Assembly (NCBI RefSeq): GCF_000236685.1 | Contig: NC_016633.1 | Span: 2,728,001 to 2,792,000 of the forward strand | Origin: Sphaerochaeta pleomorpha str. Grapes | GTDB taxonomy: Bacteria > Spirochaetota > Spirochaetia > Sphaerochaetales > Sphaerochaetaceae | Length of the DNA stretch: 64,000 bases | Direction: 5' to 3' | Shown: positions 1-64,000 of the stretch, piece by piece | How positions within the stretch are numbered: the first letter of the stretch is position 1 | Layout of the letters: every line of letters begins with the position of its first letter | Translations under genes and position numbers: made by a program | Notes under the pieces: generated by a model | Database searches by the model: none | The model's input: the letters and a program-made list of their open reading frames with translations, nothing else | Told to the model about the DNA's origin: nothing

Positions 1-2
1 AA

Positions 3-704
3 AAGGATGTGGTTTGGGCTTATCTGGATGAAGATGTGGCCAAGACCCTCAAGGGGGAACTTCCCCAAGGGCTTGAGATTGTCGAGAATACCCTAGCTGA
101 AGACCATGGCCGTGACTACCTTGAGTTTTGCTATGCTGTGAGCCAAGGCAATGATGAGAATCAGGTTGAAACCGTCGTAGAATTTGCCAAAGACCTTATC
201 AGTGCCGAGGAAATGGTAAACCTGGAGAGTAAACTGCAGGAAACCAGATCCATCATGATGCAAAACGGAGAGAACCTTGCCAAAGGTCTGGCTCCCTCCC
301 AGCGGGCGGCTTTCTGGAAAGACATGCAGAAAATGGTCACAAGGACCCTGGTCCTGTTTGCTGCCGGTATTGTCTATGCCTTTATCCCGAATGTTGTATT
401 CTGGGGAAAGGTTACCGCAGCCTCTGCCGTTGCCCTCGCAGCAGGTGTAGTTGCAAGCTCAATCATGTCGCTCTGGCGATATTACCAGTTCGGGGGAAAC
501 CTTGACGAGTCATTCAATGAATGGCTCATGACCGTTACAACCGAACCCGAGGTTTCGTTCGCAATGGCTTCAAGTATGCTTGCGGTGGGAAAAACACTCA
601 AGAGAGGCCCTGTGGTAACCGGAATAGTCATTTGCGTGTTTGCCCTTTACAATATTATAGACATGGTGAAGCCTATGCTGAAGGAGTATAATTTCACCGT
701 TTAG
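3..704 (+). CDS. Hypothetical membrane protein, 5' end cut by window edge
   Basis: I do not recognise a family. The open frame runs to the window edge with no stop. The first possible start, a GTG at position 9, has no properly spaced ribosome site, so the true start probably lies upstream. The N-terminal half is acidic and soluble. Residues from about 115 to 160 are hydrophobic, with one or two membrane spans, and another span lies near residue 205, so the C-terminal half looks membrane-embedded. A hairpin about 10 bp after the stop probably ends its transcript before pepT. No function is assigned. Confidence 0.6.
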   Translation, partial: KDVVWAYLDEDVAKTLKGELPQGLEIVENTLAEDHGRDYLEFCYAVSQGNDENQVETVVEFAKDLISAEEMVNLESKLQETRSIMMQNGENLAKGLAPSQRAAFWKDMQKMVTRTLVLFAAGIVYAFIPNVVFWGKVTAASAVALAAGVVASSIMSLWRYYQFGGNLDESFNEWLMTVTTEPEVSFAMASSMLAVGKTLKRGPVVTGIVICVFALYNIIDMVKPMLKEYNFTV

Positions 705-713
705 AAATGTTTT

Positions 714-741
714 TGCCGGAGTACTTCATCGGTACCCGGCA
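714..741 (+). terminator. Hairpin after the first gene, probable terminator
   Basis: The arms TGCCGG-a-GTAC and GTAC-CCGGCA form a stem of about 10 bp with one bulge around a 7-nt loop. It lies 10 bp after the stop codon and a run of T precedes it. The T-tract on the 3' side is weak, so termination is probable rather than certain. Confidence 0.5.
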
Positions 742-751
742 TATTTGCAGG

Positions 752-780
752 TTGCTCTCCCCCTTGGTTTGTGAAATAAT
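752..780 (+). promoter_or_regulatory. Candidate pepT promoter
   Basis: TTGCTC (752-757) and AATAAT (775-780) are separated by 17 bp and lie about 40 bp ahead of pepT. The -35 box is weak, so this is only a candidate. Confidence 0.35.
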
Positions 781-819
781 GATTCCATTGGAAATAAAGG
801 TTTCTAAGGAGATACTTCA

Positions 820-2064
820 ATGGAAAACATGTTATCTAAAGACATTCTTGAAAGGTTTTTGCGATACGCAGTAATTGATACAATGAGCAATGAGAGTCTT
901 GCATCCGAGAGACATCCTTCTACCGATATTCAGTGGGATCTTCTGCATTTGATCGAATCGGAATTGGCGGGGTTTGGCATCAAGGACATTGTGGAGGATG
1001 AGAACGGGGTGGTTGTCGCCCATATACCTTCAAATCTCGACCATGTTGTCCCCACCATAGGATTTATGGCCCATGTAGATACTGCCGACGATGTCATGGG
1101 AAATGGGGTTAAGCCCCGGGTCATCGAATCGTATGCGGGTGGTGACATCAAACTCAATGATGAATTCTCAATCCTTGCCGAAGAGAATAAGGAATTGGCA
1201 AACTATGTCGGGGAAAAGCTTATCGTAACCGATGGCACCACGTTGCTTGGTAGTGATGACAAAGCTGGAGTCGCCGAGATAATGGCAGTTGCCAACATTC
1301 TCTGTTCCGATCCGACAATCAAGCATGGTGAAATCGAGTTGATTTTTACCAGTGACGAGGAAACCGGTGCTGGCATGGATCATTTTCCCTATGACAAGAT
1401 CCGCTGTGAATATTGCTATACCATCGATGGGGGCAAGCGCTACGAGATTGAGGCAGAATGTTTCAATGCCGCCACAGTCAAGGTGCATTTCTCGGGGGTC
1501 AGCTATCATCTTGGAGCTGCAAGGGGTCGGTTGGTAAACGCCCTTACCATGGCTTCTTTTTTTGTGAATGCCCTTCCCCAGGCAGAAAGTCCTGAAGCCA
1601 CCGATGGTCGATATGGCTATTACTGTGCCCAGACAATAAACGGCAATGCCACCGAGATTGACCTCACCCTCTATCTCAGGGATTTTGAACTTCCTGTCCT
1701 GGACCGGAGAATCGATGCTTTAAAAGATTTGGCAAAAGCTACCGAGGCCCTGTATCCGAACGGGAAAGTAACCGTAAACGCAAAGCATATCTATTACAAT
1801 ATGATTTTCGCTGCCAAGGAAAAGCCCTTTGCCATGGAAGCACTCTATAAGGCCGGGGAACGACTGGGGATGAAGCTTGACGAACAGTTGATCCGCGGAG
1901 GCACGGATGGGGCAAGAATGGCAAACGAGAGGAAAATACCTTGCCCGAATATTTTCACCGGTGGCCATAACCTGCACTCAAGGTTTGAGTGGGCAGCTCT
2001 CCCTGCCATGACCGATAGTGCTTTGTTGGTATTGGAACTGGTAAAAATCGGTGCCGAGGCATGA
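820..2064 (+). CDS. pepT: Peptidase T (tripeptide aminopeptidase, M20B)
   Basis: A cytoplasmic di-zinc aminopeptidase that removes the N-terminal residue from tripeptides. The 414 residues match the usual PepT length. Visible metal and catalytic motifs are the His-x-Asp pair at H85/D87, the GSDDKAG motif with bridging D146, and the SDEE motif with E180 as catalytic base and E181 as ligand. The GGTDGARM motif comes late in the protein. The start is fixed by AAGGAGA, 7 bp upstream of ATG. The next gene overlaps its stop by 4 bp, so the two are probably co-transcribed. The family call is firm, though substrate range is not shown by sequence. Confidence 0.95.
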   Translation: MENMLSKDILERFLRYAVIDTMSNESLASERHPSTDIQWDLLHLIESELAGFGIKDIVEDENGVVVAHIPSNLDHVVPTIGFMAHVDTADDVMGNGVKPRVIESYAGGDIKLNDEFSILAEENKELANYVGEKLIVTDGTTLLGSDDKAGVAEIMAVANILCSDPTIKHGEIELIFTSDEETGAGMDHFPYDKIRCEYCYTIDGGKRYEIEAECFNAATVKVHFSGVSYHLGAARGRLVNALTMASFFVNALPQAESPEATDGRYGYYCAQTINGNATEIDLTLYLRDFELPVLDRRIDALKDLAKATEALYPNGKVTVNAKHIYYNMIFAAKEKPFAMEALYKAGERLGMKLDEQLIRGGTDGARMANERKIPCPNIFTGGHNLHSRFEWAALPAMTDSALLVLELVKIGAEA

Positions 2065-3119
2065 AAAAATTCTCTTCCTTGTTGCTAGTCTTCGTTGCCT
2101 GCCTCCCGCTCTTCAGTGCCGAGGCAAGGATTTTTACACGGCTTTCACCGGCAGATTCCCAGACAACAATCGGGGTTCTCGTGGGAGAAGCAGTGCAACT
2201 AGCAACAGAAGAGAGTTTTTTGCCACGTCTTCCCTATCCTCTGGAGGACGACCTTGTCGTTACAATCGGTCCGCTCTCGGTAACCGAGAGCTTTGAAGTC
2301 AGCTGTTCCTTGGAATTCTCGTTTCAGGGAAAAATCCTGGAACAAAGGCTTCATGGGCTGGGTAAGGATGCGGCTTCTTTGAAAAAGAATCTGCAACAAG
2401 CCCTGTTTGAACAGCTTCGTTATGATGCGTTGACCCTCCTTCCCCCCCCTGATGGTTTGAAACTGGATTATTGCTATCGGTCAAGCTACTCTTCCTTTCT
2501 TCCCTCTTCACAGGATTTGCACAGGGGGGATTATGTTGCCGTAGTCGATACGCACGGGACAAAAACAGGGGTTCTGGTAGCTGACAATCTCATCGAAGGG
2601 GAGAAACCTTTAGTAAGGTTTCTTCCTTTGTATGGGAAAACCCTGCTCCCTGGGATGAAGCTGGAGAAACTGGCAGGAAAGACTCTTGCCTTGGCTTTGC
2701 CGGTTTCCTATCGTGACAATCTGTTTGGTCTTGGAATCGAGGGGGTCTATTCCCAGGATGTTGGGCTCCATCCTTTTCTCTTTTCCCTGAAAGGCTCTGC
2801 TTTTTATCGGTTCGATGATTCTTTGGCCTTTATGGCTCTCGCTGGTTTTGAAGTCCACCTGCCTTTGTCCCTGGTATTCGGGGCAACGGGTAGAATGCTC
2901 TCTGGCAGTGCCCTGGTGGCCTCTTGTAGGGTAGGGTTGGGTTTTTCCACTACCGAGGCGGATCTATTGTTCGGGAGTGAAGCCGAATTGGCGTACCGCT
3001 ATCACCTAAGCTCGGCTTGGGCCTTGCAACTGGGAATCTTGAGTAAAAACTGGTCATTATCGGAAGCGAAATATGATGCGGGACTTTCCCTAATTCTCAC
3101 AACGGCGTACACTTGGTGA
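2061..3119 (+). CDS. Secreted hypothetical protein, possible outer-membrane protein
   Basis: No family is recognised. It starts at an ATG overlapping the pepT stop (ATGA). Residues 1-22 form a clear signal peptide ending near FSAEA. The remaining 330 residues are rich in alternating hydrophobic and aromatic residues, and the last 150 have strand-like patterns ending in TTAYTW. A terminal aromatic residue is typical of outer-membrane barrel proteins. It sits directly ahead of an LPP20-type lipoprotein with a small overlap, which suggests a cell-envelope pair. The barrel idea is inference. Confidence 0.7.
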   Translation: MKKFSSLLLVFVACLPLFSAEARIFTRLSPADSQTTIGVLVGEAVQLATEESFLPRLPYPLEDDLVVTIGPLSVTESFEVSCSLEFSFQGKILEQRLHGLGKDAASLKKNLQQALFEQLRYDALTLLPPPDGLKLDYCYRSSYSSFLPSSQDLHRGDYVAVVDTHGTKTGVLVADNLIEGEKPLVRFLPLYGKTLLPGMKLEKLAGKTLALALPVSYRDNLFGLGIEGVYSQDVGLHPFLFSLKGSAFYRFDDSLAFMALAGFEVHLPLSLVFGATGRMLSGSALVASCRVGLGFSTTEADLLFGSEAELAYRYHLSSAWALQLGILSKNWSLSEAKYDAGLSLILTTAYTW

Positions 3120-3124
3120 TACCT

Positions 3125-4552
3125 ATGAAACAGACACATGCTGAAAAGAAAGCAAAGGGAAGAAACGTATTTCTGGCACTTGCCATGGTTTTCCTCCTCT
3201 TGGTGCTCGCTTCCTGCTCCTCAATCTCAAACCTCGTACGCTCTTCTGTCGAAGGGGTCCCCTCCTGGGTGTACCAGCCGGAGGCGAAAGTAAACCAGAT
3301 TGTTTTTGTCGGAAAGGGAAATGCGAATGTTATGTTCAACGCGCGGCTCATTGCCTACGAAGACATACTCAACCAGCTTTCCACGTTTGTAGGGGAAGAT
3401 GTACTTGAAGCCTATTACCGTGAATTGACTACCACCGATTCTATTGTCGACCTTGGCTTGAAAATTACACATGAATATGAAAAAGTAGACCAGAATGGGT
3501 CAAATGCCTATCTCATGGCTACCGCCGAAACAGCTAAAATCGTTTCGAAACGAACAGATGTTTTCAATGCAATGTTGGAACGCGATTCTGCCATAGCCGG
3601 TTTTATTGCGGATGCCGAGACTGCCTATCGATCAAACAAAGACGTCGAAGCTGTCAGACTCTATCTCCAGGCAGCTGCAGAATCTTCTACGGGCTTGGTC
3701 TCTGACAAGAAATACGAAGTGGATGCGTTGCTTGAGAAAGCGGAGTCGATTATTGCCTCGATGCGGTTTTCCATCGCAAAATCGGACAGTAGCAAGGCAA
3801 CCTGTACTGTCTATCTGAGAAGAAAAAGCAGGTTGCTATCCCCCAAGGTGTCGAATGCCCCCATCAAGGCAAGCTTTTCGGCACGCAATAGCCTGGGGCG
3901 CAATTATACCGACAGTCTTTTATTCAATACTGCAGCCAACGGATATATTACCTTTCTTCCCTACAACAAAGGGATAGCAGGAAGTGGTACCATCATTTTC
4001 GGTATTGACCTTGATGACTCTCTCTCATTTCTGCAAGAGGTGCTGACTTCTGAACAGATGCAGAGACTCAAGGATGTGATTTTGGAGAATCGTGTCAGTT
4101 TTGCCTATTCCCTTGTTTCCCCGTTGCAGGCATCCGGAATCTTTGCCGATATCCATGAATACTCATCCCAGGGAGAGCTTCTCCCTTCCCATGTTGCAAC
4201 TGAAGCAATGTGCAATGAATTTTCCATTGACTCAATCTATGTAGAACCTACCTATGTTGTTTCATCTGAGGGTAAAGAGTTGATTTCCGAGATTGGGAAA
4301 CTTGGCAAGGATGCCAAATTTTTCATGTTGGGAAGGGTAGGGGTAGTCGACGAGCAGCTATTTGGCCAGAAAAACACCGTGGTTGTTTCTGGCACCGTGC
4401 AGCTATGGAATCTTGAATCGGGAAAAATCCTTGGGGATACCTTGGATATTGAGGCAGTGGCCTTCGATAATGATCTCTCAAAGGCCCGCGACGAGGCTTT
4501 TCGAAAATTCGGAATGATCTCCTCGTATCTTCTCTCCCAGTATCTTTTCTGA
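3125..4552 (+). CDS. LPP20-family lipoprotein
   Basis: A lipoprotein of the LPP20 type, a family of outer-membrane lipoproteins of unknown role. The N terminus is basic, followed by a hydrophobic stretch and the lipobox LASC. The mature part begins with the family-typical PSWVYQPE and FVGKG segments near residue 45. The C-terminal half may be a second domain. ATG at 3125 is chosen because the basic signal region begins there; TTG at 3113 or GTG at 3116, the latter in a GTGA overlap with the previous stop, are alternatives. It ends 1 bp from the convergent glycerophosphodiesterase gene with no terminator between them. Confidence 0.75.
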   Translation: MKQTHAEKKAKGRNVFLALAMVFLLLVLASCSSISNLVRSSVEGVPSWVYQPEAKVNQIVFVGKGNANVMFNARLIAYEDILNQLSTFVGEDVLEAYYRELTTTDSIVDLGLKITHEYEKVDQNGSNAYLMATAETAKIVSKRTDVFNAMLERDSAIAGFIADAETAYRSNKDVEAVRLYLQAAAESSTGLVSDKKYEVDALLEKAESIIASMRFSIAKSDSSKATCTVYLRRKSRLLSPKVSNAPIKASFSARNSLGRNYTDSLLFNTAANGYITFLPYNKGIAGSGTIIFGIDLDDSLSFLQEVLTSEQMQRLKDVILENRVSFAYSLVSPLQASGIFADIHEYSSQGELLPSHVATEAMCNEFSIDSIYVEPTYVVSSEGKELISEIGKLGKDAKFFMLGRVGVVDEQLFGQKNTVVVSGTVQLWNLESGKILGDTLDIEAVAFDNDLSKARDEAFRKFGMISSYLLSQYLF

Positions 4553-4553
4553 A

Positions 4554-5333
4554 TCAACCTCTTTTATATTGTTTGACCAGATTAAGCAGGTCGCCAGGAT
4601 TGTTGCTTATGATTCCCTCGACTCCGAGTTCCAATAGGGCTTTTGCCTCATCTTTTGAATTTATTGTCCAAGTACAAATCGGGTAGCCTTTCTTTTCGTG
4701 GAATTTATGCATGGTTTCTTTTGAAACCTGTTGTTTGTCTGGCTTAAGGTATGAGCAGCGGGCGATATGCCGTCCCCACCCATGGCGGAATACCTTGGGA
4801 ACTCCTTTCCCCTCATCATAAATTACTGCAGAAGGCAAGGCATGGTGGGTCAATCGGTTGAACCTCAAAATTGAAAAAGGGTTGAACGAACTGATCATGC
4901 AATGCTTTTCCAGATTGTAGGCACAGATGGTGTCCCAGGTCTTCTGTTCAAGCCCGATATTCTTTGTATTGGAGGCCTTCAGTTCGATATCATAGTAGAG
5001 TTTGTCACCACAAATCTGGAACACCTCGGAAAGCAACGGTATTTGCTCACCTGCATACTCCATTCCTTTATGACTTCCCACATCGAGCTTACGCAATTCC
5101 TCAAAGGTCAGTTCCTCGACAATGACATCCTTTCCACTTACTCGTTTGAGGTTTGAGTCATGCACCACAACCAATTCTCCTGTTTTGCAGAGATGTACAT
5201 CAAGCTCGACACCAGGAATGCCTTTCTCTACACACAGCGAAAATGCAGGCAACGTATTTTCCGGGGCAATCTCGGAATATCCTCGGTGACCGAATAACAT
5301 CGGCTTGTTAGTTTTTTCAAAAAAAGGTCTCAT
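4554..5333 (-). CDS. Glycerophosphodiester phosphodiesterase
   Basis: It hydrolyses deacylated phospholipid headgroups to glycerol 3-phosphate and an alcohol. GDPD-family landmarks are H16-R17 in the HRG motif, E25-N26 in PENT, E43 and D45 in ELDVHL, and catalytic H58 in VVHD. The C-terminal barrel strands end in the typical WTIN and GVEGIISNNP segments. There is no signal peptide, so it resembles the cytoplasmic UgpQ type rather than periplasmic GlpQ. An AAGGAG site precedes the ATG. It lies 11 bp downstream of nfo on the same strand, so the two probably share a transcript. A glycerol kinase gene lies 9 kb away. Confidence 0.9.
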   Translation of the reverse strand: MRPFFEKTNKPMLFGHRGYSEIAPENTLPAFSLCVEKGIPGVELDVHLCKTGELVVVHDSNLKRVSGKDVIVEELTFEELRKLDVGSHKGMEYAGEQIPLLSEVFQICGDKLYYDIELKASNTKNIGLEQKTWDTICAYNLEKHCMISSFNPFSILRFNRLTHHALPSAVIYDEGKGVPKVFRHGWGRHIARCSYLKPDKQQVSKETMHKFHEKKGYPICTWTINSKDEAKALLELGVEGIISNNPGDLLNLVKQYKRG

Positions 5334-5344
5334 GCAGGACTCCT

Positions 5345-6184
5345 TTAGGAATATGACTTCAATAACGCTATTTCACTCGCATAGCAGCTGCTATCGGGCG
5401 TTTCCAGAATAAGGGGGATGCCAGAAAAACGCGGGTCCTTGCAGATGAAGGAAAAACAATCCAATCCGATAGAGCCTTTTCCAAGGCTTGCATGCCTGTC
5501 CACATGGCTGCCGAGTGCTGATTTTGCATCGTTTAGATGCATCCCCATGAGCTTTTCGAAACCGATGGTTTTCGAAAAATTGTCCATCGTAGCCGAGAAG
5601 GTATCCAGTGTCCTGATATCATACCCTGCAGCAAAGATATGGCAGGTGTCGATGCACACCCCCAGCCGGTCCCTGTATTTGCAAAGATGCAGGATTTCTT
5701 CGATTTCCTCAAACGTTGAACCAACGCTGGTTCCTTGGCCTGCCGTTGTCTCAAGGACTGCGAATACCGAATCCACTTGCTGGAGGGCTTCGTCCAAGGA
5801 CTTTGCAACAAGGCGAAGGCAAGTCTGGCGGTCACTTTTGTCTACTGCAGAGCCTGGATGGAAATTGAGTTTGTCCAGACCAAGCAGGACAACACGGTTC
5901 AACTCGTCAATAAAAGCATCGAGGCTTTGCTCTCGTTTGTACTGATCGGGGTTTCCCAGATTGATAAGGTAACTGTCATGCGGGAGAATCTGGTGTTTTG
6001 TATAGCCGAGTGAGGAGCAGGTTTCTTTGAATAGGGAAGCCTGTTCTTCTTCGATGGGCTTCGAGACCCATTGTCGTTGGTTCTTTGTAAACATCGCGAA
6101 AGCTGTCGCGTCAAGCTCTTTGGCCTGGAGTGCAGCCTGTTCCAACCCTCCGGCAATACTGGTGTGGGCACCTACATACAACAT
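5345..6184 (-). CDS. nfo: Endonuclease IV (AP endonuclease)
   Basis: It cleaves the backbone 5' to abasic sites in base-excision repair, using three zinc ions. The metal-binding motifs of the Nfo barrel appear in order: NFHPGS, AVLETTAGQG, CIDTCH, MHLNDAK, SHVDRHASLGKG and LILETPD. An open frame extends 13 codons further upstream, but the family begins at the equivalent of MLYVGAH, giving 279 residues, the usual length. The longer start would also run into the divergent peptidase gene, so 6184 is chosen. A glycerophosphodiesterase gene follows after 11 bp. Confidence 0.94.
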   Translation of the reverse strand: MLYVGAHTSIAGGLEQAALQAKELDATAFAMFTKNQRQWVSKPIEEEQASLFKETCSSLGYTKHQILPHDSYLINLGNPDQYKREQSLDAFIDELNRVVLLGLDKLNFHPGSAVDKSDRQTCLRLVAKSLDEALQQVDSVFAVLETTAGQGTSVGSTFEEIEEILHLCKYRDRLGVCIDTCHIFAAGYDIRTLDTFSATMDNFSKTIGFEKLMGMHLNDAKSALGSHVDRHASLGKGSIGLDCFSFICKDPRFSGIPLILETPDSSCYASEIALLKSYS

Positions 6185-6269
6185 GCAAAAAAGGTAGCCT
6201 TTCAGACGAGGGTTGTCAATCACCGTAAGTCATGATACTGTTGCTTCTTACAATAGGAGCAACAGTAAC

Positions 6270-9224
6270 ATGGGTGCAACACAGTGGTCTTTGGGAAGCA
6301 TAGTATCTGGGTTTGAACTGGTGGAAATTACTACACTGGAAGATTATAAGGCAACAGGATATCTTTTTCGGCATATTGCGACCAAAATGGAAGTATATCA
6401 AGTCGTAAACGATGATACCGAGTTGTTTTTTGGATATGTTTTCAGAACGACCCCCAGCAACGATTACGGGATTGCCCATATTCTTGAACACAGTGTTTTG
6501 GCCGGATCAAAAAAATATCCGGTACGCGATCCTTTCATGACCCTTTTGAAGGGAAGTACCAACACATACATGAATGCGATGACCTATCCTGACAAGACAC
6601 TCTATCCTGCTGCAAGTCCCTTGCGTGAAGATTTCGAGAACCTCTTCAGTGTCTATTCAGATGCAGTGTTTGCCCCCTTGCTTCGTGAGGAAACCTTCCA
6701 GCAGGAAGGGGTTCGACTTGTCTGCGACGAGGATAGCTGTCATTTTGAAGGAGTGGTCTACAATGAAATGCTTGGAGACGGCGGAGACCATGACAGCATT
6801 GTCGGAAGACAGAGTGTCAGGGCTCTTTTCCCCGATACGCTCTATAGCTATGAATCGGGAGGAATTCCTGAGGAAATCATCAAGCTCGACTACCAGCAAT
6901 TCCTTTCATTCTACGGAAAATTCTATCATCCCTCCAATTGCAGGCTCTTTCTTTACGGGAAACTTGAAGTTGGGGAAAAGCTGGAGTATCTGGATAATGA
7001 ATACCTGAGAACATCAGGAATGATAAAAGTCGATGAGATCCCTCCCTGTGCACAGAGTTGGTCTGCTCCAAGGAAATCTACGTTTACCAGTCCCGTTGAA
7101 GAAGGGGAAGGTGAGGAAAACTCCTCGGTTGTGCTTTCCTGGGCAACGTCCGAAATCAGCGACCCCTTGGAAATCGTTACCTTGTCAACGCTGGTTGATA
7201 TCCTGCTTGGCAACCCAGGATCTCCCCTTTACAAAGCTTTGCTTGATACCAAGCTTGGCCTCGATGTCTCCCCCGAGAGCGGTATGAGTGCCGATTTTAG
7301 GCAAATGCCTTTTGTCGTCGGGTTCAAGGGGATCAAGCAGGAAAAGGCTGATGAAGCCGAAGCCTGTATCCTTGCCGAAATCAAGAAACTCGTAACTAAG
7401 GGCATCGACCGTGAGGTTATAGACGCCTGTATGAAACGAGCACGGTTCAAACTGCAGGAAATACCTGGCGGAGTCCCTTTGGGAATCCGTGCCCTATTAC
7501 GTTCCCTCCGTGGTTGGATGATGGGCTTGAGCCCCTCTTCTTCAATCGGTATCTCAAAACCCCTCGAGGCTTTGGAGAACGCACTCAAAGAAGACAGCAG
7601 GTATTTCGAAAATTGGATGCAAATCCATTTGTTGGACAACCCTCACCGTTGTCTGGTCACCGTTGTCCCTGACAAGGAGCACCAGAAAAGGCAGTTGAGT
7701 GCCATTGCCAAATATGCCAAACAGCAGTATGACGCACTTGGCAAAAAAGGATTGAAAACCCTAGCCGAACAAAATGCACATTTTTTGCAATTCGAACAGG
7801 ATGGTGATACGCCGGAAACGCTTGCAACCGTTCCCCGTCTGCATCTGGAAGACCTTCCCAAGGAAATCAAGACCAATACCTATGAGCATCTTATGCTATC
7901 TGGCAGGGATCTCTTTTTCCGTCCCCTGTTCTGCAACGGGATTGTCTATATCGATCTTGCAATCCAGCTTGAGGATTTGAGTGAGCGCGAGCTTATGCTT
8001 ATGCCTCTGTATCTCAGGTTGGTCCAGATGACAGGCCTTGGAGACCTTACCTATCCGCAGGTAGCCAATATCCTGCGCCACCTTACCGGTGACTTTAGCA
8101 TGTACCTTGAAAGCGGATCGTCCCTAGACGGTTCTTTTGACCGTATCATGGTACTTTCCCGTACCAAAACCTTGGTTGAGGATTTTCCCGAGGCGATGAA
8201 GTTTATCGGGAACTTGCTCCAGAATGCCAACGTCGGTGACCAGGAGCGTATCACGGCAGCCCTTTCTGATTTGAAAACAGATTATGTGGACAATGTCACC
8301 TACAATGCACATAGTTTTGCCGCTTTGGCTGCTGCCTCGGTAATGAATACCGTACAGCATGAAGGTGAAGTGCTTTCAGGACTTCACCAGTGGTTCTTCC
8401 TGCGGACTATTACCGACGACCAGATTCCCTCGCTCGCTGAGGAATTGCTCTCCTTGCAGAAAGTGCTTTCGAACCGGAATAGATATTCACTTCACTTGAC
8501 CTGTGATGAGCAATATTATAAGAAGTTGACCAAAACCCTTGAAAAATTCCTGGAGAAATTCCCGGAAGGCGAAGTTCCTGTCCCACGCAAACGCACGTAT
8601 GGGGATGTAGTAGAGAGCGAACCCCATTCGGTTGCCTTGTACCGGTTACCTTCCACGGTCAGTTATTGTGCCTATGTCATGAAAAGCAGTCCCTGTGGTT
8701 CTGCCCTTCAGGCAGCCCAGGTACTGCTAGGTCAGATTCTGAGCGGAAATGAATTATGGGAAGTTGTCCGCGGACAAGGTGGTGCCTACGGGGTGTCTGC
8801 CCATGCCGATGTAACAGAACAGTTGTTCCTGTTCACTTCCTACCGGGACCCCCGCATCGCTGGGACTTTGTCTGATTTCAAGAAAGTGCTGGAAACCTAT
8901 ACTGATAAGGAAATTGACTGGAAACATATTGAAAACGCCCTGATCTCTACCGTTGGTGAGGATTTGAAGCCGCTTTCTCCTTCCCAGGAAGCCATCCTGT
9001 CCTTTAGAAGGATTCTTTACAATATAACGGATGAGTTCCGGTCCAAGAGACGAACCCAGCTTCTTTCAATCACGGCACAGGATCTCAATGAAGGGGCAAA
9101 GGCCTTGATTGAAAATGCAGGGGAAAAGGATTCGTTTGTGGCTTTGGCAGGTGGGCAGCTTATTTCGACCGAGAAGGATAAAAACCCTATTCTCGATCGC
9201 CCTTCTGTACGGTTGCCCCTGTAG
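6270..9224 (+). CDS. M16C metallopeptidase (presequence-protease type)
   Basis: A large insulinase-family zinc peptidase of 984 residues, the size of PreP/Cym1 proteins, which degrade short unstructured peptides inside a two-half chamber. The inverted zinc motif HILEH lies at H70-E73-H74, and the downstream ligand lies in the EGVVYNEM region. The C-terminal inactive half has the expected GGAYG segment near residue 835. ATG at 6270 is chosen because AGGAG lies 10 bp upstream; the TTG-initiated frame at 6213 has no ribosome site. No signal peptide is seen. Its last 38 bp overlap the end of the opposing gene. Confidence 0.9.
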   Translation: MGATQWSLGSIVSGFELVEITTLEDYKATGYLFRHIATKMEVYQVVNDDTELFFGYVFRTTPSNDYGIAHILEHSVLAGSKKYPVRDPFMTLLKGSTNTYMNAMTYPDKTLYPAASPLREDFENLFSVYSDAVFAPLLREETFQQEGVRLVCDEDSCHFEGVVYNEMLGDGGDHDSIVGRQSVRALFPDTLYSYESGGIPEEIIKLDYQQFLSFYGKFYHPSNCRLFLYGKLEVGEKLEYLDNEYLRTSGMIKVDEIPPCAQSWSAPRKSTFTSPVEEGEGEENSSVVLSWATSEISDPLEIVTLSTLVDILLGNPGSPLYKALLDTKLGLDVSPESGMSADFRQMPFVVGFKGIKQEKADEAEACILAEIKKLVTKGIDREVIDACMKRARFKLQEIPGGVPLGIRALLRSLRGWMMGLSPSSSIGISKPLEALENALKEDSRYFENWMQIHLLDNPHRCLVTVVPDKEHQKRQLSAIAKYAKQQYDALGKKGLKTLAEQNAHFLQFEQDGDTPETLATVPRLHLEDLPKEIKTNTYEHLMLSGRDLFFRPLFCNGIVYIDLAIQLEDLSERELMLMPLYLRLVQMTGLGDLTYPQVANILRHLTGDFSMYLESGSSLDGSFDRIMVLSRTKTLVEDFPEAMKFIGNLLQNANVGDQERITAALSDLKTDYVDNVTYNAHSFAALAAASVMNTVQHEGEVLSGLHQWFFLRTITDDQIPSLAEELLSLQKVLSNRNRYSLHLTCDEQYYKKLTKTLEKFLEKFPEGEVPVPRKRTYGDVVESEPHSVALYRLPSTVSYCAYVMKSSPCGSALQAAQVLLGQILSGNELWEVVRGQGGAYGVSAHADVTEQLFLFTSYRDPRIAGTLSDFKKVLETYTDKEIDWKHIENALISTVGEDLKPLSPSQEAILSFRRILYNITDEFRSKRRTQLLSITAQDLNEGAKALIENAGEKDSFVALAGGQLISTEKDKNPILDRPSVRLPL

Positions 9225-10533
9225 GGCGTTCACCCCAGATTTTGGCAAGCGAGTTCAGTTCCTTGGGGTCTTTGAGTTTGAGTACTACGCATTGGCGGAT
9301 GCTTGCCTCGCTCTTTGCGATATCCTCGGCTAAAGCCTTGCAGGTCGGGGCCCCGCAGAGACCGCAGTCGATTCCAGGGAGAACTGCAAGGATTTGGCGA
9401 GCCTTTTCCATTTTATGGAGGGCTTTTGCCATATCCTTGTCGAGCTTCATTGTTGTCTTTGGTTTTGGCTGTTCCAGGTACAAATGAGGGCTTAAGCGTT
9501 CTGCTTGTCTCAAAATCCTCAACTCGAGTTCCTTCGGAAGTTTTTCCGGGAGACTCAGCGACCAATGCCGCAACCGCTCGATGGCAAGAAAACGATTCCT
9601 CACCGTTAAAATTCCCCCGGCACACCCCTGTGCACAGGCTTCGAGCTCGAGAAAGTCAAGGTTGTTGTCTTCTTCCTCCTCCAGTAATTCAAGGAACTCT
9701 ATGACATTGTGCATCTCATCCACGGCAAGGGATCTGCCTTTGATCGAACTGCATTGCCCCTTTACCAGACACCAGATGGCGGCTTCTGCGCTGCAAAGCG
9801 GAAAGGAGAAGGTGGTTTCCGTATCCTGTGCATAGAGCTTCCTGTTTTTGGTCAGGAGGCTGCGTATCATATTATAGGCGGTATCGAAATTGATGACACC
9901 CTGGAATAGGGTGTTGTCTTCAGAGCCCAACGTTTTGATCTGTGCTATTTTTGCAGCACAGGGGGTTATATAGAAAATACCGTTTTTTTCGCCCGGCGAT
10001 TCTGATTCAATTTCGGCTCTGGCAAACAATGCCACTATCTGGGCAGGGGTCCTTTTCCGGCTGAGGTTTTCCAATAGCAGCGGGTAACGAATCTGGATCA
10101 AGCGTTGCACTGAAGGGCAATAGTTGCTGATCAGCGGAAGTTCCTGGTTATTTTCCGTTGCCTCCATTAATTTTAGGATATCGACGCCTGTTTCGGCCAG
10201 ATAGAGGTGAGTAAATCCACAGTCGTAGAAAGCACGGCAAATCTGTTGCTGCGAATAGATTTCAGGAAACTGGGCAAAGAACACCGCTGGGATGATTGCA
10301 ACCCTGTTGGTATATTCCAGCAATTGCCCGAAAAGACTCTGTTCTATGGCCATCGCATTGTTTGGGCAGACAGCCATACACTGGCCGCAGTCGATGCAAC
10401 GTTCACTGATTATCTGGGCTTTTCCCCCGGAGATTCTGATTGCACCTGTGGGACAACGCTTCATGCAATGGGTGCACCCCTTACAGAGATCTTCCCTGAC
10501 ATACAGACTGTGGTGGAAGGGCTTTTCGCTCAC
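9187..10533 (-). CDS. FeFe-hydrogenase-like iron-sulfur protein (sensory-type)
   Basis: Domains in order: a 2[4Fe-4S] ferredoxin (Cys17/20/23/27 and Cys46/49/52/56), an iron-hydrogenase large-subunit core, and a C-terminal Fe-S domain with a C-x2-C-x4-C pattern followed by a distant Cys. The three H-cluster loops are present but non-canonical: SNYCPSV where catalytic enzymes have TSCCPxW, TPCAAK, and EACAQGCAGG. This resembles the group C/D hydrogenases thought to act as sensors rather than catalysts. The GTG start overlaps the ATPase stop (GTGA). It is the last gene of a three-gene operon. Whether it binds an H-cluster cannot be decided here. Confidence 0.8.
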   Translation of the reverse strand: MSEKPFHHSLYVREDLCKGCTHCMKRCPTGAIRISGGKAQIISERCIDCGQCMAVCPNNAMAIEQSLFGQLLEYTNRVAIIPAVFFAQFPEIYSQQQICRAFYDCGFTHLYLAETGVDILKLMEATENNQELPLISNYCPSVQRLIQIRYPLLLENLSRKRTPAQIVALFARAEIESESPGEKNGIFYITPCAAKIAQIKTLGSEDNTLFQGVINFDTAYNMIRSLLTKNRKLYAQDTETTFSFPLCSAEAAIWCLVKGQCSSIKGRSLAVDEMHNVIEFLELLEEEEDNNLDFLELEACAQGCAGGILTVRNRFLAIERLRHWSLSLPEKLPKELELRILRQAERLSPHLYLEQPKPKTTMKLDKDMAKALHKMEKARQILAVLPGIDCGLCGAPTCKALAEDIAKSEASIRQCVVLKLKDPKELNSLAKIWGERPTGATVQKGDRE

Positions 10534-10952
10534 GAATTTTCTCCCAGTTTGAAATACATGGATATTTTAGTATGGTCGCCTGCTTTCGTGTAGATATCGA
10601 GGCAATCACAGTTCTTTTTGATGTTCGACATCCCCATCCCTGCACCGTATCCCATTTCCCGAACTTCGGCACTGGCTGTCGACCATCCATCGGTCATCGC
10701 CAGCTCTAGGTCCTCTATTCCTGGACCCGTATCTATGGCCTCGATCGATACCCCTTCTTCCTCGATATTGCAAATAATTTTGCCACCATAGGAATGGGCA
10801 ATTATATTTACCTCTGCTTCAAAGGTTGCAACGATAATCTGCTTGATTTTTTGCGGAGAAATATCGAGTTGCTTCAACAGACGTTTAATTTCGCTGGAAG
10901 CAACCCCTGCAACAGAAAAATCCTTCGAGGGGACGGTAAATTCTTCATGCAT
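10530..10952 (-). CDS. RsbW/SpoIIAB-like HATPase
   Basis: A single GHKL-type ATPase domain of 140 residues, like anti-sigma-factor kinases. The N-box region is around the NIIAHSYGG segment, the G1 box is DTGPGIED, and the glycine-rich lid is YGAGMGMSNIKK. Proteins of this kind phosphorylate an antagonist on Ser or act as small histidine-kinase-like modules. No sigma factor or anti-anti-sigma partner is next to it. Its neighbours are a DRTGG protein 1 bp upstream and the hydrogenase-like protein overlapping downstream, a grouping I recall near hydrogenase genes of anaerobes. Confidence 0.82.
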   Translation of the reverse strand: MHEEFTVPSKDFSVAGVASSEIKRLLKQLDISPQKIKQIIVATFEAEVNIIAHSYGGKIICNIEEEGVSIEAIDTGPGIEDLELAMTDGWSTASAEVREMGYGAGMGMSNIKKNCDCLDIYTKAGDHTKISMYFKLGENS

Positions 10953-10953
10953 C

Positions 10954-11298
10954 TCAATATACCGGTTCTAACCCTTTTGCATACAGCAGCCCGCTAGCCT
11001 TGAAGAGAGAGAAAGGTGTGTATGCCAATGCGATATCCAGTTCCTTTGCCATATCTATCATGCTTTGGCTTGGCCTTTTATTTCTGACAAGCAAAATATT
11101 ACTGATATCACTCATTTCAGCGGTTCTGATTGACTGGTTGTTTGACAAACCGGTAATCAAGAGGATGTCGTCTTCCAGTAAGGTAAGTACATCGCTCATT
11201 AAATCGCTGGCAAAGCCACTTTTTACTTCCTGTTCGAGGTGAGATTCCCCGCAAACCAGAACTCCCTCTACGCTTGCAATGATGTCTTTCAATTTCAT
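10954..11298 (-). CDS. DRTGG-domain protein
   Basis: A 114-residue protein made of one DRTGG-type domain, a fold of unknown function found beside CBS domains and in phosphotransacetylases. The pattern is an N-terminal LKDIIASVEG helix-strand, a FASDLMSDVL segment and an ITGLSNNQSIRTAEM stretch. It is the first gene of the operon with the RsbW-like ATPase and the hydrogenase-like protein. The putative -10 box lies only 7 nt before the ATG and there is no ribosome site, so its mRNA may be leaderless. Confidence 0.78.
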   Translation of the reverse strand: MKLKDIIASVEGVLVCGESHLEQEVKSGFASDLMSDVLTLLEDDILLITGLSNNQSIRTAEMSDISNILLVRNKRPSQSMIDMAKELDIALAYTPFSLFKASGLLYAKGLEPVY

Positions 11299-11305
11299 GG
11301 GGTCA

Positions 11306-11311
11306 AGTATA
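11306..11311 (-). promoter_or_regulatory. Extended -10 box of the DRTGG operon
   Basis: On the minus strand TATACT is preceded by TG-n, an extended -10 pattern. It ends 7 nt before the start codon, so transcription would begin at or next to the A of ATG. No clear -35 box is seen. Confidence 0.45.
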
Positions 11312-11342
11312 CCATGTCATGATTCAATGCGGTAGCAAAATA

Positions 11343-12299
11343 CTATTTTTGGCTACTGTTCTTTGCGTCTGTGTTGCTCTTAAGGGGTTTCAACAGGGCA
11401 AGCTTCAGTTTTTCCATGAATTCAGATTCGCTTTCCCCATTGGATTGTACCCTCTGCCCCTCAAATAGAGCTTCCAGTGAAATGACTGATTGAAACATAT
11501 GCAAGGCTTCCCTTTCGCCTTGATCAATATGGCCTTGAATGGCTTTCTGGTCGAAATTCAACGTACCGTTAAAAAAATTGCCCAGAGACTGCTGGGGAAT
11601 AATCTCCAGGAATCTGGCCTCTGGGAAATGGGTTCTATCGACAAGCCCCTTTTGCGATAGGTGGACGACGATGAACGTGCGTATACCTAATTCGTAGAGG
11701 TGACCGACCGGCACATTGTCTGTTACCCCTCCGTCCAAAAACCGCTCAGTACCTATGGTTTCAACGGGGAAAACGAGCGGTAGCGCAGAACTGGCGAGCA
11801 AGATCGACTCGGCCAACTTTTTAGGGCAATCATTGAGCAAAAATGACTTGCTTTTCATTTCCGTGCAAGAAAAACAGGTTGCATAGGTTTGGACCCGGCA
11901 GTTTGGCAACACAGGATCGGTGGTATGGTTTTCGATAATCTCCCTCATTTTCTCCCTAGAGAAAACCCCTGAGGAAAGCTTGTTTGAGAGAGCGCGCAGG
12001 ACCTTTTCCTTGCTAAGGTTTGGAAAATCGGAAAAGAGTTTTTTGAACAGCCTTTCACCCTCTTCTTTCTCAAAGGTAAGGATATCCCTCTTTTTTAAGG
12101 AATCCCAGACAGCATGGCCGTTTCCGATATCTCCCATGGCGAACATACAGGCATTTACCGCCCCTACCGAGGTTCCCGCAACATGGGTTATCCTGTTTTC
12201 CAGGTTGGCTTTTCTCAAAGCTTGCCAGACTCCCAGCTGATAAGCTCCTTTTGCACCACCCCCTGCCAAAACCAAACCGATTCCTTTTGTCTCGTCCAT
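11343..12299 (-). CDS. Cytoplasmic patatin-like phospholipase
   Basis: A lipid acyl hydrolase with a Ser-Asp dyad. The glycine-rich oxyanion loop is GGGAKGAYQLG, the nucleophile elbow is GTSVG with S44, and the catalytic Asp lies in FLDGGVTDNVP. There is no signal peptide and no barrel, so it differs from the second patatin at 22-24 kb and resembles RssA-type proteins. The C terminus is charged and probably flexible. It lies 44 bp downstream of nothing obvious on its strand and is divergent from the ankyrin gene. A perfect TATAAT stands 8 nt before the start codon without a ribosome site. Confidence 0.9.
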   Translation of the reverse strand: MDETKGIGLVLAGGGAKGAYQLGVWQALRKANLENRITHVAGTSVGAVNACMFAMGDIGNGHAVWDSLKKRDILTFEKEEGERLFKKLFSDFPNLSKEKVLRALSNKLSSGVFSREKMREIIENHTTDPVLPNCRVQTYATCFSCTEMKSKSFLLNDCPKKLAESILLASSALPLVFPVETIGTERFLDGGVTDNVPVGHLYELGIRTFIVVHLSQKGLVDRTHFPEARFLEIIPQQSLGNFFNGTLNFDQKAIQGHIDQGEREALHMFQSVISLEALFEGQRVQSNGESESEFMEKLKLALLKPLKSNTDAKNSSQK

Positions 12300-12307
12300 T
12301 TGATGAA

Positions 12308-12337
12308 ATTATACGTCCTGATATAAGAAAAACACAA
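12308..12337 (-). promoter_or_regulatory. Promoter of the cytoplasmic patatin gene
   Basis: On the minus strand TTGTGT (12332-12337) and TATAAT (12308-12313) are 18 bp apart. The -10 box ends 8 nt before the ATG at 12299, which implies a leaderless or nearly leaderless mRNA. Confidence 0.6.
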
Positions 12338-12399
12338 GGAATCCTTTTCCTGCTTGTTCTTTCCTTTCAAAGGCTTTAATCTGGAGAAAGAGGCAGACA

Positions 12400-13881
12400 A
12401 TGACAAAAAGTGATAAAACTAAGGCGCTGGGTTGGGCTCTGAACCAAGCAGTGAACCAAGAAGATGTCAAAAAGGTAAAAGCCCTGGTATTCGAGGGAGC
12501 CGATGCGAACTTTGTCCCCGATACAACTATTCTGATGCATTGTGCTGCCACTACCTTCAACCTTGAACTGTTCAAGGCAATGATTACCGATATAAAGGTT
12601 CTGGAGACAAGAGACTCACGCGGCTGGAATGCCATGATGTATGCCTTGGAGGCAGGGAACCTTGCTGTCGTACGCTTTTGTGTCCAACAGGGAATCCCGG
12701 TCAATAATGATACAGACTATGATCAGCCTCTTTCCCTGGCAATTCAAGCCGGGCGGGTAGGCATTGTAAAATTCCTGCTAAAATCGGGAGCGCAGGTCAA
12801 TGCCGAGGACCTTCTGGGGAGAACCCCTATCATGCATGCACTTGCCAAGGGAAATACCGAGGTTGCCATGATGCTCGTGTCGCATGGATCTGATCTGTAT
12901 CATACAGACGCCCAGGGGAAAACAGTGCTTTCCTATGCATTGGAAAGTAACAGCCTGTCAGTGATAAAATATTCTTTGGAACTGGCGAAAATCCAATTGC
13001 CGTCCAATGTCCTTTTATTGGCAGTCAGGGCAAAGTCAGACCTTGACGTACTCAAATATCTGGTAAGCAAGGGAGCCGATATCCTTTTTGAGAGCAAGGA
13101 AGATCTCCCGGGCACCTTGCTCAGGGAAGCTGTGCTTTCCGGCAAGGAAGAAATTGTAAAATATCTTTTGAAACAGGGGGCCCCGATGGGAGAGAATATC
13201 CTTGAGATAGCCGCACGCAAAGGCAATCTGGATATTATCAAGCTCATCTACAAATACGAACCTCCCATGGGGAACAGGAAACGGGTTATCGATGCCGTTG
13301 TGCAGAGCGGAAGTGTCAAGTTGCTGATTTCCTTACTACCGGAGATCAAGACTATGGGCAGGGATGATCAGTATCATCTGCTTTTCGTTGCCGTTCGTTC
13401 GGGAAGCCTGAACATGTTTGAAATGCTCAGGGATGAACTTGACCTTGATGTGGATTGCCAGGACAGCAAGGGTTCCTCCTTGTTATTTGAAGCGGTAATC
13501 CTTGAAAAGGAAATACTCCCTCCTGGCAAGACTTTCCTTTCCAACGATGATTTCTCAAGGATTCGCCGCAATGTATCGGACCGTTTTGGACGCTATGAAC
13601 TCTTGAAAACCTTGGTTGAAAAAGAAAACCTTGAGGTTAACCACACCGATTGCGACGGTGTCTCTGCAATTATGGTTGCAGCGCGATATCTGAATTTCCC
13701 TGCTATCAGGTTTTTGGAGAAACACGGGGCAAGCCTCTACCAGAAGGATTCTCGCGATGTGAGTGCAGAAACCATTCTTATGGAAACCAAAATCAGCAAA
13801 ATCGACCAGCGTAAGCTGGAGAAAGTCATGGCCGAAGGTACGTGTTTAGGAAAAAGACCCTCAATTAGGCGCCACAAATAG
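12400..13881 (+). CDS. Ankyrin-repeat protein
   Basis: A 493-residue protein built largely of ankyrin repeats of about 33 residues. Clear copies are DSRGWNAMMYALEAGNLAVVRFCVQ, shown here only in part, and the repeats beginning at TDYDQPLSLAIQ, DLLGRTPIMHAL, DAQGKTVLSYAL and DCDGVSAIMVAA. There is no signal peptide or membrane span, so a cytoplasmic protein-binding scaffold is likely. The partner is unknown. An AGAGG site lies about 7 bp before the ATG. The end is basic (RPSIRRHK). Divergent to it is the cytoplasmic patatin gene. Confidence 0.85.
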   Translation: MTKSDKTKALGWALNQAVNQEDVKKVKALVFEGADANFVPDTTILMHCAATTFNLELFKAMITDIKVLETRDSRGWNAMMYALEAGNLAVVRFCVQQGIPVNNDTDYDQPLSLAIQAGRVGIVKFLLKSGAQVNAEDLLGRTPIMHALAKGNTEVAMMLVSHGSDLYHTDAQGKTVLSYALESNSLSVIKYSLELAKIQLPSNVLLLAVRAKSDLDVLKYLVSKGADILFESKEDLPGTLLREAVLSGKEEIVKYLLKQGAPMGENILEIAARKGNLDIIKLIYKYEPPMGNRKRVIDAVVQSGSVKLLISLLPEIKTMGRDDQYHLLFVAVRSGSLNMFEMLRDELDLDVDCQDSKGSSLLFEAVILEKEILPPGKTFLSNDDFSRIRRNVSDRFGRYELLKTLVEKENLEVNHTDCDGVSAIMVAARYLNFPAIRFLEKHGASLYQKDSRDVSAETILMETKISKIDQRKLEKVMAEGTCLGKRPSIRRHK

Positions 13882-13912
13882 GGCGGACGTCGCCTTAACC
13901 CATTTTTTACCT

Positions 13913-13940
13913 TTGAAAAACGGTTTCAAGAAGCTATACT
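13913..13940 (+). promoter_or_regulatory. glpK promoter
   Basis: TTGAAA (13913-13918) and TATACT (13935-13940) are separated by 16 bp, and the -10 box ends 24 bp before the glpK start. This is the only convincing promoter ahead of the long glpK-to-priA gene run. Confidence 0.6.
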
Positions 13941-13964
13941 ATCCCAAACAAATGGAGGTCTCTC

Positions 13965-15485
13965 ATGAAATATATTGGAGCGTTGGATCAGGGAACTACA
14001 AGTACCCGTTTTATACTTTTTGATACAAAGGGGTCGATTGTCGCATCAAACCAGCAGGAACACCAGCAGATATTCCCAGAACCGGGATGGGTGGAACATG
14101 ATCCGTGGGAAATCTGGGACAATGCCAGCGAATGTATCACCAAGACCTTGAGAAAAGTAGAAGCATCCGGCTCTGATATTTCCTGTGTCGGTATCACAAA
14201 TCAGCGTGAAACGATTGTTGCCTGGAATCCAAAAACGGGGAAAGTCTGGCATAATGCAATCGTATGGCAGGATCTTCGGGGATCAGAGCTGATCAATAAG
14301 CTGAAGGAAACGGTTGACTTGCCTTGGCTTACGGAAAAAAGCGGTTTGATTTTCAGCCCCTACTTTGCAGCCTCCAAGATTGCCTGGTTGCTTGATAATG
14401 TGTCTGGTTTGCGCCCGGAAGCGGAGAAAGGGAATGTTGTCTTCGGTACCATCGATACCTGGTTGACCTGGAATCTGACAGGGGGGAAAGCCCTTGTCAC
14501 CGATGTGACAAACGCCTCACGGTACATGCTTATGAATATCAAGACCTGCCAATGGGATGATGAATTGCTAGCCTTGTTCAGGGTGCCAAAATGTTCATTG
14601 CCTACCATCGTTCCCTCTTCTGGCGTAGTCTATGCCAATACCTCTACAAATGGACCTTTCCGTACTGAAGTCCCTGTCTGCGGAATTCTTGGGGACCAGC
14701 AGGCTGCCTTGTTTGGTCAGGCTTGTTTTACCGAAGGCCTGGGCAAGAGCACCTATGGAACCGGTTGCTTTTTATTGGTGAACACAGGGACTAAACTCTG
14801 CACTTCCAAATTAGGGCTTCTCACCACGGTAGCCTACCAGATAGGGGATGCTAAACCTGTCTATGCCCTGGAAGGGTCTGTGGCTGTCGCCGGGTCGCTG
14901 GTCCAGTGGGCCCGGGATAACCTAAAAATTGTAAGTTCCCCACAGGAACTGGACAAACTGGCCACCTCTGTGCCAGACTGCGGAGGTGTCTATATCGTTC
15001 CGGCGTTCAGCGGATTGTTTGCACCCTACTGGAGGTCTGAAGCCCGTGGGGTAATCGCAGGTCTTACCGGTTTTGCAACGAGGGCTCATCTATGCCGGGC
15101 AATATTGGAGTCCACCGCGTTTCAGGCAAACGATATATTTGAGTCTATGGAGGTTGATAGCGGAATCCATATGACCACCTTGAAAGTTGACGGTGGTCTC
15201 ACCAACAGTGAGCCACTTATGGAATTCCAGTCAGATTTGCTTGGTATCCCGGTAATCCGGCCCTTGGTTGTAGAGACTACTGCCTTAGGTGCGGCCTACG
15301 CTGCAGGGCTGTCTGTAGGTATCTGGAAAGATATGGATGAGTTGGCTTCCTATTGGAAAGAAGATAGGCGCTGGAAACCAACCATGGAGAAAAGTGTCAG
15401 GGATAAGAAAATACGATTATGGAGAAAAGCCGTAAGCCGTACCCTCAATTGGATTTCTGTCGATAGCGAAGAACTGGAGTCATAG
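13965..15485 (+). CDS. glpK: Glycerol kinase
   Basis: It phosphorylates glycerol to sn-glycerol 3-phosphate with ATP, feeding lipid synthesis and glycolysis. FGGY-family landmarks are the N-terminal phosphate loop DQGTTSTRFILFD, the glycerol-binding NQRETIVAWN region, LGDQQAALFGQ, and the C-terminal DGGLTNSEPLMEFQSDLLG. The 506 residues are normal length. GGAGG lies 6 bp upstream of the ATG. It is followed 1 bp later by cdaA, an unusual pairing that makes glpK the first gene of a housekeeping run. Confidence 0.96.
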   Translation: MKYIGALDQGTTSTRFILFDTKGSIVASNQQEHQQIFPEPGWVEHDPWEIWDNASECITKTLRKVEASGSDISCVGITNQRETIVAWNPKTGKVWHNAIVWQDLRGSELINKLKETVDLPWLTEKSGLIFSPYFAASKIAWLLDNVSGLRPEAEKGNVVFGTIDTWLTWNLTGGKALVTDVTNASRYMLMNIKTCQWDDELLALFRVPKCSLPTIVPSSGVVYANTSTNGPFRTEVPVCGILGDQQAALFGQACFTEGLGKSTYGTGCFLLVNTGTKLCTSKLGLLTTVAYQIGDAKPVYALEGSVAVAGSLVQWARDNLKIVSSPQELDKLATSVPDCGGVYIVPAFSGLFAPYWRSEARGVIAGLTGFATRAHLCRAILESTAFQANDIFESMEVDSGIHMTTLKVDGGLTNSEPLMEFQSDLLGIPVIRPLVVETTALGAAYAAGLSVGIWKDMDELASYWKEDRRWKPTMEKSVRDKKIRLWRKAVSRTLNWISVDSEELES

Positions 15486-15486
15486 A

Positions 15487-16308
15487 ATGTGGACTGATGC
15501 CCTGCAAAATTTCTTTTCGTTTATTCGTCCTGTCCTGGAAATAGGCGTGCTTGCCTGGTTCTTCTACCGGTTCTACGAAGCGATTGCCCAGACCAAGGCA
15601 CAGCAGATCATACGGGTGTTTGTCACCCTTTTTTCTGCCTATGCCTTGAGCTATATCCTCAAATTAGAGGTATTGCTCTGGTTCTTCAAGAATATAACGA
15701 TTCCTACTGCGATTTTTATCTGCATTGTCTACCAGCCTGAGCTGAGGAGATCCTTTACCCAGCTTTGGAGTGGAAGGAGCAGGATATTCCGCATTGGGAC
15801 GCAGACAACCAGTGGAGACCAGATTGATAGCATTCTCAATGCATGCAATGTGCTGGTAAATAAAAGAAGGGGAGCGCTCATCGTGTTCCCCCGGCGGCTG
15901 GGCATCAAAAACATCATAGACAGCGGGACCAGGGTCAACGCAGATCTCTCCACTTCGCTTATCCTGACAGTGTTCGACCATGATACCCCGCTCCATGACG
16001 GGGCGATGGTCATTCAGAACGGAAGGATTGTCGCTGCGGGGTGTTACCTTCCTTTGAGTGAACAGACGGATATCAAGAAGAGCTTTGGAACCCGGCACCG
16101 GGCTGCTTTGGGCATGGCCGAGGAATCGGATGCAGTCGTGTTGGTAGTCTCTGAGGAGACAGGGGCCATCAGCATGACGTATAATGCCAATCTGTACTAC
16201 GACCTTGACCCTTTGACTATCAAGCGTATGCTCTTGGCGTTGTTCAGTTATCATGATATAACCCCTGAAGAATTACAGCAGGAGGCATCCTCCGATGAAG
16301 CGGAATAA
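15487..16308 (+). CDS. cdaA: Diadenylate cyclase CdaA (c-di-AMP synthase)
   Basis: A membrane-bound enzyme that joins two ATP into cyclic di-AMP, the messenger controlling potassium and osmotic balance. Three predicted membrane spans occupy about residues 12-85. The DAC domain follows, with the catalytic DGA motif at 171-173 and the ATP-binding GTRHRA motif at 201-206. The length of 273 fits the family. The start lies 1 bp after the glpK stop with GGAG inside glpK. The YbbR gene overlaps its end by 14 bp, matching the common cdaA-cdaR pairing, in which the YbbR protein modulates the cyclase. Confidence 0.95.
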   Translation: MWTDALQNFFSFIRPVLEIGVLAWFFYRFYEAIAQTKAQQIIRVFVTLFSAYALSYILKLEVLLWFFKNITIPTAIFICIVYQPELRRSFTQLWSGRSRIFRIGTQTTSGDQIDSILNACNVLVNKRRGALIVFPRRLGIKNIIDSGTRVNADLSTSLILTVFDHDTPLHDGAMVIQNGRIVAAGCYLPLSEQTDIKKSFGTRHRAALGMAEESDAVVLVVSEETGAISMTYNANLYYDLDPLTIKRMLLALFSYHDITPEELQQEASSDEAE

Positions 16309-16708
16309 ATATTTCCAGAATCTGATCTATGACTGGCCGGCGAAAATCCTCTCGCTTGTCTTTGCCATAGGTATCTACCTGTTTATCCAGTATTCGACAA
16401 TCGGGGCCAGGGTGGTAACCATTCCCTTGAATGTGACCCTTCCTTCTTCCTATGTTGCAGAAAGCCTGGTTCCCAATTCGGTGGACATCAGTATCAAAGG
16501 AAATGATGATATCATCTATCTTATTGATCCTGACTACATTACAGCCTCTATCGATTTTTCGTTTGTAGGGGAAATCGGGATTGCCACCGCCCCGATTGTT
16601 CTTGATTATGAGGAGAATGTATTCAATAACGGGGGTATTTTCATCTCTGCGGAACCCTCTCAGGTCCGCATCCTTTTTGGTTTGAAACGGAGTGAAGGTA
16701 ATGATTGA
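16295..16708 (+). CDS. YbbR-domain protein (CdaR-like, single domain)
   Basis: The likely regulator of CdaA. The first 30 residues hold a basic start and one membrane span (the ILSLVFAIGIYLFIQ segment), and the remainder is an extracytoplasmic YbbR domain. At 137 residues there is room for only one YbbR repeat, while CdaR of Firmicutes usually has three or four. It overlaps cdaA by 14 bp and acpS by 8 bp, so translation is probably coupled. Confidence 0.85.
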   Translation: MKRNKYFQNLIYDWPAKILSLVFAIGIYLFIQYSTIGARVVTIPLNVTLPSSYVAESLVPNSVDISIKGNDDIIYLIDPDYITASIDFSFVGEIGIATAPIVLDYEENVFNNGGIFISAEPSQVRILFGLKRSEGND

Positions 16709-17075
16709 CGGAATCGGTATTGATGTTGTAAACATCGAACGAATGGCTTCCCTTTCCAGTACCGCACTGCATAGGCTTTTCCATGAGGCAGAGGTTGCCA
16801 ATGCCTTGCTTTTGTCCTCTGCTCCCAGTGCTGTACGAAACGAATACCTGGCAGGCCGCTTTGCCGCCAAAGAAGCTTTGGGCAAGGCCCTGGGGACGGG
16901 AATGGCAGGTTTTTCCCCTTCTGAGGTTTGTGTTGATTCTTTGGAAAACGGAAAACCTGTGATGAGACTTTTTGGTAAAGCAAAGGAATTGGTCAAAGAT
17001 CGTATGGTATTACTTTCTATTTCACATGATAATCCGGTGGCTACAGCCATTGTCCTGTTACAGGAGAATCCCTGA
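16701..17075 (+). CDS. acpS: Holo-[acyl-carrier-protein] synthase
   Basis: It transfers the 4'-phosphopantetheine arm from CoA to the serine of acyl carrier protein, activating fatty-acid synthesis. Family motifs are GIGIDVVNIERM at the N terminus, with the metal-binding Asp, and RFAAKEALGKALGTG with the second acidic ligand. The length of 124 is usual. ATG at 16701 is preferred to the GTG three codons earlier because the family begins at MIDGIG and a GTGAAGG site precedes it. It overlaps YbbR by 8 bp and truA by 1 bp. Confidence 0.93.
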   Translation: MIDGIGIDVVNIERMASLSSTALHRLFHEAEVANALLLSSAPSAVRNEYLAGRFAAKEALGKALGTGMAGFSPSEVCVDSLENGKPVMRLFGKAKELVKDRMVLLSISHDNPVATAIVLLQENP

Positions 17076-17920
17076 TGCCTCGTTCGAATTGGAACCGTCC
17101 GCCTCTAGAACCCCTTGCAGAGGGGAAACGCAGGATAATGTTGAAGGTAGCTTACAATGGTTCCCACTACAACGGCTGGCAGAAACAGACCAATGCACAT
17201 GCCGTGGTAGAGGAACTGGAACTTGCTGTCGAGAAGATGATACAGGAAAAGGTGCTCATCATAGGCAGTGGAAGAACTGACAGCGGGGTACATGCCGTCG
17301 GCCAGGTTTGTCATTTCGATGTCGAAAACAAGCGGATTGCAGGCACTTCCTTTGCCCCGGCTCTCAACAGGCTTCTCAACCGGGATATCCGTATTTTGGA
17401 AAGTGCAGAAGTGGGGGGTGATTTTCATGCCCGTTACACTTCCATGGGCCGCATGTATCGCTATTATTTCAAGGAAGAAAAGGATATTACCCCGTTTGAT
17501 GACCATCAAGTGGGCAAAATCCGTGCATTCCCGGATTTCTCGCTATTACAGGAATATGCTAAGGCGATTCAAGGTACCCATGATTTCACTACCTTTACGG
17601 CAAGCGGGGATCTTTGTCCCAGCAAGTGGAGGGATATCTATGAGTCCTATTGGTCGTATGAGAATGACCGGTGGGGATCCAAGGTCCTGGTCTATACAAT
17701 CTGTGGGAATGCTTTCCTCTACAAAATGGTCAGGTCGCTTGTAGGGTCGATGGTAGAGTATGCAGAGAAAAAGAGAAGTGCAAGCGAATTTTCCCAGGCA
17801 CTGGCAGACAAGGACCGCTTCAAGGCAGGGCGGACCGCAAGTCCCTGGGGGCTCTATCTATTCAGGATTTCCTATGATGAAAACGAATACGCATGGTTTG
17901 AGGAGAATAACGATGAATGA
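17075..17920 (+). CDS. truA: tRNA pseudouridine(38-40) synthase
   Basis: It isomerises uridines 38-40 in the anticodon arm of tRNA. The catalytic Asp is D69 in GSGRTDSGVHA. The N-terminal VAYNGSHYNGWQKQ and the ARYTSMGRMYRYYF segments are typical. The start at 17075 shares a base with the acpS stop. An internal ATG at 17138 would shorten it by 21 residues and remains possible. The next gene overlaps the end by 8 bp. Confidence 0.94.
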   Translation: MPRSNWNRPPLEPLAEGKRRIMLKVAYNGSHYNGWQKQTNAHAVVEELELAVEKMIQEKVLIIGSGRTDSGVHAVGQVCHFDVENKRIAGTSFAPALNRLLNRDIRILESAEVGGDFHARYTSMGRMYRYYFKEEKDITPFDDHQVGKIRAFPDFSLLQEYAKAIQGTHDFTTFTASGDLCPSKWRDIYESYWSYENDRWGSKVLVYTICGNAFLYKMVRSLVGSMVEYAEKKRSASEFSQALADKDRFKAGRTASPWGLYLFRISYDENEYAWFEENNDE

Positions 17921-18662
17921 AGTGGAAATGAAACGTGAGGCTCTCGCCTCCAGTCTGCAGGAATTCCTCGTTCTTTGTGACCAGTGTGAAGAAATTATTA
18001 CAGGCAGGCAGAAAGAGAGGACCCCTTTGATGGATTTCTCATCTGTAGTCGATTCCCTCCTTCCTCTACCCATAGACAAGAATTCTACCCAAGGTTGTAC
18101 TTTGAAGCAGCTGCAACAGATGGTTGACGGGTGTACGCTGTGCAAACTCTGTGAGAAACGAAACCATACGGTGTTCGGCGAAGGGGTTCTTCCTCCCCGC
18201 CTCATGGTAGTGGGTGAAGGCCCCGGGGCCGAAGAGGATGCCTCCGGACGTGCGTTTGTCGGACGCGGCGGGGTCTATCTCGATTCCTGGCTTTCCTCGA
18301 TAGGGCTCTCCAGGACCAAAAACGTATATATTGCCAATATTGTAAAGTGCAGGCCCCCTGAAAACAGAAACCCGGAACCGGATGAGATAGCAGCCTGCCT
18401 TCCTTTTATAAAGCGACAGATCCAGCTGGCAAAGCCTGAATTGCTGTTGCTCAGTGGAGCTGTGGCCAGCAAAGCCCTTCTCGAAACTAGTGAGGGGGTA
18501 GGCAAGTTGAGGGGGCGGTTTTTCCGTTATGAGGGGATTCCGACGCTGGTAACCTACCATCCTGCAGGAGTTTTGAGAAACCCTGATCTCCGTCGCCCCG
18601 TCTGGGAGGATATGAAAAAAATTGCAGCTTTCCTTGAAATCCCCATACCGGGGAGGTCTTGA
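17913..18662 (+). CDS. Type-4 (family 4) uracil-DNA glycosylase
   Basis: It removes uracil from DNA and carries a 4Fe-4S cluster. Seen are the GEGPGAEEDASGRAFVG active-site motif, the late TYHPAGVLRNP motif, and four candidate cluster cysteines: two in CTLCKLC and two in the VKCRPPENRNP to AACLPF stretch. The first 65 residues form an extra helical region ahead of the catalytic core. A longer open frame begins inside truA, but GAGGAG lies just before ATG 17913, which I choose. With priA and nfo it adds to the repair genes of the window. Confidence 0.9.
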   Translation: MNEVEMKREALASSLQEFLVLCDQCEEIITGRQKERTPLMDFSSVVDSLLPLPIDKNSTQGCTLKQLQQMVDGCTLCKLCEKRNHTVFGEGVLPPRLMVVGEGPGAEEDASGRAFVGRGGVYLDSWLSSIGLSRTKNVYIANIVKCRPPENRNPEPDEIAACLPFIKRQIQLAKPELLLLSGAVASKALLETSEGVGKLRGRFFRYEGIPTLVTYHPAGVLRNPDLRRPVWEDMKKIAAFLEIPIPGRS

Positions 18663-20638
18663 TGCCTAAATTTCTCTCGCTGGTACTCGATATTCCTTTG
18701 AAACAGAGTTTTACCTACAGTGTTCCCCCTGACCTGGAGGACCTTGTGCGCGTAGGGCTTCGGGTTATAGTGCCGTTCGGAAAAAGGGAAATCACGGGAT
18801 ATATTGTTGATGTTCTGGAAACCTTCGAGGCAGATTACCAACTCAAGCCAATAAAGCGAATCGTCGATAAAGAACCGCTCTATGGGAAACATGAAGTGGA
18901 CCTTGCCCAGTGGATGTCCCGTTTTTATCTGTGCAGCCAAGGTGAGGCGTTAAGCATGATGATCCCTGGGGGCAGGCGTGACAGTGGAACCCCAGCTCTT
19001 GAGAGTGAGGATGATTTGACTATCGGCTCTGTGAAGGATCTTTCAGCGGAGCAGGCTGCTGCTATAGAGGCTATTCTCTCAGGATCCCATCCTATGTTTT
19101 ATCTGTATGGCATAACGGGAAGCGGGAAGAGCGAGGTATTCCTGCGCTGTGCAGAGGCAATGATAGAGAAAGGGAAGCAGGTCATCTACCTGGTTCCCGA
19201 AATAACGTTGACCCACCAACTTGCACGGCAGGTAGTTAACCGGTTCGCAGGCAAAGTGGCTATTCTCCATTCTGCCTTGACCCCAAGCCAGCGCCTTGCC
19301 CAGTGGAAAAAAATCAAGAGCGGCGAGGTAATGCTGGCCATTGGAGCCAGGAGTGCGGTCTTTGCTCCCTTTGAGAACCTGGGACTGGTCATCATCGATG
19401 AAGAACACGAGAACAGCTACAAAAGTGGCAATACTCCCCGCTACCATGCACGGCAGGTGGCCCAGAGGCGATGTGTTGAAATGAAAGCCACGTTGGTTAT
19501 GGGAAGTGCAACCCCTTCGCTTGAGGCTTGGAGCCTGATGAAAGAGGGGAAGCAGATGCGCTGTCTCCGCCTCGATAACCGGGTAGGGGGGGGAGTCCCC
19601 CCTCAAGTTGACGTGGTGGATATGAAATTCGAGAAAAGGACGATAAGCCGCTCGCTGCAGGAACAGATGAAATTGGTTCTGGCAAAAAAGAAACAGGTTA
19701 TCCTTTTCTTGAACCGGCGAGGGTATTCCTATTTTTTCCATTGCAAGAGCTGTGGGTATGAAATGGTTTGCCCCAACTGTACGGTATCCTTGACCTACCA
19801 CCGGGAACACAACGAGATGGTCTGCCATTATTGCGGGTACCGGCGCAAACCAATTGATGTGTGCCCCGAATGTCATTCCCTTGATGTCGGGTATAGCGGG
19901 TTCGGGACCGAGATGGTCCAGCAGGAAGTACAGCTTCTTTTTCCCAATGCCTCTATCGCCCGGCTCGATACCGACAGTGCGAAGGACAAAAAGCACATGG
20001 TTTCGGTACTTGATGATTTTCGCAACGGGAAGATAGATATTCTGCTCGGTACCCAGATGGTGGCAAAAGGGTTGAATTTCCCTTCTGTCGAGCTGGTAGG
20101 GATTGTCCTGGCAGACAGCGGCATGAATATCCCCGATTTTCGTTCCCAGGAGAGGACTTTTTCGTTATTGATGCAGGTTTCTGGCAGGGCAGGCAGATAC
20201 AATGACCAGGGCAAAGTCATCATCCAGACCTTCCACCCGGAAAATGCCGCGGTTGCCTATGCAAAGGTCGGTGACGTGGATGGGTTTTTCGACCAGGAAC
20301 TGCTTATGCGCAAGGAAACCGGGTTTCCACCGTATAGCCGGTTGATCAATCTGGTAGTCAGGGGACGCAACCAGGAAAAAGTCATCGCCCAGGCAGCTTG
20401 CCTTGAAGCCCTTTTGGAAGGGCTGGCTTCACAGATTACTGTAGAGGGAGCCCCAACAGTCCTTTGTAACTGTGAGTGCCCCTTGGAAAAGATTGCCTCA
20501 AACTGGCGTCACCATATCCTGGTAATGGGTACTGAGGCCTCTCTGGCACATCGTCTGGTTGCAAGTGCGCTCCATCAATACACTGCCCCCTCGGGCATCT
20601 ATATTGAAGTAGATATGGACCCCCTGCAACTGTTGTAG
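18662..20638 (+). CDS. priA: Primosomal protein N' (PriA helicase)
   Basis: A 3'-to-5' helicase that restarts stalled replication forks. The N-terminal DNA-binding domain takes residues 1-110. The helicase core has Walker A GITGSGKSE and the DEEH Walker B box (IIDEEHENSYKSG). A zinc-binding insertion contains paired cysteines in CKSCGYEMVCPNC, CHYCGY and CPEC. Motif VI appears in MQVSGRAGR. ATG 18662 is preferred over TTG 18659 since GGGAGG is well placed; it shares one base with the previous stop. A promoter for def follows its stop directly. Confidence 0.95.
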   Translation: MPKFLSLVLDIPLKQSFTYSVPPDLEDLVRVGLRVIVPFGKREITGYIVDVLETFEADYQLKPIKRIVDKEPLYGKHEVDLAQWMSRFYLCSQGEALSMMIPGGRRDSGTPALESEDDLTIGSVKDLSAEQAAAIEAILSGSHPMFYLYGITGSGKSEVFLRCAEAMIEKGKQVIYLVPEITLTHQLARQVVNRFAGKVAILHSALTPSQRLAQWKKIKSGEVMLAIGARSAVFAPFENLGLVIIDEEHENSYKSGNTPRYHARQVAQRRCVEMKATLVMGSATPSLEAWSLMKEGKQMRCLRLDNRVGGGVPPQVDVVDMKFEKRTISRSLQEQMKLVLAKKKQVILFLNRRGYSYFFHCKSCGYEMVCPNCTVSLTYHREHNEMVCHYCGYRRKPIDVCPECHSLDVGYSGFGTEMVQQEVQLLFPNASIARLDTDSAKDKKHMVSVLDDFRNGKIDILLGTQMVAKGLNFPSVELVGIVLADSGMNIPDFRSQERTFSLLMQVSGRAGRYNDQGKVIIQTFHPENAAVAYAKVGDVDGFFDQELLMRKETGFPPYSRLINLVVRGRNQEKVIAQAACLEALLEGLASQITVEGAPTVLCNCECPLEKIASNWRHHILVMGTEASLAHRLVASALHQYTAPSGIYIEVDMDPLQLL

Positions 20639-20640
20639 CG

Positions 20641-20670
20641 TTGACGCTTTGACCTTTGTCTTGGTATCAT
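20641..20670 (+). promoter_or_regulatory. def promoter, possibly leaderless
   Basis: TTGACG (20641-20646) and TATCAT (20665-20670) are 18 bp apart, immediately after the priA stop. The -10 box ends 9 nt before the def ATG and no ribosome site is visible, so the transcript may start with almost no leader. Confidence 0.5.
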
Positions 20671-20679
20671 AGACTAACT

Positions 20680-21186
20680 ATGTTAGATATATATACACTC
20701 GGAGAAGAGGTACTTGAGCAGAAGTGCCAGCCGGTAACCAAATTTGACAGTGGACTGCGCGTCCTCGTCAATGCAATGTTTGAAACGTTGGATGAAGCCG
20801 ATGGAGTGGGCCTTGCAGCCCCCCAGATCGGGGTGTCCAGTCGTTTGTTTGTTATCAATATCCGCAACGTTGAGAAACGTGCGTTTGTAAACCCACAGAT
20901 AATCGAGACCTCTATAGAAACCAGTTCCGCCGAAGAGGGTTGCCTCTCCATCCCCGGTGTCTGGCATGATGTAGAGCGCCCCGCGCAGGTTACGGTCCAA
21001 GCCCAGGACATTGAAGGAAAAGCCTTCGTTATCAAGGCTGAAGGACTCCTTGCCCGCGCTATCCAACACGAGAACGACCACCTTAATGGGATACTGTTCA
21101 TCAATAGGTTGCCCGAAGTTGAGAAAGAGAAAGTCGTAAGGGCCTATGAGCGGAAGACTCGCTCGAAAAGGAGAGTCAAACCGTGA
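20680..21186 (+). CDS. def: Peptide deformylase
   Basis: It removes the formyl group from the N-terminal methionine of new proteins. All three family motifs are present: GVGLAAPQ, EEGCLSIP with the metal-binding Cys, and QHENDHLNG with two metal-binding His and the catalytic Glu. ATG 20680 is the natural family start (MLDIYTLG); the open frame starts eight codons earlier at a TTG with no support. It overlaps fmt as GTGA, the usual def-fmt pairing. Confidence 0.95.
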   Translation: MLDIYTLGEEVLEQKCQPVTKFDSGLRVLVNAMFETLDEADGVGLAAPQIGVSSRLFVINIRNVEKRAFVNPQIIETSIETSSAEEGCLSIPGVWHDVERPAQVTVQAQDIEGKAFVIKAEGLLARAIQHENDHLNGILFINRLPEVEKEKVVRAYERKTRSKRRVKP

Positions 21187-22127
21187 GGATCCTGTTTGCA
21201 GGTACTCCCGAGATAGCAGTCCCGACTCTTCGTGCCCTCCACCAAGCCTTTGGTGTTTGTGCAGTCCTTACCAATCCCGACAGGCCTGGGACCAGGGGAA
21301 ATGCCTTGGTCCCTTCCCCTGTAAAGGTAGCAGCTTTGGAACTTGGTCTTCCGGTATTGCAACCGGAGCATCTGAAGTCCGAAGCGCGAGACCTTATTTC
21401 TTCCTATGGGTGCGATACGCTCGTCTGTTTTGCCTATGGAAAGCTGTTTGGACCTAAATTTCTTTCCCTTTTCAGTGGAGAGACTTTAAATATTCATCCT
21501 TCGCTCTTGCCCTTGCTCCGTGGTTCGTCCCCCATTCAGGGAGCTATCCTGAATCAATTTTTCAAGACCGGGATTAGCATTCAGCGCATTGCCTCCCAGA
21601 TGGATTGCGGGGATATTGCAGCTACTGAGGCATTTGACTTAGTCGGTAATGAAACGACCCAGTCCTTGACCGATATCGTCAAAAAAAAGGCTGCCCCTTT
21701 GGCAGTGGAAACCTTGCAGAAAGTGAAGGACGGGACAGTATCCTTCACCCCGCAGAATGGCGAGAGTTCGTATACCCAGATGGTAACCAAAGAAATGGCG
21801 GTTATCGACTGGTCCCTCCCTGCCAAAGAAATACATGCCTTGATTCGTGCCATGCTCCCATGGCCAAAGGCGACAACCCGGTTCAAAGGGCAGTCCTTGC
21901 TGATTACCTCAGTACAAGGCATCCTTTCTGATGCAGGTTTAGAGGAGGTTCCCTCTTCTGTTGTTGCCGGAACGGTCGTGAAAAGCCAAAAAGGCAAAGG
22001 TATTGCCATTGCAACAGGGTCGGGCCTGCTTTGGGTGGACCGTATGCAATTGGAGAAACGCAAAGAGATGGACTGGCAGTCTTTTCTCAATGGCAATAGG
22101 GATTTCATAGCATCAAAATTAGGATAA
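21183..22127 (+). CDS. fmt: Methionyl-tRNA formyltransferase
   Basis: It formylates initiator Met-tRNA using 10-formyltetrahydrofolate. The N-terminal Rossmann domain starts MRILFAGTPEIAVPTL, and the catalytic region shows LNIHPSLLPLLRGSSPIQ with the active His and the later Asp in QMDCGDI. The C-terminal OB-like domain begins near residue 205. It starts with GTG overlapping the def stop, supporting translational coupling. The length of 314 is normal. Confidence 0.95.
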   Translation: MRILFAGTPEIAVPTLRALHQAFGVCAVLTNPDRPGTRGNALVPSPVKVAALELGLPVLQPEHLKSEARDLISSYGCDTLVCFAYGKLFGPKFLSLFSGETLNIHPSLLPLLRGSSPIQGAILNQFFKTGISIQRIASQMDCGDIAATEAFDLVGNETTQSLTDIVKKKAAPLAVETLQKVKDGTVSFTPQNGESSYTQMVTKEMAVIDWSLPAKEIHALIRAMLPWPKATTRFKGQSLLITSVQGILSDAGLEEVPSSVVAGTVVKSQKGKGIAIATGSGLLWVDRMQLEKRKEMDWQSFLNGNRDFIASKLG

Positions 22128-22131
22128 CAGG

Positions 22132-24363
22132 ATGAAGAGAAGATTTCTTACGATGGTAATGGTTTTATGTTCTCTGTCCTTGTTTTCAGCAACCCCGAAG
22201 GTAGCTGTGGTATTAAGTGGCGGCGGGGCTCGGGGGTTTGCTCATATTGCGGTTCTTGAAGCGCTTGAAAAACAGGGGATTCCCATAGATACGGTCTTCG
22301 GTACCAGTATGGGAGCCTTGATTGGTGGGTTGTATTGTGCCGGCTATAGCCCTTCGGATATTCGCAATATGGTTGCAAATATTGACATGATGGCTCTATT
22401 CACAGAAAGCCCTTCGGGCAAATCCTATTCTGTTTCGGAAGCTTTCAACGAGATTCCCGAAAATGTATTTTCACTTGGTTTCGACTCCTCCGGGATCGGG
22501 AATGCCCCAGGGTTGATCGGGGACCAGAAAATCCTTGCGCTTTTGAATTCCTTGCTTTCGAAGATACCCGAGAATACCAATTTTGATGATCTTACAGTCC
22601 CTTTCCGCTGTGTTTCCACCGATGCGTTCAGTGGAAGGCGGATTGTCTACAGGGACGGATCGCTGGTCACTGCCATCCGGAGCAGCATATCACTTCCCAT
22701 TATTTTCACTCCGTATCCCCAAAAGGACGGTAAGTATGCTATGGATGGAGGGTTGGTTGACAACATGCCTGTCCAGTTGGCAAAGGATTTTGGTTTTGAC
22801 ATAGTCATTGCCTGCGATGTGAACGCGAAGCAGCGGACCAGTTCCGAATCGTTGGACTCTCTTTCTGCCGTTATTACCCAGACCCTCTTATTGGTCACCC
22901 AAGCGGGTGTAACCATACAATATCCCCTGGCCGATATCCTGCTGTTCCCGGAGCTCGGGGATATAAAGACCCTGGATTTTTTCAAGGCCGAGGAAATAAT
23001 CAAGATCGGGGAAGAAGCCTGTGTGGACAAGGAGCTTGAATTAAGTGACCTGGCCAAACGTATCGAACAGGACAGGCCGCTTGCCTACCTTCCCCCTGGA
23101 AGGAAAGGGATGTATTTTCAACTTCCTGATCCGCTTATCAGGGAAGTCAAGATTATCGATACCTCCTCATTCAAGGCTCTCCGGATTCCCCAGGCAGAGA
23201 TTTTCGATTCCTTCATAGGCCGTAGCCTGGATGAATCGACAAAATATAATCTTTCGTTGGCACTTGATCGCATAAAGAGAAATTATGGGTTGTCCTCTGC
23301 AAGTTATGATATGACCGAGGTAAATGAGAGCGGAGGCATCCTGCTGATAAATGTCAGGTCCTTCCAGGAACCCTCCTCAAAGGTCAGCCTGGGGGTTAAC
23401 GGAACCCTTGGCTTTTCTTCAAATACCCCGAATGCCGTTGGCTGGGCGCTTCCCGAAGTCCATTTGAATGCTTTGTTTTCCCATGTTTTCCTTACTGATT
23501 TCTCTTTCGATACAACTATCTCGGTAGGGCAAACCCTACGATTGGATTTTGCGACAAAATATCCCTTTATAGCGACTCCTTCCTCTTCCTTGGACTTCGT
23601 GGTCAACACGGCAGTCCAACAAGGAAGCCTGACGCCTCTTGACAGCAAAGTCAATGGGAACCGTGAAGCTGACCTTGACCATGGGTTTCTATTCGATCTT
23701 GGGCTAGACCTTCATTTCAAGGATTACGGCAGAGCTGATGCTGGCTCCCTGTTTACCTTTGTGTATATCGATTCAGATGCCTGGGATGATGCACACTTCC
23801 TTGTTATTCCCACACTCTATGGGTCGATGGTATGGAATTCGCAGAAAGGGATTTTTTCCCCTGATGGCTTGAAGGCTGAATTTTCGGCCGCCGTAGGCAG
23901 TACCGATGTCCTTTTATATTCAGTACGAGCCTCTATCTGTGAGAGATATGTGGTCAGGAAAGTCGATAGTGTCAGATGGGATTTGCAATACGCGACCATA
24001 CGGTTTCCCCACCAATTGCTTTCTTCCTATGTAGATTTCGGAGGGCTTTGCGGTATGCCCGGTTACAGTGTGGGGACTCTCAAGCGCGATATGATCATTG
24101 GAGGTTTTACCTGGCAGCATGACCTTGGGGAAATGAATGGTTTCCCCCTGCATGTCATGGCAGTTTGCAGAATTGGGACGGCAGATGGCTATGACCCTTA
24201 TTCAGCCTCTATCGAACCTGATCCGGCATTCTTTGCCGACTGTATCGGGCTGGAAGCCGGATTTGGCCTAATGATAGGGGCTGAGACCCCTGTCGGGAAT
24301 ATCATAGCCGGTCTTGGTGCCAGCATGCAGGGAAATCTTTCCTTCATTATAGGGATTCTTTGA
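22132..24363 (+). CDS. Patatin-like phospholipase with C-terminal outer-membrane barrel
   Basis: A 743-residue envelope protein. Residues 1-20 are a signal peptide. The patatin domain follows with GGGARGFAH, nucleophile S59 in GTSMG and catalytic D205 in MDGGLVDNMP. Around residues 325-420 there is a POTRA-like segment, and from about 425 to the end the alternating strands resemble a BamA-type barrel (the surface-antigen domain). This layout matches PlpD-type (type Vd) secreted lipases. The start is 4 bp after fmt. Its stop overlaps the next gene by one base. Passenger release cannot be judged from sequence. Confidence 0.88.
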   Translation: MKRRFLTMVMVLCSLSLFSATPKVAVVLSGGGARGFAHIAVLEALEKQGIPIDTVFGTSMGALIGGLYCAGYSPSDIRNMVANIDMMALFTESPSGKSYSVSEAFNEIPENVFSLGFDSSGIGNAPGLIGDQKILALLNSLLSKIPENTNFDDLTVPFRCVSTDAFSGRRIVYRDGSLVTAIRSSISLPIIFTPYPQKDGKYAMDGGLVDNMPVQLAKDFGFDIVIACDVNAKQRTSSESLDSLSAVITQTLLLVTQAGVTIQYPLADILLFPELGDIKTLDFFKAEEIIKIGEEACVDKELELSDLAKRIEQDRPLAYLPPGRKGMYFQLPDPLIREVKIIDTSSFKALRIPQAEIFDSFIGRSLDESTKYNLSLALDRIKRNYGLSSASYDMTEVNESGGILLINVRSFQEPSSKVSLGVNGTLGFSSNTPNAVGWALPEVHLNALFSHVFLTDFSFDTTISVGQTLRLDFATKYPFIATPSSSLDFVVNTAVQQGSLTPLDSKVNGNREADLDHGFLFDLGLDLHFKDYGRADAGSLFTFVYIDSDAWDDAHFLVIPTLYGSMVWNSQKGIFSPDGLKAEFSAAVGSTDVLLYSVRASICERYVVRKVDSVRWDLQYATIRFPHQLLSSYVDFGGLCGMPGYSVGTLKRDMIIGGFTWQHDLGEMNGFPLHVMAVCRIGTADGYDPYSASIEPDPAFFADCIGLEAGFGLMIGAETPVGNIIAGLGASMQGNLSFIIGIL

Positions 24364-25358
24364 TGAGTGAACGTTGGAATTCGTATGGACCCTATCTGGA
24401 AAAAATCTATGGAAGCCGTGTATACCGCATCGGCATAGACGGGGGCTTTTCCTGCCCTAACCGTGATCGCAAGAGAAGTGGCGGCTGCATTTATTGTGAC
24501 GGTACCGGGGCTTCCGCCATCTACCAGCGTACAAAGGAGAGGGGCTTTACCCATAAAAGTTCCTTTAATGAGACGGTAAGCAATTCCGATCCTCTCGATG
24601 TCCCTTCCCTGGAGCAACGGTGCCTTTCAGTCAAGAACCAGATTGAACGGGGGAGGCAATTCTTACGGCAACGATATAAAGCGGATATGTTCAGTGCCTA
24701 TTTTCAGGCCTGGACCAATACATATGCAGATATTGCTACCTTGAAATCCTTGTATGACTGTGCACTGGATGAGGGACCTTTTACTGAATTTATCATTTCG
24801 ACCCGACCGGATTGCCTTGGCCCAGAGATTCTTGATTTACTGGAGAGCTATAAGGGTCGGGTTGAAAAAGTGTGGGTAGAATTAGGATTGCAGAGTGCTG
24901 ATAATGCCACTTTGGAATTGATTGAACGGAATCATACAAAAAATTGTTACATTCAGGCAGTAAAAGCGTTACATGAGAGAGGCATCGGTGTTTGTACACA
25001 TGTTATTACCGGGTTGCCTGGAGAATCCCTGCAGGGTTATATTGAAACTGCACGCCTTATCAACCAAGTGGGGAGTGAAGCGGTGAAGATTCACAATCTC
25101 GATGTGTGTGGAGGAACCAAGCTCAATGACTGGTATGCAGAGGGTGAGGTGAGCGTGGCCTCGAGCCGAAGACATATCGAGAATTGCATAGGGGTGTTAC
25201 GGCACCTGAATAAGGAAATTGTCATTGAAAGAATTATCTGTGAGACTCCCCAGCACCGTTTGGTAGCCCCCAGAAATTTTCCCGACAAAAGTGCCTTTCT
25301 CTCTTCACTGAAGAAGGCAATGGAGCACCTAGATTATACGCAAGGGGATTTGGCATGA
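24363..25358 (+). CDS. Radical SAM protein (TIGR01212 / YhcC type)
   Basis: A radical SAM enzyme whose 4Fe-4S ligands are the three cysteines of SCPNRD...GGCIYC, spaced C-x10-C-x2-C, a wider spacing than the classic C-x3-C-x2-C and typical of the YhcC/YtqA group. Other landmarks are the YFQAWTNTYA and VELGLQSA segments and a HVITGLPGE motif. The reaction of this group is, as far as I know, not settled, with tRNA modification a suggestion. ATG 24363 shares a base with the previous stop. The VanZ gene overlaps by 4 bp. Confidence 0.88.
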   Translation: MSERWNSYGPYLEKIYGSRVYRIGIDGGFSCPNRDRKRSGGCIYCDGTGASAIYQRTKERGFTHKSSFNETVSNSDPLDVPSLEQRCLSVKNQIERGRQFLRQRYKADMFSAYFQAWTNTYADIATLKSLYDCALDEGPFTEFIISTRPDCLGPEILDLLESYKGRVEKVWVELGLQSADNATLELIERNHTKNCYIQAVKALHERGIGVCTHVITGLPGESLQGYIETARLINQVGSEAVKIHNLDVCGGTKLNDWYAEGEVSVASSRRHIENCIGVLRHLNKEIVIERIICETPQHRLVAPRNFPDKSAFLSSLKKAMEHLDYTQGDLA

Positions 25359-25864
25359 AAAAAAGACTACCGTTACAGTCAATTATCAGAATAGTTGGAA
25401 TTGTCTCTACCTTACTTACAGTCCTTGCAATATTCTATTTCTCACTGATCCCGACACAGGCTTATCCTCGGTTTTCTTGGATTCCCTTCGCGGACAAAGG
25501 CGACCATATGCTCGCTTATACTGCCTTGGGTTTTTCACTTTTCCTTGCAACGCTGCAAATTCCAGGATCAGGCAAGCCTCGTAGGGACCAGAATGCCCAT
25601 TCAACGCTGCATCTGACCTCCTGGTCGGGACGTTCCATTTTGATTTCCCTCATTGTAGGGGCTTTGCTCGGGTCCTTTGTCGAAGTAATACAACCGTTCT
25701 TCGGGCGTTCCCGTGAATGGCTGGATTTCTTTGCAGATGTTATGGGCTTGGTGGTTGGTGTTGCAATCGCTTTGATGATTCTCAAGGTAGTCGGAGGGTT
25801 TTTCGTAACCCGTCCCTGGCTATATGACCCGAATTGGGAGGCTGAGGTACATGACTCTTTCTGA
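25355..25864 (+). CDS. VanZ-like membrane protein
   Basis: A small integral membrane protein with about four spans and the VanZ-type pattern: an early SLIPTQAYP loop, then DKGDHMLAYTALGFSLFLA, then VEVIQPFFGRSREWLDFFADVMG. VanZ-family members are linked to the cell envelope and some give low-level resistance to glycopeptides, but the biochemical role of most is unknown. It starts in an ATGA overlap and its end overlaps the fumarase alpha gene by 14 bp. Confidence 0.85.
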   Translation: MKKRLPLQSIIRIVGIVSTLLTVLAIFYFSLIPTQAYPRFSWIPFADKGDHMLAYTALGFSLFLATLQIPGSGKPRRDQNAHSTLHLTSWSGRSILISLIVGALLGSFVEVIQPFFGRSREWLDFFADVMGLVVGVAIALMILKVVGGFFVTRPWLYDPNWEAEVHDSF

Positions 25865-26714
25865 AAAAATAACCGAGGCCTTGCGGCAGGCTGTAGTCAG
25901 TCTTTCCCCCGATGTCCTTGCCTGTCTGGACAGGGCCATTGAAGAAGAATCGAAGGGAATGGGGGAGGTCCATAGTGATGCAAGCCTCATGGTTTTGCAG
26001 GCAATCAAGGATAATTTGGAGATTGCAAGTCAAAAAGGGCTTCCCATGTGTCAGGATACTGGGATGTTTGTCGTATTTGTAGACTTGGGGCGAGATTGTC
26101 CCCTGTCTCCTACCCTGATTGAAAAAGCCATCAAATGTGGTTGCCTTGAAGCTGTACAACAGGCCTCCTTTCGGCGTTCGGTAGTGGCTGAGCCTGTTTT
26201 TGAGCGAAAGAATACCACTGACAATCTTCCCCCTGTCATTTCTTGGAAATTGGTCGATGGATCGTCTGTGGCTATCCACTTTTTGCTCAAGGGGTTTGGA
26301 AGTGAGAATTGCAGTTCTGTGAGGATGCTCAACCCGACAGGAGGCAGTGCTGCGGTAGTTGACGCAGTAGAAGAAATCGTCCGCCTTGCCGGTGGAAAAC
26401 CCTGTCCCCCGATTTTCCTTGGGGTCGGCCTTGGCGGTACCATGGAACGTGCAGCACTGTTGTCAAAACGAGCTCTTCTGCGAGACAGCGGGAAGCAGAA
26501 TGCAAATCCAAAGTATGCAAGCCTGGAACAGGAGATTCTGGACAGGGTCCAGAACCTGCATATAGGAAGCGGTGGTTTTGGAGGACGTGTCACCGCCCTC
26601 AATGTCGCCGTTGAATATGAACCTACCCACATTGCCGCTCTTCCTCTGGCTGTTTCCATCAATTGCTGGGCAGACCGGAAGGCTACCGTGATATGGGAGG
26701 GTGAAGATGCGTAA
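25851..26714 (+). CDS. Class I fumarate hydratase, alpha (N-terminal) subunit
   Basis: The Fe-S subunit of a two-part class I hydratase (TtdA/FumA-N type) that interconverts fumarate and malate or a related acid. Candidate cluster ligands are the Cys residues in MCQDTGM, SENCSSV and KPCPPIFLG. GVGLGGTMERAALLSKRAL is also typical. ATG 25851, with GGGAGG upstream, is chosen over the frame start at 25824. It overlaps the beta gene by 8 bp. Specificity for fumarate, tartrate or mesaconate cannot be read from the sequence, and fumarate is the default inference. Confidence 0.9.
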   Translation: MTLSEKITEALRQAVVSLSPDVLACLDRAIEEESKGMGEVHSDASLMVLQAIKDNLEIASQKGLPMCQDTGMFVVFVDLGRDCPLSPTLIEKAIKCGCLEAVQQASFRRSVVAEPVFERKNTTDNLPPVISWKLVDGSSVAIHFLLKGFGSENCSSVRMLNPTGGSAAVVDAVEEIVRLAGGKPCPPIFLGVGLGGTMERAALLSKRALLRDSGKQNANPKYASLEQEILDRVQNLHIGSGGFGGRVTALNVAVEYEPTHIAALPLAVSINCWADRKATVIWEGEDA

Positions 26715-27231
26715 GGTTACTCTTCCTCTCTCTTCCCAAGATGTGCAGTCCTTGCGGGCTTTTGACCAGGTACTGCTTAGCGGTGAACTCTATGTAGGCA
26801 GAGATCAAGTTCATAGTCGTTTGGTTACCCTGTTGGATAACAACGAGCCATTGCCTTTTTCCCTTTCGGGCCAGACCATGTACTACATGGGTCCTTCGCC
26901 TGCCCCTAATGGGCATCTGATAGGATCTTGTGGGCCGACCACCAGTGCAAGGATGGATGCGTTCTCCCCGAGGCTTTTGGACCTTGGGCTCAAGGCCATG
27001 GTGGGAAAGGGTCCACGGAGCAAAGCCGTGGTAGATTCCATTGTGAAAAACCAGGCAGTCTACCTGCAAGCCTTTGGTGGATGCGGGGCGCTCTATGCCT
27101 CAACGGTTACAAAAGTCGAGACAATAGCCTTTTCAGACCTTGGGCCTGAGGCCCTATTGCGACTTACCGTGGAAAATTTTCCGGTTATCGTAGCCATAGA
27201 CTGTTTTGGAGGGAGTGTCTATTCACTGTAG
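26707..27231 (+). CDS. Class I fumarate hydratase, beta (C-terminal) subunit
   Basis: Partner of the preceding subunit. Landmarks are GPSPAPNGHLIGSCGPTTSARMD, with the GPTT substrate loop, and the MVGKGPRS motif. The late GGCGALYA and DCFGGSVYS segments are also typical. The ATG at 26707 follows a GGGAGG site and lies within the end of the alpha gene, so the subunits are probably made in equal amounts. This is the last gene of the run that begins at glpK. Confidence 0.92.
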   Translation: MRKVTLPLSSQDVQSLRAFDQVLLSGELYVGRDQVHSRLVTLLDNNEPLPFSLSGQTMYYMGPSPAPNGHLIGSCGPTTSARMDAFSPRLLDLGLKAMVGKGPRSKAVVDSIVKNQAVYLQAFGGCGALYASTVTKVETIAFSDLGPEALLRLTVENFPVIVAIDCFGGSVYSL

Positions 27232-27336
27232 GTTGTAATTGCATACCCCCAAGAAACCGCGCATTTGCATGAAGCATCTTGCTGGGTATGGTTTTATTGC
27301 CACTTTTATTCTTTTTGCTGGACGTTTTTCAGTTTG

Positions 27337-27345
27337 TGCTATACA
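27337..27345 (+). promoter_or_regulatory. Extended -10 candidate for the FKBP gene
   Basis: TG-C-TATACA is an extended -10 pattern about 120 bp before the FKBP lipoprotein start, in a 237-bp gap with no other gene. The -35 candidate TTGCTG lies 19 bp upstream and is weak. Confidence 0.4.
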
Positions 27346-27468
27346 GTTTTCTGTATGCAAGCCTCCGGCCAGGGGTTGTTGTCATCTCGGGGTGAATGGC
27401 AATGCTATCTGGTTTTGGTACTTGATTTGTGCTTGGAGGCAAAACCCCTGCAACGGAAGGATACGACC

Positions 27469-28269
27469 GTGAAGAATTTCCCTATTTTTTGTATTACCTC
27501 ATGTATGGTTTTTCTTTTTTTGACCGGATGTAAGACTTCACAGGAAGAATTGCCCGTGGTAGCTGTTGATAAGCAACCTTCAACTGAGCAAGTGGCCTCT
27601 TCCCCCATTCTTGAACCCGATTCAATCAAAGATCTTGCGATTCCTACCACTATGGAAGACCGTTTTAGCTATACCTATGGGTATATGCTGTTTTCTACAA
27701 TGAAACAGCAGGGTTTCGAAACCATGGATAGTGAGTATTTTGCCAAAGGCGTCTGGGATGCCGGAAACGGTGAACGTTATTTCACCCAAGAACAGATGTC
27801 CCAGATTTTGCATGAGGTCCAGTCAAAAATGCTTGAGCAAGCACAGGCAGAACTAGAAACCTTGGCTGCACACAATCTTGCAGCGGCAGAGGAATTCCTG
27901 AAAGTCAACAAGACCAGGGAGAATGTCATCACGACTGATTCGGGTCTTCAGTACCAAATCCTTCGCGAGGGTAAGGGAGTGTCTCCCACTCAGGACGATA
28001 TAGTGGACATCGACTACCGGATCCTCCTATTGGACGGAACCGTTCTTGACAGTTCCTATGATCGAGGCTATTCCTCCTCTTTTCAGTTGAAGGAGATCAA
28101 GGTCCCCGGTTTTATCGAAGGTGTCAAACATATGAGCCCTGGTGCAAGTTATAGGTTTTGGATTCATCCCGACCTAGGCTATGGGACAGAGGGAAACCAG
28201 ACAATTGAACCCAACTCCCTGCTGATTGTCGAAGTTGAGCTCAAGTCAGTAAAAAATGCTACTGTTTAA
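27469..28269 (+). CDS. FKBP-type peptidyl-prolyl isomerase lipoprotein
   Basis: A Mip/FkpA-like folding catalyst anchored in the envelope. The open frame starts at 27265, but GTG 27469 has GGAAGGA 7 bp upstream and begins a clear lipoprotein signal (MKNFPIFCITS) with lipobox LTGC. A helical FKBP-N dimerisation region spans about residues 60-145. The FKBP domain follows, with VDIDYRILLLDGTVLDSS, VPGFIEGVKHMSPG and HPDLGYG, including the usual active-site tyrosine and aromatic positions. The final VEVELKSV is typical. Confidence 0.9.
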   Translation: MKNFPIFCITSCMVFLFLTGCKTSQEELPVVAVDKQPSTEQVASSPILEPDSIKDLAIPTTMEDRFSYTYGYMLFSTMKQQGFETMDSEYFAKGVWDAGNGERYFTQEQMSQILHEVQSKMLEQAQAELETLAAHNLAAAEEFLKVNKTRENVITTDSGLQYQILREGKGVSPTQDDIVDIDYRILLLDGTVLDSSYDRGYSSSFQLKEIKVPGFIEGVKHMSPGASYRFWIHPDLGYGTEGNQTIEPNSLLIVEVELKSVKNATV

Positions 28270-28312
28270 TACGTAGTGTAGGTCTTCTGGGTATCGGCGA
28301 CGACTCTGTTTC

Positions 28313-29008
28313 TCAATAGATCGGCAAAAATATTTCCAGAAGGTCACCTAAATGACTGCATTCATACGTGGGTAGCAGCGAAAGGTCTGAAGGCTTGCTT
28401 TCAAAGTTTACCCAGAGGGTGTCGATGTTGCTGTCGATGCCCCCTTTTATATCACTGGACAGGCTATCGCCGATCATGATGCATTCTTCTTTCCTGTTTG
28501 TAAGGTTTGCCTTCTCGAGCATGTATTCAAAGAACCGGGTATCGGGTTTCTGGAAACCGAGTTCCTCGCTGATGAAAATCCCTTCGAAATATTTTTCGAT
28601 AGCTGAAGCGGCAATCCTTCCCCTCTGGACATGGGAAATGCCGTTGGAAGCAAGAAAAAGGTGGTATCCGCGTTTGGAAAGGGCTTCCAAAAGGGGAATA
28701 CTGTCTTGGAACAGGATGCCCTGCCTGGATAGATGGTCTTCAAAGGCTGTGCTGGCTTCTTTACAGTCAAGATCGAGTCCTGCCAGGCTCGAAAAATCTC
28801 TGAAACGCTTTGTTTTCAATTCTGTAAGGGTGAGGGTCCCTTGCTCGAATTCCCTCCAGCATTGTGCATTAGCCCCCATATAGAGACTCATGTATGCTTT
28901 CGTATCGGGAAAAGCCAACTGTGCCGATAGAAGGGAAAATGCTTTTTTCTCTGCAAGGGAGAAATCGAACAGAGTGCCGTCGGCATCAAAAAAAAGATTT
29001 CGATACAT
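28313..29008 (-). CDS. HAD-family hydrolase (YjjG type)
   Basis: A phosphatase of the haloacid dehalogenase family. Motif I is DADGT with nucleophile D8 and acid D10, motif II lies in FLASNGI, and the late motif GDSLSSDIKGG carries the metal-binding Asp. The length and the cap region resemble YjjG, a nucleoside 5'-monophosphatase, but substrates of HAD enzymes are not predictable at this level. The gene stands alone and is divergent from the HdeD-like gene. AAAGGA lies about 11 bp before the ATG. Confidence 0.88.
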   Translation of the reverse strand: MYRNLFFDADGTLFDFSLAEKKAFSLLSAQLAFPDTKAYMSLYMGANAQCWREFEQGTLTLTELKTKRFRDFSSLAGLDLDCKEASTAFEDHLSRQGILFQDSIPLLEALSKRGYHLFLASNGISHVQRGRIAASAIEKYFEGIFISEELGFQKPDTRFFEYMLEKANLTNRKEECIMIGDSLSSDIKGGIDSNIDTLWVNFESKPSDLSLLPTYECSHLGDLLEIFLPIY

Positions 29009-29027
29009 TGTTATTCTTGTCCTTTAC

Positions 29028-29080
29028 TTGTAGGGGTCTCACGAGTACCATATAGAAAAAGGCTTCTGCTGTACAGCAGA
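29028..29080 (+). promoter_or_regulatory. Promoter with palindromic operator ahead of the HdeD-like gene
   Basis: TTGTAG (29028-29033) and TATAGA (29051-29056) are 17 bp apart. The perfect 16-bp palindrome TCTGCTGTACAGCAGA (29065-29080) covers the expected transcription start, a classic place for a repressor site. The cognate regulator is not evident in the window. Confidence 0.6.
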
Positions 29081-29103
29081 CACCGATAATGGAGACTGTT
29101 ACC

Positions 29104-29727
29104 ATGGAAAAATCCTTTCTGAAACGTCATCTGAATATTGCCCTGTTCACTGGCGTTGTTATTGCCGCCCTGGGTCTCTACATGTTGTTCCAGAGTGAGT
29201 CGTTCGTCGAGGTACTCGTCACCATCTTGGGCATCTCGATGGTTCTTTCCGGTATCTATGCAGTCTTTTCCATGCGTTCCTATGCATGGGGTAAAAAGAG
29301 CAAAATCCTGTACCTGCTCAAGAGCCTTGGAAGCATTCTCATTGGAGCCTTGGCGGTAATCCTGCCATTCACTGTAGCAAATATCAGTTGGAATGTTTTG
29401 ATTTATCTGCTGGCAGCACAGCTGGCAATCTCGGCAGTGGTTTCCCTGTTCAATGCAGTCATCCTGCGCAAGGGTGAGAAAAGTGTTTCCCCTATCTTCG
29501 CCGAGGCATTGTTTTCCCTTGTCTTTGCAATCCTTCTTTTTGCGTTTCCCCGCCAGATAGGTTCAATGATTTTGAAAATAATCGGCTTTGTCATTTTTGC
29601 CTCAGGCCTTGGCATTGTAGTCTGGTCTTCCTGGATAAAAAGGATTTCAAGACAGTTCAAGGATTCTTCGGCAATCGAGTCAACTGCGGAATTGATCGAG
29701 GAAAAGGACAGCAATCCAAGGGACTAG
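29104..29727 (+). CDS. HdeD/DUF308-family membrane protein
   Basis: An inner-membrane protein of about 207 residues with six hydrophobic spans arranged as three hairpins, like HdeD, which is linked to acid resistance in enterobacteria. The role elsewhere is unknown. ATG 29104 with GGAGA 8 bp upstream is preferred to ATG 29089, which has no site. The C terminus is charged and cytoplasmic. Its TAG stop shares the CTAG tetranucleotide with the stop of the opposing lipoprotein gene. Confidence 0.8.
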   Translation: MEKSFLKRHLNIALFTGVVIAALGLYMLFQSESFVEVLVTILGISMVLSGIYAVFSMRSYAWGKKSKILYLLKSLGSILIGALAVILPFTVANISWNVLIYLLAAQLAISAVVSLFNAVILRKGEKSVSPIFAEALFSLVFAILLFAFPRQIGSMILKIIGFVIFASGLGIVVWSSWIKRISRQFKDSSAIESTAELIEEKDSNPRD

Positions 29728-31133
29728 GGGATCAGATAGCTCCCGTAAAGGGCAAAACGTGCTATCCCCTCTGAGTCCGGGATAGACTCAGGCCCTGCTG
29801 AGATGACGGAAACTTGCAAGGGTAATGCCTTTCTTGAGAAGAGATAGTCTATCCTCTCCTCCAATTCTTTGGTTTTTATTGTATTGCCGGCATCAGTAGC
29901 CTCGCTATAATGGGTTAAGCGGTAGCCATCAAAAAAAGCTTCCTGTTCGAACGTATCACATAGGGGCCACAAGTATTCCATCTGCCGGTAGGGTATGGGG
30001 CTGAAGGTGTTCCAATCCTGGTATGAAGGTTCATACAGGGAGGCTCCTATGATCGTAGGCATCGTATTGGTGCCTTCATTGATAATTGCCTGGACCTTTT
30101 CGATTCTCGAGGGAGCTTCCTTTTTTTGGAGGGCTTTCCAATCCTTTCCCTGTAAAAATGCCTGAATAACCGAGTATTGGGGAAGGTTGGCCAGCGAGAG
30201 CCGGATGGTTGTATTTTCATTGTATTGGATTACCATTCCACTATCTGTAGTATCGACAACCTTGAAATCCGAAAGGATTGCCCCTCCTTCGAATAGCACC
30301 GCATTGTACCCCAGAAGCCTGACCAAGGATATGACATTCTCCAAGGATCCGGTGAGGAATATGACAGGTGCTTGCAAATCGCTGATACTTTTGGCCACTT
30401 CAGCGGCCTTTTCTTCGTCTTCCCAGGGTCTGTCGCTAAGGGGAATCATCAGGACGTTGAGTTTTTCTCCCTGCTTTGCAAGGATGAATGGTCTTTTCGT
30501 AGCATAGGGTCTGGGGAAGGTAATCTGGTCCAAGGGTGGAATCTGCATGATCTCAGCTTCATGCTCTTTGCGCAACTGTTCTATTTCTGCAAGACGTTTT
30601 TCTTGTGCATCAGCAAGGTCCTGCGCTTTTTTTTGGGCTTCCAGCAACCTGGCCTCTTCTGTCTGCCTCATTTGTGTCTCTTTTTCTTGTTCGAGGCGTA
30701 TGTTTTTCTCTATGGTCAGCTGCAAGGATTCCAGCTGGTCTCTCAATGATAGGTTTTCCTTTGACAGCGAAGCGATAGTAGCCTGGGCTTCCTCCCAGGC
30801 TTGCTTTTGCTCAGCTTCGGTTTTCTGTATGGCCAAAGCTTCCGCTTCTGCTTTCTGCTGTGCCTCCAGAAGGGCTTGCTGTTTTAAAAGCTCCTCCCTC
30901 TTGGCATCTTCTTGTGCCTGCAAAAGGGCTTGCTGTTGTGCCAAGGCATCTTCTTTTTTCTGTTTTTCAGCCGCTATCTGGGAATATCGGGTCTCCAGAA
31001 CGGGGGTTTGTGAGAAAGAAGTGTTGGATTCGATACTAGATTGGGCATCTCTTTGGGTATACGTCTGGCAACCCGAGAACGACAACAGTATACCTACGAT
31101 AAGAAATGCAAACAGGTAATATCGTTTTGTCAT
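29724..31133 (-). CDS. Coiled-coil lipoprotein of unknown function
   Basis: The 469-residue product starts with a lipoprotein signal (MTKRYYLFAFLIVG) and lipobox FSGC at Cys22. Residues of about 60-215 are very rich in Ala, Gln, Glu and Lys and should form a long coiled coil. A C-terminal globular region of about 230 residues follows, with LNVLMIPLSDRPW and VIFLTGSLENVI segments and no recognised motif. The open frame extends 50 codons upstream, but AAGGAA before ATG 31133 and the signal peptide fix the start. It lies 10 bp behind the zinc-ribbon gene and is last in the operon. Confidence 0.75.
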   Translation of the reverse strand: MTKRYYLFAFLIVGILLSFSGCQTYTQRDAQSSIESNTSFSQTPVLETRYSQIAAEKQKKEDALAQQQALLQAQEDAKREELLKQQALLEAQQKAEAEALAIQKTEAEQKQAWEEAQATIASLSKENLSLRDQLESLQLTIEKNIRLEQEKETQMRQTEEARLLEAQKKAQDLADAQEKRLAEIEQLRKEHEAEIMQIPPLDQITFPRPYATKRPFILAKQGEKLNVLMIPLSDRPWEDEEKAAEVAKSISDLQAPVIFLTGSLENVISLVRLLGYNAVLFEGGAILSDFKVVDTTDSGMVIQYNENTTIRLSLANLPQYSVIQAFLQGKDWKALQKKEAPSRIEKVQAIINEGTNTMPTIIGASLYEPSYQDWNTFSPIPYRQMEYLWPLCDTFEQEAFFDGYRLTHYSEATDAGNTIKTKELEERIDYLFSRKALPLQVSVISAGPESIPDSEGIARFALYGSYLIP

Positions 31134-31143
31134 TGTGTATTCC

Positions 31144-31425
31144 TTAGAAGTTAAAAAATGCTTCCGCTCTGGCCTTGGCGTCGGTTTTCTTTTTCTGCTC
31201 TTCTTTGCTGTATTCACCAAGCATAAAGGCGTCGCAATAGTTTGGCTCTGTCTTTTCCTCGATATATTCTTCAATACCCTCAAGACAGTCGTGGTACGAT
31301 CCAGGGCTGTAAAACCTGCAGTTGAAGCAACTATGGAGAGGTTTTCCGCAGGATGGACAAAGCGTCGTCGTTCCTATGATGAGCGTAGATTCGATTGTGA
31401 CATGGCAATGGTGGCATGCTTTCAT
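31144..31425 (-). CDS. Small zinc-ribbon-like protein
   Basis: A 93-residue protein with paired cysteines: C-H-H-C at residues 4-7, CPSC near 23-26, and CFNCRFY near 33-36, with two further Cys in the YHDC and NYCDAF segments. This suggests one or two zinc knuckles. The C terminus is a charged helix. It is packed between the HIT gene (2 bp) and the coiled-coil lipoprotein gene (10 bp). No function is recognised. Confidence 0.7.
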   Translation of the reverse strand: MKACHHCHVTIESTLIIGTTTLCPSCGKPLHSCFNCRFYSPGSYHDCLEGIEEYIEEKTEPNYCDAFMLGEYSKEEQKKKTDAKARAEAFFNF

Positions 31426-31427
31426 GG

Positions 31428-31829
31428 CTAAAATTCCAGTCTTTCCCCGTACTGGGCTAATTCGCCTTCAGCATAGGTCGTTTTGATAAAGCCTAATTTT
31501 TGGTTATCATCCTCAAACCTGGGGATGACATGGATATGAAGGTGGGGGACCTCTTGTCCGCTGGCTTTGCCGTTGTTGATCATGATGTTCGTCCCGTCAC
31601 AGTGAAGGACGGCCCGTAGCTTCTTGTCTGCTTCCTTTGCAAGGTGCATCATGTGCCCCAGCGTTTCATCAGGACATTCGCTGATTGTCGGGTAGGGGTC
31701 CCTTGCGATGATCAAGAGATGGCCTTTGCAGACAGGATTGATATCGAGGATTGAGATGCATAAATCATCTTCATGTAGTTTTACAGAAGGGATAGTCCCT
31801 TTAATGATTTTTGAAAAAATGGTTTCCAT
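31428..31829 (-). CDS. HIT-family nucleotide hydrolase
   Basis: A histidine-triad protein of the HinT type that hydrolyses adenosine phosphoramidates or related nucleotides. The signature HLHIHVIPRF is present with the active histidine in the middle. The N terminus METIFSKIIKGTIPS is the usual family start, and GAGG lies about 6 bp before the ATG at 31829, so the 25-codon upstream extension is rejected. It heads a three-gene operon and is divergent from fusA. Confidence 0.92.
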   Translation of the reverse strand: METIFSKIIKGTIPSVKLHEDDLCISILDINPVCKGHLLIIARDPYPTISECPDETLGHMMHLAKEADKKLRAVLHCDGTNIMINNGKASGQEVPHLHIHVIPRFEDDNQKLGFIKTTYAEGELAQYGERLEF

Positions 31830-32090
31830 ATGATACCTCGACGCCATTGTAGCACACAAGTGTCGATTCGGAAAAGGATTGTAAGAACAAAAGGGATTGC
31901 ACAAAAATACCTAATGTACTATTATCTGCGGAGGTACGCTAGCTTTACAGTGTGCTAGGTAGTTATGTGCCTTAACCCTTTGGTTCTAATTCTAATACTG
32001 AGGGAAAAAAGGTTTCTACATTCGGGAAATTTAAGCTGTGGTTACTTACTGCAGCATCGCTTATATTCTATATTATAGAGGTTTAACAGT

Positions 32091-34199
32091 ATGGCTGACT
32101 TGCAACAAATGAGGAATATCGGAATTAGTGCCCACATTGACTCGGGTAAAACAACTCTTACCGAAAGGATCCTCTACTACTGCAATAGGATCCACGAAAT
32201 TCATGAAGTTCGTGGCAAGGATGGCGTTGGTGCTACCATGGATAGCATGGAACTTGAACGCGAACGTGGAATCACGATTGCTTCAGCTGCGACAAACGTT
32301 ACGTGGAAAGACACGGAAATCAATATTATCGACACCCCGGGACACGTTGACTTCACCATCGAGGTTGAACGTTCTTTGCGTGTTCTTGACGGTGCAATCA
32401 TGGTATTGTGCTCAGTAGCAGGTGTGCAGAGCCAGTCGATTACTGTTGACCGTCAGATGAAACGCTACCATGTTCCCCGAATTGCATTTATCAACAAGTG
32501 CGACAGAACCGGTGCAAACCCCTACAGGGTCCAGAAGCAGCTGGGTGAGAAACTCGGCTTGAATGCCGTATTGATCCAGATTCCCATTGGTCTTGAAGAC
32601 AAGCTTGAGGGTGTCGTTGACCTTATCAGCATGAAGGCACTCTATTTTGATGGTGGTGAGAATGCGGATTCAATGCGTGAAGCAGAAATCCCAGCAGAAT
32701 TGCTTGAAGAAGCAAAAGCCAAGAGAGAAGAGATGCTTGACGGTGTTTCCATGTGTTCCGATGAACTGATGGAAGCCATGCTCGAGGACAACGTAACTGA
32801 AGAAATCATCCGCAACGCAATCCGCAAGGCAACCATTGCCCTGCAACTCTGCCCTGTCATGATGGGTTCTGCTTACAAGAACAAGGGTATCCAGGCTTTG
32901 CTCGATGGTGTCATAAGCTATCTCCCAAACCCCACTGAAGTTACCAACAGGGCTCACGACCTCGACGATAACGAGAAAGAGATTATTCTTCCTTCCGATG
33001 AAAACCTTCCTCCCGTTGTCCTCGCCTTTAAACTTGAAGATGGTCAGTATGGTCAGTTGACATACATCCGTGTCTATCAGGGTAAGGTCAAGAAGGGTGA
33101 TGAACTGTACAATACCCGTAGCCATAAAAAGTTCAGGGTTGGCCGTTTGATCAAGATGCACGCTGCAACGATGGAAGATCTCAGCGAAGCAGGCTGTGGT
33201 GAGATTGCTGCCTTGTTTGGCATTGACTGCGCATCCGGCGATACATTCTGTGATCCTAAGCTGAACTATTCCATGAGTTCCATGTTTGTTCCCAACCCCG
33301 TTATTTCCCTGTCTATCAAACCGGTAGACAAGAAATCTGCGGACAATATGGGTAAGGCACTCAACAGGTTCACCAAGGAAGATCCTACCTTCCATTGTTA
33401 TGTTGACCCAGAGTCCAACCAGACTATCATCCAGGGCATGGGCGAATTGCACCTTGAAGTATATGTTGAACGCATGAAGCGCGAATACAAGGCTGAGGTA
33501 GAAATCGGCGCACCTGAGGTCTCCTATCGTGAGGCTATCACCCAGCGTGCCGACTTCAACTATACGCACAAGAAGCAGACTGGTGGATCCGGGCAGTATG
33601 CCCGTGTTGCCGGTTATATGGAACCGATTCCCGATCCTGTAGAAGGTGAGGAAGTCAAGGAATATGAGTTCTCCGACGAAATCAAGGGTGGATCTATTCC
33701 CAATGAATATATCCCTTCCTGTGACAAGGGCTTCCAGGCTGCAATGAAAAAAGGCACTCAGGTCGGCTTCCCAGTCAGAGGTGTCCGTTGTGTTGTCAAT
33801 GATGGTGCCTGGCACCCGGTCGACTCTTCCGACATGGCATTCCAGTCTGCAGCCCTCGGTGCATTCAGGGACGCTTATGAGAAAGCCAAGCCGGTTATCC
33901 TTGAACCCATCATGAAAGTCGAGGTTGTTGCCCCGACCGAGTTCCAGGGAAGTCTGTTTGCTTCGATTAACCAGAGACGCGGTATCATCATCAGTTCCAC
34001 TGAAGATCATGCTATGTGTACTGTATATGCCGAAGTTCCTCTTTCCGAGATGTTTGGGTATTCCACGGCACTCCGCTCCCTTACCCAGGGTAAAGGTGAG
34101 TTTGCCATGGAAGTCTATAAGTACGGCCGCGTACCGATGGGCGTTTCCGAGCAGCTCAAGAAAGATTATCAAGAGAAAAGAAAGAACGAACAGAAATAG
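32091..34199 (+). CDS. fusA: Elongation factor G
   Basis: The GTPase that moves tRNA and mRNA through the ribosome. G1 is [15 protein letters not shown], the switch I region holds [13 protein letters not shown]3 is DTPGHVDF and G4 is NKCD. Domains II to V follow, ending in [16 protein letters not shown]. The DSGKTTLT form of the P-loop, instead of DAGKTTTT, is what I remember in spirochaete and mitochondrial EF-G1, so this is probably the translocase of that branch. GAGG precedes the ATG. It is a single-gene unit closed by a strong terminator. Confidence 0.96.
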
Positions 34200-34216
34200 T
34201 TGTTTGTTCCTTCCAC

Positions 34217-34252
34217 AAAAAAACCGGGCAGTATTTTCTGCCTGGTTTTTTT
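34217..34252 (+). terminator. Intrinsic terminator of fusA
   Basis: The arms AAACCGGGCAG and CTGCCTGGTTT form an 11-bp stem with one G-U pair around a TATTTT loop, followed directly by a run of T. This is a textbook intrinsic terminator. Confidence 0.92.
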
Positions 34253-34361
34253 ATGGGTTTGCCCTTTCATTTTTTTGTCTTGGCCTCTGCCAGAAAATTC
34301 TTACAAACGGAGCAAGATGTTCTTCTGGCAAAAAGTTCCCACGATGGGGAAAAACCATAGT

Positions 34362-34367
34362 ATACTT
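34362..34367 (+). promoter_or_regulatory. -10 box of the P-loop protein gene
   Basis: TATACT lies 34 bp before the start codon of the RecA-like gene, in the gap after the fusA terminator. No good -35 box stands at the right distance. Confidence 0.4.
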
Positions 34368-34401
34368 TACATGAACCAAAAATCTTCTCGGAGGTGAGCA
34401 T

Positions 34402-35109
34402 ATGGAAATCGAAGAGTTGAACGACTTGAGTCCGCTTAGGGTGTTTGAGAAATCGCTGGACGGTGGGCTCGGTCGTGGAAATCTAGGTGTACTTGTTTCT
34501 CGTCATGGGGTAGGAAAAACAGCCTGCCTGGTCCATCTGGCTACTGACAAGCTTCTAAGGGGTGAACATGTCATCCACGTTTCGTTTTCTGGGAATGTTG
34601 AACATGTAATCAATTGGTACAAAGAAGTTTTCAGGGAAGTGTCGGAAGGAAAGAGTCTGGATGACGCGGCTGTTGTCTATAACAACATCCTTTCCAACCG
34701 TGTTGTAATGAATTTCAGTCAGGAGAACGTAACCATCGACAAGGTTCTTTCCAGTTTGGAAACCCTTATCAAACATGGTTCTTTCAAGGCTGATGCTATC
34801 TTGTTTGATGGCTACAAACTTACTGTGGCAACACCCGAGGATGTTGCAAAAATCAAGAAATTTGCGCAGGATATGAATCTTGAAGTATGGTTTAGTGTTT
34901 CCCCGGTCCGTGCCGACGTTGCATATGATGAATATGGCGTACCCAGTACTATGGGAAAATACGCGGAAATGATCGATGTCCTCATTGGCTTGATCTATAA
35001 TGAGACAAGGGACAAGGTTGTTATGACTGTGGTAAAATCGCATGGCAGCATGCATAAGGAACCTATGGGGGTCAACTTGGATCCAAAAACAATGCTCATC
35101 TCCAATTAA
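34402..35109 (+). CDS. RecA/KaiC-like P-loop protein of unknown function
   Basis: A 235-residue protein with a Walker A loop (SRHGVGKTACL) near residue 33 and a Walker B-like strand (DAILFDG) near residue 133, in the order seen in the KaiC/RAD55 branch of RecA-fold ATPases. The helix after Walker A and the VIHVSFSGNVEHV strand fit that fold. The end of the protein is beta-rich. I know of no named role. GGAGG precedes the ATG. It is a monocistronic gene between fusA and two terminators. Confidence 0.75.
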   Translation: MEIEELNDLSPLRVFEKSLDGGLGRGNLGVLVSRHGVGKTACLVHLATDKLLRGEHVIHVSFSGNVEHVINWYKEVFREVSEGKSLDDAAVVYNNILSNRVVMNFSQENVTIDKVLSSLETLIKHGSFKADAILFDGYKLTVATPEDVAKIKKFAQDMNLEVWFSVSPVRADVAYDEYGVPSTMGKYAEMIDVLIGLIYNETRDKVVMTVVKSHGSMHKEPMGVNLDPKTMLISN

Positions 35110-35116
35110 TATGTAG

Positions 35117-35140
35117 CAAAGGCCGCGAAAGCGGCCTTTG
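35117..35140 (+). terminator. Terminator after the P-loop gene
   Basis: A perfect 10-bp stem, CAAAGGCCGC with GCGGCCTTTG, around a GAAA tetraloop, starting 8 bp after the stop. The T-run is short. Confidence 0.8.
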
Positions 35141-35163
35141 TCGTATTATGGCGACGCATAAGA

Positions 35164-35188
35164 AAACCGGCTTGTCCTAAGCCGGTTT
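35164..35188. terminator. Second, bidirectional terminator
   Basis: The arms AAACCGGCTT and AAGCCGGTTT form a 10-bp stem around GTCCT, with T-rich sequence on the plus side and A/T-rich sequence on the other. It lies between the P-loop gene and the end of the minus-strand sulfonate operon and may serve both. Confidence 0.75.
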
Positions 35189-35219
35189 CCTTTTAATGTG
35201 TGTATCCTTGTCTTTTTCG

Positions 35220-35927
35220 TTATTCTGGGATGATTCTCCGGTTCTCGCCAACCAGACCGATATGGACTCCCTGGGAAACAAGTTGTTGACGCTCAGGGTG
35301 GGCTATCATCCATTTGTTTTTCTTGAAAAGAAGGCGTCCTTCGGGGTCAGGGCAGGTCTTGAGCAGTTCTTTTCCTTCTTCATCCAAAGGTTCGTTTGTA
35401 TGAAGGGGGAGTACGATGATTGATTTGAAACCTTTTCCCCTGACCGTACAGGGTGCCAGATGCATGACATTTGCATAGATGAGGGACACCGATCCCTTGG
35501 GAAAGAAAAACACCTCGGCATCCTGGGTCCGTACGGTATTGAATTCATTCAAGTTCTCAAACGAGCAGAGAAACTGGACGCAGTCGGTTACTGCGACGAA
35601 GAGTTCGGGGCTTTTATGGTATTCCATACCATTGATAGTCTGGTTCGTCCCGTTGCAGTACCCTACCTGGATAGGCATATTGCCGAAATAGGTACCAAAC
35701 TGCCTGGACACTGTACAGTCCTCCAGTCCTTTCAGGCCAGGTTCGTAGATATTGCCTTCTTCTGGAATCGCCGTCAGATTGTCTGCCGTTTCAACCAATT
35801 CCGATACGTCCATACCTTTGAGTATTCTTCCGTATTTTCTGAACCGGGAAGAATCCAACGTGAGAATCATGGTTTCTTTGTTTGCAGAAGCCAGTTTTTC
35901 CGGAATACTGAAATATCTATCTTTCAT
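35220..35927 (-). CDS. DUF4867-type protein, candidate sulfoquinovose isomerase
   Basis: The 235 residues contain GYCNGTNQTINGMEYHKSPE and ANVMHLAPC segments that I recognise as the DUF4867 family, a cupin-like fold. E102, H104, E108 and H156 are possible metal ligands. From memory, a member of this family (SqvD) is the isomerase converting sulfoquinovose to 6-deoxy-6-sulfofructose in transaldolase and transketolase sulfoglycolysis. That role fits the operon: it lies 9 bp after a TauE-type exporter and last in the minus-strand set. The family call is from pattern memory, and the reaction is inferred from context. Confidence 0.65.
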   Translation of the reverse strand: MKDRYFSIPEKLASANKETMILTLDSSRFRKYGRILKGMDVSELVETADNLTAIPEEGNIYEPGLKGLEDCTVSRQFGTYFGNMPIQVGYCNGTNQTINGMEYHKSPELFVAVTDCVQFLCSFENLNEFNTVRTQDAEVFFFPKGSVSLIYANVMHLAPCTVRGKGFKSIIVLPLHTNEPLDEEGKELLKTCPDPEGRLLFKKNKWMIAHPERQQLVSQGVHIGLVGENRRIIPE

Positions 35928-35936
35928 TTCACACCT

Positions 35937-36674
35937 CTAAAAAATGAGCATAAAAAGACCGGTGAGCAAGAGCATGGAAAAAACGATGAGGGAAAACGTA
36001 CGTGCGTTGACCTTGTCATGGATTTTTTCGCCTGCAAAGATGCCCACAAGCACAAAAGGTACAAGATAAGCCGTTGTTTTTGCAACCGGGGCCGTAAAAG
36101 ACCCTTCTTTCAAATATACTGCAATGAGAATTGTATTGAGCGTCGTCCAGAGCAGACACAGGGTTGCCCTGAATTTTCCCTTGTCAGGGATATTCCTTGA
36201 TGCATACAGCACAACCAGAGGCCCTCCTGAAGAAAATATGCCATGGATTACCCCTCCTGCGATAAGCAAAAGGTAGTAGGGTAGGGCTTTCTTTCCGACA
36301 AGGGGTTTCTGAATTGAGTTTGTCCTGGATAATCTGATCAGCTGCCAGACAGAGACAATACAGATGAATATTGCCAGAATCAACTTCAATCCACCGCTGT
36401 CTATCGACCGGAAAAGATACATGCCGATGGGTAACCCGATAAGCATGAATCCTGCGATGATTGCAAATTGTTTCCAGTCAATGTACTTCCGCTTGGTAAT
36501 AGCAAAGTAGGCAGCAAGTATCCAAGCCAAGACAGTGATGACCATAACCCCGGTTCTCATACCCAAAAGACCTGTTACGAAGGGCATCGCCAGCACTGAG
36601 CAGCCGAACCCGGTAACAGCCTCGAGGGTATGGGTAATGAATACTACGATACCTGAGAGAATGATTGGACTCAT
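35937..36674 (-). CDS. TauE/SafE-family sulfonate exporter
   Basis: An integral membrane protein of 245 residues with about seven or eight spans. The N-terminal LSGIVVFITHTLEAVTGFGCSVLAMPF and the later GGVIHGIFSSGGPLVVLYAS repeat are the two glycine-rich family motifs. Family members export organosulfonates or sulfite. In this operon the likely cargo is isethionate, the end product of sulfoacetaldehyde reduction. It overlaps the alcohol dehydrogenase gene by 4 bp. The cargo is inference. Confidence 0.85.
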   Translation of the reverse strand: MSPIILSGIVVFITHTLEAVTGFGCSVLAMPFVTGLLGMRTGVMVITVLAWILAAYFAITKRKYIDWKQFAIIAGFMLIGLPIGMYLFRSIDSGGLKLILAIFICIVSVWQLIRLSRTNSIQKPLVGKKALPYYLLLIAGGVIHGIFSSGGPLVVLYASRNIPDKGKFRATLCLLWTTLNTILIAVYLKEGSFTAPVAKTTAYLVPFVLVGIFAGEKIHDKVNARTFSLIVFSMLLLTGLFMLIF

Positions 36675-37852
36675 AGTTTCTTACCGAGCATTTCGTACAA
36701 GGGTTTTTCCCTCATAGGAGGAAGCTGGTTAAGCATCTTCGGGTCGGTGAAAGATCTTTCGAACGTAGCCTCGATTTCCTGTTTCTCTAGAGAGACCCCC
36801 AAGTCCGTGAAAGTCTGGGGTACTTTCATTTCCGCTATCAAAGAAGCAATGGTAGAACGGAGGGTTTCAATCAGTTTCGTCTCGTCTGAAATTTCCGGAT
36901 TGAAATGTGAGGAAATCCTGGCAAGGGAAGAACGGTTCTGTTTTTCTTGGCAGGCCCAGTCGAATACCTCCAAAAGCGTGAATGCACAGGCAGCGCCATG
37001 GGGTACATGCCATTCCTCTGAGAGGATGAATGAAATAGCGTGGCCACTTGCAGTACCGGTAATGTTGAACGAGATACCTGCAAGGCAAGAAGCATTGAGC
37101 ATTTGTTTCTGGAGTTCTTTTCTGTCTTCCTTCTTCTCTACAATAGCACGATAGAGTTTAGGCAGGGTGGTCAATACTTCGATGGCAGCCTGTTCTGCAG
37201 CCAATCTCGTTATCGCCGTTGCATTCTTGTTCCAGATAGATTCCAAGGCATGGTCAAGGGCATCAAGGCCTGTGGAGGCACACAGGGAAGCAGGGATCGA
37301 GTCAAGGAAAGAACCGACCAGCAATGCCGTGTGAGCATGCATAAGAGGAGAGCCCAGAGTGTATTTTCTTCCCTTGGGGTCGGTATAGACACCGACTTTT
37401 GTAACCTCGGACCCGGTACCTGCTGTTGTGGGTATAAGCACAAGAGGAAGGTTCTTTTCGGTAATCTTCCTGCTTGGGGTATTCCCGAGGTAATCTTCCA
37501 GGCTTCCTTTGTTGGTTGTAAGCATTGCCAGGGCTTTTGCAGAGTCAAGGACACTGCCACCCCCGATTGAAAGGATGATATCGGCAGTCTCGAATTTCCC
37601 GGTAGCATACATTTCCATGATGTCGGTACACAGGGGGTTGGGACGCACAGTATCAAAAATCGAAACAGAACAGCTTTCCTTGAGTTCGTTGATAAGCTCA
37701 TCCCTTCTCGGGATAGGTGCTTTGTCGCAGACTATTGCAACGTTTAAATCCTCTCGTTTGCCAGCGGCAAACGAAAGGATATGTAAAAGTTGGTCTTTTG
37801 AGAGGTCCTCAAAGGAAAGGATATGCACATTGCTGAGCAAACTTCCTATCAT
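36671..37852 (-). CDS. Iron-containing alcohol dehydrogenase, candidate sulfoacetaldehyde reductase
   Basis: A group III alcohol dehydrogenase of 393 residues. The NAD-binding GGGS motif is at 97-100, the substrate/NAD PTTAGTGSEVT segment follows, and metal ligands appear in GLDALDHALES and HAISFILSEEWHVPHGAACAF. In taurine-degrading Bilophila the reductase SarD that makes isethionate from sulfoacetaldehyde belongs to this family. Here the gene follows an RpiB-like isomerase by a 4-bp overlap and precedes a sulfonate exporter, which supports the same reaction. Other small aldehydes remain possible. Confidence 0.88.
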   Translation of the reverse strand: MIGSLLSNVHILSFEDLSKDQLLHILSFAAGKREDLNVAIVCDKAPIPRRDELINELKESCSVSIFDTVRPNPLCTDIMEMYATGKFETADIILSIGGGSVLDSAKALAMLTTNKGSLEDYLGNTPSRKITEKNLPLVLIPTTAGTGSEVTKVGVYTDPKGRKYTLGSPLMHAHTALLVGSFLDSIPASLCASTGLDALDHALESIWNKNATAITRLAAEQAAIEVLTTLPKLYRAIVEKKEDRKELQKQMLNASCLAGISFNITGTASGHAISFILSEEWHVPHGAACAFTLLEVFDWACQEKQNRSSLARISSHFNPEISDETKLIETLRSTIASLIAEMKVPQTFTDLGVSLEKQEIEATFERSFTDPKMLNQLPPMREKPLYEMLGKKL

Positions 37853-38319
37853 TTGAAATTCTCCTCTTCAAGTGCCTTGACCTGGTTGAACGCATTGGTA
37901 AGGAATTCTTTTTTGAACTCCATCTTCTGGGTAAATTCCATTCCCAGCCAAGCTTCTACGATCTGGCAACCCAAGAAGGGGGCAGTGATCCAGCCGCCGA
38001 GGGTGATGACATTGGAGTTGTTTACGATCTTGGCACGTTCGCCAGAGAAGATATCATCGACTACACAGGCATAGACACCCTTGAACTTGTTGGCAACGAT
38101 GGCCATTCCCTGTCCTGTCCCGCAGATAAGGATTCCTTTTTCTGCTTTCTTCTCCTGGATAGCCTTTGCTACCTTGGGAGCCTGGATAAAATAGGGCTGG
38201 GGTTTGTCTGCGGATTCAATGCCGAAATCAATGATGTCCATTCCTTTTTCTTTGAGAAACGCGACAATTTCCTGCTTGAGGGGAAAACCTGAGAGATCAG
38301 ATGCAATCGCTATTGTCAT
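37849..38319 (-). CDS. RpiB/LacAB-family isomerase, candidate 4-deoxy-4-sulfoerythrose isomerase
   Basis: A 156-residue RpiB-fold isomerase. The catalytic base Cys66 is kept in ILICGTGQGMAI. Residues I remember as needed for ring opening and phosphate binding in E. coli RpiB are changed: the DH pair of the first loop is D8-L9, His99 is Val, and the GGRHxxR stretch is replaced by TQKMEFK near 130-136. A substrate without phosphate and unable to form the same ring is therefore likely, as expected for SqwI, which converts sulfoerythrose to sulfoerythrulose. AAGGAG before ATG 38319 fixes the start. Confidence 0.82.
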   Translation of the reverse strand: MTIAIASDLSGFPLKQEIVAFLKEKGMDIIDFGIESADKPQPYFIQAPKVAKAIQEKKAEKGILICGTGQGMAIVANKFKGVYACVVDDIFSGERAKIVNNSNVITLGGWITAPFLGCQIVEAWLGMEFTQKMEFKKEFLTNAFNQVKALEEENFK

Positions 38320-38332
38320 GGTACGTACTCCT

Positions 38333-39274
38333 TTAGTTGGTTTCTTTGACCAGTCGGGCAGCCTGGAGGGCAATTTCCTCTGCTGTCATTTTATAATACT
38401 GTTGCAACCAGGCCTGGGTTCCGACCTGTCCGAATTCATCTTGGACACCAACCATTGCCATGCGGGTAGGATGGTTCTTTGCAAGGAAATTGGCAACTGA
38501 ATCGCCGAGTCCCCCACTTACCTGGTGGTCTTCTGCCGTTACGATCCTGCCGGTTTTCTGTGCATAGGCAAGGACCAGTTCCTCGTCAAGGGGTTTTACG
38601 GTGTGCATGTCGATGACTGCTGCCGAGATACCGCTTTCCTTCAGGATTCCTGCAGCCTTGAGAGCCTCAGGGACGAGTATTGCCCCAAGTGCAATGATGG
38701 TTACATCGGGTCCGTCCAGCAATACCTTTCCCTTTCCCAGTTCAAAGGTTTCCCCTTCTGCATAGATAGGTTTGACAGCCTTGCGGTGAAGACGCATATA
38801 GGTGCATCCCTCATGCTTGGCACATGCACGTACCAAAGCTTCCAGAGAGACAGGGTCGGAAGGTTCGAGGATGGTAAGGTTTGGAATGAGCTTCATCATG
38901 CCGATATCTTCAAACGGCATGTGGGTCCCGCCGTTGAAACCTGCCGAAATTCCAGGGTCGGTCCCTACAAGCTTTACATTCAGCCCGGCGTAGTTGGCCG
39001 AAATGAAGAACTGGTCGAATACCCTGCGGGAAGCAAAGCAGCCGAAGGTGGCGGCAAAGGGAATTTTTCCGTCGGCACTCAATCCAGCGCTGACACCGAC
39101 CATGTTTGCCTCGGCCACCCCGACATCGACACTACGCTGCGGATAGACATCCTTGAACTTCATGGTGCCGGTAGCCTTCATGAGGTCAGCTTCTACTACT
39201 ACTATTGCAGGATTCTCACTGGCCAGGTCAATGAGGGTATCACAGTATACTGCACGCATTTCTTTAGTTTCCAT
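38333..39274 (-). CDS. Split transketolase, C-terminal subunit
   Basis: The pyrimidine-binding and C-terminal domains of a two-gene transketolase, 313 residues. The catalytic Glu lies in DVGVAEANMVGVSAGLS, and substrate/cofactor residues include ATFGCFASRRVFDQ. It lies 11 bp behind the N-terminal subunit gene. In a standard pathway it serves the pentose phosphate cycle. In this operon it is the candidate sulfofructose transketolase (SqwGH), which would act twice: on sulfofructose, and on sulfoerythrulose to give sulfoacetaldehyde plus xylulose 5-phosphate. Specificity is inferred. Confidence 0.9.
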   Translation of the reverse strand: METKEMRAVYCDTLIDLASENPAIVVVEADLMKATGTMKFKDVYPQRSVDVGVAEANMVGVSAGLSADGKIPFAATFGCFASRRVFDQFFISANYAGLNVKLVGTDPGISAGFNGGTHMPFEDIGMMKLIPNLTILEPSDPVSLEALVRACAKHEGCTYMRLHRKAVKPIYAEGETFELGKGKVLLDGPDVTIIALGAILVPEALKAAGILKESGISAAVIDMHTVKPLDEELVLAYAQKTGRIVTAEDHQVSGGLGDSVANFLAKNHPTRMAMVGVQDEFGQVGTQAWLQQYYKMTAEEIALQAARLVKETN

Positions 39275-39285
39275 ACCTTTCTCCC

Positions 39286-40107
39286 TTAACCGAGCTCGGC
39301 GATCGCCTTGTTGGCTACCGTCAGATCAAAATTCATATTGTGGTTTGATACCAAACCTTCGCAGAAGGCCGCACCCTTGCCCTTGATGGTATCAAGGATG
39401 ATCATTGAAGGTTTCCCTTCCTGTTGTTTGGCATTCTCGATAGCCTGATGCATCGCCGAATAATCATGACCGTTGACACGCTGTACATACCAGCCGAAGG
39501 TTTTCCACTTGCCTTCAATATCTCCAAGACTCATGATATCGTCGGTGGTCCCGTCGATCTGGAGCTTGTTGTAATCGGTAAAGGCGATGAGGTGGTCAAG
39601 TTTATATTGGGAGGCAAACATCCCGGCTTCCCAGTTTTGTCCTTCCTGTGACTCACCGTCTCCGATGATTGCATAGGTATAGCAGGGATTCTTGTCCATT
39701 CTTCTGGAAAGGGCAAGGCCACAGGCTGCCGAAAGGCCTTGGCCGAGAGATCCTGTGGACATATCGATGCCTGGTGTCTTTAACCGGTCACAATGGCTGG
39801 GAAGGTTTGTTCCACCCTGGTTGAGTGTATCGAGTTCCTTTAGGGGGAAGAATCCAAGGAGGGCGAGGGTTGCATATAAAGCAGGACCGCTGTGTCCTTT
39901 GGACAGGACAAGAAGGTCTCTGTTCTTCCATAGTGGGTTTTTGGGATCCACTTGCATTTCCTGCGCATAGAGGAGGGCAAGGATGTCGACAACCGACAGT
40001 GCTCCTCCGATGTGCCCGACTCCTAGATTACCAATGGTATACAGGGTTTTCTTGCGGATTTCTTTTGCAAAATCCTGAACTTGTTCAAGTGCCTGAGATG
40101 AAAGCAT
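39286..40107 (-). CDS. Split transketolase, N-terminal subunit
   Basis: The diphosphate-binding domain of transketolase, 273 residues. The thiamine diphosphate motif runs from GDGESQEG to DYNKLQ, and an early GHIGGALSVVDILALLY and later SKGHSGPALYATLALLGF supply the substrate-channel His residues. It is the first gene of the six-gene minus-strand operon, 64-bp leader from a consensus promoter. It forms the enzyme with the next gene's product. Proposed substrates are sulfofructose and glyceraldehyde 3-phosphate, from operon context. Confidence 0.92.
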   Translation of the reverse strand: MLSSQALEQVQDFAKEIRKKTLYTIGNLGVGHIGGALSVVDILALLYAQEMQVDPKNPLWKNRDLLVLSKGHSGPALYATLALLGFFPLKELDTLNQGGTNLPSHCDRLKTPGIDMSTGSLGQGLSAACGLALSRRMDKNPCYTYAIIGDGESQEGQNWEAGMFASQYKLDHLIAFTDYNKLQIDGTTDDIMSLGDIEGKWKTFGWYVQRVNGHDYSAMHQAIENAKQQEGKPSMIILDTIKGKGAAFCEGLVSNHNMNFDLTVANKAIAELG

Positions 40108-40120
40108 CGTGTAGCCTCTC

Positions 40121-40143
40121 TTTAGTTACTTAGTGAAAGTAAA
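40121..40143 (-). promoter_or_regulatory. ROK-type operator at the transketolase promoter
   Basis: A 23-bp inverted repeat with arms TTTAGTT and AAGTAAA around 9 bp (plus-strand reading), touching the -10 box and covering the transcription start. It matches sites at 47809-47831 and, less well, 41357-41379. ROK repressors such as XylR bind sites of similar look. Confidence 0.65.
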
Positions 40144-40170
40144 TATATTCCATAATATATGGGTTGTCAA
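40142..40170 (-). promoter_or_regulatory. Promoter of the transketolase operon
   Basis: On the minus strand TTGACA (40165-40170) and TATATT (40142-40147) are exactly 17 bp apart, a near-perfect sigma-70-type promoter. A strong promoter with an operator just downstream is typical of a repressed catabolic operon. Confidence 0.85.
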
Positions 40171-40462
40171 GTTCGACTTTTAGGGTTTTATAGGATATGC
40201 GGGTAAAATGGATATCCCTCATGTATGTATATATGCAAATCAGAAAAGGGCCTATTGCCAAGAAAGAGCTCTGCGTTGGCAGTGCGCTGAACGCTTCCAG
40301 TCATTTGCTTTTGCAAAGGTATCGAAGGCATCGTATTTTGAAGAATTTGGGACATATGCCCGGTAGACAAATAACTAGGTTGTACCCATGCAGCAAATAT
40401 TTGGGTTTTTACAGAATTGTTTCTTCCTTATTATATGATAAGCTTGGCAACTGGAGGTTCTT
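40171..40462. other. Non-coding gap between the divergent transketolase operon and mutarotase gene
   Basis: I see no gene here. The stretch is A/T-rich with short inverted repeats (TGCCAA/TTGGCA at 40256-40281). It holds the mutarotase promoter near its right end. Confidence 0.6.
40408..40436 (+). promoter_or_regulatory. Candidate promoter of the mutarotase gene
   Basis: TTTACA (40408-40413) and TTATAT (40431-40436) are 17 bp apart, 27 bp before the start codon. No copy of the ROK-type operator is seen here. Confidence 0.5.
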
Positions 40463-41308
40463 ATGATTGTTTTGCATACCAAAGATAGTCGTCTGGTTGT
40501 GGATGAGGAATGCGGATTCACCATCACCAGCTGGGAATATAAAGGAATTGAGAGGTTGGTGTTTGACAGAGCACGTATAGCAATGGGTAAAACTAGCGGT
40601 ATCCCGATTCTTTTTCCGACTCCCAACAGGATAAAAGAAGGTACCTTTGTTTTTGAAGGGCAGCGTTATCAGGGTTTTATGCATGGTAGGGTACGTTTTG
40701 AAAGATTTACAGTTCTGCAACAAACTGCAACAACCTGCAAAGGTGCTTTCTGCTGCAGGGAGGGAAATCGAGTGTACGAGACGTTTCCGTTTCTTTTCAC
40801 CCTGACTATTGAAATTGTACTTGGGGAAAAGGGAATATCCTGGCACTTCGAAATTGAAAACCAGGATGATAAACATCTTCCCTTTGGAATCGCAATCCAT
40901 CCCTATCTGAAAAAACTGGGGCCTTCACAGATCAAATGCAGTGCTGAATATGTTATGGAAAATGACAACGATCTCTGTCCTTTGGGTTCCTTAGGCGATT
41001 CTGCTCTTCTTCAGGCGATAGACGTAGAGGAAACGGATCTGGATTTGGTCTTCTATGCAAAAGAGCATGCCGTTGTTACCGAGTTTTTTACAGGGGGAGC
41101 CTGCTATCGCCTTTTTGGGTCCGAGGACTTCCATCATACGGTAATCTATACCCCAAGGCAGGAACCCTTTGTCTGTATTGAACCTCAATCCTGCAGTACC
41201 GATTCAATCAATCTGTATTCCCATGGTTTTTCAAAACTGTCAGGGTTGCAGATTCTTTCACCTGGAGAAAAGAAAAAAGAGCTGATAGCTATTGAGCTTG
41301 GGGAGTAG
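40463..41308 (+). CDS. Aldose 1-epimerase family protein, candidate sulfoquinovose mutarotase
   Basis: A galactose-mutarotase-fold protein of 281 residues. Landmarks are GIPILFPTPNRI, FMHGRVRF with the first catalytic His, AIHPYLK with the second, and EPQSC with the catalytic Glu. It interconverts the alpha and beta forms of a free sugar. In sulfoglycolytic bacteria a mutarotase of this family (YihR-like) handles sulfoquinovose released by the glycosidase. The position between the transketolase operon and transport genes suggests that role, but the sequence alone shows only the family. Confidence 0.85.
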   Translation: MIVLHTKDSRLVVDEECGFTITSWEYKGIERLVFDRARIAMGKTSGIPILFPTPNRIKEGTFVFEGQRYQGFMHGRVRFERFTVLQQTATTCKGAFCCREGNRVYETFPFLFTLTIEIVLGEKGISWHFEIENQDDKHLPFGIAIHPYLKKLGPSQIKCSAEYVMENDNDLCPLGSLGDSALLQAIDVEETDLDLVFYAKEHAVVTEFFTGGACYRLFGSEDFHHTVIYTPRQEPFVCIEPQSCSTDSINLYSHGFSKLSGLQILSPGEKKKELIAIELGE

Positions 41309-41328
41309 ATAAAAAAAAATGAAAAAAG

Positions 41329-41358
41329 TTGACAGAATGACAGAACGCGTGGTTTACT
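41329..41358 (+). promoter_or_regulatory. Promoter of the TTT transporter operon
   Basis: TTGACA (41329-41334) is followed after 18 bp by TTTACT (41353-41358). The operator-like repeat begins at once downstream. Confidence 0.6.
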
Positions 41359-41379
41359 TACTTTATGAAAAAAATTAAA
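41357..41379 (+). promoter_or_regulatory. Probable third ROK-type operator
   Basis: The arms CTTACTT and AATTAAA around 9 bp match the pattern wTTAsTT-N9-AAsTAAA at 12 of 14 positions. It is the weakest of three copies and A-rich, so chance is not excluded. It lies between the promoter and the AAAGGAG ribosome site. Confidence 0.45.
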
Positions 41380-41390
41380 GGAGTTTGTAA

Positions 41391-42392
41391 ATGAGAAACC
41401 GTTTTGCGCTTGTTCTGCTATTGCTCTTATTGGTTCCTGTGTTTGTCTTTGCACAGGGTGGTACTGAAAAATCTACGTCTGCAAGTGGTAATTATTTTGA
41501 TTCTACCGTCAAGATTATCATACCTTATGGGGCTGGTGGTACCCATGATGTAGTGTCCAGAAAGTTTGCTGAAGTAGGCTCAAAATATACCAAAGCCCCG
41601 ATTGTCTGTGAGAATGTCACCGGTGGAGATGGTATTGTTGCCGCAACCCTGTACACAAAGAAAGATAGGAACGTGAAAGAATTGCTTACCACTTCCTATG
41701 GTTTGTGGTATCAGAAGATTGTAAAAGGCGATGCGATCAAGCTTGACCTGGACGAACTGCATCCGATCGGGACCTTTGATGACAGGAGTTACCTCCTCTA
41801 TGTCAGAGCCAATTCATCCTACCAGACACTTGAAGACCTGATTGCCGAATCAAAAACCAGAGAGATCGTATGTTCTGCCGGCGCTGTCGGTTCAGACGCT
41901 CACCTCTGTTTTGGTGGTCTTATCAACCAGGCCGGTGGCAAAAGCCGCATTGCTTCCTATGAAGGCGGAGCAGAGCAGATTAATGCATTGATCAACGGAG
42001 AAGTTGACTGTTTCGTGGGAACCCCCCAGGTTGGCCAGCAGTACTTGGAGACCGGCAAGGTCCGTGCCCTTACCTGTTTCAAAGACTTTGACTACGAAGG
42101 ATTCAAGGATAGCCTTGGTATCGTTGTTCCCAACTGTAGCGATGCCGGTTACCCCAGTTCTGCTATCACAGGCGGCGGTTTCCTCAGTGTCAGAACCGGT
42201 GCTGACCCTCAGATTGTTGCCGATGTCGAGGAATTGATGAAAAAAGTATGGGCCGATCCTGATTTCAGAAACTATACCGTTGAAATCGGTTTGAATGTCT
42301 ACGAAATCTATGGTGAACAACTCCAGGCTCACATCAAGGAAGCTGGAGTAAATGCTACTGCTGCTGCTAAGTCCTTGGGATTGCTTAAATAA
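41391..42392 (+). CDS. TctC-type (Bug) substrate-binding protein of a TTT transporter
   Basis: The periplasmic receptor of a tripartite tricarboxylate-type transporter, 333 residues. A signal peptide runs to VFVFAQGGTEK. The mature protein shows the family pattern KIIIPYGAGGTHDVVSRKFAEV near the start and FVGTPQVGQQYLETGKVRALTCF later. Such receptors bind carboxylates and some sulfonates or sugars acids. AAAGGAG lies 7 bp before the ATG. A hairpin separates it from tctB. Its ligand is unknown; co-regulation with the sulfonate genes makes a sulfonate worth testing. Confidence 0.9.
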   Translation: MRNRFALVLLLLLLVPVFVFAQGGTEKSTSASGNYFDSTVKIIIPYGAGGTHDVVSRKFAEVGSKYTKAPIVCENVTGGDGIVAATLYTKKDRNVKELLTTSYGLWYQKIVKGDAIKLDLDELHPIGTFDDRSYLLYVRANSSYQTLEDLIAESKTREIVCSAGAVGSDAHLCFGGLINQAGGKSRIASYEGGAEQINALINGEVDCFVGTPQVGQQYLETGKVRALTCFKDFDYEGFKDSLGIVVPNCSDAGYPSSAITGGGFLSVRTGADPQIVADVEELMKKVWADPDFRNYTVEIGLNVYEIYGEQLQAHIKEAGVNATAAAKSLGLLK

Positions 42393-42413
42393 TCAGAATT
42401 TTGACGTAAGGGA

Positions 42414-42433
42414 GGGGTTCTGTCCAGAACCCC
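42414..42433 (+). terminator. Attenuator-like hairpin after the TTT receptor gene
   Basis: The arms GGGGTTCT and AGAACCCC, a loop of four bases, then TTACTATTTT. Partial termination here would give more receptor than membrane subunits. Confidence 0.7.
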
Positions 42434-42464
42434 TTACTATTTTGCTAAAAAGGAGGGGACGCAT

Positions 42465-42923
42465 ATGAAAGTAAGATCTAACTTAGTGAGTGGTATTATT
42501 TTTATGGTTCTCGGTGCCGCACTTTTATTATTAATGAAGAGCCAGGTTATTGTGTATGGGGATGTCCCGTTCATCGAAAGTGCTAAGGTTATCCCATTTT
42601 TTGTTGAAGTTATCATGCTTGTTTGTGGTGCTATCCTTGTTATACAGAGCTTGTTCTTGAAAAAAGAAACATATGTGGATATTTGTTGGGCAGAACAAAA
42701 ATATGCTTTGATGATCATTGGAATCTTTGCGGTCTTTGCGACTCTGATCTATTTTGCAGGGTTCATTGTCGGTGCAATTGGATTCATCGTGATGATGGCT
42801 TTCTTTTTCAGAGATAAAAATATTGTGCATATACTAATCCTCGCTGTATTGGCAATTCTCATTTATCTATTGTTTACGAGGGTTTTTAATATAAGCTTGC
42901 CTGGTTTTGGTGAGGTGAGGTAG
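42465..42923 (+). CDS. TctB-type small membrane subunit of the TTT transporter
   Basis: A 152-residue protein with four hydrophobic spans in the TctB pattern: LVSGIIFMVLGAALLLL at the start, then a span after a charged loop, and two close spans near the end. It partners the large TctA subunit, which starts 3 bp later. GGAGG lies about 8 bp before the ATG. Confidence 0.88.
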   Translation: MKVRSNLVSGIIFMVLGAALLLLMKSQVIVYGDVPFIESAKVIPFFVEVIMLVCGAILVIQSLFLKKETYVDICWAEQKYALMIIGIFAVFATLIYFAGFIVGAIGFIVMMAFFFRDKNIVHILILAVLAILIYLLFTRVFNISLPGFGEVR

Positions 42924-42926
42924 AAA

Positions 42927-44450
42927 ATGGTAGATATATTTGGACAAGTTGCAGTGCAACTATTTACTTTGCAAAATTTGTTTTTTGCCGTTGCCAGCGT
43001 ATTTTTAGGCATAATCATCGGTGCAATTCCGGGATTGACGGTTACATTGGGAATAATCCTATTGCTTCCAATGACTTACGGGATGACTCCGATCACGGCA
43101 ATCGTTGCCCTTTTGGGTATTTATGTCGGAGGATGTTATGGTGGTTCTATCAGTGCAATCCTGATAAATATCCCGGGCACAAACTCAGCCCTTGCGACCA
43201 CTCTCGACGGCTATCCCCTGGCAGTCCAGGGTAAAGCCAACAAAGCCTTGAGCACCTCTCTTTTTGCTTCTTGTGTTGGTGGTTTCCTTGGTTCCCTGAT
43301 TCTTCTTTTTGCCGCCCAGCCAATTGCAACCCTTGCAATGAAATGTCGTTCGCCGGAGTATTTTTCCCTGGCTCTTTTCGGTTTGACAGTCATAGCAGGG
43401 GTAAGTGGCGATAGTATCGTCAAAGGCCTGATTTCTGCCTGTGTAGGGATTTTTATTTCCTGCATAGGTCTTGAAAGCCTTACCGGTACGCTGCGGTATA
43501 CCTTCGATTCGATGTTGCTGTTTTCCGGGGTAAGTCTACTCCCTGCATTGATCGGTCTGATTGCCCTGACGCAGGTCCTGATAAAATCAGTGGAAGAAAA
43601 GAGGGCTGTTGCACAAGCCTCAAACGTCAATTTCGTTGAGAAACTGAATGACCCACCGATTAACGGAGCTGAACGCCGTTCCATTATGAAAACCATTTTG
43701 AAATCGACCGGTATTGCAACCATCATCGGGGCGATGCCTGGTGCAGGTGGTGGAGTAGCCTCCTTCCTCAGCTATAATGAAGCCAGAAGAAGCAGCAAGC
43801 ATCCGGAAGAATTCGGAAAAGGCTCTCTGGAAGGCATTGCTGCTGCCGAGTCAAGCAATAATACTGTGGTAGGTTCTGCCATGATTCCTTTGCTTACCTT
43901 GGGTATCCCAGGCGATGGCGTTACCGCTATCTTGCTCGGCGCTTTCATTTTGCATGGGATGCAGCCGGGACCCAAACTCTTTACTGACCAGGCAGTCGAG
44001 ACATACTCTATTATAGTGGGATTGGTAATTTGTAATATTATCCTCTATGTACTCGGTAGGCTCTGCACGAAGCAAATTTCAAGAATCATCAATATTTCCT
44101 ATAAGATTCTTGGTAGTGCCATTGCCCTTTTCTGCTTTGCCGGTGCGTTTGCGAATAGCGGGAGTATCTATGAGATGATTCTCATTGTGCCTCTCGCAAT
44201 TGTCGGTTACTACCTTGGTTTATTGGGCTTCTCTGTAATCCCGATGATGCTTGGGTTGATCCTTGGTCCAATTGTTGAAGTAAACTTTACAAGGAGCATG
44301 ATTGTTTCCTTCGGTGATCCCCTGATATTCTTCAAGGAACCTGTAAGCTGTATTATCTTGGTTTTTGCCTTGATCTTTACTATTTTGGTAATGAAGATGA
44401 ACAAGAAAATGGAACTTGACAATCCTGAAACGGAAGGACTCAGCGAGTAA
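42927..44450 (+). CDS. TctA-type large membrane subunit of the TTT transporter
   Basis: The 507-residue channel subunit with about ten to twelve spans. The two family repeats carry glycine-rich loops: GAIPGLTVTLG near residue 32 with YGGSISAILINIPGTNSA, and GAMPGAGGGVASFLSYNEARRSSKHPEEFGKG followed by IPLLTLGIPGDGVTAILLGAF. It uses an ion gradient to move the substrate delivered by the TctC-type receptor. A FucI-like gene follows 44 bp later. Confidence 0.95.
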   Translation: MVDIFGQVAVQLFTLQNLFFAVASVFLGIIIGAIPGLTVTLGIILLLPMTYGMTPITAIVALLGIYVGGCYGGSISAILINIPGTNSALATTLDGYPLAVQGKANKALSTSLFASCVGGFLGSLILLFAAQPIATLAMKCRSPEYFSLALFGLTVIAGVSGDSIVKGLISACVGIFISCIGLESLTGTLRYTFDSMLLFSGVSLLPALIGLIALTQVLIKSVEEKRAVAQASNVNFVEKLNDPPINGAERRSIMKTILKSTGIATIIGAMPGAGGGVASFLSYNEARRSSKHPEEFGKGSLEGIAAAESSNNTVVGSAMIPLLTLGIPGDGVTAILLGAFILHGMQPGPKLFTDQAVETYSIIVGLVICNIILYVLGRLCTKQISRIINISYKILGSAIALFCFAGAFANSGSIYEMILIVPLAIVGYYLGLLGFSVIPMMLGLILGPIVEVNFTRSMIVSFGDPLIFFKEPVSCIILVFALIFTILVMKMNKKMELDNPETEGLSE

Positions 44451-44494
44451 TTGCCTGCGTTCGGTTTGCTTGCAAAAAAAAATAATGGGAAGTT

Positions 44495-45841
44495 ATGAAT
44501 ATGTCGAATTCAATGAATGTCTTATATGTGCCTGTTGGTGTCGGTACTTTCGATTTGGTCTGTGCTCAGGATCAATTTGAAAAGTCTATTGCCCTGCTAA
44601 GAAACCTCTATCCGGAGGTAATTGTCCCTGAAGAGCCTTTGTTGACCCTTGCAAAACTGAATGCTTTTTTGGATGCCAATAATCCGGATTTTGTTATCGT
44701 ACAGAATATTACGTTCGCAAATTCGGCTTATGTAAGTGAAGTACTTGCTCGTTTTACCTGTCCTCTGTTGCTTTGGACTTTAACCGAACCTATCGTTGAT
44801 GGGGCTCGCTTGCGACTCAATTCCTTGACAGGGGCCTATTCTGCAGCAAATACCATGATGCTTTTGGGCAGGAATGACTTCTTGTATGTGCTTGGAGGCC
44901 CAGAGGATACAAGTGTAATTGCAAAGGTTGGCCAGGCCTTGGCCGCTGTCGGTCTTAGGTACGATCTCAAGGGAATGAAAATGTCTGCTATCGGCCATAC
45001 CCCCCAGGGGTTTGGCTTTGGTAGGGCCCTGGACAGCGAACTGCTGAAGACCTTCTCTGTCCGGCTTGAAAGTATCGAAGTCAGGGAATTGATGGAGAAG
45101 GCCCGTTCCTTCAAGCAGGGGGAGAGCGACCAGTACAAAACGCTTATGGAAGAGAGTACCTGCAACTGTGTGGAATGCCCCCGTGAAAGAATGGAAGATT
45201 CTGCCCATCTCATGCATGCCTATATGGATTATGTACAAGAGAATAACATCAAAGCACTGGCTTCCCGATGCTGGCCTGATTTTTTCACTTCCTACGGGAC
45301 TCCTGTCTGCTCGGTACTTTCTTTGCTCAATGACCAGGGGGTTGCCTCTGTGTGCGAATCAGATATGTATGGAGCCCTATCCCAGTTCGTTGCAAGGAAT
45401 CTGACAAAGAAAAGCTCTTTCTTCGGGGATCCTGTCTATATGGATGAAGAAGCCGGGACCATAACCTATTGGCATTGTGGCATGGCAGCACCTTCTTTGG
45501 CACAAAACAAGTGTGCTTGCATCGGGGTTCATCCCAATCGGAAGATTGGACCGGTCATGGACTTTGCCTGTGCCCCCGAGGAACACGTTACCATCTTCCG
45601 TATCGGAAGAAAGATGGATGGTACCTTCAGGCTTTTCTCTACAAAGGGGAGTGCTTTGGATGTCCCCAAGCAATTTTCGGGAACTTCGGTTGTGGTAAAG
45701 ACTGACCATGATGCAAGGGCCGTTGTGGAAAAAAGTGTAGTCGATGGCTGGGAGCCTCATTTTGTTGTTGCCTATGGCGATATCCAAGAGACCCTCGCTA
45801 TGTTTGCAAAAATCATGCATATCGAGTTCTGCGCCTATTAA
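44495..45841 (+). CDS. L-fucose isomerase-like sugar isomerase
   Basis: A 448-residue protein of the fucose/arabinose isomerase superfamily. The metal-binding pattern ASVCESDMYGALS (E288, D290) and YWHCGMAAPSLA (H327) are visible. These enzymes convert aldoses to ketoses using Mn2+. The natural substrate is unknown. It follows the TTT transporter and may share its operator-controlled transcript, so it could act on what that transporter imports. It could also be an alternative sulfoquinovose isomerase beside the DUF4867-type protein. The FucI family is normally 590 residues, so this is a shorter branch. Confidence 0.82.
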   Translation: MNMSNSMNVLYVPVGVGTFDLVCAQDQFEKSIALLRNLYPEVIVPEEPLLTLAKLNAFLDANNPDFVIVQNITFANSAYVSEVLARFTCPLLLWTLTEPIVDGARLRLNSLTGAYSAANTMMLLGRNDFLYVLGGPEDTSVIAKVGQALAAVGLRYDLKGMKMSAIGHTPQGFGFGRALDSELLKTFSVRLESIEVRELMEKARSFKQGESDQYKTLMEESTCNCVECPRERMEDSAHLMHAYMDYVQENNIKALASRCWPDFFTSYGTPVCSVLSLLNDQGVASVCESDMYGALSQFVARNLTKKSSFFGDPVYMDEEAGTITYWHCGMAAPSLAQNKCACIGVHPNRKIGPVMDFACAPEEHVTIFRIGRKMDGTFRLFSTKGSALDVPKQFSGTSVVVKTDHDARAVVEKSVVDGWEPHFVVAYGDIQETLAMFAKIMHIEFCAY

Positions 45842-46156
45842 TCAGTACTCTCCCTTTCCCCGATTTCTTGTGGTTGAGGAATTGATTGACTGTTCACCAC
45901 GTTCTATGTTTTTATATGTAGGGGGTGGTGAATCTTTATCTGATCCTTTTGCGGGGGTCTGGCTACTTGATAGATAGGATTTCTGTATCTGATACATCCC
46001 AACCGAGACAACGGCAGGAAAGCGAGGGGGTGACAAAGGTCCTTGCAATTCAATAAAGGCAAAGATTCTGCTTTATGAATAATAGCGGATAGTAAACTCA
46101 CTTCTTGTGGATTTTTTCATAGGAAGGGGGTAGACTGATTTAGTATGGAGGATGTA
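45842..46156. other. Non-coding gap before the ROK gene
   Basis: I see no gene. A hairpin with arms TTCACCAC (45893-45900) and GTGGTGAA (45925-45932) around a 24-nt loop may end the TTT operon. No clear promoter for the ROK gene is found. Confidence 0.5.
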
Positions 46157-47323
46157 ATGCAAGGAAATCCGCTGAGAGCTTCTGATTTACGAGTGCACAA
46201 CCAGAATATTGTCTTATCCCGGATTCATGCTTCCCAGACAGTAGGGACATCCCAATCTGAAATAGTCCAGGCTACTGGTTTGAAGGCCCCTACGATTTTC
46301 AGGATTTTTTCTTCCTTGGAAGAAGAGGGTCTGATCAGATCGATTTCCAATGACCTCGAAGAGGGGGCCTTGGCTAAAAAGGGAAGGCGCCCAGTCAATT
46401 TTATCGTATGTAAGGATGCCCGGTATTCGATCGGGATTGAATTCTGGACCGCCTATCTTTCCATCGGGGTTTTTAATTTTCTGGGAGAACGAATTTACTC
46501 GAGCATGCATCCGCTTGCAGATAGGGTAACTGCCGATGAGGTTGTTTCGCTCATCGTCAAGCAAGTCAAGGAAATAATTGAAGAACTGAACATTCCCATG
46601 GAGAAAATGCTTGGCCTTGGGGTGGCAGCCCCCGGGCAGGTTGACCTGGCACAAAACCGGGTTGCCTATTATCCTCGTATTGTAGGTATGAAAAATTACC
46701 CTATCGTGGAGGTCCTTCAACAACAGCTCTCCCTTCCGGTAATCCTTCACAACAATTGCTCGGCCCTGGCTTTCAGTGAATATCGCTATGGTGGTTTTGA
46801 CCATGATGGTTCCATGTTTACCTTCCTGTTGAGAACTGGGGTGAACGGGGCCTTTGTCCATGATGATGTTATTTATACCAATAGCAAATCCCTTACCATT
46901 GAGACAGGGCATATCCCTATCAATTTTGATGGTCCCCGTTGCAGTTGTGGTTCCCGCGGCTGTCTTCAGGCCTTCCTGCAGGACCTCGATCCAGATTCTG
47001 TGGACAACCGCCTGGCTTTGTTCGAAGGGCTGGATGCAAAACTGAAGGATAATGATTTGCAGGCGCTGAGGACTATTGAACGGGCTGCAGGATATCTTGT
47101 AATTGCCATGAAAGTAATCATGCGGTTCCTTGCTCCGAAATCATTCCTTTTTGTTGGTTGCTCAGCTACGGTTTCGGAAGCGATCTGTAATCAGGTGCGA
47201 CGTTTGATTTCTGAACCGGACGCTTTTGAAACTGCCCCCCCTAAAATATTTGCTACCTCATACGATCCTTTGCTCGCACAAAAAGGCGCCTCTGATTTGG
47301 TTTTGGTAGATTTCTTCAGGTAG
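46157..47323 (+). CDS. ROK-family transcriptional regulator
   Basis: A sugar-responsive repressor of the NagC/XylR type. An N-terminal winged helix (TSQSEIVQATGLKAPTIFRIFSSLEEEGLI) is followed by the ROK sugar-binding domain. The zinc-binding motif GHIPIN...CSCGSRGCLQ is intact. The kinase catalytic motif NDAN is replaced by NNCS, and the phosphate loop reads IGIEFWT, so it should bind sugar without phosphorylating it. ATG 46157 with GGAGG just upstream is preferred to 46145. It lies between the TTT and ABC operons, whose promoters share a palindromic operator, making it the likely local regulator. Confidence 0.9.
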   Translation: MQGNPLRASDLRVHNQNIVLSRIHASQTVGTSQSEIVQATGLKAPTIFRIFSSLEEEGLIRSISNDLEEGALAKKGRRPVNFIVCKDARYSIGIEFWTAYLSIGVFNFLGERIYSSMHPLADRVTADEVVSLIVKQVKEIIEELNIPMEKMLGLGVAAPGQVDLAQNRVAYYPRIVGMKNYPIVEVLQQQLSLPVILHNNCSALAFSEYRYGGFDHDGSMFTFLLRTGVNGAFVHDDVIYTNSKSLTIETGHIPINFDGPRCSCGSRGCLQAFLQDLDPDSVDNRLALFEGLDAKLKDNDLQALRTIERAAGYLVIAMKVIMRFLAPKSFLFVGCSATVSEAICNQVRRLISEPDAFETAPPKIFATSYDPLLAQKGASDLVLVDFFR

Positions 47324-47340
47324 CAGCGTCTTCTTTCTCA

Positions 47341-47372
47341 AAGGGGAAGGCGCTTTCCCCAAACTCTTTTTT
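47341..47372 (+). terminator. Terminator of the ROK gene
   Basis: The arms GGGGAA and TTCCCC around GGCGCT, followed by AAACTCTTTTTT, begin about 18 bp after the ROK stop. Confidence 0.8.
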
Positions 47373-47767
47373 GCGGATACCCCTGGTCACCTTACACCTC
47401 ATGTATAAGCCTGCAGCTAACGCGTACAGTACGCGGTCGACCAGGTTCACAATCTTTCTATAAAATCTTTGAACCCAATTACGTTACAGATGGTTGGTTC
47501 GGCTTTTTCCATTGATTTCAATCGATGTCTTGGATGTAGCTTCTTGGGAGGTTTTTGAATGGTTTCCCTTTGGGGAAAGGCAGGCAGGAATATTCCAATC
47601 TACATTTGCGTGTTGTACCATTCAGATAGTGATTTTAAGTAAGATTTTTACAACATTCGTAATGAATTCTGGTAAATATTTAGTGAATATTAGAGTGCCA
47701 CTGTTGATTTCTTAATGTATTTGGTCGTAATTGAATGTTTATGAATATTTGTATTTAGAAAAAAACA

Positions 47768-47797
47768 TTGACAGTCAGTAAAAACCATGGTTACACT
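47768..47797 (+). promoter_or_regulatory. Promoter of the ABC importer/sulfoquinovosidase operon
   Basis: TTGACA (47768-47773) and TACACT (47792-47797) are 18 bp apart, 51 bp before the receptor start. Confidence 0.7.
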
Positions 47798-47808
47798 GAT
47801 ATAGTGAA

Positions 47809-47831
47809 ATTACTTTCTATAAGAAACTAAA
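47809..47831 (+). promoter_or_regulatory. ROK-type operator of the ABC importer operon
   Basis: The arms ATTACTT and AACTAAA surround 9 bp. Aligned with the transketolase operator (opposite strand) 18 to 19 of 23 bases agree, including the runs TTACTTTC and AACTAAA. It lies just after the transcription start, where a repressor would block elongation or initiation. Confidence 0.65.
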
Positions 47832-47848
47832 TACAAAAGGAGATTCTT

Positions 47849-49117
47849 ATGTTGCGTAAATCAAAGACACTGGCAGTGTTGCTCGTAGTTCTTTCGTTGG
47901 TTTTCCCTCTGTTCGCACAGGGGCAAACCGAAGCATCAACCCCGAAGGAAGTTGAACTTCGATGGGCAAGCATCTGGGTAGGCAATGATAGCAAGGCCCC
48001 TGCAGTAGAGGCATTGGTGAATGAATTCAACGCCGCAAATGCAGGAAAAATCAAAGTTGTCATCGAGCCTCAGCCCGATTACAATGCGTATGAACAGAAA
48101 GTCCGTACTTCCCTGGCAGCCGGCCAGGCCCCTGCGGATATCTTCACGATCAAATTCAATCCTACAACTGCTACGTTCTACCAGTCAAAATTGCTAATGG
48201 ACTTCGCAAAAGTAATGGATTCCGAGTGGAAGTCAACCTTTGACGCAGGCTCTTTGGCCCAGTCAACCGTAGATGGTGTTCTCAGATCCCTCCCGATGGA
48301 AGTTGCCATTCTGCCCATCTGGTACAACATGGACGCTTTCAAGTCAGTCGGTGTTACCTCAGTACCAAAGACCATGGATGAGTTGATGAGCGCATTCGAC
48401 AAGCTGAAGGCTGCAGGAATTGCCCCTTCGAGTCAGATGACTGGCGATACAAACGCTTGGACTTCCATGATTTGGTTCTCCCACCTTGCAGTCTCCCTCG
48501 GCGGAGTCAATGTCTGGGACAAACCCTTTACTGATCCTGCTTTCGTCCAGGCAGCTACCATCTTGAAGAAGGTAATTACCGATTATTCTACCGCTGATGC
48601 AGTAGGCCTCGGTGCAGGTGGAAGCGGCGGGCATTTCCTTGCCGGACGCACTGCCGTGTTCTCCAACGGACCTTGGTATGCCGGTCGTGCAGACCTTGCG
48701 GCTACCCCGTTCTTCAATTCGATCAAGATTGACAAGCTTGCCCCTGCCGGGTCAACCTCTGATTTCATGATCAGCCGCCTGCAGGCAAATATCTGTGCAG
48801 CCTCAACGAATGACAAGGCTAAAGAAGCAGCTATCCTTGAGTTCATGAAGTATTTGACCAGCAAGGCAAGTATCGCCCGCATTGCAGAATCCTCTGGTGC
48901 AATGTTTGCAATCAAGTCCGGTTACATGCCCGTCAAACCGCTCCAGAAGCAGTTCTATGAACTGGCCAATTCTGTTTCTGCAACCTCTTTCGACCTTGAG
49001 GCAGCCCTTGGTGCCGAAGTTACCCTTGAGTTTGCCCAGCAGCTTGGTGCCCTTGCCCTGGGGAATATCACCCCTGAAGAATTCTGTGCCCTGGTTGACA
49101 GGAAGATTGAACGCTAA
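47849..49117 (+). CDS. ABC sugar-binding protein, candidate sulfoquinovose-glycoside receptor
   Basis: A family 1 extracellular solute-binding protein of 422 residues. The signal peptide ends near FPLFAQGQTEA. Typical segments are VVIEPQPDYNAYEQKVRTSLAAGQAPADIF and GRTAVFSNGPWYAG. It is the first gene of an operon with two permeases and a sulfoquinovosidase-type GH31 enzyme, so the expected ligand is sulfoquinovosyl glycerol or sulfoquinovose. AAAGGAG precedes the ATG. The ligand is inference from context. Confidence 0.9.
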   Translation: MLRKSKTLAVLLVVLSLVFPLFAQGQTEASTPKEVELRWASIWVGNDSKAPAVEALVNEFNAANAGKIKVVIEPQPDYNAYEQKVRTSLAAGQAPADIFTIKFNPTTATFYQSKLLMDFAKVMDSEWKSTFDAGSLAQSTVDGVLRSLPMEVAILPIWYNMDAFKSVGVTSVPKTMDELMSAFDKLKAAGIAPSSQMTGDTNAWTSMIWFSHLAVSLGGVNVWDKPFTDPAFVQAATILKKVITDYSTADAVGLGAGGSGGHFLAGRTAVFSNGPWYAGRADLAATPFFNSIKIDKLAPAGSTSDFMISRLQANICAASTNDKAKEAAILEFMKYLTSKASIARIAESSGAMFAIKSGYMPVKPLQKQFYELANSVSATSFDLEAALGAEVTLEFAQQLGALALGNITPEEFCALVDRKIER

Positions 49118-49127
49118 AAGTCTTTAT

Positions 49128-49154
49128 AGCCACCATCAAGCAATGATGGTGGCT
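49128..49154 (+). terminator. Attenuator-like hairpin after the ABC receptor gene
   Basis: A perfect 11-bp stem, AGCCACCATCA with TGATGGTGGCT, around a 5-nt loop, followed by a pyrimidine tract ending in TTTTT. It probably lowers expression of the permeases relative to the receptor. Confidence 0.75.
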
Positions 49155-49185
49155 TCAATTCCCCCTTTTTCTGAGGAGTCCAAAC

Positions 49186-50079
49186 ATGCAGGCAAACAGC
49201 AAACGAGGTAGAACAATTTGGGGTGGAAGGATACTTTTCCTCCTTCCTGTTTTCCTGTTCTTCTTTTTCTTTTATCTTTACCCGTTCGTTTTCACCATTT
49301 TTACCAGTTTCACTTCTTGGCGTGGCATTGGTTCCATGAAATTCAACGGATTACACAACTATGTGAAATTACTCTCAGACCCTACTTTCAGAAAAGCCCT
49401 TGGAAACAACATCATCTGGGCTCTCTGCCAAGGTTTCATACAGGTTCCCCTTGCCTGTCTCGTTGCCATGATTCTTGTTCGTAAGCCGAAAGGCTGGAAA
49501 TTCCTGAGGACGGTGTATTACCTTCCCAATGTAATCTCGACAGTAGCCTTGGCGATGGTCTGGGTTGCCATTTACAATGTCACAGGACCCTTGAATTTTA
49601 TTTTGGAAAAACTGTTCGGCATGGAAAGCAAAAACTGGCTCGGGAATCCCGATACTGCCTTGTTTTCTGTTATTTTCCAGACCGTTATCTATATTGGTTA
49701 CTTTATGATAGTTCTCCTTGCCTCTGCGATGAATATTTCCCGTTCCCTCTACGAAGCAGCAGAGATTGATGGGGCGAATACCCTGCAACAGGAGATTCAT
49801 ATCACCCTCCCCATGTTACGCGGAAGCCTGATCACTACCATGACGTTGGCAATGGCTTATGGAATGAGGCATTTTGAGTCCACCTTCCTGATGACAGGGG
49901 GAGGCCCTGCCTATTCGACAACCACCATGGGTATTGACCTGTACCTGAAGATGGATGCCCTGCGTTACAGCGAAGCTAGTACTGCCGGCGTATTCCTCAT
50001 CTTGTTGGGTACGGTGGTCATTACGCTTCTCAGAAAGCTCTTCGGGAAATCTGACCCGATGAGCGATATGGCACAGTAG
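49186..50079 (+). CDS. ABC sugar permease (MalF type)
   Basis: An inner-membrane permease of 297 residues with six spans. The EAA loop that contacts the ATPase is EAAEIDGANTLQQEIHITLP near residue 190. GAGGAG lies about 8 bp before the ATG. No ATPase gene is in the operon, so a shared MsmX/UgpC-type ATPase from elsewhere is expected. Confidence 0.93.
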   Translation: MQANSKRGRTIWGGRILFLLPVFLFFFFFYLYPFVFTIFTSFTSWRGIGSMKFNGLHNYVKLLSDPTFRKALGNNIIWALCQGFIQVPLACLVAMILVRKPKGWKFLRTVYYLPNVISTVALAMVWVAIYNVTGPLNFILEKLFGMESKNWLGNPDTALFSVIFQTVIYIGYFMIVLLASAMNISRSLYEAAEIDGANTLQQEIHITLPMLRGSLITTMTLAMAYGMRHFESTFLMTGGGPAYSTTTMGIDLYLKMDALRYSEASTAGVFLILLGTVVITLLRKLFGKSDPMSDMAQ

Positions 50080-50089
50080 GAGGCTTGGT

Positions 50090-50932
50090 ATGAAAGTAAA
50101 ACATAGTACCCTATGGGTTTTTGGCAATACGCTCAAATGGATTCTGTTGCTTGTGCTGCTGGCCCTTGCACTGCTTCCTCTTATCTGGCTCTTTATCAGT
50201 TCGCTCAGGACAAACCTCGAATTACAGGTTTCCCCTTTTGGACTGCCTGAGAAATTGCAGTGGTCGAACTATAAAAATGCCTTGGCCATGGCGAGTCTTC
50301 CCCGATTGTTGTTCAATTCGGTTTTTGTCGCTGCCTGTGCGGTAATCCTGAATATGCTGGTTACGGCTATGGCCGGTTTCATCCTTTCCAGGGAACACTT
50401 CAAGGGTAGGGATATAATCTATACTGTTTTGACTGCAGGGGTTTTGGTACCAGTTATTTCATTTATGGTTCCCTACTTTTCCCTGATAACCCATACCGGT
50501 CTTTACAACACCCTTTTTGCGTTGATCCTTGTCTATACTGCGGTCAATATCCCCGTTTCCATCTTTTTGGTTACTGCTTTCATGAAAAGCATTCCCAAGG
50601 AACTTGAAGAGGCGGCGATTATCGATGGCTGTGGTTTTCTCAAGCGTTTCACCAAGATTATTCTTCCTTTGTCACGTTCGGGGCTAGTCACTGCAGGGAC
50701 TTTTTGTTTCATCTATTCCTGGAATGAATTCCTCATGGCCATGTTGTTGACATCCAGTATTGAGGCAAGGACTATCCAGCTTGGGATCAAGTTCTTCTCA
50801 AGCCAGTTCATTACCGATTACAGCAGTATGTATGCTGCAGTTATCATTACCATTATCCCGAGTGTTGTCGGATATGTGATGCTGCATGACAAGATTATCG
50901 GCGGACTTACCGCCGGAGGGGTTAAAGGCTAA
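50090..50932 (+). CDS. ABC sugar permease (MalG type)
   Basis: The second permease, 280 residues with six spans and the EAA loop EEAAIIDGCGFLKRFTKIILP near residue 170. The characteristic ending GLTAGGVKG is present. It follows the first permease by 10 bp and precedes the GH31 gene by 2 bp, so import and hydrolysis are probably coexpressed. Confidence 0.93.
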   Translation: MKVKHSTLWVFGNTLKWILLLVLLALALLPLIWLFISSLRTNLELQVSPFGLPEKLQWSNYKNALAMASLPRLLFNSVFVAACAVILNMLVTAMAGFILSREHFKGRDIIYTVLTAGVLVPVISFMVPYFSLITHTGLYNTLFALILVYTAVNIPVSIFLVTAFMKSIPKELEEAAIIDGCGFLKRFTKIILPLSRSGLVTAGTFCFIYSWNEFLMAMLLTSSIEARTIQLGIKFFSSQFITDYSSMYAAVIITIIPSVVGYVMLHDKIIGGLTAGGVKG

Positions 50933-50934
50933 AT

Positions 50935-52956
50935 ATGATTAGTTGTACGATGGAGCAGGATCGTTTGGTTGTTTCCTACGGTAAGTTGGTTTTGATAAAC
51001 CATAGCCCGCAAACACCATTTGTTACGCTCTATAAGGGAGCTGAATCCATAGATATGTATCGCGGCAACTTCTTTATCGAGGATAGCCTGAACGAGACGC
51101 TCCCTTTGAAAGAGTATTCCCTTTCCGAGGTTTTGGAGGAAGGCCGGGTTTACTATAAGATTGTCTTCAGCAATGGGGAAAACAGGCTCACCTGTATTCT
51201 CATTGAGAAAGCAGGGAGAATCGAGATTTCCTTTTCTGCGATTCCAGAATCCTACAACAGGATTGAACTGTGCCTGGTAGCCAATGATGATGAGCATATC
51301 TATGGTTGTGGCGAGCAGTTTTCGTTTCTCGACCTGAGGGGTAAGCAATTTCCCCTTTGGACAGGGGAGCAGGGAGTAGGGAGAAACAAGAATACGAATA
51401 TCACCCAGATTGCCGACCGTGAAGACAGGGCAGGTGGTGATTACCATACCACGTTCTATCCGCAACCCACCTTTGTTTCGAGTAGATCCTATTTTTTGCA
51501 TGCTGAAACCTATGGGTACGCTTTGTTTGATTTCTCCCGACCCCTATGCCACCGCCTTAGGTTCTGGGATGTGCCGTCTTCTTTGACTATCAGTACAAAA
51601 CCAACTCTTCTGGAGGTAGTCCAGGATGTTTCGGCTTTGCTTGGGCGTCAAGGAGAACTTCCCTCCTGGGTGTATGACGGGGTTATATTGGGAATCCAGG
51701 GAGGAACGGGTACCTGTCTTGCAAAGCTTGACGCCATGCAGAAAGCCAATGTTCCTGTCACCGGTATCTGGGCTCAGGACTGGGAAGGTGAAAATTATAC
51801 CAGTTTCGGGAAAAGACTCCGTTGGAACTGGCAATGGGATAAAAACCTATATCCCGGCCTTGATACAGTCATTCCAGAGCTGATGAAGCAACAGATTCGA
51901 TTCCTAGGCTATATTAATCCCTATGTTGTCGTAGATGGGCCTTTGTTCAACGAAGCCAAGAAAAAAGGTTTTCTTGCCCTTACCAAGGAAGGCAACGTCT
52001 TTCTCGTAGACTTCGGTGAATTCGATGCAGCCATTGTAGATTTTACCAACCGGGAAGCTGCAATCTGGTATAGGGACGTTATCGAGAAGGAACTCATTGG
52101 ATTCGGATTGTCCGGGTGGATGGCTGATTTCGGGGAATATCTTCCTACTGACGTTGTCCTTTATGATAAAAGCTCTGCTTTGGTAGCCCATAATGCATGG
52201 CCTGGTTTCTGGGCGCAAGTCAACAAAGAGGCTATCGAGCACAGTGGCAAAAGTGACGAGTGTTTCTTTTTCATGCGCGCAGGGAATGCGAGAAGCCTTG
52301 CTTCCTGTCCGATGATGTGGGCCGGGGATCAGAATGTCGATTGGTCAGAAGATGACGGGCTTCCTTCTGTCCTTACCAGCGCCCTTTCGCTGGCTATGAG
52401 CGGAATGGGGTTGCAGCACAGCGATATCGGTGGTTATACAACCCTGTATGGCATGAAGAGGACCAAGGAGTTGTTGCTTCGTTGGACTGAGTTTGCCGCC
52501 TTCACCCCGCTGATGAGAACCCATGAAGGGAATCGGCCTAAGGATAACTGGCAGTTCGATAGCGATGCAGAGACCATTGGGCTTTTTGCCAGGATGGCAA
52601 GCCTGCATAAAGACCTCAAACCGTATCTGCAGCATGGCGTGAAAGAAAACGCTGAGCAGGGTATTCCCCTGATGAGGCCAGTGTTTCTCCATTACCCAAA
52701 AGAGCCTTTTTTTGAGTGCAAGGATTCGTATCTTCTGGGAAGGGACCTTTTTGTTGCCCCTGTGATGAAAAATGGCGAGGTTCAGCGGAAGGTATTCCTG
52801 CCAGATGAAAGCTGGGTTCACCTGTTTTCCTCTAAGCGATACACAGCGGGGAACCATCTCATTGAGACCCCGATTGGGAGTCCTGCCGTCTTCTATCGGG
52901 AAGATTCCCCCTTTGCAGAATTGTTTTCCGGTATTTCAATCAAATACAGGACCTAA
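50935..52956 (+). CDS. yihQ: GH31 sulfoquinovosidase (YihQ type)
   Basis: It hydrolyses alpha-sulfoquinovosides to free sulfoquinovose. The 673 residues are close to E. coli YihQ. The nucleophile is D398 in WMADFGEYLPTD and the acid/base D465 in MMWAGDQNVDW. Residues that recognise the sulfonate in YihQ (Arg301, Trp304, Tyr508, from memory) have equivalents at R294 and W297 in FGKRLRWNW and at Y501 in DIGGYTT. All five, with the catalytic pair, share one offset of seven. There is no signal peptide, so it acts in the cytoplasm after import. Alternative GH31 activities such as alpha-xylosidase are unlikely. Confidence 0.9.
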   Translation: MISCTMEQDRLVVSYGKLVLINHSPQTPFVTLYKGAESIDMYRGNFFIEDSLNETLPLKEYSLSEVLEEGRVYYKIVFSNGENRLTCILIEKAGRIEISFSAIPESYNRIELCLVANDDEHIYGCGEQFSFLDLRGKQFPLWTGEQGVGRNKNTNITQIADREDRAGGDYHTTFYPQPTFVSSRSYFLHAETYGYALFDFSRPLCHRLRFWDVPSSLTISTKPTLLEVVQDVSALLGRQGELPSWVYDGVILGIQGGTGTCLAKLDAMQKANVPVTGIWAQDWEGENYTSFGKRLRWNWQWDKNLYPGLDTVIPELMKQQIRFLGYINPYVVVDGPLFNEAKKKGFLALTKEGNVFLVDFGEFDAAIVDFTNREAAIWYRDVIEKELIGFGLSGWMADFGEYLPTDVVLYDKSSALVAHNAWPGFWAQVNKEAIEHSGKSDECFFFMRAGNARSLASCPMMWAGDQNVDWSEDDGLPSVLTSALSLAMSGMGLQHSDIGGYTTLYGMKRTKELLLRWTEFAAFTPLMRTHEGNRPKDNWQFDSDAETIGLFARMASLHKDLKPYLQHGVKENAEQGIPLMRPVFLHYPKEPFFECKDSYLLGRDLFVAPVMKNGEVQRKVFLPDESWVHLFSSKRYTAGNHLIETPIGSPAVFYREDSPFAELFSGISIKYRT

Positions 52957-52965
52957 ATCTTTCTG

Positions 52966-54015
52966 TCAGTCAAATGCTTTTGTAACGTTCCCGAGGATAT
53001 TTTCGGGAACGATTGATTTTATTAGGCTCAAGGATTCTTTCTTGACCAGTACAAGGATGCCGGTAAGCGTATTTTTCGCCAGTGTGTAGACAGGGCTTGC
53101 TTTTTTCATGACTTTCTTTTCCACAGAGGCATATTGGCTTTTGGTCTTGGCATCAGATCGGAAGTTCCCGAAATCCCAGTCCTGTACATCGTAGGACCCT
53201 TCAAGCATTGATTCTTGCGTATCGGGAAGCTTTGGAAAAAAATCCAACTTGGTCAGTTCTTCCACCTGGTCTATGGTGGTAGCAAACGATTCCAAAGGTT
53301 CTGAGGATCCTTTGTTGGGAAGTAAAAAGGCTATGGCCTTGATAGTGGGTTCGGTATAATCCAGCAGGACCTTATAATATTGCTTGGGTACTGCCACTTT
53401 GTTTTTCCCGATAGTTTCGTAGGGCCCATCGGTTAATACCGGTCCGGTAACAATATAGAGTGCACCGTCTGTATCGACAAAATTTCGCACCGCAGATTCC
53501 AGATTGCTCCATATCCCACGGTTGAACTGCGGATCCTGGGGACTCATGTTAGTCAGATAAAAAGAATCGTCCATGGCCTCAGCCGACCAGTTTGAGTCAG
53601 CTGCGGGGATAAGGTGCCCTCGGTCATATCCGCTGCCTTTGTAATCATTCAGGGACGCCGAACCGTATTGGGCTTTGAAGTCGGGTCGGAAATTGTCAGT
53701 TCGTTCAAACGAACCGTAAAGCTCCTCACGGGTCAATTCATACGCAACCCAACGGGCTTGCTCATACTTGTCATCGTAACAGAGTGTATATCCGGTATGG
53801 GAAATTATTTCGTCATTGTCTTTGCTGGCAGGAAGCTCAAGGTCTTGGATTGTGGAAATGGCAGAATCTTCGAATTTTGCTTCTGACGGTGCGAAGATTA
53901 GGGTAAGGATCCAAAGGATAAGTAAAATGACTAAAAGCCGGGCAATCCGTTTCCCGCGTTTCTTAGCCTTACTGACCTTGGCATCCAGACTCTTCTTGAT
54001 TTTACTTTTTCCCAT
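52966..54015 (-). CDS. Membrane-anchored NUC1-type DNA/RNA endonuclease
   Basis: A non-specific beta-beta-alpha-metal nuclease of 349 residues. A basic N terminus precedes one membrane span at about 25-42, so the nuclease domain would face outside the inner membrane. The catalytic DRGH motif is at 131-134, and the metal-binding Asn lies in NMSPQDPQFNRGIW. Proteins of this kind scavenge nucleic acid or act as toxins against competitors; the role here is open. ATG 54015 with GGGAGA upstream replaces an open frame that is 37 codons longer. It is divergent from the TRAP operon. Confidence 0.88.
   Translation of the reverse strand: MGKSKIKKSLDAKVSKAKKRGKRIARLLVILLILWILTLIFAPSEAKFEDSAISTIQDLELPASKDNDEIISHTGYTLCYDDKYEQARWVAYELTREELYGSFERTDNFRPDFKAQYGSASLNDYKGSGYDRGHLIPAADSNWSAEAMDDSFYLTNMSPQDPQFNRGIWSNLESAVRNFVDTDGALYIVTGPVLTDGPYETIGKNKVAVPKQYYKVLLDYTEPTIKAIAFLLPNKGSSEPLESFATTIDQVEELTKLDFFPKLPDTQESMLEGSYDVQDWDFGNFRSDAKTKSQYASVEKKVMKKASPVYTLAKNTLTGILVLVKKESLSLIKSIVPENILGNVTKAFD
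52986..53011 (+). terminator. Terminator of the importer/sulfoquinovosidase operon
   Basis: The arms CGTTCCCGA and TCGGGAACG form a 9-bp stem around an 8-nt loop, followed by ATTGATTTTATT. It begins 29 bp after the GH31 stop and lies inside the 3' coding end of the opposing nuclease gene. Confidence 0.7.
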
Positions 54016-54111
54016 GGTAGCAATCTCCCTATATGGTAGGGAGTATATAGGGCATACGGGGAAAGGAAAACCTAGGGATTGACTATGGCTTGAAAAAAGC
54101 TGCAAATCCGT

Positions 54112-54149
54112 TTGACAGAATATCATTGCAATGGTAGCATACTAGTATG
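54112..54149 (+). promoter_or_regulatory. TRAP operon promoter with palindromic operator
   Basis: TTGACA (54112-54117) and TAGCAT (54135-54140) are 17 bp apart. The perfect 12-bp palindrome CATACTAGTATG (54138-54149) overlaps the -10 box and the start site. A FadR-type GntR repressor, two of which are encoded nearby, is the natural candidate ligand-responsive partner. Confidence 0.65.
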
Positions 54150-54189
54150 TAAGTCAGATTTGCTTGTTTTAGTCTTTTAGGAGGACTGT

Positions 54190-55191
54190 ATGAAAAAGAA
54201 TGTTATCGGAATCCTGGCAATTGTTGCTTTGCTTGCCACGAGTATTCCCTCTGTCTTTGCACAGGGTGGATCAGAGAAGGCTGATAAGGTCTATACCTTG
54301 AAACTTTCGACACAGCTCAATGAAACAACCCCGATGGTTGAAGGCTTCAAGGAATTGGCAGAGTCGGTCAAGGCCAAATCCAATGGTCGCTTGGTCATTG
54401 AGGTATACCCTTCTGCCCAGCTTGGTTCTGACGAAGATGTAATTGAACAGGCCTTGCAGGGTGTCAACGTTGCCGTTCTTACTGACGGTGGCAGAATGGG
54501 CAACTATGTAAATGATATCGCAATCATCGGAATGGCCTATTTTGCAAACAACTATGATGACGTATTGAAAGTCACCCAGAGTGAAATCTTTGCTGGATGG
54601 GAGAAAGAACTTGCACAGGAGAATGGTATCCGTATCCTGTCTTTTAACTGGTATGACGGTGCAAGAAGTTTCTTTACCAATAAAATCGTAGAGACCCCTG
54701 CCGATTTGAAGGGTTTGAGAATTCGCACCCCCGGTGCACCTGCCTGGGCACAGAGTATTGCCGCCCTTGGTGGTACCCCCGTTGCCATGCCTTGGGGCGA
54801 AACCTATTCCGCGGTTCAGTCAAAAGCTGTTGATGGCTGTGAAGTTCAGTTGACTTCTGCCCTTGGTTCAAGGATCTACGAAGTCCTCAAATATATGGAC
54901 AAGACCGAACACTTCCAGCTGATTAATGGCTTGATTGTCGGCGAGAAATGGTTCAATACGCTTCCTGCAGACTTGCAGAGCCTTTTGCTTGAGGAAACAA
55001 AGAAAGCCGGCGAGAAGAATGCCCGGTATGTTGAATCAAAAATTGCAGATATCGAGAAACAATTGGTCGGGTATGGCGTAACCGTTATTGAACCGGATGT
55101 AGCGGCCTTCAGGGAAGCCTCTGATGCAGCCTACGAAAAGCTTGGTTTTACGGATCTCAGAAAACAGATTTACACACAGATCGGTAAATAA
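54190..55191 (+). CDS. TRAP transporter substrate-binding protein (DctP family)
   Basis: A periplasmic receptor of 333 residues with a signal peptide ending near SVFAQGGSEK. Family landmarks are the central RIRTPGAPAWAQSIAALGGTPVAMPW segment with the substrate-binding Arg and EVYPSAQLGSDEDVIEQ. The neighbours (uxuA, uxuB, FadR regulators) suggest that it binds a hexuronate or aldonate. GGAGG lies before the ATG. A terminator-like hairpin follows the gene. Confidence 0.93.
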   Translation: MKKNVIGILAIVALLATSIPSVFAQGGSEKADKVYTLKLSTQLNETTPMVEGFKELAESVKAKSNGRLVIEVYPSAQLGSDEDVIEQALQGVNVAVLTDGGRMGNYVNDIAIIGMAYFANNYDDVLKVTQSEIFAGWEKELAQENGIRILSFNWYDGARSFFTNKIVETPADLKGLRIRTPGAPAWAQSIAALGGTPVAMPWGETYSAVQSKAVDGCEVQLTSALGSRIYEVLKYMDKTEHFQLINGLIVGEKWFNTLPADLQSLLLEETKKAGEKNARYVESKIADIEKQLVGYGVTVIEPDVAAFREASDAAYEKLGFTDLRKQIYTQIGK

Positions 55192-55205
55192 TCTACAACA
55201 TACTA

Positions 55206-55244
55206 GCTGGGGGCACCGTAGTTTTTTGCCCCCGGCTCTTTTTT
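55206..55244 (+). terminator. Attenuator between dctP-type and dctQ-type genes
   Basis: A 10-bp stem, GCTGGGGGCA with TGCCCCCGGC, around an 11-nt loop, followed by TCTTTTTT. A second perfect hairpin, CGGTTTCC-TTCG-GGAAACCG at 55245-55264, comes immediately after it. Confidence 0.8.
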
Positions 55245-55336
55245 CGGTTTCCTTCGGGAAACCGAATTATCTACGAATGATTATCTTGGATTTTCTGGTT
55301 TTTCCAGGGGGATTCAGGAAAAGGGAGCTTTTGGCT

Positions 55337-55840
55337 TTGAACAAAATTCAGAACATATACGAAAGATTCTGCAAGGCAGAAGAATTTCTGGCTAGCATGC
55401 TCCTTGTGGCAATTACTGTTTTGGTATTTACCTCTGCAATTGCCAGGACCTTGCATATGCCATTGAATTGGGCTGTCGATATATCCTTGCTGCTATTTGC
55501 CTGGCAGGTTTTCATCGGTGGGGATATTGCCATACGGAATACCAATTTGATTGGTGTTGAGATATTGGTCAATTATTTTCCAGGGAAAACCCAGAAGATG
55601 ATTAAAATTGTGTTTTTTTCAATGATCATCATGTTTTTGGGAGTGTTGGTATATTTCGGTATTCCCCTTTGTCTGCAGAATACCAAACGATTGTTCCAAG
55701 TTCTTCCGTTAAGTTATTCATGGTGTACGCTCAGCGTTCCTGTCGGAGCTTTCTTGATGATTATCTCCTCGAGTATCCGATTGGTTGAAATTGTAAAAAA
55801 ACCTGTCTCATTCTGGGAACAGGGAAGGGGAAACAACTAG
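55337..55840 (+). CDS. TRAP transporter small membrane subunit (DctQ family)
   Basis: A four-span membrane protein of about 167 residues. The typical pattern includes NWAVDISLLLFAWQVFIGGDIAIR in the second and third spans. The open frame begins far upstream inside dctP, but the best start is TTG 55337, nine bases after GGGAG; ATG 55277 has no ribosome site. The large subunit follows 1 bp later. Confidence 0.85.
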   Translation: MNKIQNIYERFCKAEEFLASMLLVAITVLVFTSAIARTLHMPLNWAVDISLLLFAWQVFIGGDIAIRNTNLIGVEILVNYFPGKTQKMIKIVFFSMIIMFLGVLVYFGIPLCLQNTKRLFQVLPLSYSWCTLSVPVGAFLMIISSSIRLVEIVKKPVSFWEQGRGNN

Positions 55841-55841
55841 T

Positions 55842-57131
55842 ATGGGTGTAGCAACAATTGTCTTTATCCTTCTTCTGTTGTTCGGGATGCCGGTAGCTTT
55901 TGCCATTGGTATTTCCGGTCTCGCGTTTTTCATGGTAACCCAAGGTCTCCCTTTTACCATCGTCGTTCAGAAAGTATTGGCAACCACCCAGTCGTTCACT
56001 ATGCTTGCAATCCCTCTTTTTATTTTTGCAGGTAACCTCATGAACAATACAGGGATTACCAAACGCCTGATGAAACTCGCTGATGTAGTAACCGGGCATA
56101 TGTACGGGAATGTCGGCCAGATTTCCTGTGTGCTATCTACCCTTATGGGGGGTGTTTCAGGGTCAGCAAATGCCGATGCGGCAATGGAATCGAGGATCCT
56201 TGGCCCTGAGATGGTAAAACGCGGGTATTCCAGGGGTTGGTCTGCAGCGGTAAATGGGCTGTCTTCTTTGATAGTCGCCACAATTCCCCCTTCCATGGGT
56301 CTGATCATCTACGGATCTGTAGGTGAGGTTTCCATTGGCAGATTGTTCGCCGCAGGAATTATCCCTGGTTTTATCATGATGATTGCCTTGATGTTGGCAA
56401 CCTCTATTACTGCAAGGAAACGGGGCTATAAACCGGACCACGAGAAAATATCTTCACCCAAAGAGATTTTTATGGCCATGGTCGACGGAATCTGGGCTCT
56501 GCTTTTTCCTGTTTTGTTGATTGTTTTTATCCGGTTCGGGATTATGACCCCTTCGGAATCGGGAGCCTTTGCAGCAATCTATGCTATCTTTGTAGGTTCT
56601 GTAATTTACAAAGAACTCACGTTGAAAATATTTCTCCAGACCTTGAAGGACAGTACCAAGGATATCGCGGTAGTTACCCTTATCCTGGCCCTTAGCGGGG
56701 TGTTTGGGTATGGGATTGTGTATGACAGGGTACCTCAGGTAATTGCTTCGGCGTTGATAGGGATTACCAGTAACCCTACGCTCATGCTCTTTCTGATAGT
56801 TTTATTGCTTACCATTTCCGGTATGTTTGTTGAAACAACGGTTGTAGCGCTGCTTTTGACTCCGATTTTGCTTCCGGTCGTTACTTCGTTGGGAATCGAC
56901 CCTGTACATTTCGGCATTGTCATGATGACTGTTACGACTATGGGGATCATGACCCCGCCGGTAGGGATTGCCCTCTATACGACCTCCTCCATCATGGAAT
57001 GTTCACCTGAGGAAACAGCAAAAGCCTCACTTCCTTTCTTTGTGGCAATCCTGGCGGTTGTGCTGGTCATTATGTTGTTTCCCCAAGTATCCTTGTTTAT
57101 TCCTAACTTGGTATTCGGTGTGGCAATGTAG
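55842..57131 (+). CDS. TRAP transporter large membrane subunit (DctM family)
   Basis: The 429-residue transport channel with about twelve spans, driven by a sodium gradient. Landmarks are FGMPVAFAIGISGLAFF near the start, MGGVSGSANADAAMESRILGPEMVKRGYSRGWSAAV, and TTMGIMTPPVGIALYTTSSI near the end. With the receptor and small subunit it forms a complete TRAP importer, probably for hexuronates. Confidence 0.95.
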   Translation: MGVATIVFILLLLFGMPVAFAIGISGLAFFMVTQGLPFTIVVQKVLATTQSFTMLAIPLFIFAGNLMNNTGITKRLMKLADVVTGHMYGNVGQISCVLSTLMGGVSGSANADAAMESRILGPEMVKRGYSRGWSAAVNGLSSLIVATIPPSMGLIIYGSVGEVSIGRLFAAGIIPGFIMMIALMLATSITARKRGYKPDHEKISSPKEIFMAMVDGIWALLFPVLLIVFIRFGIMTPSESGAFAAIYAIFVGSVIYKELTLKIFLQTLKDSTKDIAVVTLILALSGVFGYGIVYDRVPQVIASALIGITSNPTLMLFLIVLLLTISGMFVETTVVALLLTPILLPVVTSLGIDPVHFGIVMMTVTTMGIMTPPVGIALYTTSSIMECSPEETAKASLPFFVAILAVVLVIMLFPQVSLFIPNLVFGVAM

Positions 57132-57141
57132 TTTTTTCTCC

Positions 57142-57228
57142 CTAGGGATTCGTTCGGCTTCGGTTGCTGCCAACAGGTACCTGGTCTTCCAGGTCCGTTG
57201 GTATTTCCCGTGAAGAGAGAATCCCTAG
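57142..57228 (+). ncRNA. Structured leader candidate upstream of uxuA
   Basis: An 87-nt element closed by a perfect 10-bp helix, CTAGGGATTC with GAATCCCTAG. Inside are a 6-bp hairpin ACCTGG-TCTT-CCAGGT and flanking CCAAC/GTTGG arms. The CCAAC arm can instead pair with GTTG at 57163-57166, so two folds compete. It ends about 30 bp before the uxuA ribosome site. I match it to no known riboswitch class. It may be a regulatory RNA or simply an intercistronic stability element. Confidence 0.45.
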
Positions 57229-57273
57229 AGCGTAGTCTTGATATAAGAAGAACCCCAGGAGGGATACGAAAAT

Positions 57274-58347
57274 ATGAAGATGGTACTCCGTTGGTTTCCC
57301 CATGGGGATGACAGCGTAACATTACAGCAGATACGACAAATCCCAGGGGTTAGCGGGGTTGCTACCTGTTTGCCCAAAATTCCCGTAGGGGAAATCTGGC
57401 ATTCAGTGGAAATTGAGAGAGTAAAGCAGGAAGTTACTGAAGCAGGTCTTGAGATGGAGGTTATTGAAAGTGTGAATATCCATGAGGATATCAAAAAAGG
57501 CTTTCCCTCCCGAGACCGGTATATTAACAATTATATTGAGACGATACAGAATCTTGGGAAAGCTGGGGTTCGCTGTCTGTGTTATAATTTTATGCCGGTT
57601 TTGGACTGGGCCAGAAGCGATCTCGCTTTCTCCCTTGCTGATGGTTCTACTGTCTTGTCGTACCGGCATGAGCAGGTTCTGAAAATGAATCCTGATCGTA
57701 TGGCCCAGGAAATGAAGAAAAAGGCATTGGGTTTTTCCCTTCCCGGATGGGAAAGCGAACGGTTGTCTGCGATGGCTGCGGATATTGAGTTTTACCAGCA
57801 GTTTACAGAAGATGACTATTGGAAAAACATGAAATATTTTCTGGATGCAGTGATTCCTGTTGCCGAAGCTTCTGGGATAAAGCTGGCAATTCATCCGGAT
57901 GACCCACCCTGGCCCTTGTATGGTTTGCCCAAGGTAATCATCGATGCTGAGCATATCCGTACTTTTTTGAATCTCAACTCCAGTGAAAACAATGGATTGA
58001 CCTTCTGTACGGGTAGTTTGGGAAGCAATATGGACAATGATCTTCCTTCAATGATAACTGAGTTTGGGAAAACCAATCGAATTCATTTTGCCCATCTCCG
58101 CAACATAAAGCATCTTGATAAAAAGGATTTCGATGAGAGCGCCCATCTTTCCTCCTGTGGGGATTTGGATATGTTTGAGATATGCAAGGCACTTTTGGAT
58201 ACTGGCTTTGACGGGTATATTCGACCTGATCACGGAAGGATGATCTGGGGTGAAAAAGCCCGTCCCGGGTATGGTCTCTATGACAGGGCTTTGGGAGCGT
58301 CCTATCTTCTCGGACTATGGGAAGCAATAGGAAAAATGGCAAAATAG
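57274..58347 (+). CDS. uxuA: Mannonate dehydratase
   Basis: It dehydrates D-mannonate to 2-keto-3-deoxygluconate in hexuronate catabolism. The 357-residue TIM-barrel protein begins MKMVLRWFPHGDD and contains the typical SVNIHEDIK, CYNFMPVLDW, AIHPDDPPWPLYGLP, CTGSLGS and HFAHLRNIK segments, with metal-binding His and Cys residues. GGAGGG lies before the ATG. The TRAP importer lies upstream and a FadR-type regulator directly downstream. The partner uxuB lies 3.4 kb away on the other strand. Confidence 0.95.
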   Translation: MKMVLRWFPHGDDSVTLQQIRQIPGVSGVATCLPKIPVGEIWHSVEIERVKQEVTEAGLEMEVIESVNIHEDIKKGFPSRDRYINNYIETIQNLGKAGVRCLCYNFMPVLDWARSDLAFSLADGSTVLSYRHEQVLKMNPDRMAQEMKKKALGFSLPGWESERLSAMAADIEFYQQFTEDDYWKNMKYFLDAVIPVAEASGIKLAIHPDDPPWPLYGLPKVIIDAEHIRTFLNLNSSENNGLTFCTGSLGSNMDNDLPSMITEFGKTNRIHFAHLRNIKHLDKKDFDESAHLSSCGDLDMFEICKALLDTGFDGYIRPDHGRMIWGEKARPGYGLYDRALGASYLLGLWEAIGKMAK

Positions 58348-58437
58348 AAGATCCGAAATGAAATACATGGAAATCAGGACAGATAAGCTGTATTTTTAAC
58401 AGAGAATGTTTTCAAAAGGGATAGGAAAAAAAGGGTA

Positions 58438-59115
58438 ATGATAGTAACAGAGAGAACCGCAAGGGAAACAGCAAGGGAATTTGCTTCTCGCACCATAAAG
58501 AAAAATATAATCAATCTTGAACTTGCTCCGGGATCTCTGGTCAGCGAGAGCGAAATCGCTGCAATTCTTGGACTTTCGCGAACACCGGTTCGAGAGGCTC
58601 TGATGGAATTGGGAAAAACCAATCTGGTAGAGATCCTGCCACAGAAGGGTAGTCGTATTTCTCTTATCGACTATAGCATGGTAGAGGAATCACGATTCAT
58701 TCGGTTGGTCCTTGAGTGTGCAATCGTTAAGTTGTTATGCGGGGGAATTTCAAAGGAAGCATATGCTTGCTTGCAGGAAAAAATCAGGCTGCAGGAATTT
58801 TATGTGGAGCATAATGAGCCCTTTAAGTTGCTTGAACTGGATAATGACTTTCATAGGGAATTGTTTTCACTGGCAAACAGAATGCAGACCTACCAACTTA
58901 TGAACAGTATGACTTCGCATTTTGACAGGGTCAGGAGTATGAGCTTATCGACTATCAAGGATATAAAGATTGTTGAAGACCATATAGAAATACTCCAGGC
59001 AATCTATGAGAAGGATCCAGAGAAAGCTGAAGCTCTGATGACCAAGCATTTGTCCCGATATAAAATCGATGAGAATTTCATCAGGACAAAATACCCGGCC
59101 TATTTTAAAGCCTAG
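58438..59115 (+). CDS. GntR-family (FadR subfamily) regulator
   Basis: A winged-helix DNA-binding domain (residues 1-75, with LGLSRTPVREALMELGKTNLVEILPQKGSRIS) is followed by an all-helical FCD ligand domain with likely metal ligands in DNDFHRELF and the later EDHIEILQAI histidine. FadR-type regulators near uxuA commonly sense hexuronate intermediates. It probably controls the TRAP/uxuA unit through the CATACTAGTATG palindrome, which is inference. AAAGGG precedes the ATG. Confidence 0.92.
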   Translation: MIVTERTARETAREFASRTIKKNIINLELAPGSLVSESEIAAILGLSRTPVREALMELGKTNLVEILPQKGSRISLIDYSMVEESRFIRLVLECAIVKLLCGGISKEAYACLQEKIRLQEFYVEHNEPFKLLELDNDFHRELFSLANRMQTYQLMNSMTSHFDRVRSMSLSTIKDIKIVEDHIEILQAIYEKDPEKAEALMTKHLSRYKIDENFIRTKYPAYFKA

Positions 59116-59130
59116 AAACTAAGCGGACGG

Positions 59131-59634
59131 TTACCTTACATAGGAAATCGTCCCTTCCTTAGGCTTTCTTGCTTCACTCTCGCTTCCCTGTGCATAGCCT
59201 AAGGCAAGAGTGGCAGTGACCTGGAAGCCTTCGGGGACCCCGTATTCGCTGAGTTTCGTGTCCAATTCACTGTTTCCGTTGATACGGTTGCACCACACGG
59301 AACCTAGACCAAGGGAATGGGCAGCTTGCATCATGTTTGTCATGGCACAGGCAGTGTCTGCCTGGGCGAAACGATTGCCTTGTTCGATGGAGACAATAAC
59401 CAGGGTTGGGGCATGGTAGAAGAACGATTTGCCTTCCCCTGCCACTAGGGTATCCAGTTTTCTCAGAAGTCCAGGGCTTTGCAGGACGGTAAAATGCCAG
59501 GGTTCCTGGTGCATCCCGTTGGGAGCATTGATTGCAGCTTGGAGAACCAGGTCCAGTTTTTCGTTCTCGACCTGCTTCTCTTGGAATGAGCGGATGCTCC
59601 TTCGGGAAAGTATGGATTTCATAACTTCATTCAT
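59131..59634 (-). CDS. Nitroreductase-family flavoprotein
   Basis: A 167-residue FMN-dependent oxidoreductase. The FMN-binding SRRSIRSFQEKQV segment at the N terminus, NAPNGMHQEPWHF, and the late LGLGSVWCNRING and LALGYAQGSE are the usual family segments. Substrates are unknown. GGAG precedes the ATG. It has its own promoter at 59658-59686 and stands between the hexuronate regulator and lrgAB. Confidence 0.9.
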   Translation of the reverse strand: MNEVMKSILSRRSIRSFQEKQVENEKLDLVLQAAINAPNGMHQEPWHFTVLQSPGLLRKLDTLVAGEGKSFFYHAPTLVIVSIEQGNRFAQADTACAMTNMMQAAHSLGLGSVWCNRINGNSELDTKLSEYGVPEGFQVTATLALGYAQGSESEARKPKEGTISYVR

Positions 59635-59657
59635 TTTTTAATTCTCCAGTAATAGGA

Positions 59658-59686
59658 ATTATACCTCTTCACATTTTCCATTCCAA
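59658..59686 (-). promoter_or_regulatory. Promoter of the nitroreductase gene
   Basis: On the minus strand TTGGAA (59681-59686) and a perfect TATAAT (59658-59663) are 17 bp apart. Confidence 0.7.
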
Positions 59687-59692
59687 TAGGGT

Positions 59693-60076
59693 ATGTTACA
59701 ACCAATGAAAATACTATCGCAAATTGGAATCCTCTTTGGAGTGTGCTTGTTGGGGGAGTGGCTATCGTCTCTCCTTCCTTTTGCGCTCCCCGGTAGCATC
59801 GTCAGTATGATCTTGGTTTTCTTTTTCCTGCTCACAGGAATTTTGAAAGAACGGCATATCGACAAACCTGCAGATTTCCTTCTGACAAACATGACTTTCT
59901 TTTTTATTCCCTCGGGAGTCAGGATCATAGAACACTTCGATTTGCTCAAAAGTGTATGGTGGCAGTTGCTGGTAATCTCGATTGTTTCGCTGCTGGCTTG
60001 TTTTGTGGTAAGTAGCTGGACCGTAGTTTTGGTTAGCAAACTCCTAAACCATTGGAGGAACCCGACCCATGACTGA
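59693..60076 (+). CDS. lrgA: LrgA/CidA-family holin-like protein
   Basis: A 127-residue membrane protein with four spans and the family pattern LPGSIVSMILVFFFLLTG and FFFIPSGVRIIEH. LrgA and LrgB modulate murein hydrolase activity or pyruvate transport in Firmicutes. ATG 59693 is used; ATG 59708 is possible because the AGGG site stands close to the first. It overlaps lrgB by 8 bp. Confidence 0.87.
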   Translation: MLQPMKILSQIGILFGVCLLGEWLSSLLPFALPGSIVSMILVFFFLLTGILKERHIDKPADFLLTNMTFFFIPSGVRIIEHFDLLKSVWWQLLVISIVSLLACFVVSSWTVVLVSKLLNHWRNPTHD

Positions 60077-60749
60077 ATTGTTTTCCAACCCGCTCTTTGG
60101 TATTGCCCTCTCCATTGCAACCTACGCCATAGGGATGTTTCTCTTCAGAATCACCAGGCATCCTTTGGTAAACCCCCTTGCCATTGCCATGTTCCTGTCA
60201 GGCGCTTTTCTGGTTGTCTTTGACATTCCCCTTTCCTCTTATGATGAGGGAGGAACTATTATTGCCATGTTTTTGGGACCTGCGACTGCAGTCCTTGCCA
60301 TGGCTATCTACAGACAGAGAGCAATCGTTGCAGAGAACTTGCTACCAATTCTACTGGGCACATTCACCGGAAGCATCGCTTCCATGGGCACCATTGCTTT
60401 GATGAGCAGGTGGTTAGGTCTTGATGAAGTCGTTTTGGCCTCCATGCTTCCAAAATCCGTGACAACCCCCATAGCGTTGGCTGTGTCACAACAGCTGGGA
60501 GGGGTACAGGCCCTGACTATAGCTATGGTTATCATAACTGGAATATCCGGAAATATCTTTGCCCCGGTCCTCGTAAAACTGTTCAGGGTAAAAGACCCTG
60601 TCGCACAAGGTGTGGCTATTGGCTCCTGCAGCCATGCAGTCGGTACGAGCAAAGCTTTGGAAATGGGGAAGGTACAAGGTGCGATGAGCAGTATCGCAAT
60701 AAGTTTCTCAGGCCTTTGTACTGTTTTGCTTGCGCCGCTTTTTCTCTGA
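60069..60749 (+). CDS. lrgB: LrgB-family membrane protein
   Basis: The partner of LrgA, 226 residues with about six to eight spans. The typical segments are FLGPATAVLAMAIYRQ, LPKSVTTPIALAVSQQLGG and GSCSHAVGTSKALEMG. The 3' end overlaps the end of the opposing YitT-type gene by 42 bp, leaving no room for a separate terminator. Confidence 0.92.
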   Translation: MTELFSNPLFGIALSIATYAIGMFLFRITRHPLVNPLAIAMFLSGAFLVVFDIPLSSYDEGGTIIAMFLGPATAVLAMAIYRQRAIVAENLLPILLGTFTGSIASMGTIALMSRWLGLDEVVLASMLPKSVTTPIALAVSQQLGGVQALTIAMVIITGISGNIFAPVLVKLFRVKDPVAQGVAIGSCSHAVGTSKALEMGKVQGAMSSIAISFSGLCTVLLAPLFL

Positions 60750-61634
60750 CAGTGCGATTCTTTCCATCGGGACGAAGCCTTGCCCGAGGGCTTGGTACGT
60801 CTCGTGTACGAACATAAAGGCGTTGGGATCTTCCTCATGCACAATCTGGGTCAATAGATTGATTTCCTGGTTGTGTACGACAGCTAAAAGCATGGTCCTG
60901 GTTTTTCCGGTAAAAATTCCGACCCCGTTGAGAATCGTACCCCCATGGTTGAGTTCCTTGATAATCCTCTGACCTATCGCCTCATGTTTTTCACTGACAA
61001 TATAAGCTGTCTTTGCATATTTTGTTCCAAGGCTCATCACGACGAAATTGATCATCTGGCCGGAGAGGTAGAGGGTGATAACGGCAAATAATGCCCGTTC
61101 AAAACCGAAGACAAAGGCTCCGATTATTATGACCAAGGCATCGGTGAGGAACAGGGCAGTGCCGAGCGGGATAGGGGTGAAACGGTTGACTATCTGGGCA
61201 ATGATATCGGTACCCCCGGTATTTGCCCCGGCGCGCATGACAATCCCGATGCCGCTTCCAAGCAATACTCCCCCGAAAATCGCAGAGAGCAGGGTATCCA
61301 TCCTATCGCTATAGGGGAGGAATCCCTTATACTCGGTCAGCCGGCCGAACAGGCTGACCCAAAAAGAAAGCAGCAGGGTCCCGGCAAGACTGGACAGGCC
61401 GTATAACTTGCCGAAAACCCTGAGCCCTATGGCAAACAGCGGTATAGAGATACATAATATGGTGATTCCAGGGTCCCACCCCATGACGTGAAACAGAATA
61501 ATGGAAATACCATTGACTCCACCGCTTGCAATCTTGGCAGGGGTGATGAACGTGGCAATGGAAAACCCGGCAACGCAGGTTCCCAAGGCTATATAAAAAG
61601 CTTTCGAGAACGTTCGTACAGAAGGTACATGCAT
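60708..61634 (-). CDS. YitT-family membrane protein (DUF161/DUF2179)
   Basis: A 308-residue protein with five or six spans in the N-terminal two thirds (two copies of the YitT-type repeat with FITPAKIASGGVNGISI and MRAGANTGGTDIIAQIV) and a soluble C-terminal DUF2179 domain near residues 215-290. The function is unknown. GAGAGGA lies before the ATG. It lies 69 bp behind uxuB on the same strand, with a hairpin between. Confidence 0.87.
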   Translation of the reverse strand: MHVPSVRTFSKAFYIALGTCVAGFSIATFITPAKIASGGVNGISIILFHVMGWDPGITILCISIPLFAIGLRVFGKLYGLSSLAGTLLLSFWVSLFGRLTEYKGFLPYSDRMDTLLSAIFGGVLLGSGIGIVMRAGANTGGTDIIAQIVNRFTPIPLGTALFLTDALVIIIGAFVFGFERALFAVITLYLSGQMINFVVMSLGTKYAKTAYIVSEKHEAIGQRIIKELNHGGTILNGVGIFTGKTRTMLLAVVHNQEINLLTQIVHEEDPNAFMFVHETYQALGQGFVPMERIALSEKKRRKQNSTKA

Positions 61635-61656
61635 AGCTTTAAAATCCTCTCAATGC

Positions 61657-61685
61657 CCACAGGATACTTGGTATTGTTCCTGTGG
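61657..61685 (-). terminator. Hairpin between uxuB and the YitT-type gene
   Basis: An 8-bp stem, CCACAGGA with TCCTGTGG, around a 13-nt loop. No T-run follows it on the minus strand, so it may stabilise the uxuB mRNA end rather than terminate. Confidence 0.45.
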
Positions 61686-61703
61686 ACAACAGAGGCGATT
61701 GCA

Positions 61704-63311
61704 CTACTTTACATATTTTTCCAAAGTTGAACGAATAGCTCCTTTTGCTGCTACCATTTCGGTAAAATAGCTTTCTACAAGCTTTCCCATACCAATTGCA
61801 TAGAGGTCGACACCGAAGATCGATTCATCACTGAGTATCGGCTTGAGCGATTCCGTGAAAGGTCCCTTGTCGCCTAGCTTGATATCCTTGACGTACGCCA
61901 TCTCCTGCTCGAGTCTCGGGTCGGAGCTTGGGGTGAACGTTTGCCCTTCATCATCGACGCCCATCAGGTAACGGAGATACCCGGCGAATACCAGAGGGAT
62001 CATGTTCAAGTCTTCAAGGTTAAGCTTGTCATTTGCCATATAGGCCTTGATGGTTTCCCCGAATCTGATTCCCAGCTTCTGGGAAGTATCGGTGGCGATG
62101 CGCTGGGGGGTGTCAGGCATAAACGGGTTGGGGATACGCTTTTCCAGAACTTCACCGATAAATTGCCTGGGGTCGAGGATCTTGGGATCGACAACCACCG
62201 GCATACCCTCGACGTATCCGATAATATGGACAAGTTTGTTGAGGATCGGGTCTTTCATTTCATCTGCGATCAAGGTGTATCCAAGCAGGCAGCCATAGAT
62301 TGCCAGGGCTGTATGCAATGGGTTGAGACAGGTGCAGACCTTCATCTTCTCAACCTTGTTGACTGTATCGCGGTCGGTAAAATATACCCCGGTATCTTCG
62401 AGGTGTGGCCGGCCATTGGGGAAGGTGTCCTCGACTACCAGATATTGGCATTCCTCGGCATTCACGAACGGGGCAATATAGGTGTGCTTGTCGGTAATGA
62501 CGAGCTCGGTATCCTCGAAACCGTCTTTCTCGAGCATGGCCTTGACATTTGCGTCAGGGCGCGGGGTGATTTTATCTATCATCGACCAAGGGAAGGTTAC
62601 GCTAGTTTTGAGATAGTGTTCGAATCCACTTTCTGCCAATCCGTTTGCAATCCATTGCCCTGCTATGGTCATAACCGCATTCTGGAGTTTTTCACCGTTA
62701 TGCGAGCAGTTGTCCATGCTTAACAGCGTAAGGGGTGCTTTGTTTGCCAGATAGCGTTCATAGACAAGGGCAGTGAGTTTTGAAAGGAACATGGAAGGAG
62801 CTTTCGGGCCATTGGCAAAGTCGGCAAGCATGGCAGGGTAGTATTCACCGTTCCCACCTTTCAAACCATAGCCTTTCTCGGTGATAGTAAAGGTAGCCAT
62901 CTGGAGTGAGGGATTGCAAAAGGCTTTCTTGAAGGCTTCCCATTCGGTTGTAAACTGGGGGTCGCATTTATAGGCAGCTGCCACTGAGGCAATGACCTGT
63001 TTGTCAATGGAACCGTCGCTCTTGAGGGTTACCATCAGGGTGAGGTTGTCATTCTTCTGGTAGATCTTATCAATTATCTCATAGTCGAACCCTTCGCCTA
63101 CGATGATACCGGTTTTGCTTTTCCCTGTTTCAAGCAGACTCTGCTGCAAGGCTGCCGGAAAACCACGGAAGATATTGCCGGCTCCGAAATGAATCCAGGT
63201 CGGGTTTTCCAGAGTCTGCTCAATCATTGCTTCCCGATTGAATTTTGGGATACCGAAGCCTTTTGCTTCCCAGGCCGCACTATCGGCCAAACTCTTTGCA
63301 TTCAATTTCAT
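61704..63311 (-). CDS. uxuB: Fructuronate reductase / mannitol dehydrogenase-family oxidoreductase
   Basis: It reduces D-fructuronate to D-mannonate, the substrate of UxuA. The 535 residues match the long UxuB branch. The N-terminal Rossmann segment WIHFGAGNIFRGF and the family motifs LLSMDNCSHNGEKL and the KVCTCLNPLHTALAIYG catalytic stretch are visible. AGGAG precedes the ATG. It lies 25 bp downstream of a FadR-type regulator. A mannitol or altronate dehydrogenase role is less likely given the uxuA gene in the window. Confidence 0.88.
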   Translation of the reverse strand: MKLNAKSLADSAAWEAKGFGIPKFNREAMIEQTLENPTWIHFGAGNIFRGFPAALQQSLLETGKSKTGIIVGEGFDYEIIDKIYQKNDNLTLMVTLKSDGSIDKQVIASVAAAYKCDPQFTTEWEAFKKAFCNPSLQMATFTITEKGYGLKGGNGEYYPAMLADFANGPKAPSMFLSKLTALVYERYLANKAPLTLLSMDNCSHNGEKLQNAVMTIAGQWIANGLAESGFEHYLKTSVTFPWSMIDKITPRPDANVKAMLEKDGFEDTELVITDKHTYIAPFVNAEECQYLVVEDTFPNGRPHLEDTGVYFTDRDTVNKVEKMKVCTCLNPLHTALAIYGCLLGYTLIADEMKDPILNKLVHIIGYVEGMPVVVDPKILDPRQFIGEVLEKRIPNPFMPDTPQRIATDTSQKLGIRFGETIKAYMANDKLNLEDLNMIPLVFAGYLRYLMGVDDEGQTFTPSSDPRLEQEMAYVKDIKLGDKGPFTESLKPILSDESIFGVDLYAIGMGKLVESYFTEMVAAKGAIRSTLEKYVK

Positions 63312-63336
63312 ATGGGTCTTCTCCTAAACATGTATA

Positions 63337-64000
63337 TCAGTTCTTTGGGATAAGGAATGCCGAGGGCATTTCTTTCTTGAAATAATTGGGATGCCTTAGC
63401 ATCATGAGCTCTGTTTCTTTCAATAATTTCTCGAGATGGTTGTTCTCAATGGCAAGCACCTTCTCCAGGTCTTTTTGTCTGATTGCTTCCAGCATGGCTT
63501 TATGCTGGTCGATAATATTGCCCAGGACATCTTTCTCCGCGAACGAGAGCAACCTGATCCTGTGATGGTTGCCTCCTTGGTTTTTGGTGATATCCCAGAG
63601 CCTTTCCATATAGATTCCTGCAAAAATTATGGAATGGAACGTATCGTCAAATTCCAGAAACTGGATGAAATCTTTGGCTTCCATTGCTTTCTTCTGCATT
63701 TCAATGGCATTTTCCATCAAAGCAATATCCTTGCCTTGGGCAATTGGGACAAATTTTCGAACAGCACTTTCTTCCAGGCTTTTACGAAGAAAGCGCTCTT
63801 CCTCAACCTGCTTTAAATCTATGCAGGAGACTCTCGTGCCTTTTTGGGGGAAAATATCCACCAGGTTGTCCCCGCTGAGTTTCATGAGGGCATCGCGCAC
63901 CGGAGACCGGCTGACTTGCAATTGTGAACATAACAATTGCAGGTCCAGCTCTTGCCCCGGTTCAAACCGGAGCGAAAGGATCTCGTTGCGTAATTTCTGG
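63337..64000 (-). CDS. GntR-family (FadR subfamily) regulator, 5' end beyond window
   Basis: The 3' 221 codons of a FadR-type regulator. The frame continues through the window edge with QKLRNEILSLRFEPGQELD, which is normal N-terminal winged-helix sequence, so the apparent start at 63936 is internal. The recognition helix region is LQVSRSPVRDALMKLSGDNL, and the FCD domain has the expected FDDTFHSIIF and HKAMLEAI segments. It is probably the regulator of uxuB, which follows after 25 bp. It is a paralogue of the regulator at 58.4 kb. Confidence 0.9.
   Translation of the reverse strand, partial: QKLRNEILSLRFEPGQELDLQLLCSQLQVSRSPVRDALMKLSGDNLVDIFPQKGTRVSCIDLKQVEEERFLRKSLEESAVRKFVPIAQGKDIALMENAIEMQKKAMEAKDFIQFLEFDDTFHSIIFAGIYMERLWDITKNQGGNHHRIRLLSFAEKDVLGNIIDQHKAMLEAIRQKDLEKVLAIENNHLEKLLKETELMMLRHPNYFKKEMPSAFLIPKN

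Follow-up and report, generated by a model that had tools for sequence, protein, structure and literature searches.

The sulfoquinovose cluster and its RpiB-fold gene

The window, a stretch of 64,000 nucleotides from Sphaerochaeta pleomorpha str. Grapes (NC_016633.1, positions 2,728,001 to 2,792,000), contains the gene set of the sulfoquinovose (SQ) transketolase (sulfo-TK) pathway, with a split SqwGH and C2-sulfonate genes adjoining at 35220-40107 (Table 1). The set as described in passages of PMC9594981, PMC11659671, PMC12890257 and PMC13219744 comprises SqwG, SqwH, SqwI, SqwF, SqwE, SqvB, SqvD/SftI and YihQ.

Table 1. Genes of the sulfosugar cluster in the window and the evidence for their assignment
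Gene	Product	Coordinates	Strand	Evidence
sqvB	DUF4867, predicted sulfoquinovose ring-opening enzyme / mutarotase	35220..35927	-	PF16161 1e-70
sqwE	TauE/SafE-type exporter, predicted isethionate exporter	35937..36674	-	PF01925 3e-25; literature
sqwF	Iron-type alcohol dehydrogenase, predicted sulfoacetaldehyde reductase (isethionate branch)	36671..37852	-	PF00465; position and literature
sqwI	RpiB-fold isomerase, predicted 4-deoxy-4-sulfoerythrose isomerase	37849..38319	-	PF02502, signature, AlphaFold model
sqwH	Transketolase pyrimidine-binding and C-terminal subunit	38333..39274	-	PF02779/PF02780
sqwG	Transketolase ThDP-binding subunit	39286..40107	-	PF00456 5e-53
	Aldose 1-epimerase-like, divergent from sqw operon	40463..41308	+	PF01263
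	Tripartite tricarboxylate-type transporter	41391..44450	+	PF03401 for TctC, 41391-42392
	Sulfoquinovose isomerase, SftI/SqvD-like, fucose isomerase fold	44495..45841	+	NF048012 366 bits; PF02952 weak
	ROK-family regulator	46145..47323	+	NagC/ROK models, below cut-offs
	Sugar ABC transporter: solute-binding protein and two permeases	47849..50932	+	Sequence look
yihQ	YihQ-type GH31 sulfoquinovosidase	50935..52956	+	NF007746 911 bits vs cut-off 553; KRLRW motif

The sqwI reading frame starts with an ATG at 38319, preceded by AGGAG 8 nt upstream, and stops at 37849-37851, giving a product of 156 amino acids. It lies 13 bp downstream of sqwH and overlaps sqwF by 4 bp. The identification of SqvB with DUF4867 is that of PMC9594981, and sqwF reached no equivalog cut-off in NCBIfam. 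The SftI-like gene is full length and scores below the NF048012 cut-off of 700; since its counterpart in a Firmicutes sulfo-TK locus (L151) scores 214, that cut-off excludes this branch. From their position and family look, we take the frames at 42465-42923 and 42927-44450 to be the small and large membrane subunits of the TctC-type transporter. Genes similar to those of the ABC transporter were typed as solute-binding protein and permease in two related clusters (c13 and c8). The KRLRW motif of YihQ-type GH31 enzymes presumably has a role in sulfonate binding. Beside the sulfosugar genes, the window carries a TRAP transporter and GntR-type regulators (54190-63936) that read as a uronate module; genes for proteins of 357 and 535 amino acids in this region resemble, by eye, mannonate dehydratase and a fructuronate/mannitol-type dehydrogenase.

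SqwI belongs to the LacAB_RpiB family (PF02502, E=2e-39, 135 bits vs a Pfam cut-off of 24.7) and is 37% identical to E. coli RpiB (from NC_000913.3) in a sequence alignment. It fails the NCBIfam equivalogs for both RpiB (TIGR01120, 114.5 vs 138.65) and EryI (NF051858, 96.8 bits vs 240), and NCBIfam 20.0 returned no model for SqwI with the window protein. PF02502 matches two genes of the source genome (3.59 Mb, one contig), sqwI and a canonical RpiB gene at 2995998-2996411, so ribose 5-phosphate activity need not come from sqwI.

An AlphaFold2 model of SqwI, built from a 40-row alignment, has a pLDDT of 89.8 and a pTM of 0.82, with a mean pLDDT of 62 for residues 131-140; it is a monomer, and the active site lies in the dimer. 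Superposition on RpiB, which had been proposed as a check when the gene was read from its sequence, gave Z 22.5 to E. coli 2vvr over 143 residues (2.0 A, 38% identity, VIA-align). Solved RpiBs as a group scored Z 22-23.5, the Coccidioides immitis entries 23.2-23.3, and nothing outside the RpiB family appeared at Z>=9 among the matches listed.

The gene order recurs in relatives. A scan of genome contigs confirmed 305 places, and at 76 of the best 80 a SqwH-like gene lies directly upstream on the same strand, with a gap of 3-593 bp. At thresholds of 28-45% identity, these 80 loci contain SqwG-like genes in 71 cases, SqwF-like in 36, SqvB-like in 34, SqwD-like in 29 and YihQ-like in 25; one or more of the SqwF-, SqwD-, SqvB- and YihQ-like genes are present in 68, and the DNA examined shows none of these four in the other 12. 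As the best 80 of the 305 places were kept, all such counts lean toward close relatives. In the SqwD-like group, the aldehyde dehydrogenase comes closest to acylating sulfoacetaldehyde dehydrogenase (512.6 bits vs a cut-off of 600) and is followed by a CoA-ligase pair and then a sodium:sulfate-type symporter, matching the sulfoacetate variant of sulfo-TK cited in PMC11659671. Four of the 80 loci (L066, L080, L085 and L090) have no adjacent SqwH. The L085 and L090 genomes encode SqwG elsewhere, at 62-63%; in the L080 genome none was found, the best match being 34% in a 663-aa frame.

Several variant clusters also occur. In Anaerolineae (L078 at 4830-13521; also L047, L064 and L074), SftI-like, SqwG, SqwH, SqwI and GH31 genes occur with an aldehyde:ferredoxin oxidoreductase (PF01314/PF02730). 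These four have no SqwF, and only L047 has a SqwD-like gene; possibly they use a ferredoxin-linked sulfoacetaldehyde branch. The L078 cluster also has a TauE exporter, and its GH31 resembles alpha-xylosidase models more than YihQ and has no KRxxW motif. Together with the 12 of the best 80 loci that have no marker gene, this suggests that some close relatives may serve another sugar, a point against the sulfosugar assignment. At the Treponema locus L080 (5830-13385), the sqwI-like gene is preceded by an SftI-like gene and by one for a class II aldolase of 232 aa, which does not have the C-terminal part of its family model and may replace transketolase; SqwD-, CoA-ligase- and exporter-like genes follow. 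Four further loci (L099, L104, L075 and L108) are minimal SqwG-H-I modules with no C2-sulfonate finishing gene in reach, three of them with an ABC sugar transporter and a ROK gene alongside.

We are confident, if short of certain, in assigning the window gene as sqwI of the SQ transketolase pathway, encoding the isomerase that converts 4-deoxy-4-sulfoerythrose (SE) to 4-deoxy-4-sulfoerythrulose (SEu). SqwI was named as SE isomerase in PMC9594981, where the activity is proposed, and passages of PMC13219744 describe the sulfo-TK pathway and transcription of sqwGHI during SQ degradation, Sphaerochaetaceae included. The sulfotetrose substrate suggested by the sequence-only reading agrees with this published assignment and with the gene context.

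Active-site residues of SqwI

Residues are numbered throughout as in E. coli RpiB. The alignment contained 88 unique spirochaete-type sequences, four Firmicutes cluster sequences and 36 others; the 88 represent 102 loci (the window, 21 loci and the best 80 of 305 places) with 14 duplicates collapsed. Two partial genes (L024 and L025) were left out, as were L002, L113, L114, L122-L124, L128-L132 and L134 as second gene copies.

The catalytic core is kept. Asp9, Cys66, Thr68, Asn77 and Asn100 are each conserved in 88 of 88 sequences (those from the best 80 of 305 places included). Retention of Cys66 and the CGTG loop in the window protein, as claimed from the sequence, is borne out by alignment with E. 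coli RpiB. Much of the surrounding site is replaced: again with sequences from the best 80 of 305 places counted, His10 is Leu, Asp42 is Pro, Arg83 is Tyr, Arg110 is Trp and Arg133 is Met in all 88, while His99 is Val in 51 (the window protein among them) and Ile in 37, and the place of Arg137 stays basic (Lys in 87, Arg in one). The His134 place falls on a one-residue gap, or on Glu134 if the alignment is made without it, and the window residue at the Arg137 place is correspondingly Lys136 or Lys137. The end positions of the structural match (model residue 145 to chain residue 146) agree with the sequence alignment and so point to Lys136, although this placement would follow from alignment ranges in the low-confidence loop 131-140. 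The C-terminal helix is longer than that of RpiB by seven alignment columns.

Five residues (His10, His99, Arg133, His134 and Arg137) had been read as lost. The first four are indeed gone; the fifth is a conservative, charge-keeping change, and the loss of all five is ruled out by the Lys or Arg at that place. The replacements at Arg110, Asp42 and Arg83 had been passed over.

Several of these residues have assigned roles. In Leishmania RpiB, the phosphate is bound by His11, Arg137 and Arg141 (E. coli 10, 133 and 137), and Arg113 (110) is named as well; Cys69 acts as base with help from Thr71, and the H102N variant is dead (PMC4783025). In the M. tuberculosis enzyme, Arg113 both contacts phosphate and covers the pocket, and His99/His102 opens the furanose ring, H99N costing the E. 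coli enzyme 26-fold in kcat (PMC3755991).

As RpiB-type comparators we used 25 sequences, E. coli RpiB included, which share 36-64% identity with that enzyme. They have His99 in 25 of 25, a figure that is partly a matter of row choice because seven EryI-like rows, a clade in which His99 is always absent, were set apart. Arg137 is likewise present in all 25, His10 and Arg83 in 24, His134 in 21, and Arg133 and Arg110 in 19 each; Trp110 occurs in two. His10, His99, Arg110, Arg133, His134 and Arg137 are all present in the canonical RpiB encoded elsewhere in the source genome. Because the replacing residues of SqwI are fixed across relatives, they are not due to chance, drift or decay. As judged from these sequences, the rebuilding of the active site is real and strongly conserved, in an enzyme that is known and uncharacterized.

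EryI and Firmicutes SqwI as comparisons

EryI, which acts on D-erythrulose/erythrose 4-phosphate, an open-chain but phosphorylated tetrose (PMC5992420), served as a control. Two rows, L116 from Rhizobium and L115, score above the EryI cut-off of 240 (257.7 and 256.6 bits, NCBIfam). Genes for glycerol-3-phosphate dehydrogenase, a TIM-barrel protein, a regulator and triose-phosphate isomerase neighbor L116, surroundings that we take to be the ery operon. In both rows, positions 10, 99 and 134 are Ser and Arg110 is retained; next to position 133, an Arg is present in L116 (by eye, with a one-residue shift) and absent from L115. Five more EryI-like rows are also without His99, and position 110 is Arg in five of the seven and Gln in two. 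Trp110, by comparison, is found in 92 of 92 SqwI rows, Firmicutes counted and sequences from the best 80 of 305 places included.

EryI thus resembles SqwI in its open-chain tetrose substrate and in the replacement of His10, His99 and His134, and differs in the phosphate of the substrate, in Arg110 and in a shorter C-terminus. The losses of His10, His99 and His134, and in part of Arg133, appear from these alignments to track the open-chain tetrose and not the missing phosphate. An acyclic, unphosphorylated sulfotetrose had been deduced from the residues; the acyclic tetrose fits, but since EryI shares the losses with a phosphorylated substrate, the named residues do not establish that the substrate carries no phosphate. 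Residue losses alone as a sign of an unphosphorylated substrate are ruled out, EryI having lost three of the residues and partly a fourth. That part of the assignment rests mainly on gene context. At the level of sequence, the change of Arg110 to Trp is what best separates SqwI from EryI, though not exclusively. The comparison separates the loss of ring opening, which goes with an open-chain substrate, from the loss of the phosphate clamp; the two are usually lumped.

Firmicutes SqwI (L149-L152, four rows of which two are nearly identical) have their own SqwGH genes and are 42-47% identical to the spirochaete type. They have Asp9, Cys66, Thr68, Pro42, Ile99, Trp110, Leu133, Glu134 and Arg137, but Lys10. 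A class-level search gave a match at E<=1e-28 in 18 of 391 genomes, with wider DNA taken for six places. Family and order searches round two genomes gave no further Firmicutes SqwI (one in 6 and one in 22, each already known).

In a tree of all columns (62 rows), EryI-like rows and SqwI lay on one side of a branch with support 99/93, and the EryI-like rows formed a clade (98/88). A second tree, of 60 rows, excluded the trait columns and also LacA/LacB. In it, spirochaete-type and Firmicutes SqwI stayed together (95/85), as did SqwI with L153 and L154 (96/87), and the EryI-like rows moved away from SqwI. The trait-free tree needs two changes for the loss of His99, though a single one may have sufficed. 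A single origin of this loss in EryI and SqwI is unproven, the sister relation being gone without the trait columns. Both histories fit: two losses would be convergence on open-chain tetroses, and a single loss would predate the sulfonate.

The two rows that join SqwI lie in clusters of their own. In L153 (Firmicutes, 1309-12188), the RpiB-like gene (Met10, Ile99, Trp110) is accompanied by genes for a split transketolase, an SDR, a member of the transaldolase family and a glycyl radical enzyme, along with an activase-like gene and, by eye, TRAP-type transporter genes; the cluster is a possible pathway for an unknown sugar. In L154 (7388-13836), an outlying branch of the SqwI clade, the RpiB-like protein has Ile99 and Thr110, and its gene lies close to two pairs of split transketolase genes and two genes for zinc alcohol dehydrogenases.

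These data bear on the possibility that the window protein is a tetrose 4-phosphate isomerase of the EryI type, converting D-erythrose 4-phosphate to D-erythrulose 4-phosphate and feeding transketolase. The shared absence of the three His residues, the 99/93 branch and the adjoining transketolase genes are what this explanation would predict. However, the protein fails the EryI model, the sister relation vanishes without the trait columns, and the Arg110 of most EryI-like rows is Trp in 88 of 88 relatives (some of them from the best 80 of 305 places), with no Arg at 133. The cluster is for SQ, not erythritol, and we regard an EryI-type enzyme as very unlikely.

Proposed function of SqwI and comparison with known systems

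As an SE isomerase, SqwI would act between two cleavages. SqwGH would cut 6-deoxy-6-sulfofructose to give SE, SqwI would convert this to the ketose SEu, and SqwGH would cut SEu again to sulfoacetaldehyde, which SqwF would reduce to isethionate for export by SqwE. Cys66 would be the base between C1 and C2, with Thr68 aiding proton transfer and the backbone loop 67-71 holding the enediolate. Since SE has no 4-hydroxyl, its chemistry would allow no furanose closure, so the ring-opening His99 would not be needed and its place could be taken by a packed Val or Ile. The phosphate clamp His10-Arg110-Arg133-His134 would become Leu-Trp-Met-Glu, and Lys136, at the Arg137 place and beside Trp110, would face the singly charged sulfonate. 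These inferred sulfonate contacts of Trp110 and Lys136 are the weakest step of the mechanism. In sulfoquinovosidase, too, Trp and Arg engage the sulfonate. A basic residue is not always required for sulfonate binding, since IsfD relies on Tyr, Gln and a bridging water molecule (PMC12133307).

According to PMC9594981, SE isomerizes spontaneously, which has hampered direct measurement of SqwI and means that the step may not need the enzyme. SqwI could then act otherwise on a sulfosugar, for example in epimerization or ring opening of another intermediate, as might be suggested by L080, with its sqwI-like gene and class II aldolase but no split transketolase. L080 is, however, a single case; the aldose-ketose isomerase core is fully kept, and the position after sqwH in 76 of the best 80 of 305 loci ties sqwI to the transketolase product. 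We think this role very unlikely. Least probable of all is that SqwI is a normal ribose-5-phosphate isomerase whose active site has drifted and which supplies the pool of pentose phosphates that transketolase makes. This would account for the fold and the catalytic Cys, and an extra pentose isomerase would be useful in a pathway that makes xylulose 5-phosphate, but the protein falls below the RpiB cut-off and has no ring-opening His, its replacements are invariant, not drifting, and another gene of the genome encodes a canonical RpiB.

The assignment as SE isomerase can be extended tentatively, as something that may well turn out otherwise. SqwI might form a distinct RpiB-fold class of open-chain sulfotetrose isomerases, with Trp110 and a basic residue at 137 replacing the clamp, that also serves variant clusters in which aldehyde:ferredoxin oxidoreductase takes the place of SqwF/SqwD (Anaerolineae) or a class II aldolase that of transketolase (L080).

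SqwI is the one sulfo-TK step published as only proposed, because its substrate isomerizes by itself. The fixed set Leu10, Pro42, Tyr83, Val/Ile99, Trp110, Met133 and Lys136 makes the step testable by mutation and offers a sequence mark to keep SqwI apart from RpiB in annotation. We found no published account of the SqwI active site in the titles and passages searched, and subscription journals may hold one.

Among known systems, the SqwI proteins of sulfo-TK in Clostridium sp. MSTE9, Faecalicatena and Sphaerochaetaceae share PF02502, the place after SqwGH and the predicted reaction (PMC9594981, PMC11659671 and PMC13219744). The likeness to MSTE9 SqwI is by description; its Firmicutes stand-ins, at the identities given above, have Lys10 in place of Leu10. 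E. coli RpiB has the same fold and Cys66-Thr68 core, with ring opening and phosphate clamp intact. DhuI (4u8f, Z 15) belongs to the RpiB family and acts on an unphosphorylated sugar acid (PMC12838403), a parallel to the substrate predicted here; it differs in its length (212 residues), its C6 uronate substrate and its 20% identity.

A precedent for the losses is C. immitis RpiB (3qd5 and 3sdw, Z 23), which has lost phosphate residues and the ring-opening His, and whose authors suspected a shorter-chain substrate (PMC3212906). Unlike SqwI, this fungal enzyme has Ser at the His99 place, holds phosphate with Lys and two Ser, and does not belong to a sulfosugar cluster. As it lost the same groups, the pattern of loss has already been seen in the family. 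The protein and its role as SqwI are known already; its active-site pattern is undescribed but expected.

Follow-up and report, generated by a model that had tools for sequence, protein, structure and literature searches.

A shared 23-bp palindrome as the candidate operator of a ROK-family sulfoquinovose regulon in Sphaerochaeta pleomorpha

Introduction

Sulfoquinovose (SQ) is a very abundant plant sulfur-sugar, placed among the largest organic sulfur pools, and the anaerobic sulfo-transketolase (sulfo-TK) route supplies isethionate to sulfide-forming bacteria. The sqw genes of this route are known from Clostridium sp. MSTE9. The pathway is present in Spirochaetes (PMC12890257), including the Sphaerochaetaceae (PMC13219744). 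A stretch of 64,000 nucleotides from Sphaerochaeta pleomorpha str. Grapes (the window) carries such genes in several units together with the gene of a ROK-family protein, and the initial annotation had noted a similar palindrome at three of its promoters. The locus raises the question of whether these palindromes define a regulon, and which protein reads them. Our analysis makes it highly probable, from sequence evidence, that the ROK protein whose gene lies at 46145-47323 uses the 23-bp palindromes as its operators; it would repress the SQ genes and be released by a sulfosugar.

Results

Sulfosugar genes of the window

By homology, the window contains a complete sulfo-TK gene set:

35220..35927, minus strand, DUF4867 protein, last gene of the sqwGH operon (Pfam PF16161, 1.1e-70)
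35937..36674, minus strand, TauE/SafE exporter, SqwE-like (Pfam TauE, 3.3e-25)
36671..37852, minus strand, SqwF-like iron alcohol dehydrogenase, candidate sulfoacetaldehyde reductase (Pfam Fe-ADH, 1.1e-34)
37849..38328, minus strand, SqwI-like RpiB isomerase (Pfam LacAB_rpiB, 2.1e-39)
38333..39274, minus strand, SqwH-like transketolase C half (NCBIfam, 5.2e-76)
39286..40107, minus strand, SqwG-like transketolase N half (NCBIfam transketolase, 2.5e-74)
40463, aldose epimerase
41391..44450, plus strand, presumed tripartite tricarboxylate transporter (TTT) genes, at 41391, 42465 and 42927
44495..45841, plus strand, SftI-like sulfoquinovose isomerase (NCBIfam NF048012, 366 bits, under its 700 cut-off)
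46145..47323, plus strand, ROK-family regulator that would read the operators (Pfam ROK); the start may be 46160
47849..50932, plus strand, sugar ABC transporter, binding protein and two permeases (NCBIfam)
50935..52956, plus strand, sulfoquinovosidase (SQase) of the YihQ type, GH31 (PRK10426, 911 bits, cut-off 553)

Gene order and domains place the split SF transketolase, the RpiB-like isomerase, the Fe-ADH and the TauE exporter in one operon (35220-40107), which is kept in most relatives' clusters. The sulfoquinovosidase matches the E. coli YihQ structure at 4e-228. The genes at 41391..44450 had no match in NCBIfam; we take them to be a TTT system, as they were named in the initial annotation, and the evidence for the genes is their order and their homologues at 57-76% identity in the relative G090.

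Palindromic sites in the window

The two copies reported earlier match the pattern wTTAsTT-N9-AAsTAAw exactly, where 0.01 copies are expected in the window, and none of 100 shuffled windows contained two. Read along the strand of transcription, the copies are TTTACTTTCACTAAGTAACTAAA (40121-40143) and ATTACTTTCTATAAGAAACTAAA (47809-47831), and are identical at 19/23 bases, in keeping with the 18 to 19 first counted. The putative operators are as follows:

40121..40143, minus strand, putative operator 1, TTTACTTTC-ACTAA-GTAACTAAA, sqwGH operon, exact pattern match
41353..41375, plus strand, putative operator 2, reading ATTTTTTTC-ATAAA-GTAAGTAAA on the minus strand, TTT-isomerase operon
47809..47831, plus strand, putative operator 3, ATTACTTTC-TATAA-GAAACTAAA, ABC-sulfoquinovosidase operon, exact pattern match

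With up to two mismatches the window holds 6 copies against 2.75 expected, so the pattern alone is not special, and the case for the third site (41353-41375) is made by the profile and by comparison with relatives. This site had been described as a weak copy at 41357-41379; its existence is upheld, but its register was 4 bp off, as the held-out profile described below scores 24.7 at 41353-41375 and 14.9 at 41357-41379.

Specificity in the whole genome

The genome (3,590,853 bp, one contig, C1) was found to contain the exact pattern at 3 places, all of them at SQ genes, whereas base composition predicts 0.35. The third copy (C1:633168-633190) is 2.1 Mb from the window copies; it is situated in front of a second GH31 gene, with a sugar symporter gene on its other side:

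L015:6146-8143, second GH31 gene (GH31-2), sulfoquinovosidase family (PRK10426, 704 bits, cut-off 553)
L015:8349-9824, GPH sugar symporter

When one mismatch was allowed, the plain pattern showed no enrichment in the whole genome (14 places, where its reversed control had 24), and a weighted profile was therefore needed. It was built from 30 distinct relatives' sites (24.4 bits) with the S. pleomorpha genome held out, and its consensus is wTTAcTTTC-nnTAA-GwAAsTAAw. These 30 sites back the dyad centre first proposed, at position 12 of 23: the symmetry score is 15.8 there, and the next centre reaches 2.7. The latter value belongs to position 10 and to a 10-5-10 register (TTAsTTACTT-N5-AAGTAAsTAA), which was rejected on this score and also since the GH31-2 sites fit the 9-5-9 register only. 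The idea of a 10-5-10 register came from overlapping half-sites upstream of the isomerase gene in some relatives.

The held-out profile scored 31.6 at sqwG (operator 1, first in the genome), 28.3 at the ABC operon (operator 3, second), 25.3 at GH31-2, 24.7 at the TTT operon and 20.8 at GPH. A simulated third-order Markov genome of the same 3.59-Mb length, which sets the chance level, had no position at 20 or above and 3 positions at 18 or above. An Infernal model of the relatives' sites likewise gave the five SQ promoters as its best five places genome-wide (E values 0.0045, 0.024, 0.11, 0.26 and 1.1), and the units behind them are the sqwGH operon, the TTT-isomerase operon, the ABC-sulfoquinovosidase operon, the GH31-2 gene and the GPH symporter. 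In 477 kb of relatives' DNA, 58 profile matches scored at least 18, compared with 2 for the reversed profile. A sixth genome match, at C1:2491490 (score 18.5, Infernal E 2.0), was left out as being at chance level, with about three such scores per genome. It precedes an unrelated sugar ABC operon that has its own LacI-type gene.

Many unrelated matches in a motif scan of the whole genome would, according to the initial annotation, have refuted the regulon. The scan did not refute it: each of the 3 exact matches is at an SQ gene, and each of the five best profile matches at an SQ promoter. The proposal of a local regulon is supported as far as the regulon is concerned but not in its being only local, since it extends to the second SQ locus at a distance of 2.1 Mb.

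Co-occurrence of the site and the ROK gene in relatives

Orthologues of the ROK protein were found in 16/26 genomes of the genus and in a further 12 family genomes, the lowest identity being 34%. At an E value of 0.1 or better, the site is present in 16/16 genus genomes with the orthologue and in 0/10 without it; in the family the counts are 24/28 and 7/111, and the corresponding Fisher value of 8e-17 ignores shared ancestry and is partly circular. Most ROK-positive genomes supplied training sites, and the independent ones are S. pleomorpha itself, G025, L169 and some sites of G090 and G121 only. The family matches in ROK-negative genomes (for example upstream of a DnaK-like protein in G029 and G063) were set aside, as 7/111 at E 0.1 is about the chance rate.

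In every genus member with the sqwG promoter on a contig, the transketolase start has a site 13-14 bp upstream of it. These sites are similar or identical across the genus, and the S. pleomorpha sqwG site is letter-identical to those of several relatives. Where the promoter is readable, a second site precedes the isomerase-ABC-SQase operon of relatives; it is present in G108, in which the isomerase start is mis-called. Orthologues of the GH31-2 locus (G106, G108, G113 and G114) carry one site before GH31-2 and another before the GPH gene. In G025 (L154, not used in training), sites lie before the isomerase, ABC and transketolase genes (scores, in descending order, 33.0, 24.5 and 24.3), and in UBA6089 (L169, Spirochaetaceae, also untrained) two sites of 31.2 each lie before the transketolase and isomerase genes. 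G090 has a site before its TTT operon and one before isomerase-DUF4867 (L157), and G121 has one before a GPH-like symporter (L156).

The candidate ROK regulon is supported by the genome-wide specificity of the site together with this co-occurrence. It may be argued that the palindromes are operators read by another factor, either a paralogous ROK protein or an unlinked regulator: the GH31-2/GPH locus has no adjacent ROK gene, and the window ROK protein is a proposed reader of the sites. This reading is nonetheless unlikely, as the site follows this very ROK gene across the genus (16/16 against 0/10), no site was found in G099, G109 and G110, which have a SQase-family gene and no ROK orthologue, and the ROK gene is present in nearly every cluster with sites. 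In most relatives it is also the divergent neighbour of sqwG, and among the matches listed for 80 ROK relatives such clusters are in Spirochaete loci only.

Features of the ROK protein

The protein has a ROK domain (Pfam PF00480, 2.9e-27) and an N-terminal winged helix-turn-helix, seen as weak MarR_2/IclR HTH matches and as model helices 12-29, 37-44 and 48-60. The best full-length match of its AlphaFold2 model (pLDDT 90) is the operator-bound ROK repressor Lmo0178 (5f7q; Z 36.4, 369 residues), with Mlc next. The zinc motif GHx9-11CxCGxxGC is present (GH255-256, CSCGSRGC 266-273) and kept in nearly all orthologues, and the recognition helix reads GLKAPTxFRIF.

The kinase residues are lost, with EFWTA at the DxGGT position of the ATP loop and Asn204 in place of the catalytic Asp. 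Asn204 is found in 21/21 SQ-associated orthologues, whereas 57/73 other ROK proteins have Asp; Arg230 is invariant in the former, whereas 49/73 of the others have Gly. Trp101 and Asn234 are nearly invariant in SQ-associated orthologues. The ROK catalytic Asp normally faces the sugar 6-OH, and from this known role Asn204 and Arg230 may be the residues that read a C6 sulfonate; their invariance suggests a sulfosugar pocket. A wider proposal, to which we give roughly even chances, is that the ROK kinase fold has become a sensor dedicated to sulfosugars. An invariant Asn for Asp and an invariant Arg on the following phosphate loop would read the C6 sulfonate of either sulfoquinovose or sulfofructose instead of a 6-OH or phosphate, and in Spirochaetes the sensor would coordinate the dispersed units of a sulfo-TK regulon.

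Promoters and the sign of control

Promoters were assigned from sequence:

40142..40170, minus strand, sqwG promoter, TTGACA (40165-40170), N17, TATATT (40142-40147)
41329..41358, plus strand, TTT promoter, TTGACA (41329-41334), N18, TTTACT (41353-41358)
47768..47797, plus strand, ABC promoter, TTGACA (47768-47773), N18, TACACT (47792-47797)

The GPH promoter reads TTTACA-N17-TATTAT. The site starts within the -10 box at the sqwG, TTT and GPH promoters: operator 1 shares 2 nt with the sqwG -10 box, and the TTT -10 box TTTACT is the first six bases of 41353-41375. At the ABC promoter the site begins 12 nt past the -10 box. The -10/start region is the usual position of repressor operators. Since each site either overlaps the -10 box or begins shortly after it, the palindromes are best explained by repression through the ROK protein. 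We infer the sign of control from this position, and the identity of the binder and of its ligand is likewise deduced from sequence features.

Some ROK proteins, such as NagC, are activators at some promoters, and the protein could in principle activate from the same sites. That is still less probable than another reader, as the sites lie downstream of the position of an activator, and as Caldicellulosiruptor bescii XylR (a ROK protein) has sites within 5' UTRs or across promoter elements that are interpreted as those of a repressor, other repressors of that organism being similarly positioned (PMC8579813). An AT-rich sequence at the -10/+1 region could instead be an element of the leader RNA or of an extended core promoter, but this is hardly credible given a dyad with one clear centre, a variable offset to the -10 box (the ABC site starts 12 nt past the box, the sqwG, TTT and GPH sites inside it) and absence from the rest of the genome.

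Rearrangement of the locus

In relatives, the divergent ROK and sqwG genes have about 120 bp in common between them. In S. pleomorpha this intergenic region lies in two parts: of its G111 counterpart, 61 nt align to 40113-40172 and 48 nt to 46092-46139, and the epimerase-TTT-SftI module sits between them. Unlike relatives, S. pleomorpha has no isomerase gene between the ROK and ABC genes, and a search of this interval for isomerase-gene remnants found none. After the split, sqwG retains its operator and the ABC operon its own, and the TTT unit also has one; no site was found at the ROK gene itself.

Discussion

Repression by the ROK protein at the palindromes can be pictured as follows. When the substrate is absent, a ROK dimer would occupy the -10/start region of each promoter and block RNA polymerase. 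A sulfosugar (sulfoquinovose, its glycoside or sulfofructose) bound by the degenerate sugar-kinase domain would release the dimer, after which the genes for uptake, hydrolysis, isomerisation and the transketolase step would be expressed together. The site and the ROK protein very probably provide on/off control of the whole sulfoquinovose pathway. The defined operator can be used as a search tool: through it the second SQase-like gene, the GPH symporter and the TTT transporter are already linked to the pathway, and the ligand and pocket residues of the sensor become directly testable.

In fold, the window ROK protein resembles Lmo0178 (5f7q) and Mlc (1z6r, 3bp8), sharing two domains over 349-369 residues (Z 32-36), the N-terminal HTH and the zinc motif, at only 16-21% identity. 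It differs from most other ROK proteins in its recognition helix, W101, N204 and R230, and its targets are sulfosugar genes.

The Bacillus subtilis XylR operator is TTAGTTTGTT-TGGGC-AACAAACTAA, a 25-bp inverted repeat of 10-5-10 (PMC12034463). Both systems have a ROK repressor (here proposed) and an inverted repeat of T-rich and A-rich arms around a 5-bp centre. The likeness to XylR-type ROK boxes suggested earlier is one of style. The half-sites here are of 9 bp (TTTACTTTC), with different inner letters, and the 30-site profile is 9-5-9 (TTTACTTTC-N5-GwAAsTAAA). All five genome targets are of SQ type, with no xylose genes among them. On these grounds the predicted five-unit SQ regulon is a new ROK regulon and not a XylR regulon.

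In E. coli, the SQ regulator is CsqR (YihW), a DeoR-family protein for which SQ is the reported effector (PMC10991401). CsqR and the proposed role of the window ROK protein are alike in being that of a local repressor of SQ catabolic genes. However, the two are unrelated proteins, the window regulator being ROK by both Pfam and fold, and CsqR serves the sulfo-EMP and not the sulfo-TK pathway. In word searches of PMC12890257 and PMC13219744 no description of a regulator was found, and in the literature searched no paper names sulfoquinovose together with 'ROK family'. By homology, the window has the same enzymes as the known sulfo-TK sqw systems (SQase, isomerase, split transketolase, RpiB isomerase, Fe-ADH and TauE exporter), and to these the S. 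pleomorpha genome adds a proposed regulator with its operators and regulon, a transporter of the TTT type and, outside the window, a second locus for an SQase.

The ancestral divergent intergenic region between sqwG, the first gene of the sulfo-TK operon, and the putative regulator gene ROK survives in the window as two remnants (40113-40172 and 46092-46139), which are now separated by a module of ~5.9 kb carrying the epimerase, the tripartite tricarboxylate transporter (TTT) and the SftI isomerase. The isomerase gene which relatives carry between ROK and the sugar ABC transporter genes has been lost here; insertion of the module together with this loss is apparently a non-orthologous isomerase replacement. 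The TTT genes of the window (41391-44450) and of the related genome G090 (locus L072) share the sulfoquinovose (SQ) operator, which suggests sulfonate or SQ as the predicted cargo of this transporter type.

35220-35927, DUF4867 (PF16161) gene

In nearly all relatives this is the last gene of the sulfo-TK operon, and in G090 it is grouped with the isomerase.

Three genus members, G099 (L093), G109 (L089) and G110 (L091), carry a sulfoquinovosidase-family gene but were found to lack both the ROK orthologue and the operator, and the gene is presumably under some other regulation.

L016:11489-11511 (G000:C1:2491488-2491510), chance-level operator-like site in the source genome

This site precedes a sugar ABC operon having a LacI-type gene of its own.

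L015:6146-8143 (G000:C1:631148-633142), second sulfoquinovosidase-family GH31 gene

In the alignment, the FGKRxxWNW Arg of YihQ and of the window enzyme is replaced by Gln in this second GH31, which may act on a different sulfoglycoside.
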